Shown here: positions 1-27,507 of the stretch, piece by piece
Layout of the letters: each line of letters opens with the position of its first letter
Position numbering within the stretch: position 1 is the stretch's first letter
IMG/VR virus record: IMGVR_UViG_3300042554_001338
Span: 1 to 27,507 of that record
DNA length: 27,507 bases
Direction: 5' to 3' (one strand)
From: a virus
Made by a program: the position numbers and the translations under genes
Notes under the pieces: generated by a model
The model's input: only the letters and a program-made list of their open reading frames with translations
Told to the model about the DNA's origin: nothing
Database searches by the model: none

Positions 1-21
1 GTACTTGTCCTTCTTCGCCAT
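1..21 (-). CDS. Start of a leftward gene cut by the window edge
   Basis: An ATG at 21-19 opens a leftward frame reading MAKKDKY to the window edge. It follows 3 nt after the TAA of the preceding tiny frame. In phages with this layout, the gene after terminase is usually portal or another head gene, but only seven codons are visible and function cannot be assigned. No strong Shine-Dalgarno sequence is seen upstream. Confidence 0.35.
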
Positions 22-24
22 GGG

Positions 25-135
25 TTACGCGCGCCCGCCGCTGATCGACGCGGGAGCAGCGCGCCGGGCTTGATGTCCACGTCGCGCGCTGCGGCCCATT
101 TCCCGGTGGGTCACGCTCGCCGGGGGCTGCAGCAT
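25..135 (-). CDS. Possible 36-aa protein, unknown
   Basis: The frame starts at an ATG that overlaps the TGA of the Lys-rich tiny gene (TGATG junction) and ends in TAA 3 nt before the next start. It would encode an Arg/Ala-rich 36-residue peptide with no recognisable motif. The tight junctions are the only support. The peptide composition looks like a shadow frame, so this stretch may simply be a spacer before the next gene. Confidence 0.25.
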   Translation of the reverse strand: MLQPPASVTHREMGRSARRGHQARRAAPASISGGRA

Positions 136-206
136 CAGCAGCCCTTGCGCTTGGGCATGGTGCCCTTGTCGCCGCGCTTCTTCGGGGCTTCTTTCTTCGT
201 CGCCAT
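135..206 (-). CDS. Lys-rich 23-aa protein, first frame after the terminator
   Basis: A short leftward frame of 23 codons begins MATKKEAPKKRGD and ends KRKGC. It has a GCGAGG-like Shine-Dalgarno sequence a few bases upstream and lies 16 nt beyond the terminator at 256-222, so it would be the first translated frame of the late transcript. About 40 percent of its residues are Lys or Arg. Similar tiny basic proteins occur among phage head genes, but I do not recognise a family. Its position and ribosome site support it more than its sequence does. Confidence 0.45.
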   Translation of the reverse strand: MATKKEAPKKRGDKGTMPKRKGC

Positions 207-221
207 GCTTTGCCTCGCCGG

Positions 222-256
222 AAATGAAAAAGGCCCGCCGGGTTAGGGTGGGCCTT
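222..256 (-). terminator. Rho-independent terminator (tR'-like)
   Basis: On the minus strand, AAGGCCC (256-250) pairs perfectly with GGGCCTT (236-230) across a 13-nt loop and is followed by a run of T residues. This is a classical intrinsic terminator. It sits about 105 nt after the stop of the Q-like gene and just before the late frames at 206, so it would end either the early operon or a short leader RNA begun near 330. Read-through by an antiterminator would open the late genes. Confidence 0.85.
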
Positions 257-328
257 GAAGGCTTGACGGATTCGCGCCGGCTATGCGGCCTGCCGAGTAG
301 GCATCCGCAGGCGCTGGCGTCCCCAGGT

Positions 329-364
329 GCCAGCAGTGTGACTCATTTTTATGCAGGATGTCAA
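329..364 (-). promoter_or_regulatory. Candidate late promoter (pR'-like) at the end of the Q-like gene
   Basis: A perfect TTGACA lies at 364-359 on the minus strand, overlapping the TGA stop of the Q-like gene. The next 17 nt contain CATAAAAATGAG. This resembles the lambda pR' layout, which also has an AT-rich ATAAAA run between a TTGAC -35 box and the -10. The -10 at the right spacing (TCACAC) is poor, so activity would need help or another start. A GCTGGC/GCCAGC hairpin (334-313) lies in the predicted leader. Confidence 0.45.
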
Positions 365-768
365 GCCCTCGCGATCATCTGGTACAGGTTCCACCAGATC
401 CGCAGCCCCAGCAGGTGCCGCTCAGCCGACAACCGCGCAGGCACGCCCAGCAGCCGCAACTGGTGCCCGATGGACTGCCGCCGCGGCACGTACAGCACTG
501 ACAGCACGGCGCGCTCGGAGTCAGGCACCCGCACCAGCGCCCTCTGTGCGGCCACGCGCTGTGCTGGCGTCAGTGGCACATCGGCAGGCGTGCGGCGCGA
601 CTCCATGGCCTCGATGCCGGTTGCACGGTAGCGGCCTTCAGCACTGCCGCACGTGCGAGCACCGCGCCCGGTGTTGGCTGCCCACCGGCCGTAGCGCGTG
701 AGGATGGCGTCGGCCTCGTGCAAGCCTTCGGGGATGTCAGCGGAGTAGTTCTGCACCTGTGCGCTCAT
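361..768 (-). CDS. Putative late-gene regulator (Q-like / sigma region 4-like)
   Basis: This 135-residue basic protein starts at an ATG overlapping the TerL stop (ATGA). Residues about 25-48 have the pattern RYGRWA..TGRG..TCGSAEGRYR, common in small phage late regulators. The C-terminal third (SERAVLSVLYVPRRQSIGHQ, then LLGVPARLSAERHL) has the spacing of a sigma-70 region 4-type helix-turn-helix. Its place, directly before a promoter-like sequence and a strong terminator, fits a Q-type antiterminator acting on late transcription. That role is inference from layout. ArpU/RinA-type activators are an alternative. Confidence 0.6.
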   Translation of the reverse strand: MSAQVQNYSADIPEGLHEADAILTRYGRWAANTGRGARTCGSAEGRYRATGIEAMESRRTPADVPLTPAQRVAAQRALVRVPDSERAVLSVLYVPRRQSIGHQLRLLGVPARLSAERHLLGLRIWWNLYQMIARA

Positions 769-2081
769 GCGATGCGGCCGAGGCCGGGATAATTGATCGG
801 GGCGCCCCAGGTCGCCGTCGGCGGCTCGTGCGCCACGCACATCAGGCCCCAGGCGTCCGCTCCGTTGCTAGACCAGTCGTGCATCGGCCCTAGGCCTATG
901 CCGCGCTCGTCGTCGCGCTTCTCCTGATACCAGGCCAGCGCCTCAAGCCCAGGCCCGCACGTCGGCTCGTGAATCCAGATGCTCGGCCACAGGCGCCTGG
1001 CCTCCTGAATGCGCGCCATCGCGGCGCCCTTGCCCTGGTTTGGAACAACCGTGACCGTGTAGCCCGCCTCTCTGAGCGCGCTGGCGTAGCTCACGTCATA
1101 GACCTTGTCCTGCGTGTCGCCGTCGTGCGGCAGCCAGATGTCGGTGGTCTTCGCTGTGTGCCCTTGCGCGGCCAGCCACTGCAGATGCGCGCTCACCGGC
1201 TGGCCGACGGCCTCGTAGTAGTCCAGCACGCGGATTTGCAGCCCCACGAACTGCGCGATCCAGATGGCGAAGGCGTCGGCCTTGGCCCCGGTGCCGCCGA
1301 TGTCCACGAAGGCCCGCTTGCGCATGATCGGGTCAGCCGGGACGATGCCGATTCGGCCCTCTTCTCGCGCCTTGAGGATGTAGCTGGCGAAGTAAGCGCC
1401 CTCAACCACGCGGAGATAGTCGCCTTCCCAGACGTGCGGGTAGCTGCCCGGCCGCATCTCCATGTCCTCGCGGCGCTCGCGGTCCAACTTCGCAGGAAAC
1501 CGCGGGTTGTCGCGCCAGTTGACCTCGGCGATCTTCATGCGCGCTGTCCGCTGCACCCTGAAGCGCTTGTCGGTCGCGCTGCCATTGCGCTTTGGGTTCC
1601 ACGTCACCCACAGCTCGGCGTGCCAGTGCTCGCCCTCTTCCCGCAGCGTCGGGATGAGGATTTGCCACGCGCTCTCGGTGACGTTCTCCGCCTCGTCAAC
1701 CCAGGCCAGCAGGATGCGCGCCGTTGACTTGATGCTGTCGATGTTGCGGTCGAGGCCCGCGAACACGTACCGCACCCGGCCGTCCTTGGTCTTGATGTAG
1801 GTCTCGCCCAGGTCAAAGTGGGCGGCCAGCCAGGGCTCCTCCGCAATCGCGGCCTTGACCTCAGCGAACGACGAATCGGCCAGGGAGTTCTGGTACTGCC
1901 GGCCGCAGAGAATGACGCCCTCGATGCCCTCTTTGGCGAAAGCATAGGCCCGCACCGCCGACATCTTGGCGAAGCTGCGCGTTTTGCCGCTACCCCGGCC
2001 GCCGTGAGCGCCGCGCACGTCAGCCTCCCCGGCAAACACCGGGATCAGCTTCGGGACGATGGCGATCTGCGCGGTCGTCAC
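765..2081 (-). CDS. terL: Terminase large subunit (PBSX / Terminase_3 type)
   Basis: This 438-residue protein is the ATP-driven DNA packaging motor and headful or end-cutting nuclease. Walker A is GGRGSGKT (27-34). Walker B is ILLAWVDEAE (123-132), with catalytic Glu130. The C-terminal RNase H-like nuclease shows an Asp in FVDIGGTGAKADAF (about 260), an Asp in LPHDGD (320), and a late HDW with NGADAW (401-411). Length is normal for the family. The GTG start overlaps the TerS stop (GTGA), which fixes the start by translational coupling. It packages DNA with TerS and portal. Confidence 0.95.
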   Translation of the reverse strand: MTTAQIAIVPKLIPVFAGEADVRGAHGGRGSGKTRSFAKMSAVRAYAFAKEGIEGVILCGRQYQNSLADSSFAEVKAAIAEEPWLAAHFDLGETYIKTKDGRVRYVFAGLDRNIDSIKSTARILLAWVDEAENVTESAWQILIPTLREEGEHWHAELWVTWNPKRNGSATDKRFRVQRTARMKIAEVNWRDNPRFPAKLDRERREDMEMRPGSYPHVWEGDYLRVVEGAYFASYILKAREEGRIGIVPADPIMRKRAFVDIGGTGAKADAFAIWIAQFVGLQIRVLDYYEAVGQPVSAHLQWLAAQGHTAKTTDIWLPHDGDTQDKVYDVSYASALREAGYTVTVVPNQGKGAAMARIQEARRLWPSIWIHEPTCGPGLEALAWYQEKRDDERGIGLGPMHDWSSNGADAWGLMCVAHEPPTATWGAPINYPGLGRIA

Positions 2082-2380
2082 TTCGGCTGCAGCGGCACGA
2101 TCTCGATCCGCGCGACGGTTTGCACCGGGCCGCCGTCAGCGCCTGTCACTTGCAGCGGCAGCACCTTGCCCACCAGCGTAAGGAACGCACTGGCCGTGCG
2201 AGGGTCGGATGCGCGCTGAATCAGGTACTCGACGCCGCCGGCACCTTCGAGGGCCTGCAGCACCATCTCCTTGACCTCGCGCGTGGTCTTGTTCATCGAC
2301 CCCTTTGGACGCCCCGGCCCCGCGCCCATAGCCGCGGCGCCTGTGGGTTTGCGCTTCGTTTTTGAAACCGTTGCGACCAT
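2078..2380 (-). CDS. terS: Terminase small subunit-like protein (DUF5681-type N-terminus)
   Basis: A 100-residue basic protein immediately upstream of TerL. The segment GPGRPKGSMNKTTREVKEMV (about 20-39) is a GRPKGSxNK motif seen at the start of many small phage terminase or DNA-binding proteins, followed by helices. The ATG at 2380 was chosen because GAAGGAAG lies 5 nt upstream; a longer frame back to 2497 has no such site and overlaps the nuclease gene. TerS would recognise the packaging site. The assignment rests on the motif and TerL adjacency. Confidence 0.75.
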   Translation of the reverse strand: MVATVSKTKRKPTGAAAMGAGPGRPKGSMNKTTREVKEMVLQALEGAGGVEYLIQRASDPRTASAFLTLVGKVLPLQVTGADGGPVQTVARIEIVPLQPK

Positions 2381-2409
2381 CTTCACTTCCTTCGTTTCAA
2401 TCGTTGCAG

Positions 2410-2760
2410 TCAAGGCCACGCGAGCAGCTTCTCGCGGATGGCACACGCCGCCGCTTCCACGGTGATGTCGTGGCCTTCCTTGATCCACACGCGCCACGGC
2501 TCACGGCTGCGCCGATAGGCCAGCATGGGCTGCACGCCCTCAAGCTCGGCCTGCTCGACGGCCTGGCGCCACCAAGCCGGCCGCGAAAGCGACTCGCACC
2601 GCTTGACCTCAATCGCCCAGCCCTTGACGACGAGGCAATCAGCACCGCCGCCGCGCGTCTGCTGCAGATTCCGCGTCAGCATCTCGCCCAGCTCGGCGCC
2701 CAGCAGGCGCAGGAACTCGATTTCCCCGCGCCTTCCTTTCTCACGCTGAGACTTTCCCAC
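2410..2760 (-). CDS. PD-(D/E)XK nuclease (phage resolvase-like)
   Basis: A 116-residue protein with the small PD-(D/E)XK fold pattern: Glu13 in RRGEIEF, Asp41 in GGGADCL, and Glu51-Val-Lys53 in AIEVKRCE. Trp and Arg residues follow (PAWWRQ). This matches small phage endonucleases annotated as Holliday-junction resolvases and the like. I chose the GTG at 2760, which has GGGAGG 7 nt upstream; an ATG 15 nt earlier has a poor site. The 5' end overlaps the HNH gene by 20 nt. It may clean branched DNA before packaging by the terminase encoded next. Confidence 0.75.
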
Positions 2761-3316
2761 CGCGCGGCCTCCCATTTGGTTGAATTGGTGTCGTGAGCGC
2801 CCGATGCACAGACCACCCAAGGCGCGCAAATCTGCGCCTCGCGGCTTTGGCGGTTACGCCGTCTGCGCCGTACCTTTCAACCGCCTCAGTCCACGCCATG
2901 CGCCGCTCATCAACAACGACGCCGGGGCAGGTCGATATGACCCGGCTTGCGTGCCGCGTATTTTCCTTGCTGGTCACAAACTCAAGGTTTTCGACGTTGT
3001 TGTTCTTCTTGTTCCCGTCAATGTGATTTACGGTCCTGCCACATTCCCTTTCCCCCAGGAACGCCTCGGCCACCAAGCGATGAACCTTGACGGTTTTTGC
3101 GCTGCGGCAGATCCACAGTTGAACCTGCGGATATCCATTGTTGTCCAAAGACTGATACAGGACACGCCCCGGGCGCATCCCGCGCATCTTTGCGTATGGG
3201 TGCGCGCGCACCATCCCGTTGCTGCTGACCTGATAGCGGCCGACATAGGCCCCGCCGTCAATCGTCACGTCCAGCCACTCGGCCGCGCCCTTGTTGCGGC
3301 TCATGCGGCCACTCAC
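2741..3316 (-). CDS. HNH endonuclease with NUMOD4-like N-terminus
   Basis: A 191-residue protein. Residues about 24-37 ([14 protein letters not shown]) match the NUMOD4 DNA-binding motif. The HNH core includes VHRLVAEAF (78-86) and [17 protein letters not shown] (97-113), with metal and catalytic His and Asn residues in place. The C-terminus ([20 protein letters not shown]) is an add-on DNA-binding region common in freestanding phage HNH enzymes. GTG 3316 follows AAAGGAGG and overlaps the previous stop (GTGA). It may be a homing endonuclease or a nuclease assisting packaging; the NUMOD4 part favours homing. Confidence 0.85.
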
Positions 3317-3483
3317 GGCGCCTCCTTTGGCGTGGCGAACGTCTCGGCCAGGCGCACGCGGCGCTCGCAGCACTTCAGCACCCAGCGCTGGCCGGGCGTA
3401 AGAGGGTAGCCCGCAGCCTCCAGCGCGCGCAAGCGCTGCGCCACCATCTGGGCCTGGCTCGCGTCAATGCCGGCCGCGCTCAC
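3313..3483 (-). CDS. Small helical protein, unknown (56 aa)
   Basis: The GTG start overlaps the helicase stop (GTGA) and the stop overlaps the next GTG, so the frame is held between two coupled genes. The product begins [16 protein letters not shown] and has predicted helices, with a Cys pair in [10 protein letters not shown] do not recognise a family. Its location next to the DnaB-like helicase suggests an accessory role in replication, but nothing in the sequence shows this. Longer upstream starts would overlap the helicase gene heavily. Confidence 0.65.
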
Positions 3484-4403
3484 GCCCACACCCCCGGCGA
3501 TTCCTTGAACCGCAGCGATGCAGGGTCCATCCACAGGGCTAGATGCCCCTCCCATTCCCCATTGCGCTGCTTGTCGAAGTACAGGCAATGTGTGGGGCCG
3601 GTGTCGCCTTCCTTCTGCGGCAGCTTGAAAACCGACACGAAGTTGTCGGTCTGGTCCACGATGGCGCCTGAGCCCTTGTTGTCCTGCTTGCCGGGGCGCT
3701 TGTTTTCGTCCTCGCGCTTGCGGGAATGAGTGACAAGGTGGACATGGATCGACAGGTCACGGGCCAGTGACTGCAGCTTTCCGACAAACCGCTTTTGTCC
3801 GTTGTAGTCGTCCTCATCACCAACAACTTTCATCAGTGAATCGACGATCACCTGAGTACATCCAAGCTGCTCGGCACAGTAGGCGATCACCCCGCACACC
3901 CGCTCCGGTGTCGTCTCGCCCTGCTGGTCGTACAGCCACAGCTTACCGCTCACCGCGTCGAGGAACTTCGACACGTAGGCAGCAGTCGGGCTGCCGGTCC
4001 CTGAGTGCTGACGGCACATGCGCGCCAGCGTCTTCTTGGGCTTCATCTCGAACGAAGCTATGACGGCCTTTTCTCCCTGCTCCATGAGCGAAAGCAGCAC
4101 CTGCCCGGTAGCCATGCTCTTACCGTGGCCGTTGAAGCCGGCCCAGCATGTCAGCTCACCCGGGCGGATACGCACCAAGTCGTCGAGCTTGCGCCAGGGC
4201 GTGAACTTTCCCTTCAGGTCGTCAGCACCGAAAAACTCTTCGTGCAGAGCTTCGTGGAAGTCTTCGGCAGGCTTCACAAGGGCCGCATCCGCTGTGCGCG
4301 AGGCCATGTAAGCCTCAAAGTCAACCGGCTTGCTGCGAAGCCTTGTGGCGCGCATCTCGTCAAGCTGGCGCGCTACGTTGTCGATGCTCGTCAGACTACC
4401 CAT
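3480..4403 (-). CDS. Replicative DNA helicase, DnaB/RecA-like core only
   Basis: A 307-residue RecA-fold ATPase. Walker A is GFNGHGKS (89-96), Walker B is VIVDSL (185-190), and the DnaB motif GSGAIVDQTDN lies at 244-254. KQRNGEWEG (278-286) matches the arginine-finger region of DnaB and T7 gp4-type helicases. It lacks the DnaB N-terminal domain and any primase domain; residues 1-70 are a short non-conserved leader. It would unwind DNA at the phage fork. The start overlaps by 8 nt the stop of the primase-type zinc protein, so the two are co-translated and likely partners. Confidence 0.9.
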   Translation of the reverse strand: MGSLTSIDNVARQLDEMRATRLRSKPVDFEAYMASRTADAALVKPAEDFHEALHEEFFGADDLKGKFTPWRKLDDLVRIRPGELTCWAGFNGHGKSMATGQVLLSLMEQGEKAVIASFEMKPKKTLARMCRQHSGTGSPTAAYVSKFLDAVSGKLWLYDQQGETTPERVCGVIAYCAEQLGCTQVIVDSLMKVVGDEDDYNGQKRFVGKLQSLARDLSIHVHLVTHSRKREDENKRPGKQDNKGSGAIVDQTDNFVSVFKLPQKEGDTGPTHCLYFDKQRNGEWEGHLALWMDPASLRFKESPGVWA

Positions 4404-4812
4404 TCACAGCCCCCATGCCTTCGTCGATTCTGCGCCACGCAAGCGCGAGCCGTTCCATGTCTTCATCCGTCAACTTCACGCCGTTGCGGACGTTGTAGGC
4501 CGCCACCATCACCACCGCCGCCTCGGCGTGCAGGCACCGCAGCACGTCGCCGGCAAAGAGCCTCACGCGCTGGTGCTTCGGCTGCGGGCCTGGTTCGGGT
4601 CGCGGGGGGAATAGGTCCGTCATGTCCAGACCAACCGCACCAAGCACCGCCGCAACATCGCAGCCAGCGTGGCAGTGTACGAGCACCCGTTCACCGTCCT
4701 CGCGGATCGACAGGGACGGGCTGCGGTCTTCGTGAGCCGGGCAACATGCGGTCCATGAGCCGTTGCGGCCCTTGACCTTGGACAGTCGCGAAAGCAGGGC
4801 GTCAGCGATCAC
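4396..4812 (-). CDS. DnaG/CHC2-type primase zinc-finger protein
   Basis: A 138-residue protein with a CHC2-type zinc ribbon: Cys24-Pro-Ala-His27 and Cys47-His-Ala-Gly-Cys51, separated by EDRSPSLSI. This is the DNA-reading module of bacterial and T7-type primases. The rest (52-138) is helical and has no TOPRIM or nucleotidyl-transfer motif, so primer synthesis by this chain alone is unlikely. Together with the adjacent helicase it looks like a split gp4-type primase-helicase missing its catalytic part. GTG start, overlapping the upstream TGA. Confidence 0.8.
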   Translation of the reverse strand: MIADALLSRLSKVKGRNGSWTACCPAHEDRSPSLSIREDGERVLVHCHAGCDVAAVLGAVGLDMTDLFPPRPEPGPQPKHQRVRLFAGDVLRCLHAEAAVVMVAAYNVRNGVKLTDEDMERLALAWRRIDEGMGAVNG

Positions 4813-5576
4813 AGCGCAGTCCTCAGGCCGTAGGGGTCTTCATTGTTCAAATTCTTTAGCCACTCGGCCTTGAACCCGGCCCAGCCTTCAGCGGCAGCCC
4901 GGCCGATAGCCTGCGCTAGCGTCATCCCGGCTTTGTCCGCTTCGGACTGCACGCCAGCCAAAGCGGCGCTCGTCAGGGGCAGGCGTTTGGCTTTCCGGGC
5001 AGCTAGCCAGCTAGCGGCGTCGGCTTCTTCCACGCCCATGGATGTGAGGTCCGACACAGACACCAGCGCCGCAGGCGCGTTTGTCTTTTTTTTCTTCCCT
5101 CCTTCTTTTGCTTCTTCTTCTGCTTCTGTCTCCTTCTTAGGTTGATTCTGTTGAGCGTGTTGAGTTTGTGTTGAGGTGGTTGAGTCGCTTGAGGCTGATG
5201 CGGCCTTCGTTGAGCGTTTGTTGCGCCAGTATTCGCGGTGATACTCGCGGCGGTCCTCCTCGCGCTTTAGCTCGCGATAGTGCTTGTAGTTGACGATGTG
5301 CCAGCCCCATGATCGGCCTTCGGACAGTGGCAGGATGCGCCGCCCGCCCTCTGTCGGCGTCCGACTCTCAGGGTCCGCCTCCAGCAGCGCCACAATGCCA
5401 GCTTCGATGATTTCTAGCGGGATGGTGGTCCTGCGCGCGATGGCTGCGGCTGTCATGTCCACGTTTCCATCCGGGTCGGCCAAAACCAGAAGCTGCTGAA
5501 ACGTGACCAGCGCCTGCCACGGGCCACGGGTGCAGAGCGTGCCATCGTAGATTTGCGCGAATACTTTAGCGTACAT
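4809..5576 (-). CDS. Replication initiation protein, lambda O-like
   Basis: A 255-residue protein. Residues 1-95 form a winged-helix-like domain (PWQALVTFQQLLVLADPDGN, then TAAAIARRTTIPLEIIEAGI) of the type found in phage replisome organisers. Residues about 105-120 are basic, 121-165 are a Ser/Thr/Gln and Glu/Lys low-complexity linker, and the C-terminus is a helical domain that may contact helicase. It precedes the primase-type and helicase genes. The linker DNA is AT-rich compared with its surroundings, as in O genes that contain the origin, but I see no clear iterons. ATG start after a GGGTCGG-like site. Confidence 0.75.
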   Translation of the reverse strand: MYAKVFAQIYDGTLCTRGPWQALVTFQQLLVLADPDGNVDMTAAAIARRTTIPLEIIEAGIVALLEADPESRTPTEGGRRILPLSEGRSWGWHIVNYKHYRELKREEDRREYHREYWRNKRSTKAASASSDSTTSTQTQHAQQNQPKKETEAEEEAKEGGKKKKTNAPAALVSVSDLTSMGVEEADAASWLAARKAKRLPLTSAALAGVQSEADKAGMTLAQAIGRAAAEGWAGFKAEWLKNLNNEDPYGLRTAL

Positions 5577-5618
5577 GTCCGACCCTGCCGGTCTTGAGTC
5601 TCAACATTTTAGCACGAT
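5577..5618 (-). promoter_or_regulatory. Possible internal promoter before the O-like gene
   Basis: This is the only gap of any size in the leftward operon. On the minus strand it contains TAAAAT in CGTGCTAAAATGTTGAG, a good -10 element, about 35 nt before the O-like ATG. No convincing -35 lies 17 nt upstream, where the sequence is GC-rich apart from TTAACC. A start here would let replication genes be expressed separately from the upstream helicase and methylase genes. Weak support. Confidence 0.3.
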
Positions 5619-5777
5619 CTAGGGGTTAACCACGCGCCACGTCGTCAGATCGCTCCCGCCTACCCGCTTCGTGCCCTTCGTCAGCATCAATTCGGGCATC
5701 AGGCGCAGCGTCTCGACAACGCGCTTTTGAGGGCTCGTTGACAGGCCCAGGCTGTGCATCTCGGCGTAGCGGTTCAT
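5619..5777 (-). CDS. Small DNA-binding-like protein, unknown (52 aa)
   Basis: Starts MNRYAEMHSLGLSTSPQKRV at an ATG overlapping the methyltransferase stop (ATGA), with GCGGGGG upstream. The product is basic with a predicted helical middle (RVVETLRLMPELML) and ends TTWRVVNP. I do not recognise a family; the size and helix pattern would allow a small DNA- or protein-binding factor. It is the last gene before the gap in front of the O-like gene. Confidence 0.6.
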   Translation of the reverse strand: MNRYAEMHSLGLSTSPQKRVVETLRLMPELMLTKGTKRVGGSDLTTWRVVNP

Positions 5778-6652
5778 TGTGCCCCCGCGAACAGGTCGTT
5801 TGAAATCTGCACGGCGCCTGCCAAGTTGGCTCTGGCCTGCGCGAAGTAGCTGGATTTCAGTTCGACGCCCACAAAACGGCGACCCATCTGGACGCTCACG
5901 TATCCCTCGCTTCCGATGCCCATGAACGGGCTGAGAACGATGTCGCCAGGGTTCGTCCAAAGCATAACGCCGCGCCGGATTACTTCAAGCTGCAGCGGGC
6001 AGATATGCCGCTCGTCGTCGTGCTCACGGGCGCTCATGTATTGCAGCGTGTCTGACGGGTTTATATCCATCCAAACAGGCGACGCAATGCGCTGCCACAT
6101 TTCGACGGGAAACTCCTCTGCCGTGTGCGTGACGTGCTCAGACTCGCCGGGAGCGCGCACCGTGATCAGGTAGTCAGGGATGCCCATGCGGCTCATCTCC
6201 GACCTTTCACGGATGCTCTTGTGCAGCAAACCTAGCGCCTTCGTCCGGGTCATGGCCGTAACCGGGTCTTTCCAGATCGTTGCCTTGCTATGAAAGATGA
6301 ACCCGTGACGCTGAAACGCCCGCAGCAGGTCGCCAGGGAAATCCTTCAGCCCGATGTAGCCATCGCGTTCTTTGCTGGCCGGCATATCCATGCAGTGGAA
6401 GCTGACGTTTCGGCCTGGCTTGATGACGCGGCGCAGTTCGGCGATGAGAAAGTCGAAGTGCTCGAAGAACTCCGCATCGTCGCGCACGTTGCCCATGTCG
6501 CGCGGGCTGTTGGAGTAGGTGTAAAGCGAAGCGAACGGAGGGGAAAAGATGGAATAGCCCACGCTGCCATCCGGAAGACCCTTGAGCACTTCCACGCAGT
6601 CGCCGTGATATGCGGCATAGTTCTCTGTTACTACTTGATCGATGCAGTTCAT
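5774..6652 (-). CDS. DNA methyltransferase, beta class (N4-cytosine or N6-adenine)
   Basis: A 292-residue methylase. Motif IV, SPPF (37-40), lies near the N-terminus and the SAM-binding motif SPFMGIGSEG (241-250) near the C-terminus, followed by VGVEL. This permuted order defines the beta class. SPPF rather than DPPY leans toward N4-cytosine, but N6-adenine cannot be excluded. There is no cognate endonuclease nearby, so it is an orphan, probably used against host restriction or for regulation. Good AAGGAGG site. The ATG overlaps the stop of the SF2 helicase (ATGA), so the two are coupled. Confidence 0.9.
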   Translation of the reverse strand: MNCIDQVVTENYAAYHGDCVEVLKGLPDGSVGYSIFSPPFASLYTYSNSPRDMGNVRDDAEFFEHFDFLIAELRRVIKPGRNVSFHCMDMPASKERDGYIGLKDFPGDLLRAFQRHGFIFHSKATIWKDPVTAMTRTKALGLLHKSIRERSEMSRMGIPDYLITVRAPGESEHVTHTAEEFPVEMWQRIASPVWMDINPSDTLQYMSAREHDDERHICPLQLEVIRRGVMLWTNPGDIVLSPFMGIGSEGYVSVQMGRRFVGVELKSSYFAQARANLAGAVQISNDLFAGAQ

Positions 6653-8031
6653 GCTGCCTCCTTCAAAAACGCCGGGACCGCCACCTGGGCCCGTGCGTGG
6701 TAATCGTTGGTGTGCCGAGTCGAGCCGGTAACGGCTTGCATCACGGCATCTCTTGTTTCGGCGCTTAGGCTCTCTGCCATCGCCATAGCATCGCGCTCCT
6801 TGCGACGCAGGTTTGCCACCACGGCACCCTCGGCTGCGCTGGCAAAGATATGGACGTGAACATCACGCTTTTGGCCGAAACGCCAGCAGCGGCGGACGGC
6901 TTGGTAGTAGCTCTCGAAGGAGTCAGTCACGCCGACAAAAGCCATGCGCGCGGAGTGCTGCCAGTTAAGGCCGAATCCGCAGATAGACGGCTTGCTGACT
7001 AGGACGCGAAACTTCCCTGCGGCGAAGTCGGAAAGACGCTGCTCCTTCACGTCTACCGGGTCAGCGCCGGCAATCTGGACGGCACCAGGGATGGCCGCAG
7101 TCAGCGCGTCGCCTTCGGCGTTAAGGTCGCACCAGACAACCCACGGCTCGGTGTCGCCATTGACGATGGTTGCACAGTCGGCCACGCGGTCAGCCAAGCT
7201 CAATCGGCGGGCATCGCGTCGCTCGCTCAGGCTCTGAGCCTCCACCGCAAAGAGCATCCCGCTAGTCGGCATAGCTGTCTTGACGATGTGTTCGTGTAGG
7301 TGCAGCGGCGGCAACGCATAAGCGCCATCGTCAAAGCCAAGATCAGATGGCCGCCGGATCAGGGCGCCCCACGAGCAGACCCATTGCCAGAAGATGTCCC
7401 GTGCATGTCCCTTCAGGCGCCATACGCTGGTGTCTCCGCCATCGTGCGTGAAGAACTCCGATAGCATTTCCTGCCGTGTGCAGATGCCAAGGAACTCGGC
7501 ATGCGTGCCTAGTTCCGTCCAGTCGTTCGGGGCCGGCGTGGCGGTTGCGCACAGTTTGAACGGAGTTTCTCGGAATGCCTCCAGCAGAGTCCGCAGCGTT
7601 TTTGCATCGTGATGCTTGATGCAGCTTGACTCGTCGAGAACTACCGCGCCAAACATGCTCGGGTCAAACCGATGCAGACGGTCATAGTTCGTGATGTTGA
7701 TTCCTGGCCCCACTTCGGCGCCGTCGCGGCAATGCGCTATCCCCAGCGAAAGCGAACGGCCCTCTACGACCGTCTGCGACGCCACCGCGAGCGGGGCCAG
7801 GATCAACACGGGGCGCTTGGTGTGACGATGCACAGCATCGGCCCACGCAAGCTGCATACGAGACTTGCCGAGTCCAGTGTCGGCAAAGATTGCCGCGCGT
7901 CCTCGACGGATAGCCCACGCGGTTAGCGCGTGCTGATGCGGGAACAGGCTAGGCGGAACGCCAAAGCCTTCAGCGATTCCAGTCGGTGGCACGCGGGAAA
8001 GTTTGCGCGCCACGTATTCTTGATAGCTCAC
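6649..8031 (-). CDS. SNF2-like SF2 helicase/ATPase
   Basis: A 460-residue helicase. Motif I is ADTGLGKS (50-57), motif II LDESS (132-136), motif III ATATPAPN (162-169), and motif VI QAVRRCWRFGQKRD (377-390). The DESS box replaces the usual DEAH or DEAQ. GTG 8031 was chosen because GAAGGAG lies 5 nt upstream and it overlaps the TGA of the preceding zinc protein (GTGA); an upstream GTG at 8064 would overlap that gene. Such genes occur beside phage DNA methylases. It would translocate on double-stranded DNA, perhaps during replication or as anti-restriction. Confidence 0.9.
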   Translation of the reverse strand: MSYQEYVARKLSRVPPTGIAEGFGVPPSLFPHQHALTAWAIRRGRAAIFADTGLGKSRMQLAWADAVHRHTKRPVLILAPLAVASQTVVEGRSLSLGIAHCRDGAEVGPGINITNYDRLHRFDPSMFGAVVLDESSCIKHHDAKTLRTLLEAFRETPFKLCATATPAPNDWTELGTHAEFLGICTRQEMLSEFFTHDGGDTSVWRLKGHARDIFWQWVCSWGALIRRPSDLGFDDGAYALPPLHLHEHIVKTAMPTSGMLFAVEAQSLSERRDARRLSLADRVADCATIVNGDTEPWVVWCDLNAEGDALTAAIPGAVQIAGADPVDVKEQRLSDFAAGKFRVLVSKPSICGFGLNWQHSARMAFVGVTDSFESYYQAVRRCWRFGQKRDVHVHIFASAAEGAVVANLRRKERDAMAMAESLSAETRDAVMQAVTGSTRHTNDYHARAQVAVPAFLKEAA

Positions 8032-8192
8032 TTCGTCTCCTTCGGCTTCATGCAGTTCCCGCACTTATACGGCGTGCGGCCTCGAAAAACGCCCGTCCGG
8101 TGCCGGTGGCCGCAAAGCCACAGCCGGCGGGTATCCATCCCCACGCCGCGCCACTGCAGCGTGCTCGGGTCGCGCTCAATCGGGTGCAGCAT
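8028..8192 (-). CDS. Small zinc-ribbon protein (54 aa)
   Basis: A short frame beginning MLHPIERDPSTLQWRG. It contains a putative zinc ribbon, WLCGHRHRTG...YKCGNCMK, with Cys27, Cys44 and Cys47 and His residues between. It overlaps the upstream helix-turn-helix gene by 17 nt and its TGA overlaps the helicase GTG, which supports it despite the small size. Such ribbons often bind DNA or partner proteins. Function unknown. Confidence 0.6.
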   Translation of the reverse strand: MLHPIERDPSTLQWRGVGMDTRRLWLCGHRHRTGVFRGRTPYKCGNCMKPKETK

Positions 8193-8442
8193 GGGGATAC
8201 CACTTCGAGAATCGGCCCAGGTACTCGCACCGGACCAGGTTGTTTAGCTTCGCCGCCTGCAGGTGGATTCCGGCAGTACGGCCGGCGCATTCAAACCGCG
8301 CGGCCACTGCCTGCCGGCTGCAGCCTGGGTTATCGCGCACGAAGTCGGCCACCTCTTGCACGCGCTTGGTAAGCGGCGGGATCTTCGCTCGACGGGTGAA
8401 CGGGCTGGATACCGTCCGGACAATCGCGGCCATCGCGTTCAT
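8176..8442 (-). CDS. Winged-helix DNA-binding protein (88 aa)
   Basis: Starts MNAMAAIVRTVSSPF at an ATG overlapping the previous stop (ATGA). Residues 25-70 (TKRVQEVADFVRDNPGCSRQ, then AVAARFECAGRTAGIHLQAA) are a helix-turn-helix of the winged-helix type, followed by LVRCEYLGRFSKWY, a likely beta wing. It may be a regulator of the leftward operon or of the divergent control region 160 nt upstream; only the fold is supported. An in-frame extension to 8844 crosses the control region and is not credible. Confidence 0.65.
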   Translation of the reverse strand: MNAMAAIVRTVSSPFTRRAKIPPLTKRVQEVADFVRDNPGCSRQAVAARFECAGRTAGIHLQAAKLNNLVRCEYLGRFSKWYPHAAPD

Positions 8443-8603
8443 TCGGCCCTCGCATCTTCGACAAGCTGGCGCAGGATCAGCGCTGCCTCTCGTCGAATAT
8501 CTCGGTTGTCTTCCGGCTCCTCTAGGCGTGAAGCAATCCACTCCACGAAGTGCAGCCGGTGCTGTGCTCTCTGCCGCAAAGCGGCCAGGGTGTCGTCGTC
8601 CAT
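8439..8603 (-). CDS. Small acidic helical protein, first gene of the leftward operon
   Basis: A 54-residue protein beginning MDDDTLAALRQRAQHRLHFV and ending LVEDARAE. It is amphipathic and charge-rich, with a predicted long helix. The stop overlaps the next ATG. It is the first gene after the divergent control region, so it would be made earliest from the leftward promoter. I do not recognise it. A longer frame to 9239 on this strand runs antisense to a well-supported gene and is a shadow. Confidence 0.55.
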   Translation of the reverse strand: MDDDTLAALRQRAQHRLHFVEWIASRLEEPEDNRDIRREAALILRQLVEDARAE

Positions 8604-8759
8604 GCAGCGATGATGCCGCGTCGTCAAGCGGCACGGTATAGGGACAAACCCGGGGTGGCCTAGGTAGGGTTTCCACCGATGCCAAAGTGCTAGGCGGCCG
8701 GTAGAGTCTCGACATCGGCCCATAGACACCCCGCATCTGCGGCGGGCCTGGAGACAGAG
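8604..8759. promoter_or_regulatory. Divergent control region
   Basis: This 156-nt gap separates the leftward replication operon from the rightward accessory and recombination operon, so promoters for both must lie in or near it. On the minus strand TATACC about 40 nt before the 8603 start could serve as a -10. On the plus strand the repeat TAGGGTTTCCACCGATG begins at 8665, and GCCTGGAG provides a ribosome site for the 8760 gene. Neither strand has a textbook -35/-10 pair, so phage-specific control is possible. Confidence 0.5.
8665..8681 (+). repeat. 17-nt motif, copy 1 (promoter or operator candidate)
   Basis: TAGGGTTTCCACCGATG. The same motif, with one or two changes, occurs at 9813 and 11935, always on the plus strand and always in a gap before a gene. 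Here it is 79 nt upstream of the first rightward gene. Candidate binding site or part of a phage promoter. Confidence 0.5.
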
Positions 8760-9236
8760 ATGGGACATATCCACGAAGTCGCGGAAGCCGAGCGCCAGCG
8801 CGCCATCTACGAAGCCGAGCGCGGCACCGGATACGTGACGGCATCGCCCGTCGTCGTCGGCTACGTCAAGCCGGCCCCGGAAACTGACATCGAGGCCCGC
8901 GCCCGCCTGGCGCAAGAGGTCGGCCGGTTGGACGCGGAACTGCGCCAAGCCCGCGCTGCCGCAACGAATGCGGCGCACGGCGATGCTGTCACGGCGCGCA
9001 AGCTGGGCGGTGATCCGATCACGCTGTCCGTGCGCGGTACGGACGTCACGTTGTTGATTGTCTCTGATGGCGACGAAGAAGATGACTGGTACATCGGCGG
9101 TCTTTGGACGGGCCTTGATTGGCTCGAATCCGACCTGCTCGACGAGCAATGGATGGACGATGCCATCAAAGCTGTACGCGCCGTTTGGCGTGACGATGAG
9201 ATTGATTCCATCCCTGCACGGTACATGGTGGATTGA
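8760..9236 (+). CDS. Acidic phage protein, unknown (158 aa)
   Basis: Starts at ATG 8760 with CTGGAG upstream. Residues 5-75 are helical and charged (EAERQRAIYEAERG; LAQEVGRLDAELRQARAAA), likely a coiled coil. Residues 85-150 are very acidic (VSDGDEEDDWYIGGLW; DEQWMDDAIKAVRAVWRDDE). Acidic phage early proteins sometimes mimic DNA or inhibit host nucleases, but no known family is visible. It is the first gene of the rightward operon; a conflicting leftward frame across it lacks any support. Confidence 0.75.
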   Translation: MGHIHEVAEAERQRAIYEAERGTGYVTASPVVVGYVKPAPETDIEARARLAQEVGRLDAELRQARAAATNAAHGDAVTARKLGGDPITLSVRGTDVTLLIVSDGDEEDDWYIGGLWTGLDWLESDLLDEQWMDDAIKAVRAVWRDDEIDSIPARYMVD

Positions 9237-9237
9237 C

Positions 9238-9405
9238 ATGAAGCCTACCCCCTTGCGCCGCTTGAACCCGTCCCGCCGCCTGATGCGCGACTACGGCCGG
9301 GCGTGGACTGCCACGAACTTTGGCCGCCTGATCGAGCGCGCAGTCTGCATCGCCTGCGTATGCGCTATCGGCGTGATGCTTGCCAGGGCCTGTGTGCCCG
9401 TTTAG
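9238..9405 (+). CDS. Small single-span membrane protein (55 aa)
   Basis: Begins MKPTPLRRLNPSRRL, with a strongly basic N-terminal half, then one hydrophobic stretch at about 36-53 (VCIACVCAIGVMLARACV) containing four Cys. The basic side would stay in the cytoplasm. It lies 1 nt after the preceding stop and 9 nt before the next start, both on the same strand. No family recognised. Confidence 0.5.
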   Translation: MKPTPLRRLNPSRRLMRDYGRAWTATNFGRLIERAVCIACVCAIGVMLARACVPV

Positions 9406-9414
9406 GAGTTGACC

Positions 9415-9648
9415 ATGTGGCCTGCTGACGATATCGGCGCTGGTTCGCGCAAGTATCACGACACCATCCCCATCATCCGCTGCAGCGGTGGTAGCTGCTG
9501 CCAGGGTCGTCGGCCCTGTCAGACGCCCGAGGCGTGCCAGGTGCCCGAGAGCGAGGGGCGCGGCGTGGTGGCCGGGGCGATCTACGGGCTGGTTGCGTGG
9601 CTGGCCGTGGCGCTCTGCTTTGTGGTTGTCACGCTGGGGTCGCTGTGA
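9415..9648 (+). CDS. Cys-rich protein with C-terminal membrane helix (77 aa)
   Basis: Starts at ATG 9415, 5 nt after GGAG. The N-terminal half has a Cys cluster (IIRCSGGSCCQGRRPCQTPE, then ACQ), possibly metal-binding or disulfide-bonded. The C-terminal half is one long hydrophobic helix (GAIYGLVAWLAVALCFVVVT). An in-frame TTG two codons earlier is less likely. The stop overlaps the next GTG. Function unknown; a small membrane accessory protein. Confidence 0.6.
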   Translation: MWPADDIGAGSRKYHDTIPIIRCSGGSCCQGRRPCQTPEACQVPESEGRGVVAGAIYGLVAWLAVALCFVVVTLGSL

Positions 9649-9836
9649 ACGCGCCGCCGGGCTGGAAGTTGGTGCCCATTGAGCCGACTATGGCGATGGT
9701 CGTCGCGGGAGGGCATGCGCTGCTAGCCGCAAGTTTTGGCGACCTAGACGGGGCCGAGTCCGAAACGCACGCAGCGTACAAGGCGATGCTTGCCGCAGCG
9801 CCGCACGATGCTAGGGTTTCCCCCGATGCGCAGTAG
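9645..9836 (+). CDS. Small phage protein of the PPGWKLVPxEPT type (63 aa)
   Basis: GTG start overlapping the previous TGA (GTGA). The N-terminus PPGWKLVPIEPTMAMVVAGG is a phrase seen in many short phage accessory proteins of unknown function, followed by helices (AYKAMLAAAP). The function of this group is not established. The stop lies just past the second copy of the 17-nt repeat (9813), which overlaps the end of this gene. Confidence 0.65.
   Translation: MNAPPGWKLVPIEPTMAMVVAGGHALLAASFGDLDGAESETHAAYKAMLAAAPHDARVSPDAQ
9813..9829 (+). repeat. 17-nt motif, copy 2
   Basis: TAGGGTTTCCCCCGATG, differing from copy 1 at one base. It overlaps the last codons of the upstream gene and lies 32 nt before the ATG at 9861, so it may drive or control the genes from there. 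Confidence 0.5.
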
Positions 9837-9860
9837 CACTACAGCCGGCAACATAGCTGC

Positions 9861-10028
9861 ATGAACACGCCAAACCGCTACCCCGCCGTGCGCGCAGCCC
9901 TTGCGCCGCTCCCGATGCCCAGCATGCTGCGATTTCAGCGGCTGTGCCGGATCGAGCTGCACAAGCTGACGCGCGAGATTGCGCGCCGGTACGCCGCCGA
10001 GCAGGCTGCAGGGCAGGGCTTCAACTGA
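9861..10028 (+). CDS. Small basic helical protein (55 aa)
   Basis: Begins MNTPNRYPAVRAALAPLPMP, then a basic amphipathic helix (LRFQRLCRIELHKLTREIAR, then RYAAEQ). The TGA shares one base with the next ATG (TGATG), so translation is coupled. No good Shine-Dalgarno sequence is seen before the ATG. No family recognised; the basic helix would suit nucleic acid or protein binding. Confidence 0.5.
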   Translation: MNTPNRYPAVRAALAPLPMPSMLRFQRLCRIELHKLTREIARRYAAEQAAGQGFN

Positions 10029-10246
10029 TGGACGCGCTCGCGCTCTGGATCGCTGAAGCCGTAGCAGAACTGTCGGACATTGACAGCAAGGATTGGCGCG
10101 GCACAACGCATGAGCGAGCACTAACTTTCGCGCAAACCCGCGCCGTTGCTTGTCAAGAGGCTGGCGGATGTTTTTTCAGCAGCCGACTTCAAGCATTGGA
10201 GCGGTTTATCAGCGAAGTGCCCACTAACCAAACCGTTTGGCACTGA
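10028..10246 (+). CDS. Small acidic protein, unknown (72 aa)
   Basis: Starts at ATG 10028 in a TGATG junction with the previous gene. It begins MDALALWIAEAVAELSDIDS, acidic and helical, and ends PTNQTVWH. Two Cys lie in the middle (AVACQEAGGCFFSS). No known domain. Last gene before the 113-nt gap in front of the recombination block. Confidence 0.55.
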   Translation: MDALALWIAEAVAELSDIDSKDWRGTTHERALTFAQTRAVACQEAGGCFFSSRLQALERFISEVPTNQTVWH

Positions 10247-10309
10247 AAACCACGCGGACAATGACTGATATCGGCTGTTCTTCGGCTTCGCCTGCGACCA
10301 GCCATCGAA

Positions 10310-10332
10310 TCCGGGGTTAGCTCTCCCCCGGA
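10310..10332 (+). other. Hairpin in the gap before the Erf gene
   Basis: TCCGGGG (10310-10316) pairs perfectly with CCCCGGA (10326-10332) across a 9-nt loop. There is no T-run, so it is not an intrinsic terminator. It lies 27 nt upstream of the Erf ATG in the 10247-10359 gap, which has no other clear element. It could protect or pause the leader of the recombination mRNA, or be an operator. Confidence 0.4.
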
Positions 10333-10359
10333 CCCCTCTCAGAAAGTAAGGGTAAAACC

Positions 10360-10998
10360 ATGCACGTTTACAAAGCCATCAACGCTGTGCAAGCCGATTT
10401 AGCCCGCGAAGGCATCGGCAAAGATCGAAGCAATCAAGCGCAGGGCTACAAGTTCCGCGGGATTGATGACGTTTACAACGCCCTCTCCCCGCTGCTGGCG
10501 AAGCATGGCTTGTGCGTTCTCCCGCGCTGCACCAGCCGCGAAGTGGTGGAGCGCGTCAACGCAAAGGGCACGGCGCTTTTCTACGTTACGGTCTGCGCGG
10601 AGTTCGACTTCGTGGCCGCAGAAGATGGCAGCAAGCATACGGTCGTGACCTACGGCGAGGCCATGGACAGCGGCGACAAGGCCACCAACAAGGCCATGAG
10701 CGCGGCGTACAAATACGCCTGCATGCAAGCCTTCAGCATACCGACCGAGGGCGACAACGACGCCGACGCGCAGACGCACGAAGTGCAGGCAGCCGGCCCG
10801 AATCGAACCCTCGTGATGAAGGTGCAGCGCGCCATCGCTGAACACGTCGCAGAAGAACGCGACCTTGGCGTGATCGAAGAATGGGACGGCGCCAAAGAGC
10901 AGGGCGAAGACTTCGCCTCGTTGGTTTGGGCTGGCCTGACAACCCCGCAGCGCGACAAGGTGCGCGCACTCTCCAACCGCAAGAAAGAAGCCGCATGA
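10360..10998 (+). CDS. erf: Erf-family single-strand annealing protein
   Basis: A 212-residue phage recombinase that anneals complementary single strands. The Erf signature is clear: YKFRGIDDVYNALSPLLAKH (30-49), then GEAMDSGDKATNKAMSAAYK (about 98-117) and ACMQAFSIPTEGDNDAD. The C-terminal part is charged and helical, as usual for the variable tail. ATG preceded by AAAGTAAGGG. Its TGA overlaps the start of the SSB-tailed protein, so annealing and single-strand binding functions are coupled. It could circularise the genome or recombine incoming DNA. Confidence 0.92.
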   Translation: MHVYKAINAVQADLAREGIGKDRSNQAQGYKFRGIDDVYNALSPLLAKHGLCVLPRCTSREVVERVNAKGTALFYVTVCAEFDFVAAEDGSKHTVVTYGEAMDSGDKATNKAMSAAYKYACMQAFSIPTEGDNDADAQTHEVQAAGPNRTLVMKVQRAIAEHVAEERDLGVIEEWDGAKEQGEDFASLVWAGLTTPQRDKVRALSNRKKEAA

Positions 10999-11297
10999 AG
11001 ATCACCATCGAACACCACACCGACCAGTTCAACGTGGCACTGACCGCGAACGGCGAGGAGCCGTTTCTTGTCGTCAAGGGCTGCCGCATCGTGCAGGGCC
11101 AGAACGGGCCGTTCGTTAGCTGGCCCAGCCGCAAGCTGGACAGCGGCAAATACTGGCAGCATGTCTACGTGTCGCGCGCCTTCGGCGACGCTGTGCTGTC
11201 GGCATATAACAAGAGCAAAGCCGCCGAAGCGCCGCCCGTGCGCAAGGCACCGCCGAAAGCCGCGCCGGCTGACTTTGAGGATTCGATCCCGTTTTGA
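10995..11297 (+). CDS. SpoVG-like protein with SSB-type C-terminal tip
   Basis: A 100-residue protein. Residues 27-48 (VVKGCRIVQGQNGPFVSWPS, then RK) resemble the SpoVG core, a small nucleic-acid-binding fold with a GxNGxFVxxPSRK motif. The tail ends DFEDSIPF (93-100), like the DDDIPF tip of bacterial SSB that recruits partner proteins. A basic Pro/Ala linker (APPVRKAPPKAAPA) separates the two. It probably acts as the phage single-strand binding partner of Erf. SpoVG homology is by motif only. ATG overlaps the Erf stop. Confidence 0.65.
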   Translation: MKITIEHHTDQFNVALTANGEEPFLVVKGCRIVQGQNGPFVSWPSRKLDSGKYWQHVYVSRAFGDAVLSAYNKSKAAEAPPVRKAPPKAAPADFEDSIPF

Positions 11298-11569
11298 TCG
11301 TGCAAAGCCGCAACAAGCCCGCACCCACCGCCGCCGAGCGTTGCCATATCGAGCGCATCAAAGCGATGGCTTGCGTGCTGTGCGATGCGCCAGGGCCGAG
11401 CGAGTGCCACGAGATAGAGCAGGGCAAATGGTTTCTATCGGTCCCGCTGTGCCCTGACTGCCACCGGGGCAGCGTCAACGGGCTGCACGGCCAGCGGAGA
11501 TTGTGGAGCGTGCGCAAGTGGTCGGAGCTTGACGCGCTGAACGAGACGTTACGGAGAATGATGGCGTGA
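11294..11569 (+). CDS. HNH-like zinc-binding nuclease (recombination-associated)
   Basis: A 91-residue protein with CVLC (27-30), CHE (38-40) and CPDCH (53-57), then His65 in GLHG. This is the treble-clef HNH layout of small phage nucleases of the Ref/NinG/DUF968 type, found next to recombination genes. The start is a TTG overlapping the previous TGA; a GTG two codons later is possible. Flanked by Erf and NinB, it likely belongs to the same recombination module. Which family it belongs to cannot be settled by eye. Confidence 0.65.
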   Translation: MIVQSRNKPAPTAAERCHIERIKAMACVLCDAPGPSECHEIEQGKWFLSVPLCPDCHRGSVNGLHGQRRLWSVRKWSELDALNETLRRMMA

Positions 11570-11937
11570 TCTTCCGCCTAGCCCACGCCGAAGCCCGCCA
11601 ACGTGCCCGCGACGCCATCGCTCAGGCCCCTGAGAACTACGTCGTCACCATCAAGCCACCTACGCGCAGCCTCGACCAAAACGCCGCGCTATGGGCGTTG
11701 CTGACGGAGTTTTCGGAGCGGCTGGAATGGCCAGTCAATGGGGCCATGGTGCGGATGACGCCCGAGGAGTGGAAGGACGTGCTCAGTGCTGCTTTCCGCC
11801 AAGAGACCGCGCGCCTGGCCATGGGGCTTACCGGTGGCGTCGTGATGCTCGGCTCGCGCACGTCGAAGATGGACAAGCGGACGTTCAGCGAGTTTCTAGA
11901 CTTCGCGCAAGCGGTGGCAGCCGAGCGATTGGGCTAG
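11566..11937 (+). CDS. ninB: NinB-family recombination protein
   Basis: A 123-residue protein with the NinB/Orf signature SLDQNAALWALLTEFSERLE (35-54), then MTPEEWKDVLSAAF and a conserved GSRTSKMDKRTFSEFLDFAQ. The family binds single-stranded DNA and replaces RecFOR in lambda recombination. GTG start overlaps the previous stop. It is the last gene before the attC array, so the array occupies a nin-like position, where lambdoid phages carry exchangeable genes. Confidence 0.88.
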   Translation: MIFRLAHAEARQRARDAIAQAPENYVVTIKPPTRSLDQNAALWALLTEFSERLEWPVNGAMVRMTPEEWKDVLSAAFRQETARLAMGLTGGVVMLGSRTSKMDKRTFSEFLDFAQAVAAERLG

Positions 11938-11951
11938 GGTTTCCACCTATG
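11935..11951 (+). repeat. 17-nt motif, copy 3, in front of the cassette array
   Basis: TAGGGTTTCCACCTATG, one base different from copy 1. It overlaps the ninB stop and lies 28 nt before the first attC and 66 nt before the first cassette start. If it is a promoter element, it would play the part of the integron Pc promoter for the array. Confidence 0.5.
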
Positions 11952-11978
11952 GCAATGGTGCGATGTGCGGATGATGAT

Positions 11979-12080
11979 GCCTAACGGGCCGGGTAAGCTG
12001 ACCAAGGAGGCGCTACATGAGCACCCGAAGCGATGAGATGCCAGCCGCCGACGCGGGTCAGCTTGACCCGGGTGTTAAGC
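11979..12080 (+). repeat. attC site 1 (102 nt)
   Basis: R'' GCCTAAC at 11979, R' GTTAAGC at 12074. Inner arms GGGTAAGCTGACC and GGTCAGCTTGACCC are complementary except for one extra base. The loop holds AAGGAGG (12004) and the ATG (12017) of the first cassette gene. Confidence 0.85.
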
Positions 12081-12579
12081 GGCCGGTGCCGGAGCGCGAT
12101 GACATTGGCATGCTGAAGGCCGCAGCCGACGCGCTGGGCCTGCAATACGAGTGGCACCACGGCTGCGGCGATGCGTTGCACCTGACAGCATCCGACGCGA
12201 AAGCGATTTACTGGAACCCGCTGCGCAGCGATGCCGACGCGCTGGCCCTGGCCGTGAGCATGGAAATGGACGTGTTCGTGCGCGCCGGCCGCTGGACTGA
12301 AGCAGTGCGCCCCATGGGGCCTGCATGCAAGGAGCCGCACGACGGCGACCCACTGGCGGCCACCAGGCGCGCAATCGTGCGGGCTGCGGTCGAGGTGGCG
12401 CCGCATACGCTGGACGCCGACGACTGGCGCGCGCCCAGCACTGGGACACGGCGCAGCTTTGCGTGGTGGCCGAGCCGAAAGACGCGTTGAAGCTGGGGCA
12501 TTGCTGCCCCTCTGGCGAGTACCTAGACATTGCCGTGGACGATGCAATGCTGATCGGCCGGGCTGTTGGTGCTGCATAA
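12017..12579 (+). pseudogene. Cassette 1 gene, apparently frameshifted (phage WNPLxxDxDAL-type protein)
   Basis: The frame from ATG 12017 (in attC 1, 6 nt after AAGGAGG) encodes DALHLTASDAKAIYWNPLRS and ATRRAIVRAAVEVA, phrases typical of a common phage protein of unknown function. After about codon 137 (DADDW) the sequence turns into unlikely residues and stops at 12490. Reading on in the -1 frame from the GCGCGCG run near 12430 gives ARAQHWDTAQLCVVAEPKDA and a coherent acidic tail to a TAA at 12577-12579, inside R'' of attC 2, as in other cassettes. A one-base loss, sequencing error or programmed shift would explain this. As written, the intact frame is 12017-12490. Confidence 0.6.
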
Positions 12580-12672
12580 CGATAGTTTGAGCCGACAAGG
12601 AGGCCGAGATGAATGAACCGAAGCGCGACAGCGCCCCTGCCGAAGAAGGTCGGCTCGAAACGCCAGTTAGGC
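12574..12672 (+). repeat. attC site 2 (99 nt)
   Basis: R'' GCATAAC at 12574 (one mismatch), R' GTTAGGC at 12666. Arms TTTGAGCCGAC and GTCGGCTCGAAA pair with one extra base. The loop holds AAGGAGG (12597) and ATG 12609. Confidence 0.85.
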
Positions 12673-12935
12673 CCCGCGCGGCGTTTGAGGCGTGGATAAG
12701 CTCGCCGCCCTACGAGCGGGAAGTGGAGCGCTTTGGCGAAAACAGCGCATGGCCCGGGAACTACCGCGAGCTGGACGTTGACTTGGCTTGGTGCGCCTGG
12801 TTGGCTGCGATGGCAACGACCCGCGAGCGCTGCGCGCAGATTCTGGAGCGCATTGCCAACGAGCCGCCCGTAAACGGCAACGACATCGCACAGGCCCGCG
12901 TGTTGCTTGCTGTGGCGCAACTTCGTGGGGCCTAA
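12609..12935 (+). CDS. Cassette 2 protein, phage accessory type (108 aa)
   Basis: ATG 12609 lies in the loop of attC 2, 5 nt after AAGGAGG. The first 19 residues (MNEPKRDSAPAEEGRLETP) are encoded by attC; the phage-like part follows: AFEAWISSPPYEREVERFGE and LDVDLAWCAWLAAM. The FEAWxSxPPxE...W pattern is a frequent phage protein of unknown function. TAA lies inside R'' of attC 3. The reading frame crosses the recombination point as GTT-AGG. Confidence 0.75.
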   Translation: MNEPKRDSAPAEEGRLETPVRPRAAFEAWISSPPYEREVERFGENSAWPGNYRELDVDLAWCAWLAAMATTRERCAQILERIANEPPVNGNDIAQARVLLAVAQLRGA

Positions 12936-12990
12936 CGCTTGAGGAAAGCTGCACGCCGCAGGCGTGTCAGCTTGTGCGAAATGGTTAGGC
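12930..12990 (+). repeat. attC site 3 (61 nt)
   Basis: R'' GCCTAAC at 12930, R' GTTAGGC at 12984. Arms AAAGCTG and GTCAGCTTG pair imperfectly; the short loop (CACGCCGCAGGCGTG) is itself a hairpin. The ATG of the next gene lies 3 nt before R'. Confidence 0.85.
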
Positions 12991-13643
12991 CCGTTTTAAC
13001 CGGAGCGAGACACGGCAGCCCGCCGTGTGGCATCGCCTCGACCGACGGGTTAGCCCGCGTTGCTGTGCTCTTTGCACGCGAGGACAGCGCCTACAAGAAG
13101 CTGCCCGAGTGCGAGGTGTACGACATGGCCCGCGATGCGCGGAACTACGATGGCCCGTGGCCTGTGGTGGCGCACCCGCCTTGCCGCGCATGGGCAACGC
13201 TGCGACACCACGCCAAGCCGCGCGCCGACGAGCGCAACCTTGCGCGCTTGGCGGTGGCGTTGGTGCGTGAGTTCGGCGGCGTGCTGGAACACCCGCACCG
13301 CACGACGCTGTGGGAGGCGCAGCGCCTGCCCGCAGTTGGCCAGCGCGATGCGTTTGGCGGGTTCACGCTGGTGATTGACCAGAACTGGTGGGGCCATCGA
13401 GCGCAGAAACGTACTCGGCTGTACGTGGTGGGCTGCGAGCCTACCGAAGTGCCGCCGCTGCCGCTGGTGCTGGGTGAGGCAACGCACACCGTGGGGCTGT
13501 GGAGTGGCCGCGACAAGGCGACATGCCGGCCGAGCATTGCGAAGCATGAATACGAGAGTACGCCCGACGAACTGGCTTCATGGCTGGTGGCACTGGCACA
13601 GCGGTGCCAGACGCGGGCTAACGCCCGAGTTCAGCCGCCGTAG
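12981..13643 (+). CDS. Cassette 3 protein with PPC and QKRTR motifs, methylase-like (220 aa)
   Basis: Contains VVAHPPCRAW, then EHPHRTTLW, then GHRAQKRTRLYVVG and a TPDELASWLVALAQ tail. HPPC resembles motif IV of C5-cytosine methylases, EHP their motif VI (ENV/ENP), and QKRTR their motif VIII. The glycine-rich SAM motif I is not seen; the N-terminus reads RVAVLFAREDSAYKKLPECE. It is a likely member of a phage family related to C5 methylases, perhaps with a changed reaction. The start is ATG 12981, next to R'; a TTG at 12939 is possible. The C-terminus (NARVQPP) is encoded by attC 4. Homologous to the cassette 7 protein. Confidence 0.7.
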   Translation: MVRPVLTGARHGSPPCGIASTDGLARVAVLFAREDSAYKKLPECEVYDMARDARNYDGPWPVVAHPPCRAWATLRHHAKPRADERNLARLAVALVREFGGVLEHPHRTTLWEAQRLPAVGQRDAFGGFTLVIDQNWWGHRAQKRTRLYVVGCEPTEVPPLPLVLGEATHTVGLWSGRDKATCRPSIAKHEYESTPDELASWLVALAQRCQTRANARVQPP

Positions 13644-13667
13644 GTCGGCTGGAACGAAGTGTTAGGC
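13616..13667 (+). repeat. attC site 4 (52 nt)
   Basis: R'' GGCTAAC at 13616, R' GTTAGGC at 13661. Arms GTTCAGCCG and CGGCTGGAAC pair with one extra base. The shortest full site; the stop TAG of the cassette 3 gene lies inside it. Confidence 0.85.
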
Positions 13668-13715
13668 CCCAACGCGCCGAAGAGAGATAGTGCAACCGTA
13701 CCAGGACTAGACGAC

Positions 13716-13922
13716 GTGGATAAGCAAACAAAGCCGATTCCGACAGCATTGAATGAACACGACCGTCGCCGCCTCCGCGTTGCGGTGAGCCGTGCTGAGC
13801 CCCGATTCTTGCGGACGTACTGCTCGCAATGCGGCGGCGAGTTTGGCCCAGGAGACAGCGGCCTGTCGCACTGCTCTGACCACAGCAAGGCGTCGGCAGG
13901 CCCTGGCGGCCGTAGGGGATGA
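13716..13922 (+). CDS. Cassette 4 gene a, zinc-ribbon protein (68 aa)
   Basis: The GTG at 13716 follows AGGA by 9 nt; an upstream GTG at 13659 that overlaps R' is possible and would add 19 residues. The product begins MDKQTKPIPTALNEHDRRRL and carries YCSQCGGEFGPGDSGLSHCS with DH, a Cys2-Cys-His-type zinc ribbon at about 36-56. Its ATGA junction with gene b makes cassette 4 a two-gene cassette. Function unknown; small ribbons of this kind are frequent in phage accessory regions. Confidence 0.6.
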   Translation: MDKQTKPIPTALNEHDRRRLRVAVSRAEPRFLRTYCSQCGGEFGPGDSGLSHCSDHSKASAGPGGRRG

Positions 13923-14194
13923 CGATGAACGTACCGGAACTTTGTGCCGTGTGCACGCAGGCCCTGATGGCGGGCCAAAACGTCACGCTGTCGCTGCCGA
14001 AGGGCTACAAATGGCCGCACAAGTTCCCGCGCGGCGAGCTGCTGAGCGTTGGCACGAACGGCGCGCGGAACGTAAGCTTTGACCCGCTGCGAGTGCTGGC
14101 CTGGGTGCAGCAGGCTACGAAGGCCATGCAGGCAATTCACGATGGATTCGTACCAAATGCCAGCACTGAGGTGGGCGTGGGCCTTGGGGCCTAA
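13919..14194 (+). CDS. Cassette 4 gene b, unknown (91 aa)
   Basis: ATG 13919 overlaps the preceding TGA, with TAGGGG upstream. Begins MTMNVPELCAVCTQALMAGQ, with a CxxC that might be half of a metal site, then LSLPKGYKWPHKFPRGELLS and a helical tail. No family recognised. TAA lies inside R'' of attC 5 (GCCTAAC), as in most cassettes. Two coupled genes in one cassette would move together. Confidence 0.7.
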   Translation: MTMNVPELCAVCTQALMAGQNVTLSLPKGYKWPHKFPRGELLSVGTNGARNVSFDPLRVLAWVQQATKAMQAIHDGFVPNASTEVGVGLGA

Positions 14195-14289
14195 CGTGCG
14201 AGCTAAGCCGACCAAGGAGGCGGCACGACATGACCGAAGCGAGCAAACCTGACACGCCGACGCGGGTCGGCTTGAGCGAGGGGTTAGGC
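14189..14289 (+). repeat. attC site 5 (101 nt)
   Basis: R'' GCCTAAC at 14189, R' GTTAGGC at 14283. Arms GCGAGCTAAGCCGACC and GGTCGGCTTGAGCGAG pair with few mismatches. The loop holds AAGGAGG (14214) and ATG 14230. Its right arm is nearly identical to that of attC 8. Confidence 0.87.
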
Positions 14290-14523
14290 CCGGCGCCGGA
14301 GCGCGCGGAGTGGGTGCGCGCGTGGTTTGCCGAGCGCTACGCAGACTCTGGCGTGTTTGACGAAGGCGCGGAAGCGCTGACGCTTGAAGCGGCATGCCAG
14401 CTTGTGGCCGATGCACAGGCCGCAGAGCGCGAGCGGTGCGCGAGGCTCTGCGAGACGCTGCGCGTTGTTTGGCGCGAGGCTGACAAATTTGACTGCGCGA
14501 ACGCGATCAGGTTTGGGGCCTAA
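14230..14523 (+). CDS. Cassette 5 protein, phage accessory type (97 aa)
   Basis: ATG 14230 lies in the loop of attC 5, 9 nt after AAGGAGG. The first 20 residues (MTEASKPDTPTRVGLSEGLG) are read from attC, crossing R' as GGG-TTA-GGC. The rest is helical: AEWVRAWFAERYADSGVFDE and LVADAQAAERERCARLCETL, the latter a common phage phrase (AxAERERCA). TAA lies inside R'' of attC 6. Function unknown. Confidence 0.72.
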   Translation: MTEASKPDTPTRVGLSEGLGPAPERAEWVRAWFAERYADSGVFDEGAEALTLEAACQLVADAQAAERERCARLCETLRVVWREADKFDCANAIRFGA

Positions 14524-14604
14524 CGATTGAGGAAAGCTGCCGCGCTGATGCGTGGCCGGAGCGCTGCACCGCCACCCGCGGTCAGCTTGTGCGAAGGGTT
14601 AGCC
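14518..14604 (+). repeat. attC site 6 (87 nt)
   Basis: R'' GCCTAAC at 14518, R' GTTAGCC at 14598 (one mismatch to consensus). Arms GAAAGCTGCC and GTCAGCTTGTGC resemble those of attC 3, so the two sites are related; the loop is longer. Confidence 0.8.
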
Positions 14605-14631
14605 GGCCCTATCCGGCGCGAAAGGACAGTG

Positions 14632-14976
14632 ATGAGCGAAACGACTACGTGGACCAAGCTGCCGGCCATTGAAGGCAAGTACGGTGGCTGCCTGAACTGC
14701 GGGCCGCGCCCGAGCTTCTTCCCGGCTGGTGGGCTGATTGCGGTGGGCTTTGGCTACGCCGCGCTGCACCGCGATGGCGAACCGGTTTACACCGAGCCCA
14801 ACGAGCCCGAGAGCGACGACGCATACATGACCGGCGCGCAGGCCGAGGCGATGGCCGCCGCAGACCCTGACCACGACTGGCGCATCGTTCTGGAGGCGCC
14901 GCTGTCGTCGCGCACGTACCAGCGGCACGGCTACGACCAGTGGGCGCTGGTGGAGCAGGGCATGGGCTTCGCCTGA
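14632..14976 (+). CDS. Cassette 6 protein, unknown (114 aa)
   Basis: ATG 14632 has AAAGGA 5 nt upstream and lies 28 nt past R', so this gene carries its own start inside the cassette. It begins MSETTTWTKLPAIEGKYGGC and contains GGCLNCGPRPSF, a possible half zinc site, then GGLIAVGFGYAALHRDGEPV. It ends ALVEQGMGFA with TGA 9 nt before attC 7. No family recognised; an upstream TTG frame from 14527 would read the whole attC and is less likely. Confidence 0.7.
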   Translation: MSETTTWTKLPAIEGKYGGCLNCGPRPSFFPAGGLIAVGFGYAALHRDGEPVYTEPNEPESDDAYMTGAQAEAMAAADPDHDWRIVLEAPLSSRTYQRHGYDQWALVEQGMGFA

Positions 14977-14985
14977 CAGAAGGCC

Positions 14986-15085
14986 GGCTAACGTTCGAGG
15001 TAAGCAGCCATGACCGGCGCAACGATGTTGGAAGACGAGCAAACGCTGCCCGCCGGGCATGGTCTGCTTGAGCGAGGTGTTATGC
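14986..15085 (+). repeat. attC site 7 (100 nt)
   Basis: R'' GGCTAAC at 14986, R' GTTATGC at 15079 (variant). Arms TTCGAGGTAAGCAG and CTGCTTGAGCGAGG pair with few mismatches. ATG 15010 lies in the loop after GAGG; another ATG (15082) lies within R' itself. Confidence 0.8.
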
Positions 15086-15771
15086 GCCCGGTGGAGTGCC
15101 GGACGGTGGCGGCCCTGTATGTAGAGCCGAAGGGCTGCTATGTGGGTGTGCCAGGCGTGGACCCGTGGGACGAAGCCCGCGATGCGCGCACCTACGCAGG
15201 ACCGCACCCGGTGGTGGCGCACCCGCCCTGCCAGCGCTGGGGCAGGTTCTGGCACGGCAGCACGCGCAAGCCGCACCAGTACAAGCTGGGCGACGACGGC
15301 GGGTGCTTTGAGAAGGCGCTGCATGCGGTGCTGCGCTGGGGTGGCGTACTTGAGCACCCAGCGCACAGCAAAGCATGGGACGCCTTCGGGCTGCGCAAGC
15401 CAGAGGCCGGCAAGGGCTGGCAGCGCGGCGACATGGGTCACCCGGGCAGCGGCTACTCCGTGTGCTACGTGGAGCAGGGCCACTACGGACACGCCAGCCG
15501 GAAGCCAACATGGCTGCTCGCATGGGTGCGACCTGGAAGCCTGCCCGAACTGAACTGGACGAAGGGCGAGCAGCGCCTACCCGAATGGATGATCGAGCGC
15601 TACGGCTACGAGAAGGCCAGGCGCATTGGCGTGGTGGCGATGGTGGGCGGGAAGAACAAGACCGCGATCCGCAACGCCACGCCCGAGCCTTTCCGCGACC
15701 TGCTGCTTTCGATAGCGCGGCAGGCGCATAACGTTCGAGCTAACCGGCCCAGCGGGGCCGAACAGGAGTAG
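15010..15771 (+). CDS. Cassette 7 protein with HPPC motif, paralogue of cassette 3 (253 aa, or 229 from 15082)
   Basis: Shares with the cassette 3 protein the core ARDARTYAGPHPVVAHPPCQ and GGVLEHPAHSKAW. HPPC and EHP match C5-cytosine methylase motifs IV and VI. The motif VIII region reads YGHASRKPTWLLAWV, weaker than in cassette 3. An extra C-terminal part follows (WMIERYGYEKARRIGVVAMV). No SAM motif I is seen. The start at 15010 reads 24 residues through attC 7; the ATG inside R' (15082) gives MRPVECRTVAALYVEPKG, aligning with its paralogue. The stop TAG lies inside attC 8, 3 nt before the next ATG. Confidence 0.7.
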   Translation: MTGATMLEDEQTLPAGHGLLERGVMRPVECRTVAALYVEPKGCYVGVPGVDPWDEARDARTYAGPHPVVAHPPCQRWGRFWHGSTRKPHQYKLGDDGGCFEKALHAVLRWGGVLEHPAHSKAWDAFGLRKPEAGKGWQRGDMGHPGSGYSVCYVEQGHYGHASRKPTWLLAWVRPGSLPELNWTKGEQRLPEWMIERYGYEKARRIGVVAMVGGKNKTAIRNATPEPFRDLLLSIARQAHNVRANRPSGAEQE

Positions 15772-15828
15772 ACGATGCGAGACGATGCAGCCGGCCCCGA
15801 TGGGTCCGCGTTGAGCGAGGGGTTAGGC
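15726..15828 (+). repeat. attC site 8 (103 nt)
   Basis: R'' GCATAAC at 15726, R' GTTAGGC at 15822. Arms TTCGAGCTAACCGG and GCGTTGAGCGAGG pair imperfectly. The loop holds the previous TAG (15769), AGGAG (15764) and ATG 15775. Confidence 0.83.
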
Positions 15829-16191
15829 CCCGGCGTGGAGATGCCCGAGCCGATTGGCGCGGTGATGCCGGAAGACGGGACCGAATACGTGGACTGCTAC
15901 TCGGCCGCGCAAATGCACGACTACGCCAGCGTTTGTGTAGTGGCCGCGACCACGGAGTGCACCGAGCACTGGCAGCGCCGGGCGCAGCAGATCGAAGCGG
16001 GCGGCAATGTGCACTCGCTTGCCGCTGGCGAAGTGAGCCGCCGCACTGATGTTGCTGTGCGGGCAATGGATGCCGCCATCGTGGCCGCGATCAACGCGGC
16101 GAAAGATGCGGGGGTGCCGCAGGGCCTGATCGTGGGGCTGCTGCACAGCTACGCGCACGACCAGACTGCGGCCCTGCTGAATGGGGCCTAA
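15775..16191 (+). CDS. Cassette 8 protein, phage accessory type (138 aa)
   Basis: ATG 15775 lies in attC 8, 6 nt after AGGAG. The first 16 residues, up to EG, are attC-encoded and the frame crosses R' as GGG-TTA-GGC. The body has YVDCYSAAQMHDYASVCVVA, resembling the YSAxQxxxYA phrase of many phage accessory proteins, followed by helices (RTDVAVRAMDAAIVAAINAA; LIVGLLHSYAHDQ). TAA lies inside R'' of attC 9. Function unknown. Confidence 0.75.
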   Translation: MRDDAAGPDGSALSEGLGPGVEMPEPIGAVMPEDGTEYVDCYSAAQMHDYASVCVVAATTECTEHWQRRAQQIEAGGNVHSLAAGEVSRRTDVAVRAMDAAIVAAINAAKDAGVPQGLIVGLLHSYAHDQTAALLNGA

Positions 16192-16240
16192 CGTGGGAAT
16201 TGAGCCGCCGTACTCGGTCGGCTCGAATGACGGGTTAGGC
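16186..16240 (+). repeat. attC site 9 (55 nt)
   Basis: R'' GCCTAAC at 16186, R' GTTAGGC at 16234. Arms AATTGAGCCG and CGGCTCGAATG pair with one extra base. It looks almost identical in form to classical short attC sites of mobile integrons. Confidence 0.9.
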
Positions 16241-16275
16241 GTCTGCCCAATAGACGCCACAGACAGGAGCGAACC

Positions 16276-16467
16276 ATGAACGAAGTTTTCACGATCCGCG
16301 AAGGCGAGTGGCAAGTGCGCCTTGGTAGCGAGGTGCTGCCGACGATTTGGAACAGCAAAGGCGCGGCGATGGCGGGCCTGAAGGTGGAGGTGCGCAGGCG
16401 CGGCATACATGAGCTGTCGCGCGACTGCTGGTGTAAGCCCGAAGTGGCCGCGCCACAAGACGCCTAA
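16276..16467 (+). CDS. Cassette 9 protein, small beta-strand-rich (63 aa)
   Basis: ATG 16276 has AGGAGCG 5 nt upstream and lies 36 nt past R', so the cassette has its own start. Begins MNEVFTIREGEWQVRLGSEV, short strands, then GAAMAGLKVEVRRRG and a Cys pair in RDCWCKPE. No family recognised. TAA lies inside R'' of attC 10. Confidence 0.7.
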   Translation: MNEVFTIREGEWQVRLGSEVLPTIWNSKGAAMAGLKVEVRRRGIHELSRDCWCKPEVAAPQDA

Positions 16468-16523
16468 CGTAAAACTAACCGGCACGGCCCGCAGGGACGG
16501 GTCCGGTTGAGTGGAAGTTAGGC
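16462..16523 (+). repeat. attC site 10 (62 nt)
   Basis: R'' GCCTAAC at 16462, R' GTTAGGC at 16517. Arms AACTAACCGGCAC and GTCCGGTTGAGTGG pair imperfectly; GGCCCGCAGGGAC forms the loop. Confidence 0.85.
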
Positions 16524-16538
16524 GTCATTGGAGAAACC

Positions 16539-16841
16539 ATGCGAGAAACTACATTCAAGATACTGGCGCAGGGCGATGTGCAGATGGCGCATTGCCAGGG
16601 CTACATGGTGGCCGGTGGCGCTGATGCGGTGTGCTTCTACATTGACCCCATCGGCCGAGCCTACATCAGCGCCAGCACGGAAAGCGACAGCGGTTGCCCT
16701 GTGGTGTACGTGTCGCGGGACGACTGCGAGCGCGACACAGAGATTGAGTTCAGCGAGTTCGCAGGCTGGAGGTTCCATGCTGGTGGCGCCGGCAAGACGA
16801 TTGCGGTGGCGCTGGTGCGCCGTGCGGCTGATGACGCCTAA
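16539..16841 (+). CDS. Cassette 10 protein, unknown (100 aa)
   Basis: ATG 16539 has GGAGAAACC directly upstream, 15 nt past R'. Begins MRETTFKILAQGDVQMAHCQ and has alternating hydrophobic strands (YMVAGGADAVCFYIDPIGRA; GCPVVYVSRDDCERDTEIEF). It looks like a small beta-sheet protein. No known family. TAA lies inside R'' of attC 11. Confidence 0.7.
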   Translation: MRETTFKILAQGDVQMAHCQGYMVAGGADAVCFYIDPIGRAYISASTESDSGCPVVYVSRDDCERDTEIEFSEFAGWRFHAGGAGKTIAVALVRRAADDA

Positions 16842-16937
16842 CGCCAGGTTAACCGCGCCCGACACGGCGCACAGGAGCAACGATGAATGAGACACAGCAG
16901 CCCGCCGTGGCGGGTCCGGTTGAACCGACAGTTAGGC
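16836..16937 (+). repeat. attC site 11 (102 nt)
   Basis: R'' GCCTAAC at 16836, R' GTTAGGC at 16931. Arms GGTTAACCGCGCCC and GGGTCCGGTTGAACCG pair with extra bases. The loop holds AGGAG (16873) and ATG 16883. Confidence 0.85.
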
Positions 16938-17125
16938 CGCCGATTGCCGACCGCTACGCGCGGGCTGTGCTGCACGATGACGGCACCTTGCACAACTTCA
17001 TCTTGCGAGTTGGCGGCAAGCCGTACCGCTGCGCATGCGGGTGCAACGTGTTTCACAAGCCAGACCGGGAAGACCTCGGCCTGTATCAGTGCAACGCCTG
17101 CGAGCAGCAGTTTGAGGCGGCCTAA
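16883..17125 (+). CDS. Cassette 11 protein, zinc ribbon (80 aa)
   Basis: ATG 16883 lies in attC 11, 5 nt after AGGAG. The first 17 residues are attC-encoded (MNETQQPAVAGPVEPT) and the frame crosses R' as GTT-AGG. The body holds a zinc ribbon: YRCACGCNVF (about 49-58) and YQCNACEQQF (68-77), four Cys in two CxC/CxxC knuckles. Small ribbons of this kind often bind nucleic acid. TAA lies in the last GCCTAAC (17120), which belongs to the degenerate site. Confidence 0.75.
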   Translation: MNETQQPAVAGPVEPTVRPPIADRYARAVLHDDGTLHNFILRVGGKPYRCACGCNVFHKPDREDLGLYQCNACEQQFEAA

Positions 17126-17137
17126 CTCCTATTAGGC
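17120..17137 (+). repeat. Degenerate terminal attC remnant
   Basis: GCCTAAC is followed after 4 nt by ATTAGGC, so the outer boxes remain while both L boxes and the loop are gone. The first base of R' is A instead of G. It closes the array; the palindrome GTTGCGCAAC follows at 17141. Probably a deletion product and not recombinogenic. Confidence 0.7.
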
Positions 17138-17159
17138 AGCGTTGCGCAACTTTGCACCC

Positions 17160-17450
17160 ATGACCTACCGCAAACGATCCGCCCGATGGGCAGAGAACCG
17201 CGCAGACGACGAGCGCGCCGCCGGCATCCCTGACCGCGAGCCGATCATAGACACGCGCGATGTCGTGCTCATGGACCTGAGCAAGCACGGCGGCAAGCGC
17301 TGGCAGATCGAGCCGCGGCTAGGGTACACATCATGCAGGCTGCGCGACATGGACACCGATGCTGTGGAGTGCGTGGGGACGATGAAGCAGTGCCTTCGGT
17401 GGATGTCGCGCCAGGTCGCGCATCGGCTGGGCGCAAGGGGGCTCCAATGA
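17160..17450 (+). CDS. Phage accessory protein, unknown (96 aa)
   Basis: Begins MTYRKRSARWAENRADDERA, strongly charged. Then DVVLMDLSKHGGKRWQIEPR and CVGTMKQCLRWMSRQVAHRL. The last phrase is seen in small phage proteins. ATG 17160 was chosen over a TTG at 17142; neither has a good ribosome site. First gene after the array; its stop overlaps the next ATG. Function unknown. Confidence 0.6.
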   Translation: MTYRKRSARWAENRADDERAAGIPDREPIIDTRDVVLMDLSKHGGKRWQIEPRLGYTSCRLRDMDTDAVECVGTMKQCLRWMSRQVAHRLGARGLQ

Positions 17451-17698
17451 AAGGGCACACGATGATCGACCTGATAGAGCGGCTGCGCTGCCCAAACGCC
17501 AGCGCTGCCGACTTGTGCGACCTGGCCGACGACGCCGCAGACGCCATTGAGCGCCTGACAGCCGAGCGCGATTCAGCCCGGCGTGACGGCATGAGCGCAG
17601 CGGCAAGCATCCTCGAAGCTGAGCACGAGAAGCGCTCGCATCTGGACAACCATGCAGCCTACTACGCGCGCATGATTCGGGAGCACATCGGGCGATGA
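17447..17698 (+). CDS. Helical phage accessory protein (83 aa)
   Basis: ATG 17447 overlaps the previous TGA (ATGA), with GGGGG upstream. Begins MKGHTMIDLIERLRCPNASA; then DLADDAADAIERLTAERDSA, a helical and coiled-coil-like phrase typical of many phage accessory proteins of unknown function (DxxxLxxxAADxIExL). A start at the second Met (17462) is possible. Its stop overlaps the next small frame. Confidence 0.7.
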   Translation: MKGHTMIDLIERLRCPNASAADLCDLADDAADAIERLTAERDSARRDGMSAAASILEAEHEKRSHLDNHAAYYARMIREHIGR

Positions 17699-17805
17699 GC
17701 AAGTATCTGAGCACTGCCATAGGTTCCCCAAGGGTGATAGCGCCTGACTGGCTATCTGCCCCGGCCCGCCTCCCGATGCTCTCCGGTAGGTCAGCCGCCG
17801 CATGA
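17695..17805 (+). CDS. Possible 36-aa peptide
   Basis: A short frame starting MSKYLSTAIGSPRVIAPDWL at an ATG overlapping the previous TGA, and ending with a TGA overlapping the next ATG. Only the coupled junctions and the absence of another candidate support it. Unknown function. Confidence 0.4.
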   Translation: MSKYLSTAIGSPRVIAPDWLSAPARLPMLSGRSAAA

Positions 17806-18101
17806 CGGTAGCGATTCATCGAAGGCGCGTTTGTCTCACCTCGGCCGCGCCATCTTCCCCGGTCCCTCGCACACAGGCCGGACGGCGCGCAGCGGGGTGG
17901 ACGCTGGCCGGTCTTTGCGCAGTGTGCCCCGATGCAAGGGCGTGCTCGCTGTGCCACACCGCGCGCCTGCTGGCGACCGGAAGGCGAAGGCCCGAGGCTT
18001 CAGCCCATCCGTGCTTGGCGGCGGTCGACGAAGTTCGTCTACGGATGAACCGAAGGCATCGGGCCTTCAGGGTGAACTTTACAACAGCCGCCAAGCAGTA
18101 G
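17802..18101 (+). CDS. Doubtful 99-aa frame over the structured region
   Basis: The ATG overlaps the previous TGA. The product is Arg/Ala-rich and contains CAVCPDARACSLCH, which could be a metal site. But the second half reads through a region whose dominant signal is a set of nested inverted repeats (17908-18068), and the residues look like a shadow frame. It may be a real zinc protein ending in an RNA structure, or not a gene at all. Confidence 0.25.
   Translation: MTVAIHRRRVCLTSAAPSSPVPRTQAGRRAAGWTLAGLCAVCPDARACSLCHTARLLATGRRRPEASAHPCLAAVDEVRLRMNRRHRAFRVNFTTAAKQ
17908..18068 (+). ncRNA. Predicted structured RNA (nested perfect helices)
   Basis: GAAGGCCCGA (17986) pairs perfectly with TCGGGCCTTC (18059). 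Inside, with no gap, come the hairpin GGCTTCAGCC (17996-18005) and CATCCGT (18006) paired with ACGGATG (18041); inside the latter is GACGAAGTTCGTC (18027-18039). This forms a compact multi-branch fold. Upstream, CCGGTC/GACCGG (17908/17975) encloses GTGTG/CACAC. GAAGGC (18052) could pair instead with GCCTTC (18063), a switch-like alternative. No T-run follows. It could be an end-of-operon RNA, a riboregulator or an omega/HEARO-type element; the class is not established. Confidence 0.5.
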
Positions 18102-18165
18102 CACCACTAGTTTAAACCCGCGCTGTACGCGCGTCCAGTGCTTTGCGTGGTATTGGCGCGCGAGG

Positions 18166-18184
18166 TGTCAAGGAATCCTTGACA
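18166..18184. promoter_or_regulatory. Near-perfect 19-nt palindrome in the convergent gap
   Basis: TGTCAAGGA and TCCTTGACA are perfect inverted copies around a single A. The site lies in the 18102-18224 gap between the converging rightward and leftward operons. There is no T-run, so terminator function is uncertain. The palindrome contains TTGACA on both strands but no suitable -10. Most likely a protein-binding operator or a recombination or resolution site. The rest of the gap contains nothing I can name. Confidence 0.5.
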
Positions 18185-18224
18185 GCTCATTCCCTCCTAT
18201 TCGGCCAGCTATTCACCCAGCCAT

Positions 18225-19247
18225 TCAGCGCCGCTTGCGCAGGAACGTCAGCCAGTCCGCCGCCGCTTCCACGCACCAGAACGGCTTGACCACCTCGGCG
18301 GGCTTTGCGTCCGGCTGGATCACCAGCGCCACAGACGGCGCGAGGCGCTTCGGCCTGAAGCGGTGTTCCTTCGCGTACTCATCCATGACCTTGTAGCCCG
18401 ACACGCGGAAGAACCAGTGAACGTCACCCTCCAGGCTCGGCTCGATGCGGGCCTCGTCTACGTGGGTGTGACCGGCCACTAGGATGTGGTCCCGGTGGCC
18501 GAAAAGGATTTCCCGCTTCATGCCGTGGGTGTCGCTGAACTGGCTCTTGCCGGGGAAGTCGTGCCGCGCGTGGAGCCTCACTTCCTTGCCGCTCGGCCAC
18601 CGCAGGGCCAGCCTGGCGCCGTGCGACTGGTGAGCACCGGCCGACACGATGAACCGAAGCAAGTCGCCGCCCTGGTTCCATAGGTCATGGTTGCCGTTGA
18701 CGACGAACAGGTTCGGCGCGAGGCCGAGCATCCACTCCGTCAACCGCAGCCCGTCGCTGAAGGTCGTGCTCTGGTGCGCGTACAGCCTAGCCAGCCGGCC
18801 GACCCAGTTGTTCGTCAGGTCGCCAACGTGCCCGGCGTACATGCCCTTTGTTCGTCCGACGGTGGACAGATCATCCTCCAGCCGTCCGATGTCGCACCCG
18901 TCGTCGTCCACGTGCGGATCGCCCACGAGCAGCAAGCCGATAGGGCCCGGGTCGTTCACTTGCACGTCGATGAGCCTTGCCCACTTCTCATGGGCCTGCT
19001 GCCGCGCCAGGCCCAGCCGCTTGCGGGCGATGAGTTCCGCCAGCGGCTCATTGGGGTCAGGGGCCGGGGCTACGCTGACGATCTTGTCAACCTGCACCCG
19101 CTGCATGCTGGCAGCCTTCAGCCTGCACTGAAGCGTGCCGCGGGGGATGCCGAGTTCCTGCGAGGCCCGGCTGACGTTGCCGCCGTTGCGCTCTAGGGCC
19201 GCTTGGGCCTGGGCTATCTTTTCGGCGGTCATCTTGGGGGTCGGCAT
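18225..19247 (-). CDS. Metallophosphoesterase with N-terminal helix-turn-helix (340 aa)
   Basis: Residues 20-43 (RNGGNVSRASQELGIPRGTL) are a Fis-type helix-turn-helix. The calcineurin-like phosphoesterase core follows: GDPHVD (109-114), GDLTNN (142-147), GNHD (185-188) and GHTH (259-262), with all metal-binding residues present. It would hydrolyse a phosphoester, possibly nucleic acid, close to where the HTH binds. The ATG at 19247 follows GGGAGCC and shares one base with the upstream TAA; a longer frame to 19304 overlaps the zinc protein. Last gene of the leftward late block. Confidence 0.85.
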   Translation of the reverse strand: MPTPKMTAEKIAQAQAALERNGGNVSRASQELGIPRGTLQCRLKAASMQRVQVDKIVSVAPAPDPNEPLAELIARKRLGLARQQAHEKWARLIDVQVNDPGPIGLLLVGDPHVDDDGCDIGRLEDDLSTVGRTKGMYAGHVGDLTNNWVGRLARLYAHQSTTFSDGLRLTEWMLGLAPNLFVVNGNHDLWNQGGDLLRFIVSAGAHQSHGARLALRWPSGKEVRLHARHDFPGKSQFSDTHGMKREILFGHRDHILVAGHTHVDEARIEPSLEGDVHWFFRVSGYKVMDEYAKEHRFRPKRLAPSVALVIQPDAKPAEVVKPFWCVEAAADWLTFLRKRR

Positions 19248-19456
19248 TACTGGCTCCCTCGATGCTGGCCGCAATAGTCGTCCGCGGCAGACACCACCGG
19301 CCACATGCTGAACGCGCCGTCTTCCGCGTCATACAGCACGCTGGGCGGGTACATTCGGCATTCGCCTATGCCGAATGAACCCGCCTCTGGCTTGAAATGC
19401 AGACAGTTGCCGCACGTTCGATCACGGGGCGCTGGCCCCTTTTGCTTCGGGGCCAT
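19247..19456 (-). CDS. Small zinc-binding phage protein (69 aa)
   Basis: Cys15 and Cys18 (CGNC), Cys33 in GECRMYPPS and Cys62 in YCGQH make a four-Cys metal site. The CGNCxHF...CRxYPP...YCG pattern is a common phage protein of unknown function. AAGGAGC lies 10 nt before the ATG. It lies between the phosphoesterase and the spanins. Confidence 0.75.
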   Translation of the reverse strand: MAPKQKGPAPRDRTCGNCLHFKPEAGSFGIGECRMYPPSVLYDAEDGAFSMWPVVSAADDYCGQHRGSQ

Positions 19457-19460
19457 TGGG

Positions 19461-19925
19461 CTATCGCTCCTTAGTGATTCCGGCGACGTATCGCTGCAGG
19501 GCTATAAGTCGCGCTGCGGTGTCGTCAGCATTTGCCGCCACCTCTCGAAGAGCTGACGCACATTCGTTGACCACTCCGACGAGTCGGGCGGCGTCATCAG
19601 CTCGGGCGGCGGAGGCGGCACCTTCGGCGGCGTGAAGACCACCGGAGGCGAGGGCGTCGCGCAAGCGGTCAAGCTCAGAGCGAGCGCCGTCAGCGTCAGC
19701 ACGGACGCGGGCCTTTTGGGTTGCATAGGTCTGCGCTGCCTTTCGTGTGTTCGCTGCCCATTCCTGTTCGACGGCTCGGGCGCGTTGCTCTGCCGCGGCC
19801 AGGGCCACGGCTGCGGCTTCCCGGTGCTCGAAGAGTGCGTCCTCGGCCATGTCGAGCCGCCATGTCTGCACGCCGACCGCGACGGCTGACGCCAGCAGCG
19901 CGGCGCATAGGGCGCGAGTAATCAC
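19461..19925 (-). CDS. Rz: Inner-membrane spanin, Rz-like (154 aa)
   Basis: One N-terminal membrane segment (about 4-20: RALCAALLASAVAVGVQ) followed by a long periplasmic coiled coil (EHREAAAVALAAAEQRARAV; DGARSELDRLRDALASGG), then VNECASALREVAANADDTAA. This is the i-spanin layout (DUF2514-like). It links inner and outer membranes with Rz1 to break the outer membrane at lysis. GTG start overlapping the endolysin stop (GTGA). It contains the whole Rz1 gene in another frame. Confidence 0.85.
   Translation of the reverse strand: MITRALCAALLASAVAVGVQTWRLDMAEDALFEHREAAAVALAAAEQRARAVEQEWAANTRKAAQTYATQKARVRADADGARSELDRLRDALASGGLHAAEGAASAARADDAARLVGVVNECASALREVAANADDTAARLIALQRYVAGITKER
19502..19726 (-). 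CDS. Rz1: Outer-membrane spanin lipoprotein, Rz1-like (74 aa), embedded in Rz
   Basis: Lies wholly inside the Rz gene in a different frame. Signal peptide with lipobox LTAC (19-22), then a Pro-rich stretch (PSPPVVFTPPKVPPPPPEL) and a short amphipathic tail (NVRQLFERWRQML). Lipobox, Pro content and nested position are the hallmarks of Rz1. The mature lipoprotein would sit in the outer membrane and pair with Rz. Confidence 0.88.
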   Translation of the reverse strand: MQPKRPASVLTLTALALSLTACATPSPPVVFTPPKVPPPPPELMTPPDSSEWSTNVRQLFERWRQMLTTPQRDL

Positions 19926-20413
19926 GCCTCCCCCGTCGTCGCGGCGGCCGAGCCCCGTGCGAGCTGCACAAACCGCGGCAGATCACGCCCTGGCGGCCAG
20001 CGGTAGGCCAGCACCCGCGCCCGGGGGAAGGCGCGCACGTTGACCGCATCGCCCTGGTTGCCGCCGAGCACCAGCAGGTTGCCCGCGGCGTCCTCACCGA
20101 CGACAAGGCCCACATGCCCGCCGCCCTGGCGCGCGAACACGACGACGCAGCCGTGCGCCGGCCTGTCGATCGGCTGGCCCCAATCGGCCCAGGCGCGAGC
20201 GCGCATCCAGTGCCGCGGCAGCGCCACGCCGGCCGATTGCATCCAGGCCGCGACCGCCACGCCGCACCACGGCGTCTCGTCGTCGCGCCACCACGCGCCC
20301 AGGTCGGCCAGCATCCGGGCAATGCGCGGGGCCGTGGGAGCGCCGGGGATTTCGCGCAGGCCGATGTCGCCCTTGGCGGCGGCAAGCCAGGCGGGCTCTG
20401 CGGGCGCGGTCAC
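19922..20413 (-). CDS. Endolysin, CHAP/NlpC-P60-like peptidase (163 aa)
   Basis: A cysteine peptidase-type murein hydrolase: Cys50 in ETPWCGVAVAAWM, His100 in QGGGHVGLVVGE and Asn119 in LGGNQGD form the expected Cys-His-Asn set. WADWGQP and GCVVVFAR lie between, as in TIGR02594-type phage proteins. There is no signal peptide, so export needs a holin. GTG start overlapping the holin stop. Neighbours are holin-like proteins upstream and spanins downstream: a complete lysis block. Confidence 0.85.
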   Translation of the reverse strand: MTAPAEPAWLAAAKGDIGLREIPGAPTAPRIARMLADLGAWWRDDETPWCGVAVAAWMQSAGVALPRHWMRARAWADWGQPIDRPAHGCVVVFARQGGGHVGLVVGEDAAGNLLVLGGNQGDAVNVRAFPRARVLAYRWPPGRDLPRFVQLARGSAAATTGEA

Positions 20414-20628
20414 GACTGCCGCTCCGGGTGCAGCGCGGGCTGGTCAACGACGCGGCCCAGGATGGCCAGCGCCGCCAGCACGCCGGGCACGGCGTCGGGC
20501 GCGATGCCCGCCAGGCCGGCCAGGGCCGCCTGCTGCGCCTCGGGCAGCGCCACCCAGGCCACGATCACGGCGCTGAGTTGCACGCTCAGCATGCGCCACG
20601 CGCGGCGCCACTGCGGGATCAAGCTCAT
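20410..20628 (-). CDS. Holin-like protein (72 aa)
   Basis: Begins MSLIPQWRRAWRMLSVQLSA, then two hydrophobic segments (VIVAWVALPEA; GIAPDAVPGVLAALAILG) and a charged C-terminus, ending RVVDQPALHPERQS. The IPxWRRAWRxxSVQ...RVVDQP pattern is a small phage membrane protein (DUF7940-like) placed before endolysin, so a holin role is likely. ATG 20628 overlaps the previous TGA. Confidence 0.75.
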   Translation of the reverse strand: MSLIPQWRRAWRMLSVQLSAVIVAWVALPEAQQAALAGLAGIAPDAVPGVLAALAILGRVVDQPALHPERQS

Positions 20629-20984
20629 GGGTGCGTTGCTCCTGTCTTGATGAATGCCGCCAGCGCCGCCCAGCCGCCCACGAGATAGACGCCCAGGCCA
20701 ATCAGGCATAGCCACGCAACGCGGCTGAAGAACGCCCGCACGCCGCCGAAGAGCCACCCGCCGGCCTCAGACTGCGCCTGATCCCGCAGCGTGGCCAGGG
20801 CGACGGACCACACGCCGGGGTCGCTGGCAGCCGCCACGATGCCGTCGCGTACGGCCGCGCGCAGTGCCTCCTCGTTGGGGCTGCGCCGCTCGACCAGCTC
20901 ATGAACGTCGCCGACCATCTCGGCCAGGTAGTCGAGCTTTCGTTCGAGAGCCTGGGTCGGGGTGATGTCTGGGGTGATGGGCAT
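20625..20984 (-). CDS. Membrane protein of the lysis block (119 aa)
   Basis: Begins MPITPDITPTQALERKLDYL, helical (EMVGDVHELVERRSPNEEAL), then a hydrophobic C-terminal hairpin (AWLCLIGLGVYLVGGWAALA). One or two membrane spans. Together with the next gene it could form a holin/antiholin pair. Start uncertain: an ATG at 21002 would add six residues; neither has a strong ribosome site. Confidence 0.7.
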   Translation of the reverse strand: MPITPDITPTQALERKLDYLAEMVGDVHELVERRSPNEEALRAAVRDGIVAAASDPGVWSVALATLRDQAQSEAGGWLFGGVRAFFSRVAWLCLIGLGVYLVGGWAALAAFIKTGATHP

Positions 20985-21043
20985 GGCGCGTCGCTCAAAC
21001 ATTGGCCCAGGCGCCAAGAAGGCCGAGAAGCATGTCCATGGTA

Positions 21044-21391
21044 TTAGAACGTCCTGCTGTAACTGACGCGAATGCTTTCGCGCCTCAAGTCAACAACAAA
21101 CCCGCCAAATTGCGCACCAATGGCGGCCCCGACCGCGGTAACCGCGAAGTCTTGGAGGCTGCACGTACCGCGACCCGTAGAGTCGACTACCTCTTTCAGA
21201 GCGCCGACGCCAGCGCCCAAAGCAACGCCTTGCCAGCGGCTGCCTGTATAAAGCGTTCCCGCCGCGCCGATAACGGCACCGATGCCCAGATGCTGGGTCT
21301 TGTCGGAGCCGGTCCAAGCGTCGCGTGCCGTGCATTTGGCGTGCGCCGGGGCGGCGGCTAGCAGGAAGACCAGGAGTAGTGTACGGATCAT
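21044..21391 (-). CDS. Exported YfiM/DUF2279-like protein (115 aa)
   Basis: Signal peptide MIRTLLLVFLLAAAPAHA followed by KCTARDAWTGSDKTQHLGIG and alternating Gly/Ala helices (AVIGAAGTLYTGSRWQGVAL; TAVGAAIGAQFGGFVV). The DKxxH motif and glycine-rich helices match the YfiM/DUF2279 type found beside phage lysis genes. Probably envelope-localised. ATG overlaps the tail fibre stop (ATGA). Confidence 0.7.
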   Translation of the reverse strand: MIRTLLLVFLLAAAPAHAKCTARDAWTGSDKTQHLGIGAVIGAAGTLYTGSRWQGVALGAGVGALKEVVDSTGRGTCSLQDFAVTAVGAAIGAQFGGFVVDLRRESIRVSYSRTF

Positions 21392-22218
21392 GTTAGGGTG
21401 ATGTTAGCGGTGCGAGTGACGCCATCCGTGCCGCGGAAGCTGATGCGGACGTTGGTGTTGCTGGTGGGCGTGATGTTGAGCTGGCCGTTGACAGTGAGCG
21501 TCGGCGGGGTGGTGCTGCCGGGGGTGTTGATCTGGTGGCCGGTGGCGTCGATGCGCATGCGTTCGGCGGAGTTTGTCTCGATGGAAAGAGACGTTCCGCG
21601 AGATGCGATGTTTGGCCGGTTTGTGCCAGTGCCGGGGTCTTCAAACTCAATACCAGCCGTAGAGCCTGCGGTTGTTTGTACGCGCAACGGATAGGCCAAA
21701 GCAGCCGATCTGATGTGCAAAGAAGTGCCCGGCGAAGCCGTCCCAATCCCCACATTCCCGCTTGCGTCGATGCGCATGCGTTCGGTGTTGTTCGTGAGAA
21801 ACGCCAACGGGTTGTTGAAGTCGTTGCCGACGCTGGTCAGGTTCGCCGCGAACTGGACGCGGAAGCCTGTGTTCACGCCGTTATCGGCAGCAAAGGCGGA
21901 ATCGGTCTGCGCAGCGGTGCGCACCGTCAAGCTGGTGTTAGCCGAAGGGGCGACGCCGATTCCGACTAACCCACTCGCATTCCGCACAAAGTCCGCCGAG
22001 CTAGACCACGCGCCGCTCGCATCGAAAAACGGAATCCGAAACGCCCCGCTGTTGGCAAAGCCAGAGCCCGCGCGCAGTTGCGCGATGAAGGCCCCGTATG
22101 CCCGCAGATAGTCGTCGAACGTGGACGGGTTCTCGCCCCCGCCAGGCTGGCCGCCGTTGGGCGAAGGGCCGGTGCCGATGATCGGGGACAGGTCTGAGAT
22201 GACGGCGGGGATGGGCAT
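21388..22218 (-). CDS. Tail fibre / receptor-binding protein (276 aa)
   Basis: Low-complexity Ser/Thr/Asn/Gly beta-rich protein with repeats ERMRIDASGN (146-155) and ERMRIDATGH (219-228) and GNVGIGTASPGTSLHIR. These phrases are typical of phage tail fibre and spike shafts. The N-terminus (FDDYLRAYGAFIAQLRAG) is helical and may attach to the virion. No C-terminal peptidase or chaperone domain is seen. AGAGG ribosome site. It lies between internal virion proteins and the lysis block. Confidence 0.75.
   Translation of the reverse strand: MPIPAVISDLSPIIGTGPSPNGGQPGGGENPSTFDDYLRAYGAFIAQLRAGSGFANSGAFRIPFFDASGAWSSSADFVRNASGLVGIGVAPSANTSLTVRTAAQTDSAFAADNGVNTGFRVQFAANLTSVGNDFNNPLAFLTNNTERMRIDASGNVGIGTASPGTSLHIRSAALAYPLRVQTTAGSTAGIEFEDPGTGTNRPNIASRGTSLSIETNSAERMRIDATGHQINTPGSTTPPTLTVNGQLNITPTSNTNVRISFRGTDGVTRTANITLT
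21545..21566. repeat. 22-nt direct repeat in the tail fibre gene, copy 1
   Basis: Identical to 21764-21785. Encodes the ERMRIDA phrase of the shaft repeat. Identity at DNA level over 22 nt suggests recent duplication or gene conversion between repeat units. Confidence 0.8.
21764..21785. repeat. 22-nt direct repeat in the tail fibre gene, copy 2
   Basis: Second identical copy, 219 nt from the first, in the same frame (219 is a multiple of 3), so recombination between copies would delete or add 73 codons without a frameshift. Confidence 0.8.
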
Positions 22219-22235
22219 GGGTTAACCTCTGGCGA

Positions 22236-22325
22236 ATGGACATCTGGGCATACATCGACCCCGTGAAGGCTGGCGTGCTTGCCGGCGGCCTGCTGGTTGC
22301 GCTTTGGGCATGGCTACGGGAATAG
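22236..22325 (+). CDS. Possible 29-aa membrane microprotein, antisense gap
   Basis: A plus-strand frame, MDIWAYIDPVKAGVLAGGLL followed by VALWAWLRE, lies in the 95-nt gap between two leftward genes and overlaps the end of the 712-aa gene by 12 nt. It is a textbook single membrane helix flanked by charged ends. It is alone on its strand in a leftward block and has only a weak ribosome site, so chance is possible. Confidence 0.3.
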   Translation: MDIWAYIDPVKAGVLAGGLLVALWAWLRE

Positions 22326-24452
22326 CAGCGGCGAGCTGAGCAGCCCAGGCAGCGGCAAACCCGGCGGCGGGCCTGCCAGGATGCCGGGGCCGACGTTGCC
22401 CATCTGGCGCATCTGCATGCCGGTGACAGTCTGTGTCAGCGGCTGCGCCACGAGAGGCCCCAGCACCGGCACGCCGCTTGCGCGGGTCAAAAGGTCTGCC
22501 AGCCGTGCCATACCAACGGCCGCCGTGTTGCTGTTGTTGACGGCGCTGCCCATCGGCTGGGCTTGGATGTGCCGCCCGACGTTGATGGCCGCTTTGATCT
22601 GCGCGATTTCCTCAGGCTCGAAGAAGAGCCGCATGCGCTGCGGCGTGATGGCCTCAAGGGCGTCCTGCATGCCCTTGCTGGAGAAGTTCGTGTGCGCAAC
22701 GTCGGCGCTGCCGCGCTTCATGATGTAGTCGAGCATCTGCCGGCGCACGGCCTGCAGCATCTGGTCGTTGTTGCCGATTTCCTGCCGCATGGACTGCAGC
22801 CCATCCAGCGGACCGCTGATGACGTGCTTGCGCACGAAGTTGATGGGGTCGGCGCCGCCGAGTGCGTCCTCGATCCACGGCGCGGACTCTTGCCAGTTCC
22901 GGCGCTGCCGAGCCGCTGAGCGCGCCGCGTCGAAGGCGTCGAGCGCGGCGCGGGGCAGCCCGTCTTGCTCACGCAGGAACTGAGCGCCGGCCTCGGTGAC
23001 AAGCTGCTGTCCGCCGGCTGAGCGCTTCACGGGCTCAATGCCGACGTTTTCCAGGGCATCGCGCACGGCCTTGATGGCCGCCCGCCCGTTGCCATCGGCA
23101 GAGCGCGAGGCCGCGGCAAGCGTCGTTTTCAGGGTGTCGATGGTGTCCACGGTGAAGGGCACCGGGTAAGAGCGCCCACCCACCTTGATCTCGCCGGCCG
23201 CGATCTGGTTCAGCATGCCGCCCACGCCCTCGGGCAAGAAGGCGGTCTTGTTGTTCTTGGCGAGGTTGGCGAAGGCCTCCTCCACGAAGGCCCCGCGCGC
23301 CAGCGGGATGTCGCGCCCGGCTGCTTCGCGCGCGGTCTGGTACAGCGCGTTTTCGGACGCCTGCATGGCCGCGTCTCGGCGGGCCACCATCGAAAGCAGG
23401 CCCTGCCCGGTTTCGACGGTATCCAGGGGCGACTTGGCAACACCGCCCAGAACGTCAAGCACGGACTTGGCGTTTCTGTTGGTGGCGTCGGTGAGGTCGT
23501 CGGCGCCAAAAAGCGCCGGCATGTTGGCCTGTTGCTTGGCAAGGTTTCGTTGCATCGACAGCGTGCGCGGGTTCTGGGTCACGTCGCCCAGCAGCGGCAC
23601 AGAGCCCGGCACTTGCCGAAAGTCGGCGAGCCGGCCGAGCGATTCGGCATCTAGCGCCTGCCCCTTGACGATGAAGCGGCCCGCGTCTTCGCGCAGTTGC
23701 TGCTTGGCTCGGGCAGACAGGTCTTGCCAGTTGATGCCTGCCTTGCCGAGTTCGCGCTGCAGCGTCACGTCGATGTTCACGCCCTGGCCGCGCATGCTGC
23801 TCAGCGCGTTGTACACGCCCTGGCCGGCTTTCTGGAGTTGCTGAGCGCCCACCGCGCCGGCCATGGTGCCAGCCAATGCGGCGCCAAACTGAGCCCACGG
23901 CGTGGAGCCACTCTCGCGCGCCGCTTCGCCCGCTGAGCCACCCGCGCCCGCGCCCGCAAGCTGAACGGTAGGCTGAGCGGCGAACTGTGCGCCCGCCGCG
24001 CGCAGCAGCCCAGGCGCCGCCTTGGCTGCCTGCTGCGCAAGCCCGATAGAACCGCCCGCGCCGGCCATCATCTTGGCGCCGGTCTGCACCAAGCGCTCGT
24101 CGGGCGTCTGCGGCTTCGGCAGGCCGAGCAGGTTGGCCACCGTGCTGCCGCCTTCGCTCATGGACGCCATGGGCGGCATGCCTGTGGCCCAGCTCACGGC
24201 GTTGCGCACCGGGTTCCATGCCACGTCTGCCAGCTCGGGCAGCCCCTCAAGGCCGGCACGCGCGGTAAGGCCCACGGCGCGGCCAAGCCGCTTGGCGCCG
24301 GCCAGAACGCCCGATTCCGCCGGCTGCGCTTTGGGCTGCAGCGCGAAGGCTCGCTCGGCTGCGGCGCGAATTTGCTCGGGTGTGGCGTTGTCAGGCCCCT
24401 CAATCTCGACCACGCGCCCATCGGGGCCGCGGACTTCGTAGGTGGTCCTCAT
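22314..24452 (-). CDS. Internal virion / DNA ejection protein (712 aa)
   Basis: Begins MRTTYEVRGPDGRVVEIEGP, a short beta domain common at the start of phage ejection proteins, then Gly/Ala-rich hydrophobic helices (about 50-200) able to form a membrane channel, then long charged helices, ending in a Pro/Leu-rich tail. Podovirus-type phages with PBSX terminase carry such proteins in this place. It would leave the capsid with the DNA and cross the host envelope. No lysozyme domain seen. ATG overlaps the previous stop. Confidence 0.65.
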   Translation of the reverse strand: MRTTYEVRGPDGRVVEIEGPDNATPEQIRAAAERAFALQPKAQPAESGVLAGAKRLGRAVGLTARAGLEGLPELADVAWNPVRNAVSWATGMPPMASMSEGGSTVANLLGLPKPQTPDERLVQTGAKMMAGAGGSIGLAQQAAKAAPGLLRAAGAQFAAQPTVQLAGAGAGGSAGEAARESGSTPWAQFGAALAGTMAGAVGAQQLQKAGQGVYNALSSMRGQGVNIDVTLQRELGKAGINWQDLSARAKQQLREDAGRFIVKGQALDAESLGRLADFRQVPGSVPLLGDVTQNPRTLSMQRNLAKQQANMPALFGADDLTDATNRNAKSVLDVLGGVAKSPLDTVETGQGLLSMVARRDAAMQASENALYQTAREAAGRDIPLARGAFVEEAFANLAKNNKTAFLPEGVGGMLNQIAAGEIKVGGRSYPVPFTVDTIDTLKTTLAAASRSADGNGRAAIKAVRDALENVGIEPVKRSAGGQQLVTEAGAQFLREQDGLPRAALDAFDAARSAARQRRNWQESAPWIEDALGGADPINFVRKHVISGPLDGLQSMRQEIGNNDQMLQAVRRQMLDYIMKRGSADVAHTNFSSKGMQDALEAITPQRMRLFFEPEEIAQIKAAINVGRHIQAQPMGSAVNNSNTAAVGMARLADLLTRASGVPVLGPLVAQPLTQTVTGMQMRQMGNVGPGILAGPPPGLPLPGLLSSPLLFP

Positions 24453-25669
24453 TTCTTGCGCACGACGAAGCCGTCGCCCAGGTCTTGGCCTTGCCAGCCG
24501 CTCATGTCGCCCACCACCGGGTTCTCGGCGATGAACTGCGAAACCTCGTCGAAGAACCCGGCATCAAGCCTGCCTTTGCGCCGCTCGTACTCTCGGGCCT
24601 TCTTGGCGATGGCCATGTCGCGGTTGAGTGCGGCGCGCATGGTCCGGGTGATCTGCGCCCGGCCTTCTGAGGACTTGGACAAGTCCGGCACTTGGAGCAG
24701 GAAGTTCTCGAAGTCCTTGTCGGTCATCGGGCCGGTGCCCGGCTGACGGAAGCCGCCCGCGATTTCGCGCGCCAGGGCCTGCGAAGCCTCCTTGTTGCCG
24801 AGATTCGGATCGACCTTCAGGCCCATAGAGTTCAGCGCGCTGGCGACCTCCAGGCCGGTCGGGCTGAACCGGCCGCCATCAACGCCCGCCAGCAGCTGCT
24901 CCATCCGCTCAAGCTTGCGAATCTGCGTCGGCGCCCGGAATCCCGCCGTGTTGATAGCGTCCATTTGCTCGGAGAAGGCCTTACCCTGCGCGGCGCTGTA
25001 GGCGTTCTCGAAGCGCTGGCCGGCGTCTACTTGAACCCTTGACGCCCCCGCCGCCGCCTTCTCCTTCACCCACTGCTCATAGGTGCCGCCGTAGCCCTGC
25101 TGCTTGGCGAATTGGTACTCAGCGACAGACGAAGGCGGGGCGGCCGGCTTCGGCGTGGCCCTGTACGCCTCGCTCACGCCCTGCGGCCCCACTTGCACCA
25201 GCGCATCGCCCACCACCTTGAACTCCGGCGCCCGCTGCGTCGGGAAGGCCGCGCCCAGGTACTCCGTCGGCGAGACAGCGCCAGCCCGCAAACCCCCGTG
25301 CAGCGCCTGCAGCCGCGGGTCAACCGCCGGCATGCGCTGCGCGTTCGCCACGGTAGGCCCGCCACCGCCGGCCAGCGCCTGCTGGCTTGCCAGCATCTCG
25401 GGCGACGGCAGCGACTGCGCCCAGGCCTGCGCCGCAGCCTGCCGCTCCTGCTCCCGCCGCACCCGCTGGAGCTCCATCTCGCGCGCCTGGCGCTGCTGCT
25501 GGTTGCGCTGCGCGCCTTCGTAGGCTTGCATGGCGCCCATGCCCGCCTCCCCCAGCGCCTGGCTGAATCGCGGCTGACGGCTGGCCAGTAGCTGCAGGCC
25601 CAGCGTCAGAAGGCCCTGCGTGCGCGGGTCGTCGTAGTTGCTGCCGAGTGCGCCAAGAATGCCCTGCAT
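24449..25669 (-). CDS. Virion-associated internal protein (406 aa)
   Basis: Begins MQGILGALGSNYDDPRTQGL, then LLASRQPRFSQALGEAGMGA and a coiled coil rich in Gln/Arg (NQQQRQAREMELQRVRREQE). The middle has YQFAKQQGYGGTYEQWVKEK, a phrase found in phage internal proteins. The C-terminus is helical, ending SGWQGQDLGDGFVVRKK. The AGGAGG ribosome site is excellent. It probably enters the host or lines the head with its neighbours. Confidence 0.65.
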   Translation of the reverse strand: MQGILGALGSNYDDPRTQGLLTLGLQLLASRQPRFSQALGEAGMGAMQAYEGAQRNQQQRQAREMELQRVRREQERQAAAQAWAQSLPSPEMLASQQALAGGGGPTVANAQRMPAVDPRLQALHGGLRAGAVSPTEYLGAAFPTQRAPEFKVVGDALVQVGPQGVSEAYRATPKPAAPPSSVAEYQFAKQQGYGGTYEQWVKEKAAAGASRVQVDAGQRFENAYSAAQGKAFSEQMDAINTAGFRAPTQIRKLERMEQLLAGVDGGRFSPTGLEVASALNSMGLKVDPNLGNKEASQALAREIAGGFRQPGTGPMTDKDFENFLLQVPDLSKSSEGRAQITRTMRAALNRDMAIAKKAREYERRKGRLDAGFFDEVSQFIAENPVVGDMSGWQGQDLGDGFVVRKK

Positions 25670-25670
25670 G

Positions 25671-26972
25671 TCAACCTCCTCGGCCGAGGAAACGGCCGGC
25701 GCCCATTGATAGGCCGCCCGTGTTGGGCAGCGTGTAGTCGATCACCGGCTGGCGCGGCTGGCCTACGCGCTGGCCACCGCCCATCGTCAGGCCGCTGCTC
25801 CATGCCTGGGGCGGGCCGTAGGTCGGCGGGGTGCCGCCGCCGCCGCCGCCTTCAGCGCCGCCCATAACGCCGCCGAGCACGGTGACCAAGGCCCTGGCCT
25901 GCTGTGGGTTCTGACGAATCCAATCCTGAACCCCGGACGCGCCGCCGCGCAAACTGTCCAGAAAGCCCGGGGCAGTGTCGTTGGGCACGCCCATGCTTGA
26001 CAGGGTGTCCTGCCCATAGCCACTGCCGGGACCGTAGGGGTCTGGCTGCGATACGGTCGGCGCGTCCACCGGGGTGGCGCTCTGCTGCTGCGCGACTTCT
26101 GGCAGCGTGCTAGTGCCTTCAAACGCTCCCGCCGAGAGTCCTAGCCCTGTCGTGCCGCCGAATCCAAGTCCGGTTGTCCCCAAACTGGTGGCAGTCGCTG
26201 GAACAGATGCCGGGATTGACAATCCTGCCCCGGTCCCGCCGAAACCAGTGGTAGTGCCAGCGCCAATGCCTGCGTTTGACGTCGCGCCCGACAGAGACAG
26301 CCCCGATCCACTAACGCCGCCCGTCGCGCCACCGCCCACAACCCCTCCAGCCGGCGCAGTGCCAGCCGCTCCACCCGCAGCGCCACCAGCAGCACCGCCC
26401 GCCATGCCTGACAGAGCGGTGCCTCCGAGATACCCCGCCCCGAGCACTAGGGCAGCTTCGCCTAACGCGCTCCAAGTCTGGCGCGCCCCCGACCTCTCCC
26501 GTTGCGCCTTGATGGTGGATTCGTCCATCGTCCACTGCCCGGTCGCCGGGTCTTGCCGGTACTGGACAGAAAACGTGTCGTGCTTGTGCATGCCAGGGCG
26601 CTGGAAAGTGGCGAGCATCGAGCCGTCGCCAAGTGGCACGAGGCTGTTGTATTTGCTCTGAAACGGCGTGTCGGCCAGCGCGTTCAGGTCGAGCATCCAT
26701 GAGCCGGGGCTCACACTCACTCCGCTGTCGCCTTCTGTGATGGTGTCTGCTCCCATCACCGGCTGCAGACCCCGAATCGCCGCATACGGATCAACCGGCG
26801 CCCCCACCGGCCCCGGCTGCTGGACGGCAGGCGCCGCCGCTGCAGGCACCGCCGCCGCTGCGGGCCGCGCCTGTTGCGCCGCCAGCATTTGCATCAGCGA
26901 TGACGCCCGCCCAGGACTGCCATCTTCCCGCTGCCATGACCGACCCAGGCTGCCGCCCATCTGCATAGCCAT
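25671..26972 (-). CDS. Gly/Ala-rich virion protein (433 aa)
   Basis: Begins MAMQMGGSLGRSWQREDGSP. An Ala/Pro linker follows (residues about 35-60), then a folded part (SKYNSLVPLGDGSMLATFQR), then 200 residues of Gly/Ala/Ser/Thr low complexity. ATG 26972 has GGGAGG upstream and shares a base with the previous TAA. The low-complexity part suggests a flexible internal or tail component. No enzymatic motif seen. Confidence 0.6.
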   Translation of the reverse strand: MAMQMGGSLGRSWQREDGSPGRASSLMQMLAAQQARPAAAAVPAAAAPAVQQPGPVGAPVDPYAAIRGLQPVMGADTITEGDSGVSVSPGSWMLDLNALADTPFQSKYNSLVPLGDGSMLATFQRPGMHKHDTFSVQYRQDPATGQWTMDESTIKAQRERSGARQTWSALGEAALVLGAGYLGGTALSGMAGGAAGGAAGGAAGTAPAGGVVGGGATGGVSGSGLSLSGATSNAGIGAGTTTGFGGTGAGLSIPASVPATATSLGTTGLGFGGTTGLGLSAGAFEGTSTLPEVAQQQSATPVDAPTVSQPDPYGPGSGYGQDTLSSMGVPNDTAPGFLDSLRGGASGVQDWIRQNPQQARALVTVLGGVMGGAEGGGGGGTPPTYGPPQAWSSGLTMGGGQRVGQPRQPVIDYTLPNTGGLSMGAGRFLGRGG

Positions 26973-27507
26973 TACGGCCCCCCTCCCAGCAGTTTCCACA
27001 GCGCCGCGGCCGTCAATGCCCCGCCCGAGACTTGCGACAGCACGGACGGATCAGGCGCGTTCGTCGTCGTCGTCGTGCCAGGGTTCACGCCGCGCAGGGC
27101 ATTACCCATCACGTCAAGCTGGCGGAGCGGATAGTCGCGCTCCTCGGTAAACCGGCTGTATTCGTCGTCGAGCAGCCGCTGCTCCTGTTGCTGCGTGGCA
27201 GCCCCGGCACGGCCCAGGCGGTCGATGTCGGCGTAGTCAGCCTGCGCCAGGTCGGGGGCCATTCCCAGCGCCTGCAAGATGCGGCCGCGGCCCGAGTTCG
27301 TCATCGCGTCCTGTCGTGACGCGAAGCTCTCACCGAGCTGCCGGCGCTGCGTCAGGTCGGCCAGCCGCATGTCGGTGGAGACGCGGCCCAGGTTGCGCTG
27401 CAGGGTGTCGGCCCCGAAGCCCGCAGCCTGCGCCACGTTGGCATTGCCGAAGCTGCCCGAGCGCGACATGGCCGTGTCGAAGGCCGGGGCCTGCACGGTG
27501 TTCCAGG
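26972..27507 (-). CDS. Virion protein, 5' end outside the window
   Basis: The frame is open to the window edge (WNTVQAPAF at the visible start), so the true start is probably beyond 27507. The visible 178 residues are helical and Gln/Arg-rich (LQRNLGRVSTDMRLADLTQR; QQQEQRLLDDEYSRFTEERD), ending LTAAALWKLLGGGP. The arrangement resembles internal virion proteins of podophages. A GTG at 27496 is a possible internal start. Confidence 0.6.
   Translation of the reverse strand, partial: WNTVQAPAFDTAMSRSGSFGNANVAQAAGFGADTLQRNLGRVSTDMRLADLTQRRQLGESFASRQDAMTNSGRGRILQALGMAPDLAQADYADIDRLGRAGAATQQQEQRLLDDEYSRFTEERDYPLRQLDVMGNALRGVNPGTTTTTNAPDPSVLSQVSGGALTAAALWKLLGGGP

Follow-up and report, generated by a model that had tools for sequence, protein, structure and literature searches.

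The DNA analyzed here is IMG/VR record IMGVR_UViG_3300042554_001338, a linear metagenome fragment of a viral genome, and its full 27,507 nt are called the window below. A terminase, ERF and NinB are encoded on the same contig as eleven attC sites, which places the sites in a tailed phage, and the array that they form (11979-16937) sits within a phage early operon with NinB on its left. A megablast search of INPHARED returned no near relative of the window phage. The elements that frame the array are as follows.

10360..10998, plus strand: ERF-family ssDNA-annealing recombinase, left flank of the array (Pfam PF04404, E=5e-25; phrog_155)
11566..11937, plus strand: NinB/Orf recombination mediator, the last conserved gene 5' of the array (Pfam PF05772, E=3.9e-28)
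17120..17137, minus strand: attI-like site GCCTAACTCCTATTAGGC at the right end of the array (R box GTTAGGC, 5-nt gap, inverted box)
17160..17450, plus strand: conserved right-flank gene of the MTYRK.../MYRKPSP... family (start regions aligned between the window, L002, L004, L016 and others)

Integrons are the textbook bacterial device for the capture and trade of genes, including resistance genes. A preliminary description of the region had claimed eleven integron-type sites with paired boxes and inner inverted arms, all in one orientation and with an unpaired base on one arm, and each of these points held when examined. Exactly eleven attC sites lie between 11979 and 16937, each with a RYYYAAC box paired to a GTTRRRY box around inner inverted arms. 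Requiring strict boxes and a score of ≥20 recovered 7 of the eleven, and these settings gave 0 when the whole window was dinucleotide-shuffled 20 times. All eleven appear once the cut is relaxed, among 13 candidates; 100 shuffles of 11900-17200 gave 0.8 candidates on average and never more than 4. Two of the 13, at 13232 and 17089, are not attC. Independently of the box search, a covariance model (CM) built from only five attCs of class 1 (resistance) integrons matched 8 of the 11 sites, all on the minus strand, with E values from 3.1e-4 to a highly significant 1.5e-15, corroborating the attC identity that had been proposed. Because the search with filters off loses long-loop sites, the default setting was also run. 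An Rfam search matched no attC family and gave no hit. The sites, all on the minus strand, are:

11979..12080, minus strand: attC 1 (box search; loop with AAGGAGG and ATG at 12017)
12574..12672, minus strand: attC 2 (box search; loop with AAGGAGG and ATG at 12609)
12930..12990, minus strand: attC 3, 61 nt (CM E=1.5e-15)
13616..13667, minus strand: attC 4, 52 nt (CM E=2e-15)
14189..14289, minus strand: attC 5 (CM E=1.2e-9; loop with AGGAGG and ATG at 14230)
14518..14604, minus strand: attC 6 (CM E=3.4e-10; the contig of L001 stops at this box)
14986..15085, minus strand: attC 7 (CM E=9e-7)
15726..15828, minus strand: attC 8 (box search; loop with AGGAG and ATG at 15775)
16186..16240, minus strand: attC 9, 55 nt (CM E=3.4e-13)
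16462..16523, minus strand: attC 10, 62 nt (CM E=4.1e-6, filters off)
16836..16937, minus strand: attC 11 (CM E=3.1e-4; loop with AGGAG and ATG at 16883)

The unpaired base is an extra C in the TCAAG arm, often accompanied by a second extra A. Since it is located in the right-hand arm of each window attC, the canonical attC top strand corresponds to the minus strand of the window and runs against the genes. The set keeps this single orientation throughout, with one or a few genes per site, and the long (~100-nt) loops hold the ribosome-binding site and the start codon of the downstream gene. The window sites point against their genes, and the cassette unit consists of an attC and the gene that follows it. 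The ordinary cassettes implied by the preliminary description are therefore not what the window contains: attC precedes the gene, which makes the cassettes inverted by comparison with those of bacteria. The eleven units are:

11985..12579, plus strand: cassette 1, attC 1 and gene 12017-12490 (phrog_5086), whose frame looks broken and continues as 12325-12579
12580..12935, plus strand: cassette 2, attC 2 and gene 12609-12935
12936..13621, plus strand: cassette 3, attC 3 and ORF 12939-13643 (phrog_12600, E=2.2e-64)
13622..14194, plus strand: cassette 4, attC 4 and ORFs 13659-13922 and 13919-14194
14195..14523, plus strand: cassette 5, attC 5 and gene 14230-14523
14524..14991, plus strand: cassette 6, attC 6 and a gene starting near 14632 and ending at 14976
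14992..15731, plus strand: cassette 7, attC 7 and a second phrog_12600 protein from 15010/15082 (E=1.2e-59)
15732..16191, plus strand: cassette 8, attC 8 and gene 15775-16191 (phrog_15190)
16192..16467, plus strand: cassette 9, attC 9 and gene 16276-16467
16468..16841, plus strand: cassette 10, attC 10 and gene 16539-16841
16842..17125, plus strand: cassette 11, attC 11 and gene 16883-17125

Genes in the arrays were called with a codon-usage model that tells real genes apart from their antisense shadows; calling by longest ORF was dropped because it mixed strands in the GC-rich arrays. The cassette genes match phage families, and the array pool includes DNA methyltransferases, Mom-type modification proteins and ssDNA-binding proteins, while most cassettes have no assigned function. 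The phrog_12600 cassette protein has no sequence relative in the PDB and a fold prediction of low confidence (mean pLDDT 50), and the cassette 3 protein found no match in the plasmids searched.

The inverted arrangement recurs in related phages. Among loci sampled mostly through one attC arm pattern and one integron integrase (IntI) clade, 37 of viral origin gave 92 scorable sites, and the gene runs opposite to its attC at every one of them, whereas genes in bacterial integrons point towards their own attC at 52 of 58 scorable sites and away from it at 6 (Fisher p=5e-34). The window and its IntI-less relatives contribute 33 sites, of which 33 are opposite, so that the canonical gene-towards-own-attC order is absent from them, and an arm-alignment test done separately found 63 of 63 resolvable viral arrays opposite.

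The expectation that related phages would carry the same flanks with different cassettes was borne out, with breaks at the attC box. L002 and L003 share the NinB-side flank (89-92% conserved) as far as 11986, at the left box of attC 1 that forms the junction with the phage flank, and then carry other cassettes. In L018, cassette 8 is a 100% identical 466-bp block in which attC 8 moves together with gene 15775-16191, and the flank at 18167-19892 is 84% identical. L355 and L358 are phages 99.9% identical with different arrays; turnover is also seen in the L315/L325 pair, and single-cassette indels with an attC on either side distinguish L343 from L344 and L125 from L216. Several window cassettes have their nearest match each in a different phage: cassette 2 has a 93.7% identical segment in an IntI-bearing phage (L262/L315), cassette 3 is nearest to L328, cassette 6 has relatives in L378 and L111, cassette 7 is 86% identical to Rubrivivax locus L248, and cassette 10 has a 90% match in L167. 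With a chance expectation for segment ends of about 2.5% per box class, shared segments start at the left box in 12 of 55 cases and at the right box in 0 of 55, and end at the left box in 21 of 75 and at the right box in 12 of 75. Judged from this comparison of related phages, cassettes come and go as whole units that are delimited by attC boxes and start at the left box. ERF, encoded next door, could swap cassettes by annealing at the attC repeats.

The array had been described as reaching 17137. The attCs end at 16937, and 17120-17137 was ruled out as a twelfth attC because it is a simple two-box core lacking attC arms. In nine related loci, the right side of the 17120 box is conserved and the left side is variable. 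The site thus has the junction pattern expected of an attI, though its sequence differs from the intI-linked phage attI, and IntI-less relatives also carry such a site.

A TIGR02249 search of the 27.5 kb recovered for the window phage, and of 20 relatives identified via flanking genes, found no integron integrase, and several large array-bearing contigs that were checked contain no intI. Many other relatives encode IntI adjoining the array, and G030, G034, G035 and other related phages have intI beside attI. At least 73 viral contigs encode an IntI above the TIGR02249 cut-off; no more than about half of the records with IntI, many of them fragments, yielded a terminase. In the IntI tree, 73 viral sequences and 1 prophage-like sequence form one clade, separate from the sampled Burkholderiales-type, class 1 and Vibrio IntIs, and an attI motif lies ~50-260 bp 5' of intI in 59 of 61 loci. 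The IMG/VR hits L383 and L385-L387 fall outside this clade and were not counted as phage IntI loci; they match bacterial locus L404, which shares its genome with L285 and has an IntI that the tree shows as identical to class 1 IntI1. IntI was found in 85 of 201 genomes of the Rubrivivax family. Since the window phage lacks IntI and has an attI-like site, its IntI is probably supplied in trans.

The preliminary description regarded so long an array within a phage as unusual; the array is real, but it has a precedent and extends far beyond one phage. The part of Qi et al. 2023 (PMC9892861) covered here reports 17 phage CALINs, such as that of Tetrasphaera phage TJE1, which share with the window attC clusters lacking intI, whose attCs recombine with IntI1 in an assay and whose cassettes often encode DNA methyltransferases, as do cassettes here. 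By the definition of a phage CALIN (at least two attCs and no intI in a phage genome), the window is one with 11 attCs. The single TJE1 site that we scored is canonical, with gene and then attC in the same direction, whereas the window cassettes are inverted. The window array also differs in having 11 sites and an attI-like site, and the phages related to it have an IntI clade of their own; that part of Qi et al. 2023 (PMC9892861) has no description of these three features (inverted cassettes, attI-like site, own IntI clade). The papers searched gave no earlier report of inverted cassettes, a phage IntI clade or a phage attI.

Compared with the sedentary chromosomal and class 1 integrons of Proteobacteria, the attC fold, boxes and extra-helical bases are the same, and the IntI-bearing relatives share the IntI family (TIGR02249) and the intI-attI-array geometry relative to attC. 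Unlike bacterial cassette genes, those of the phages head towards intI and would be expressed from the distal (phage) side. In Treponema-type integrons (PMC3607928) and Virus Rctr41k (KX853513), intI lies upstream of the array and is transcribed towards attI, an arrangement absent from the window; in the phage arrays here intI, when present, lies downstream and the cassettes are inverted, whereas the Treponema type is defined by cassettes canonical to attC and the attCs of Virus Rctr41k (KX853513) read as canonical relative to the genes.

We therefore read the region, with a probability of roughly 85%, as an eleven-cassette integron array in a phage early operon, of a phage-adapted type whose genes point away from attC. 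Sequence comparison shows attC identity, inverted orientation, left-box exchange units, turnover in relatives and an attI-like site at the right end, as well as a phage integron integrase clade and a conserved attI in related phages. IntI would act on the folded attC bottom strand, which is the plus strand of the window, and would cut at AA^C in the box (G^TT on the minus strand), and new cassettes would enter at the attI-like site at 17120. The cassette genes would be read from an upstream phage promoter back towards attI, which may be why they are inverted, and the 100-nt attC loops would provide the ribosome-binding site and start codon. A host integron, a resident prophage or a co-infecting phage could be the source of the integrase in trans. 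The 12 shared-segment ends at the right box count against the IntI model.

It is unlikely, though the most serious of the alternatives, that the attCs are real and are now shuffled by homologous recombination of phage ERF/NinB on the short attC repeats rather than by IntI. Both genes lie immediately upstream of the array, the window, the 20 flank-found relatives and several large array contigs have no intI, and some shared segments stop within attC arms or at the right box. Exchange by homology ought to draw on both arms, however, and segment starts prefer one box; at the flank junctions only one side of the box varies and the other is conserved, and many relatives encode IntI beside the array. 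That the array is a single capture from a bacterial chromosomal integron, now a passive and decaying passenger, fits the occurrence of the same attC arm type in Betaproteobacterial genomes and the apparent frameshift in one window cassette gene. This seems very improbable, since canonical orientation is expected after capture and all 92 scorable phage sites are inverted, cassettes differ between near-identical phages, and the cassette genes match phage families. We give still less credence to the repeats being intergenic regulatory hairpins (terminators or translation elements) and not recombination sites: the long ones do hold the translation start of the next gene, but an attC model from unrelated integrons matches with E down to 1e-15, the extra-helical bases are conserved, exchange boundaries fall at the box, and relatives have IntI and attI. 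The covariance matches and the turnover together contradict this explanation.

Returning to the phage-adapted integron, its inverted arrangement is common to many related phages, some with their own IntI, suggesting that phages run their own gene-trading system. We consider it reasonably probable that tailed phages of Betaproteobacteria-like hosts own an integron class, with its own IntI lineage and attI, a 5' attC that serves as both recombination site and translation start, and a phage-shared cassette pool, in which intI-less phages keep attI and borrow the integrase of a prophage or host integron. Survey tools that assume gene-attC order may misplace cassette boundaries in phages. Whether phage IntI shuffles phage genes during infection becomes a testable question. 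If phages do have a parallel, inverted integron with its own integrase, it would be a mechanism for the rapid turnover of phage early regions, and phage cassettes would offer a route for mining counter-defence genes.

The preliminary description had claimed eleven repeats of attC architecture in this linear viral contig of 27,507 bases, and all eleven are present exactly where claimed, between NinB and the gene at 17160-17450. With strict boxes, seven window sites passed and none did in 20 shuffles of the window, while the loosest cut gave 13 candidates (two of them spurious) against a mean of 0.8 and a maximum of 4 in 100 shuffles. The attC covariance-model check proposed there was run with a model built from an alignment of five 60-bp class 1 integron attCs, none of them phage-type, and eight of the eleven sites matched, all on the minus strand.

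Features of the window (E, covariance-model E-value, rough because the calibration was shortened)
plus strand, early operon with ERF and NinB
ends at 11937, NinB, left neighbour of the array
12930, minus strand, attC, E 1.5e-15
13616, minus strand, attC, E 2e-15
14189, 14518, 14986 and 16836, minus strand, attCs, covariance-model matches
16186, minus strand, attC, E 3.4e-13
16462, minus strand, attC, match with filters off
17160-17450, small conserved gene, right neighbour of the array
also encoded: Terminase_3 large subunit, DnaB-like helicase, DNA methylase, CHAP endolysin

The class 1 model gave no match at window sites 11979, 12574 and 15726, where the arms are clear and the loops are about 50-60 nt or longer within sites of about 100 nt. 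The gene of cassette 1 appears frameshifted, with a plus frame at 12017-12490 and a continuation at 12325-12579 that ends in TAA in the next box.

The direction of an attC is set by extra-helical bases, which are present on one arm. In the window these bases are on the other arm, and the attCs therefore point opposite to the cassette genes, all of which a codon-usage gene caller placed on the plus strand. Applied to known arrays, the same rule reads canonical for class 1 cassettes (genes and attCs minus) and for Vibrio phage p16 and TJE1 (both plus). Among viral arrays across IMG/VR, some of which overlap within one contig, 63 of 63 resolvable loci were opposite and four were undecided; of the bacterial arrays that share these attC arms, four were canonical, one was undecided and one was opposite. 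This last array, L248 in a Rubrivivax genome, is accompanied by phage-family genes (phrog_12600, excisionase-like protein), and the locus is probably a prophage. In 35 viral loci bearing the integron integrase IntI, 83 of 85 covariance-model hits were minus when IntI was plus. By gene, the attC was opposite at 59/59 sites in IntI-bearing viral loci and at 33/33 in the window and its IntI-less relatives, versus 52 in the direction of the gene and 6 against it in bacterial integrons (Fisher p 5e-34, a test that counts sites, which are not independent within one locus). Single-site orientation rests on small asymmetries, and two independent methods agree. Because a single attC arm pattern or a single IntI group led to most of the loci, the inversion may not extend to all phage integrons; Rctr41k and TJE1 have the canonical orientation.

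With minus as the canonical strand, the crossover G^TT would fall in the left box on the plus strand, and the mobile unit would be an attC plus its downstream gene, which homology breakpoints among relatives support. The suggested search for the same flanks with different cassettes found two such relatives, L002 (92%) and L003 (89%), which match the flank as far as 11986, a position just within the first left box, and differ from it thereafter. A third, L018, has a flank of 84% identity and a block, 15729-16194, that runs from left box to left box and is 100% identical to the window. Across all viral arrays, 12 of 55 shared-segment starts fall in a left box and 0 in a right box, and 21 and 12 of 75 ends do so, respectively, with about 2.5% expected per class. 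A ribosome-binding site and the start of the next gene lie inside 58 of 99 long attCs versus 2 of 91 short ones (in the window, starts at 12017, 12609, 14230, 15775 and 16883), and the TAA stop lies inside the left box for 91 of 151 upstream genes. Relative L001 is identical to the window across 11979-14525. Two related contigs stop at or close to an attC box, L001 at window 14525 and L018 at window ~15732, which would be expected of sampled populations that vary in cassettes there.

Turnover is also seen between closely related phages. To the left, L355 and L358 share 99.9% identity as far as a point 17 bp into the first left box; immediately right of the attI box they are identical once more, and their interiors differ (~2.8 kb with three detected attCs versus ~0.4 kb with one). 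L315/L325 show the same pattern, and in each of the pairs L343/L344 and L125/L216 the difference is a single cassette with attC copies on its flanks. The nearest matches of the window cassettes are spread over different phages (L262/L315, L328, L165/L191, L378, L248, L018 and L167), and 199 cassette proteins formed 178 clusters, 159 of them singletons. From position 17459 on, another relative, L016, shares 99.9% identity with the window; its gene adjoining the attI-like site (window 17137-17459) is a different version, and its sequence beyond that site differs too.

No IntI above the cut-off was found in the window or in 20 relatives identified through flanking genes; 3 of 26 array-bearing records carry one (425-428 bits). 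Two IntI-bearing loci, L262 and L263, come from phages: tail and replication or nucleotide genes flank each of them on both sides, and a phage integrase adjoins IntI. A scan with these phage IntIs gave 289 viral loci, and 80 of them were retained. The contigs are mostly metagenomic fragments, viral by IMG/VR classification; a terminase was detected in about half of the IntI-bearing records that were tested. A maximum-likelihood tree groups the first four phage IntIs together (99/96), apart from 41 bacterial IntIs; a larger tree, built with FastTree, places 73 viral IntIs in one clade (0.91) with a single IntI from a bacterial genome, L402. Read from translations, the L402 IntI lies within an inverted cassette array; its neighbours are an excisionase-like gene and a phage-type integrase, followed by apparently chromosomal genes, and L402 is probably a prophage. 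Four IMG/VR contigs (L383, L385, L386 and L387, three with isolate-type names) are almost identical to a bacterial class 1 IntI1 locus and probably represent bacterial integrons or plasmids that were assigned to viruses.

A loosely defined motif, RYYYAAC followed by nnnAATTCnnCGnCA, lies 5' of intI in 59 of 61 loci; the sequence varies towards the cassettes and is conserved in the opposite direction, and this junction is the predicted phage attI. In most intI-linked loci the cassettes lie upstream of intI and are co-directional with it, and the attCs read the other way. The IntI-less relatives share a conserved right-hand junction different from the intI-linked attI, and window 17120-17137 is a diverged form of it; these relatives would need IntI from another source. 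IntI is present in 85 of 201 Rubrivivax-family genomes and the attC arm type occurs mostly in Betaproteobacterial genomes, so the host is probably a Burkholderiales-like bacterium, as far as sequence can indicate. Arms of this type were also seen at two loci, L232 and L261, of a cyanobacterial assembly (Synechococcus sp. CS-1325 contig).

Phage CALINs (attC clusters lacking intI) and complete integrons have been reported in 21 of 10,705 phages, with IntI1 active on phage attCs, by Qi et al. 2023 (PMC9892861). A search of open-access papers, judged chiefly by title and abstract, turned up no account of phage cassettes in inverted orientation, of an IntI clade specific to phages or of a phage attI. 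The Treponema-type integron, as outlined in PMC3607928, differs from the window-type array. A second kind of phage integron resembles the Treponema layout: in L284 (KX853513 Virus Rctr41k, 4680-9434) intI is upstream and co-directional with ~130-nt attCs canonical to the genes, and L267, L270 and L389 are of the same kind.

Two phrog_12600 proteins are encoded in the window array (12939-13643 and 15010-15771; 32% identical, with a VVAHPPC motif). The family recurs in phage cassettes (L111, L328, L248, L402) and is also found in unrelated phages, including Xanthomonas phage fSU1 and microviruses. Most cassette proteins fall outside named families; those represented include DNA methyltransferases, Mom, ssDNA-binding protein, primase, dNMP phosphatase and NinX, and the PADLOC matches listed are to methyltransferases. 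The cassette genes belong to the early operon of the phage and, given their inversion, would be read from the phage side, not from an intI promoter. This is consistent with phages exchanging early genes and counter-restriction genes as modules.
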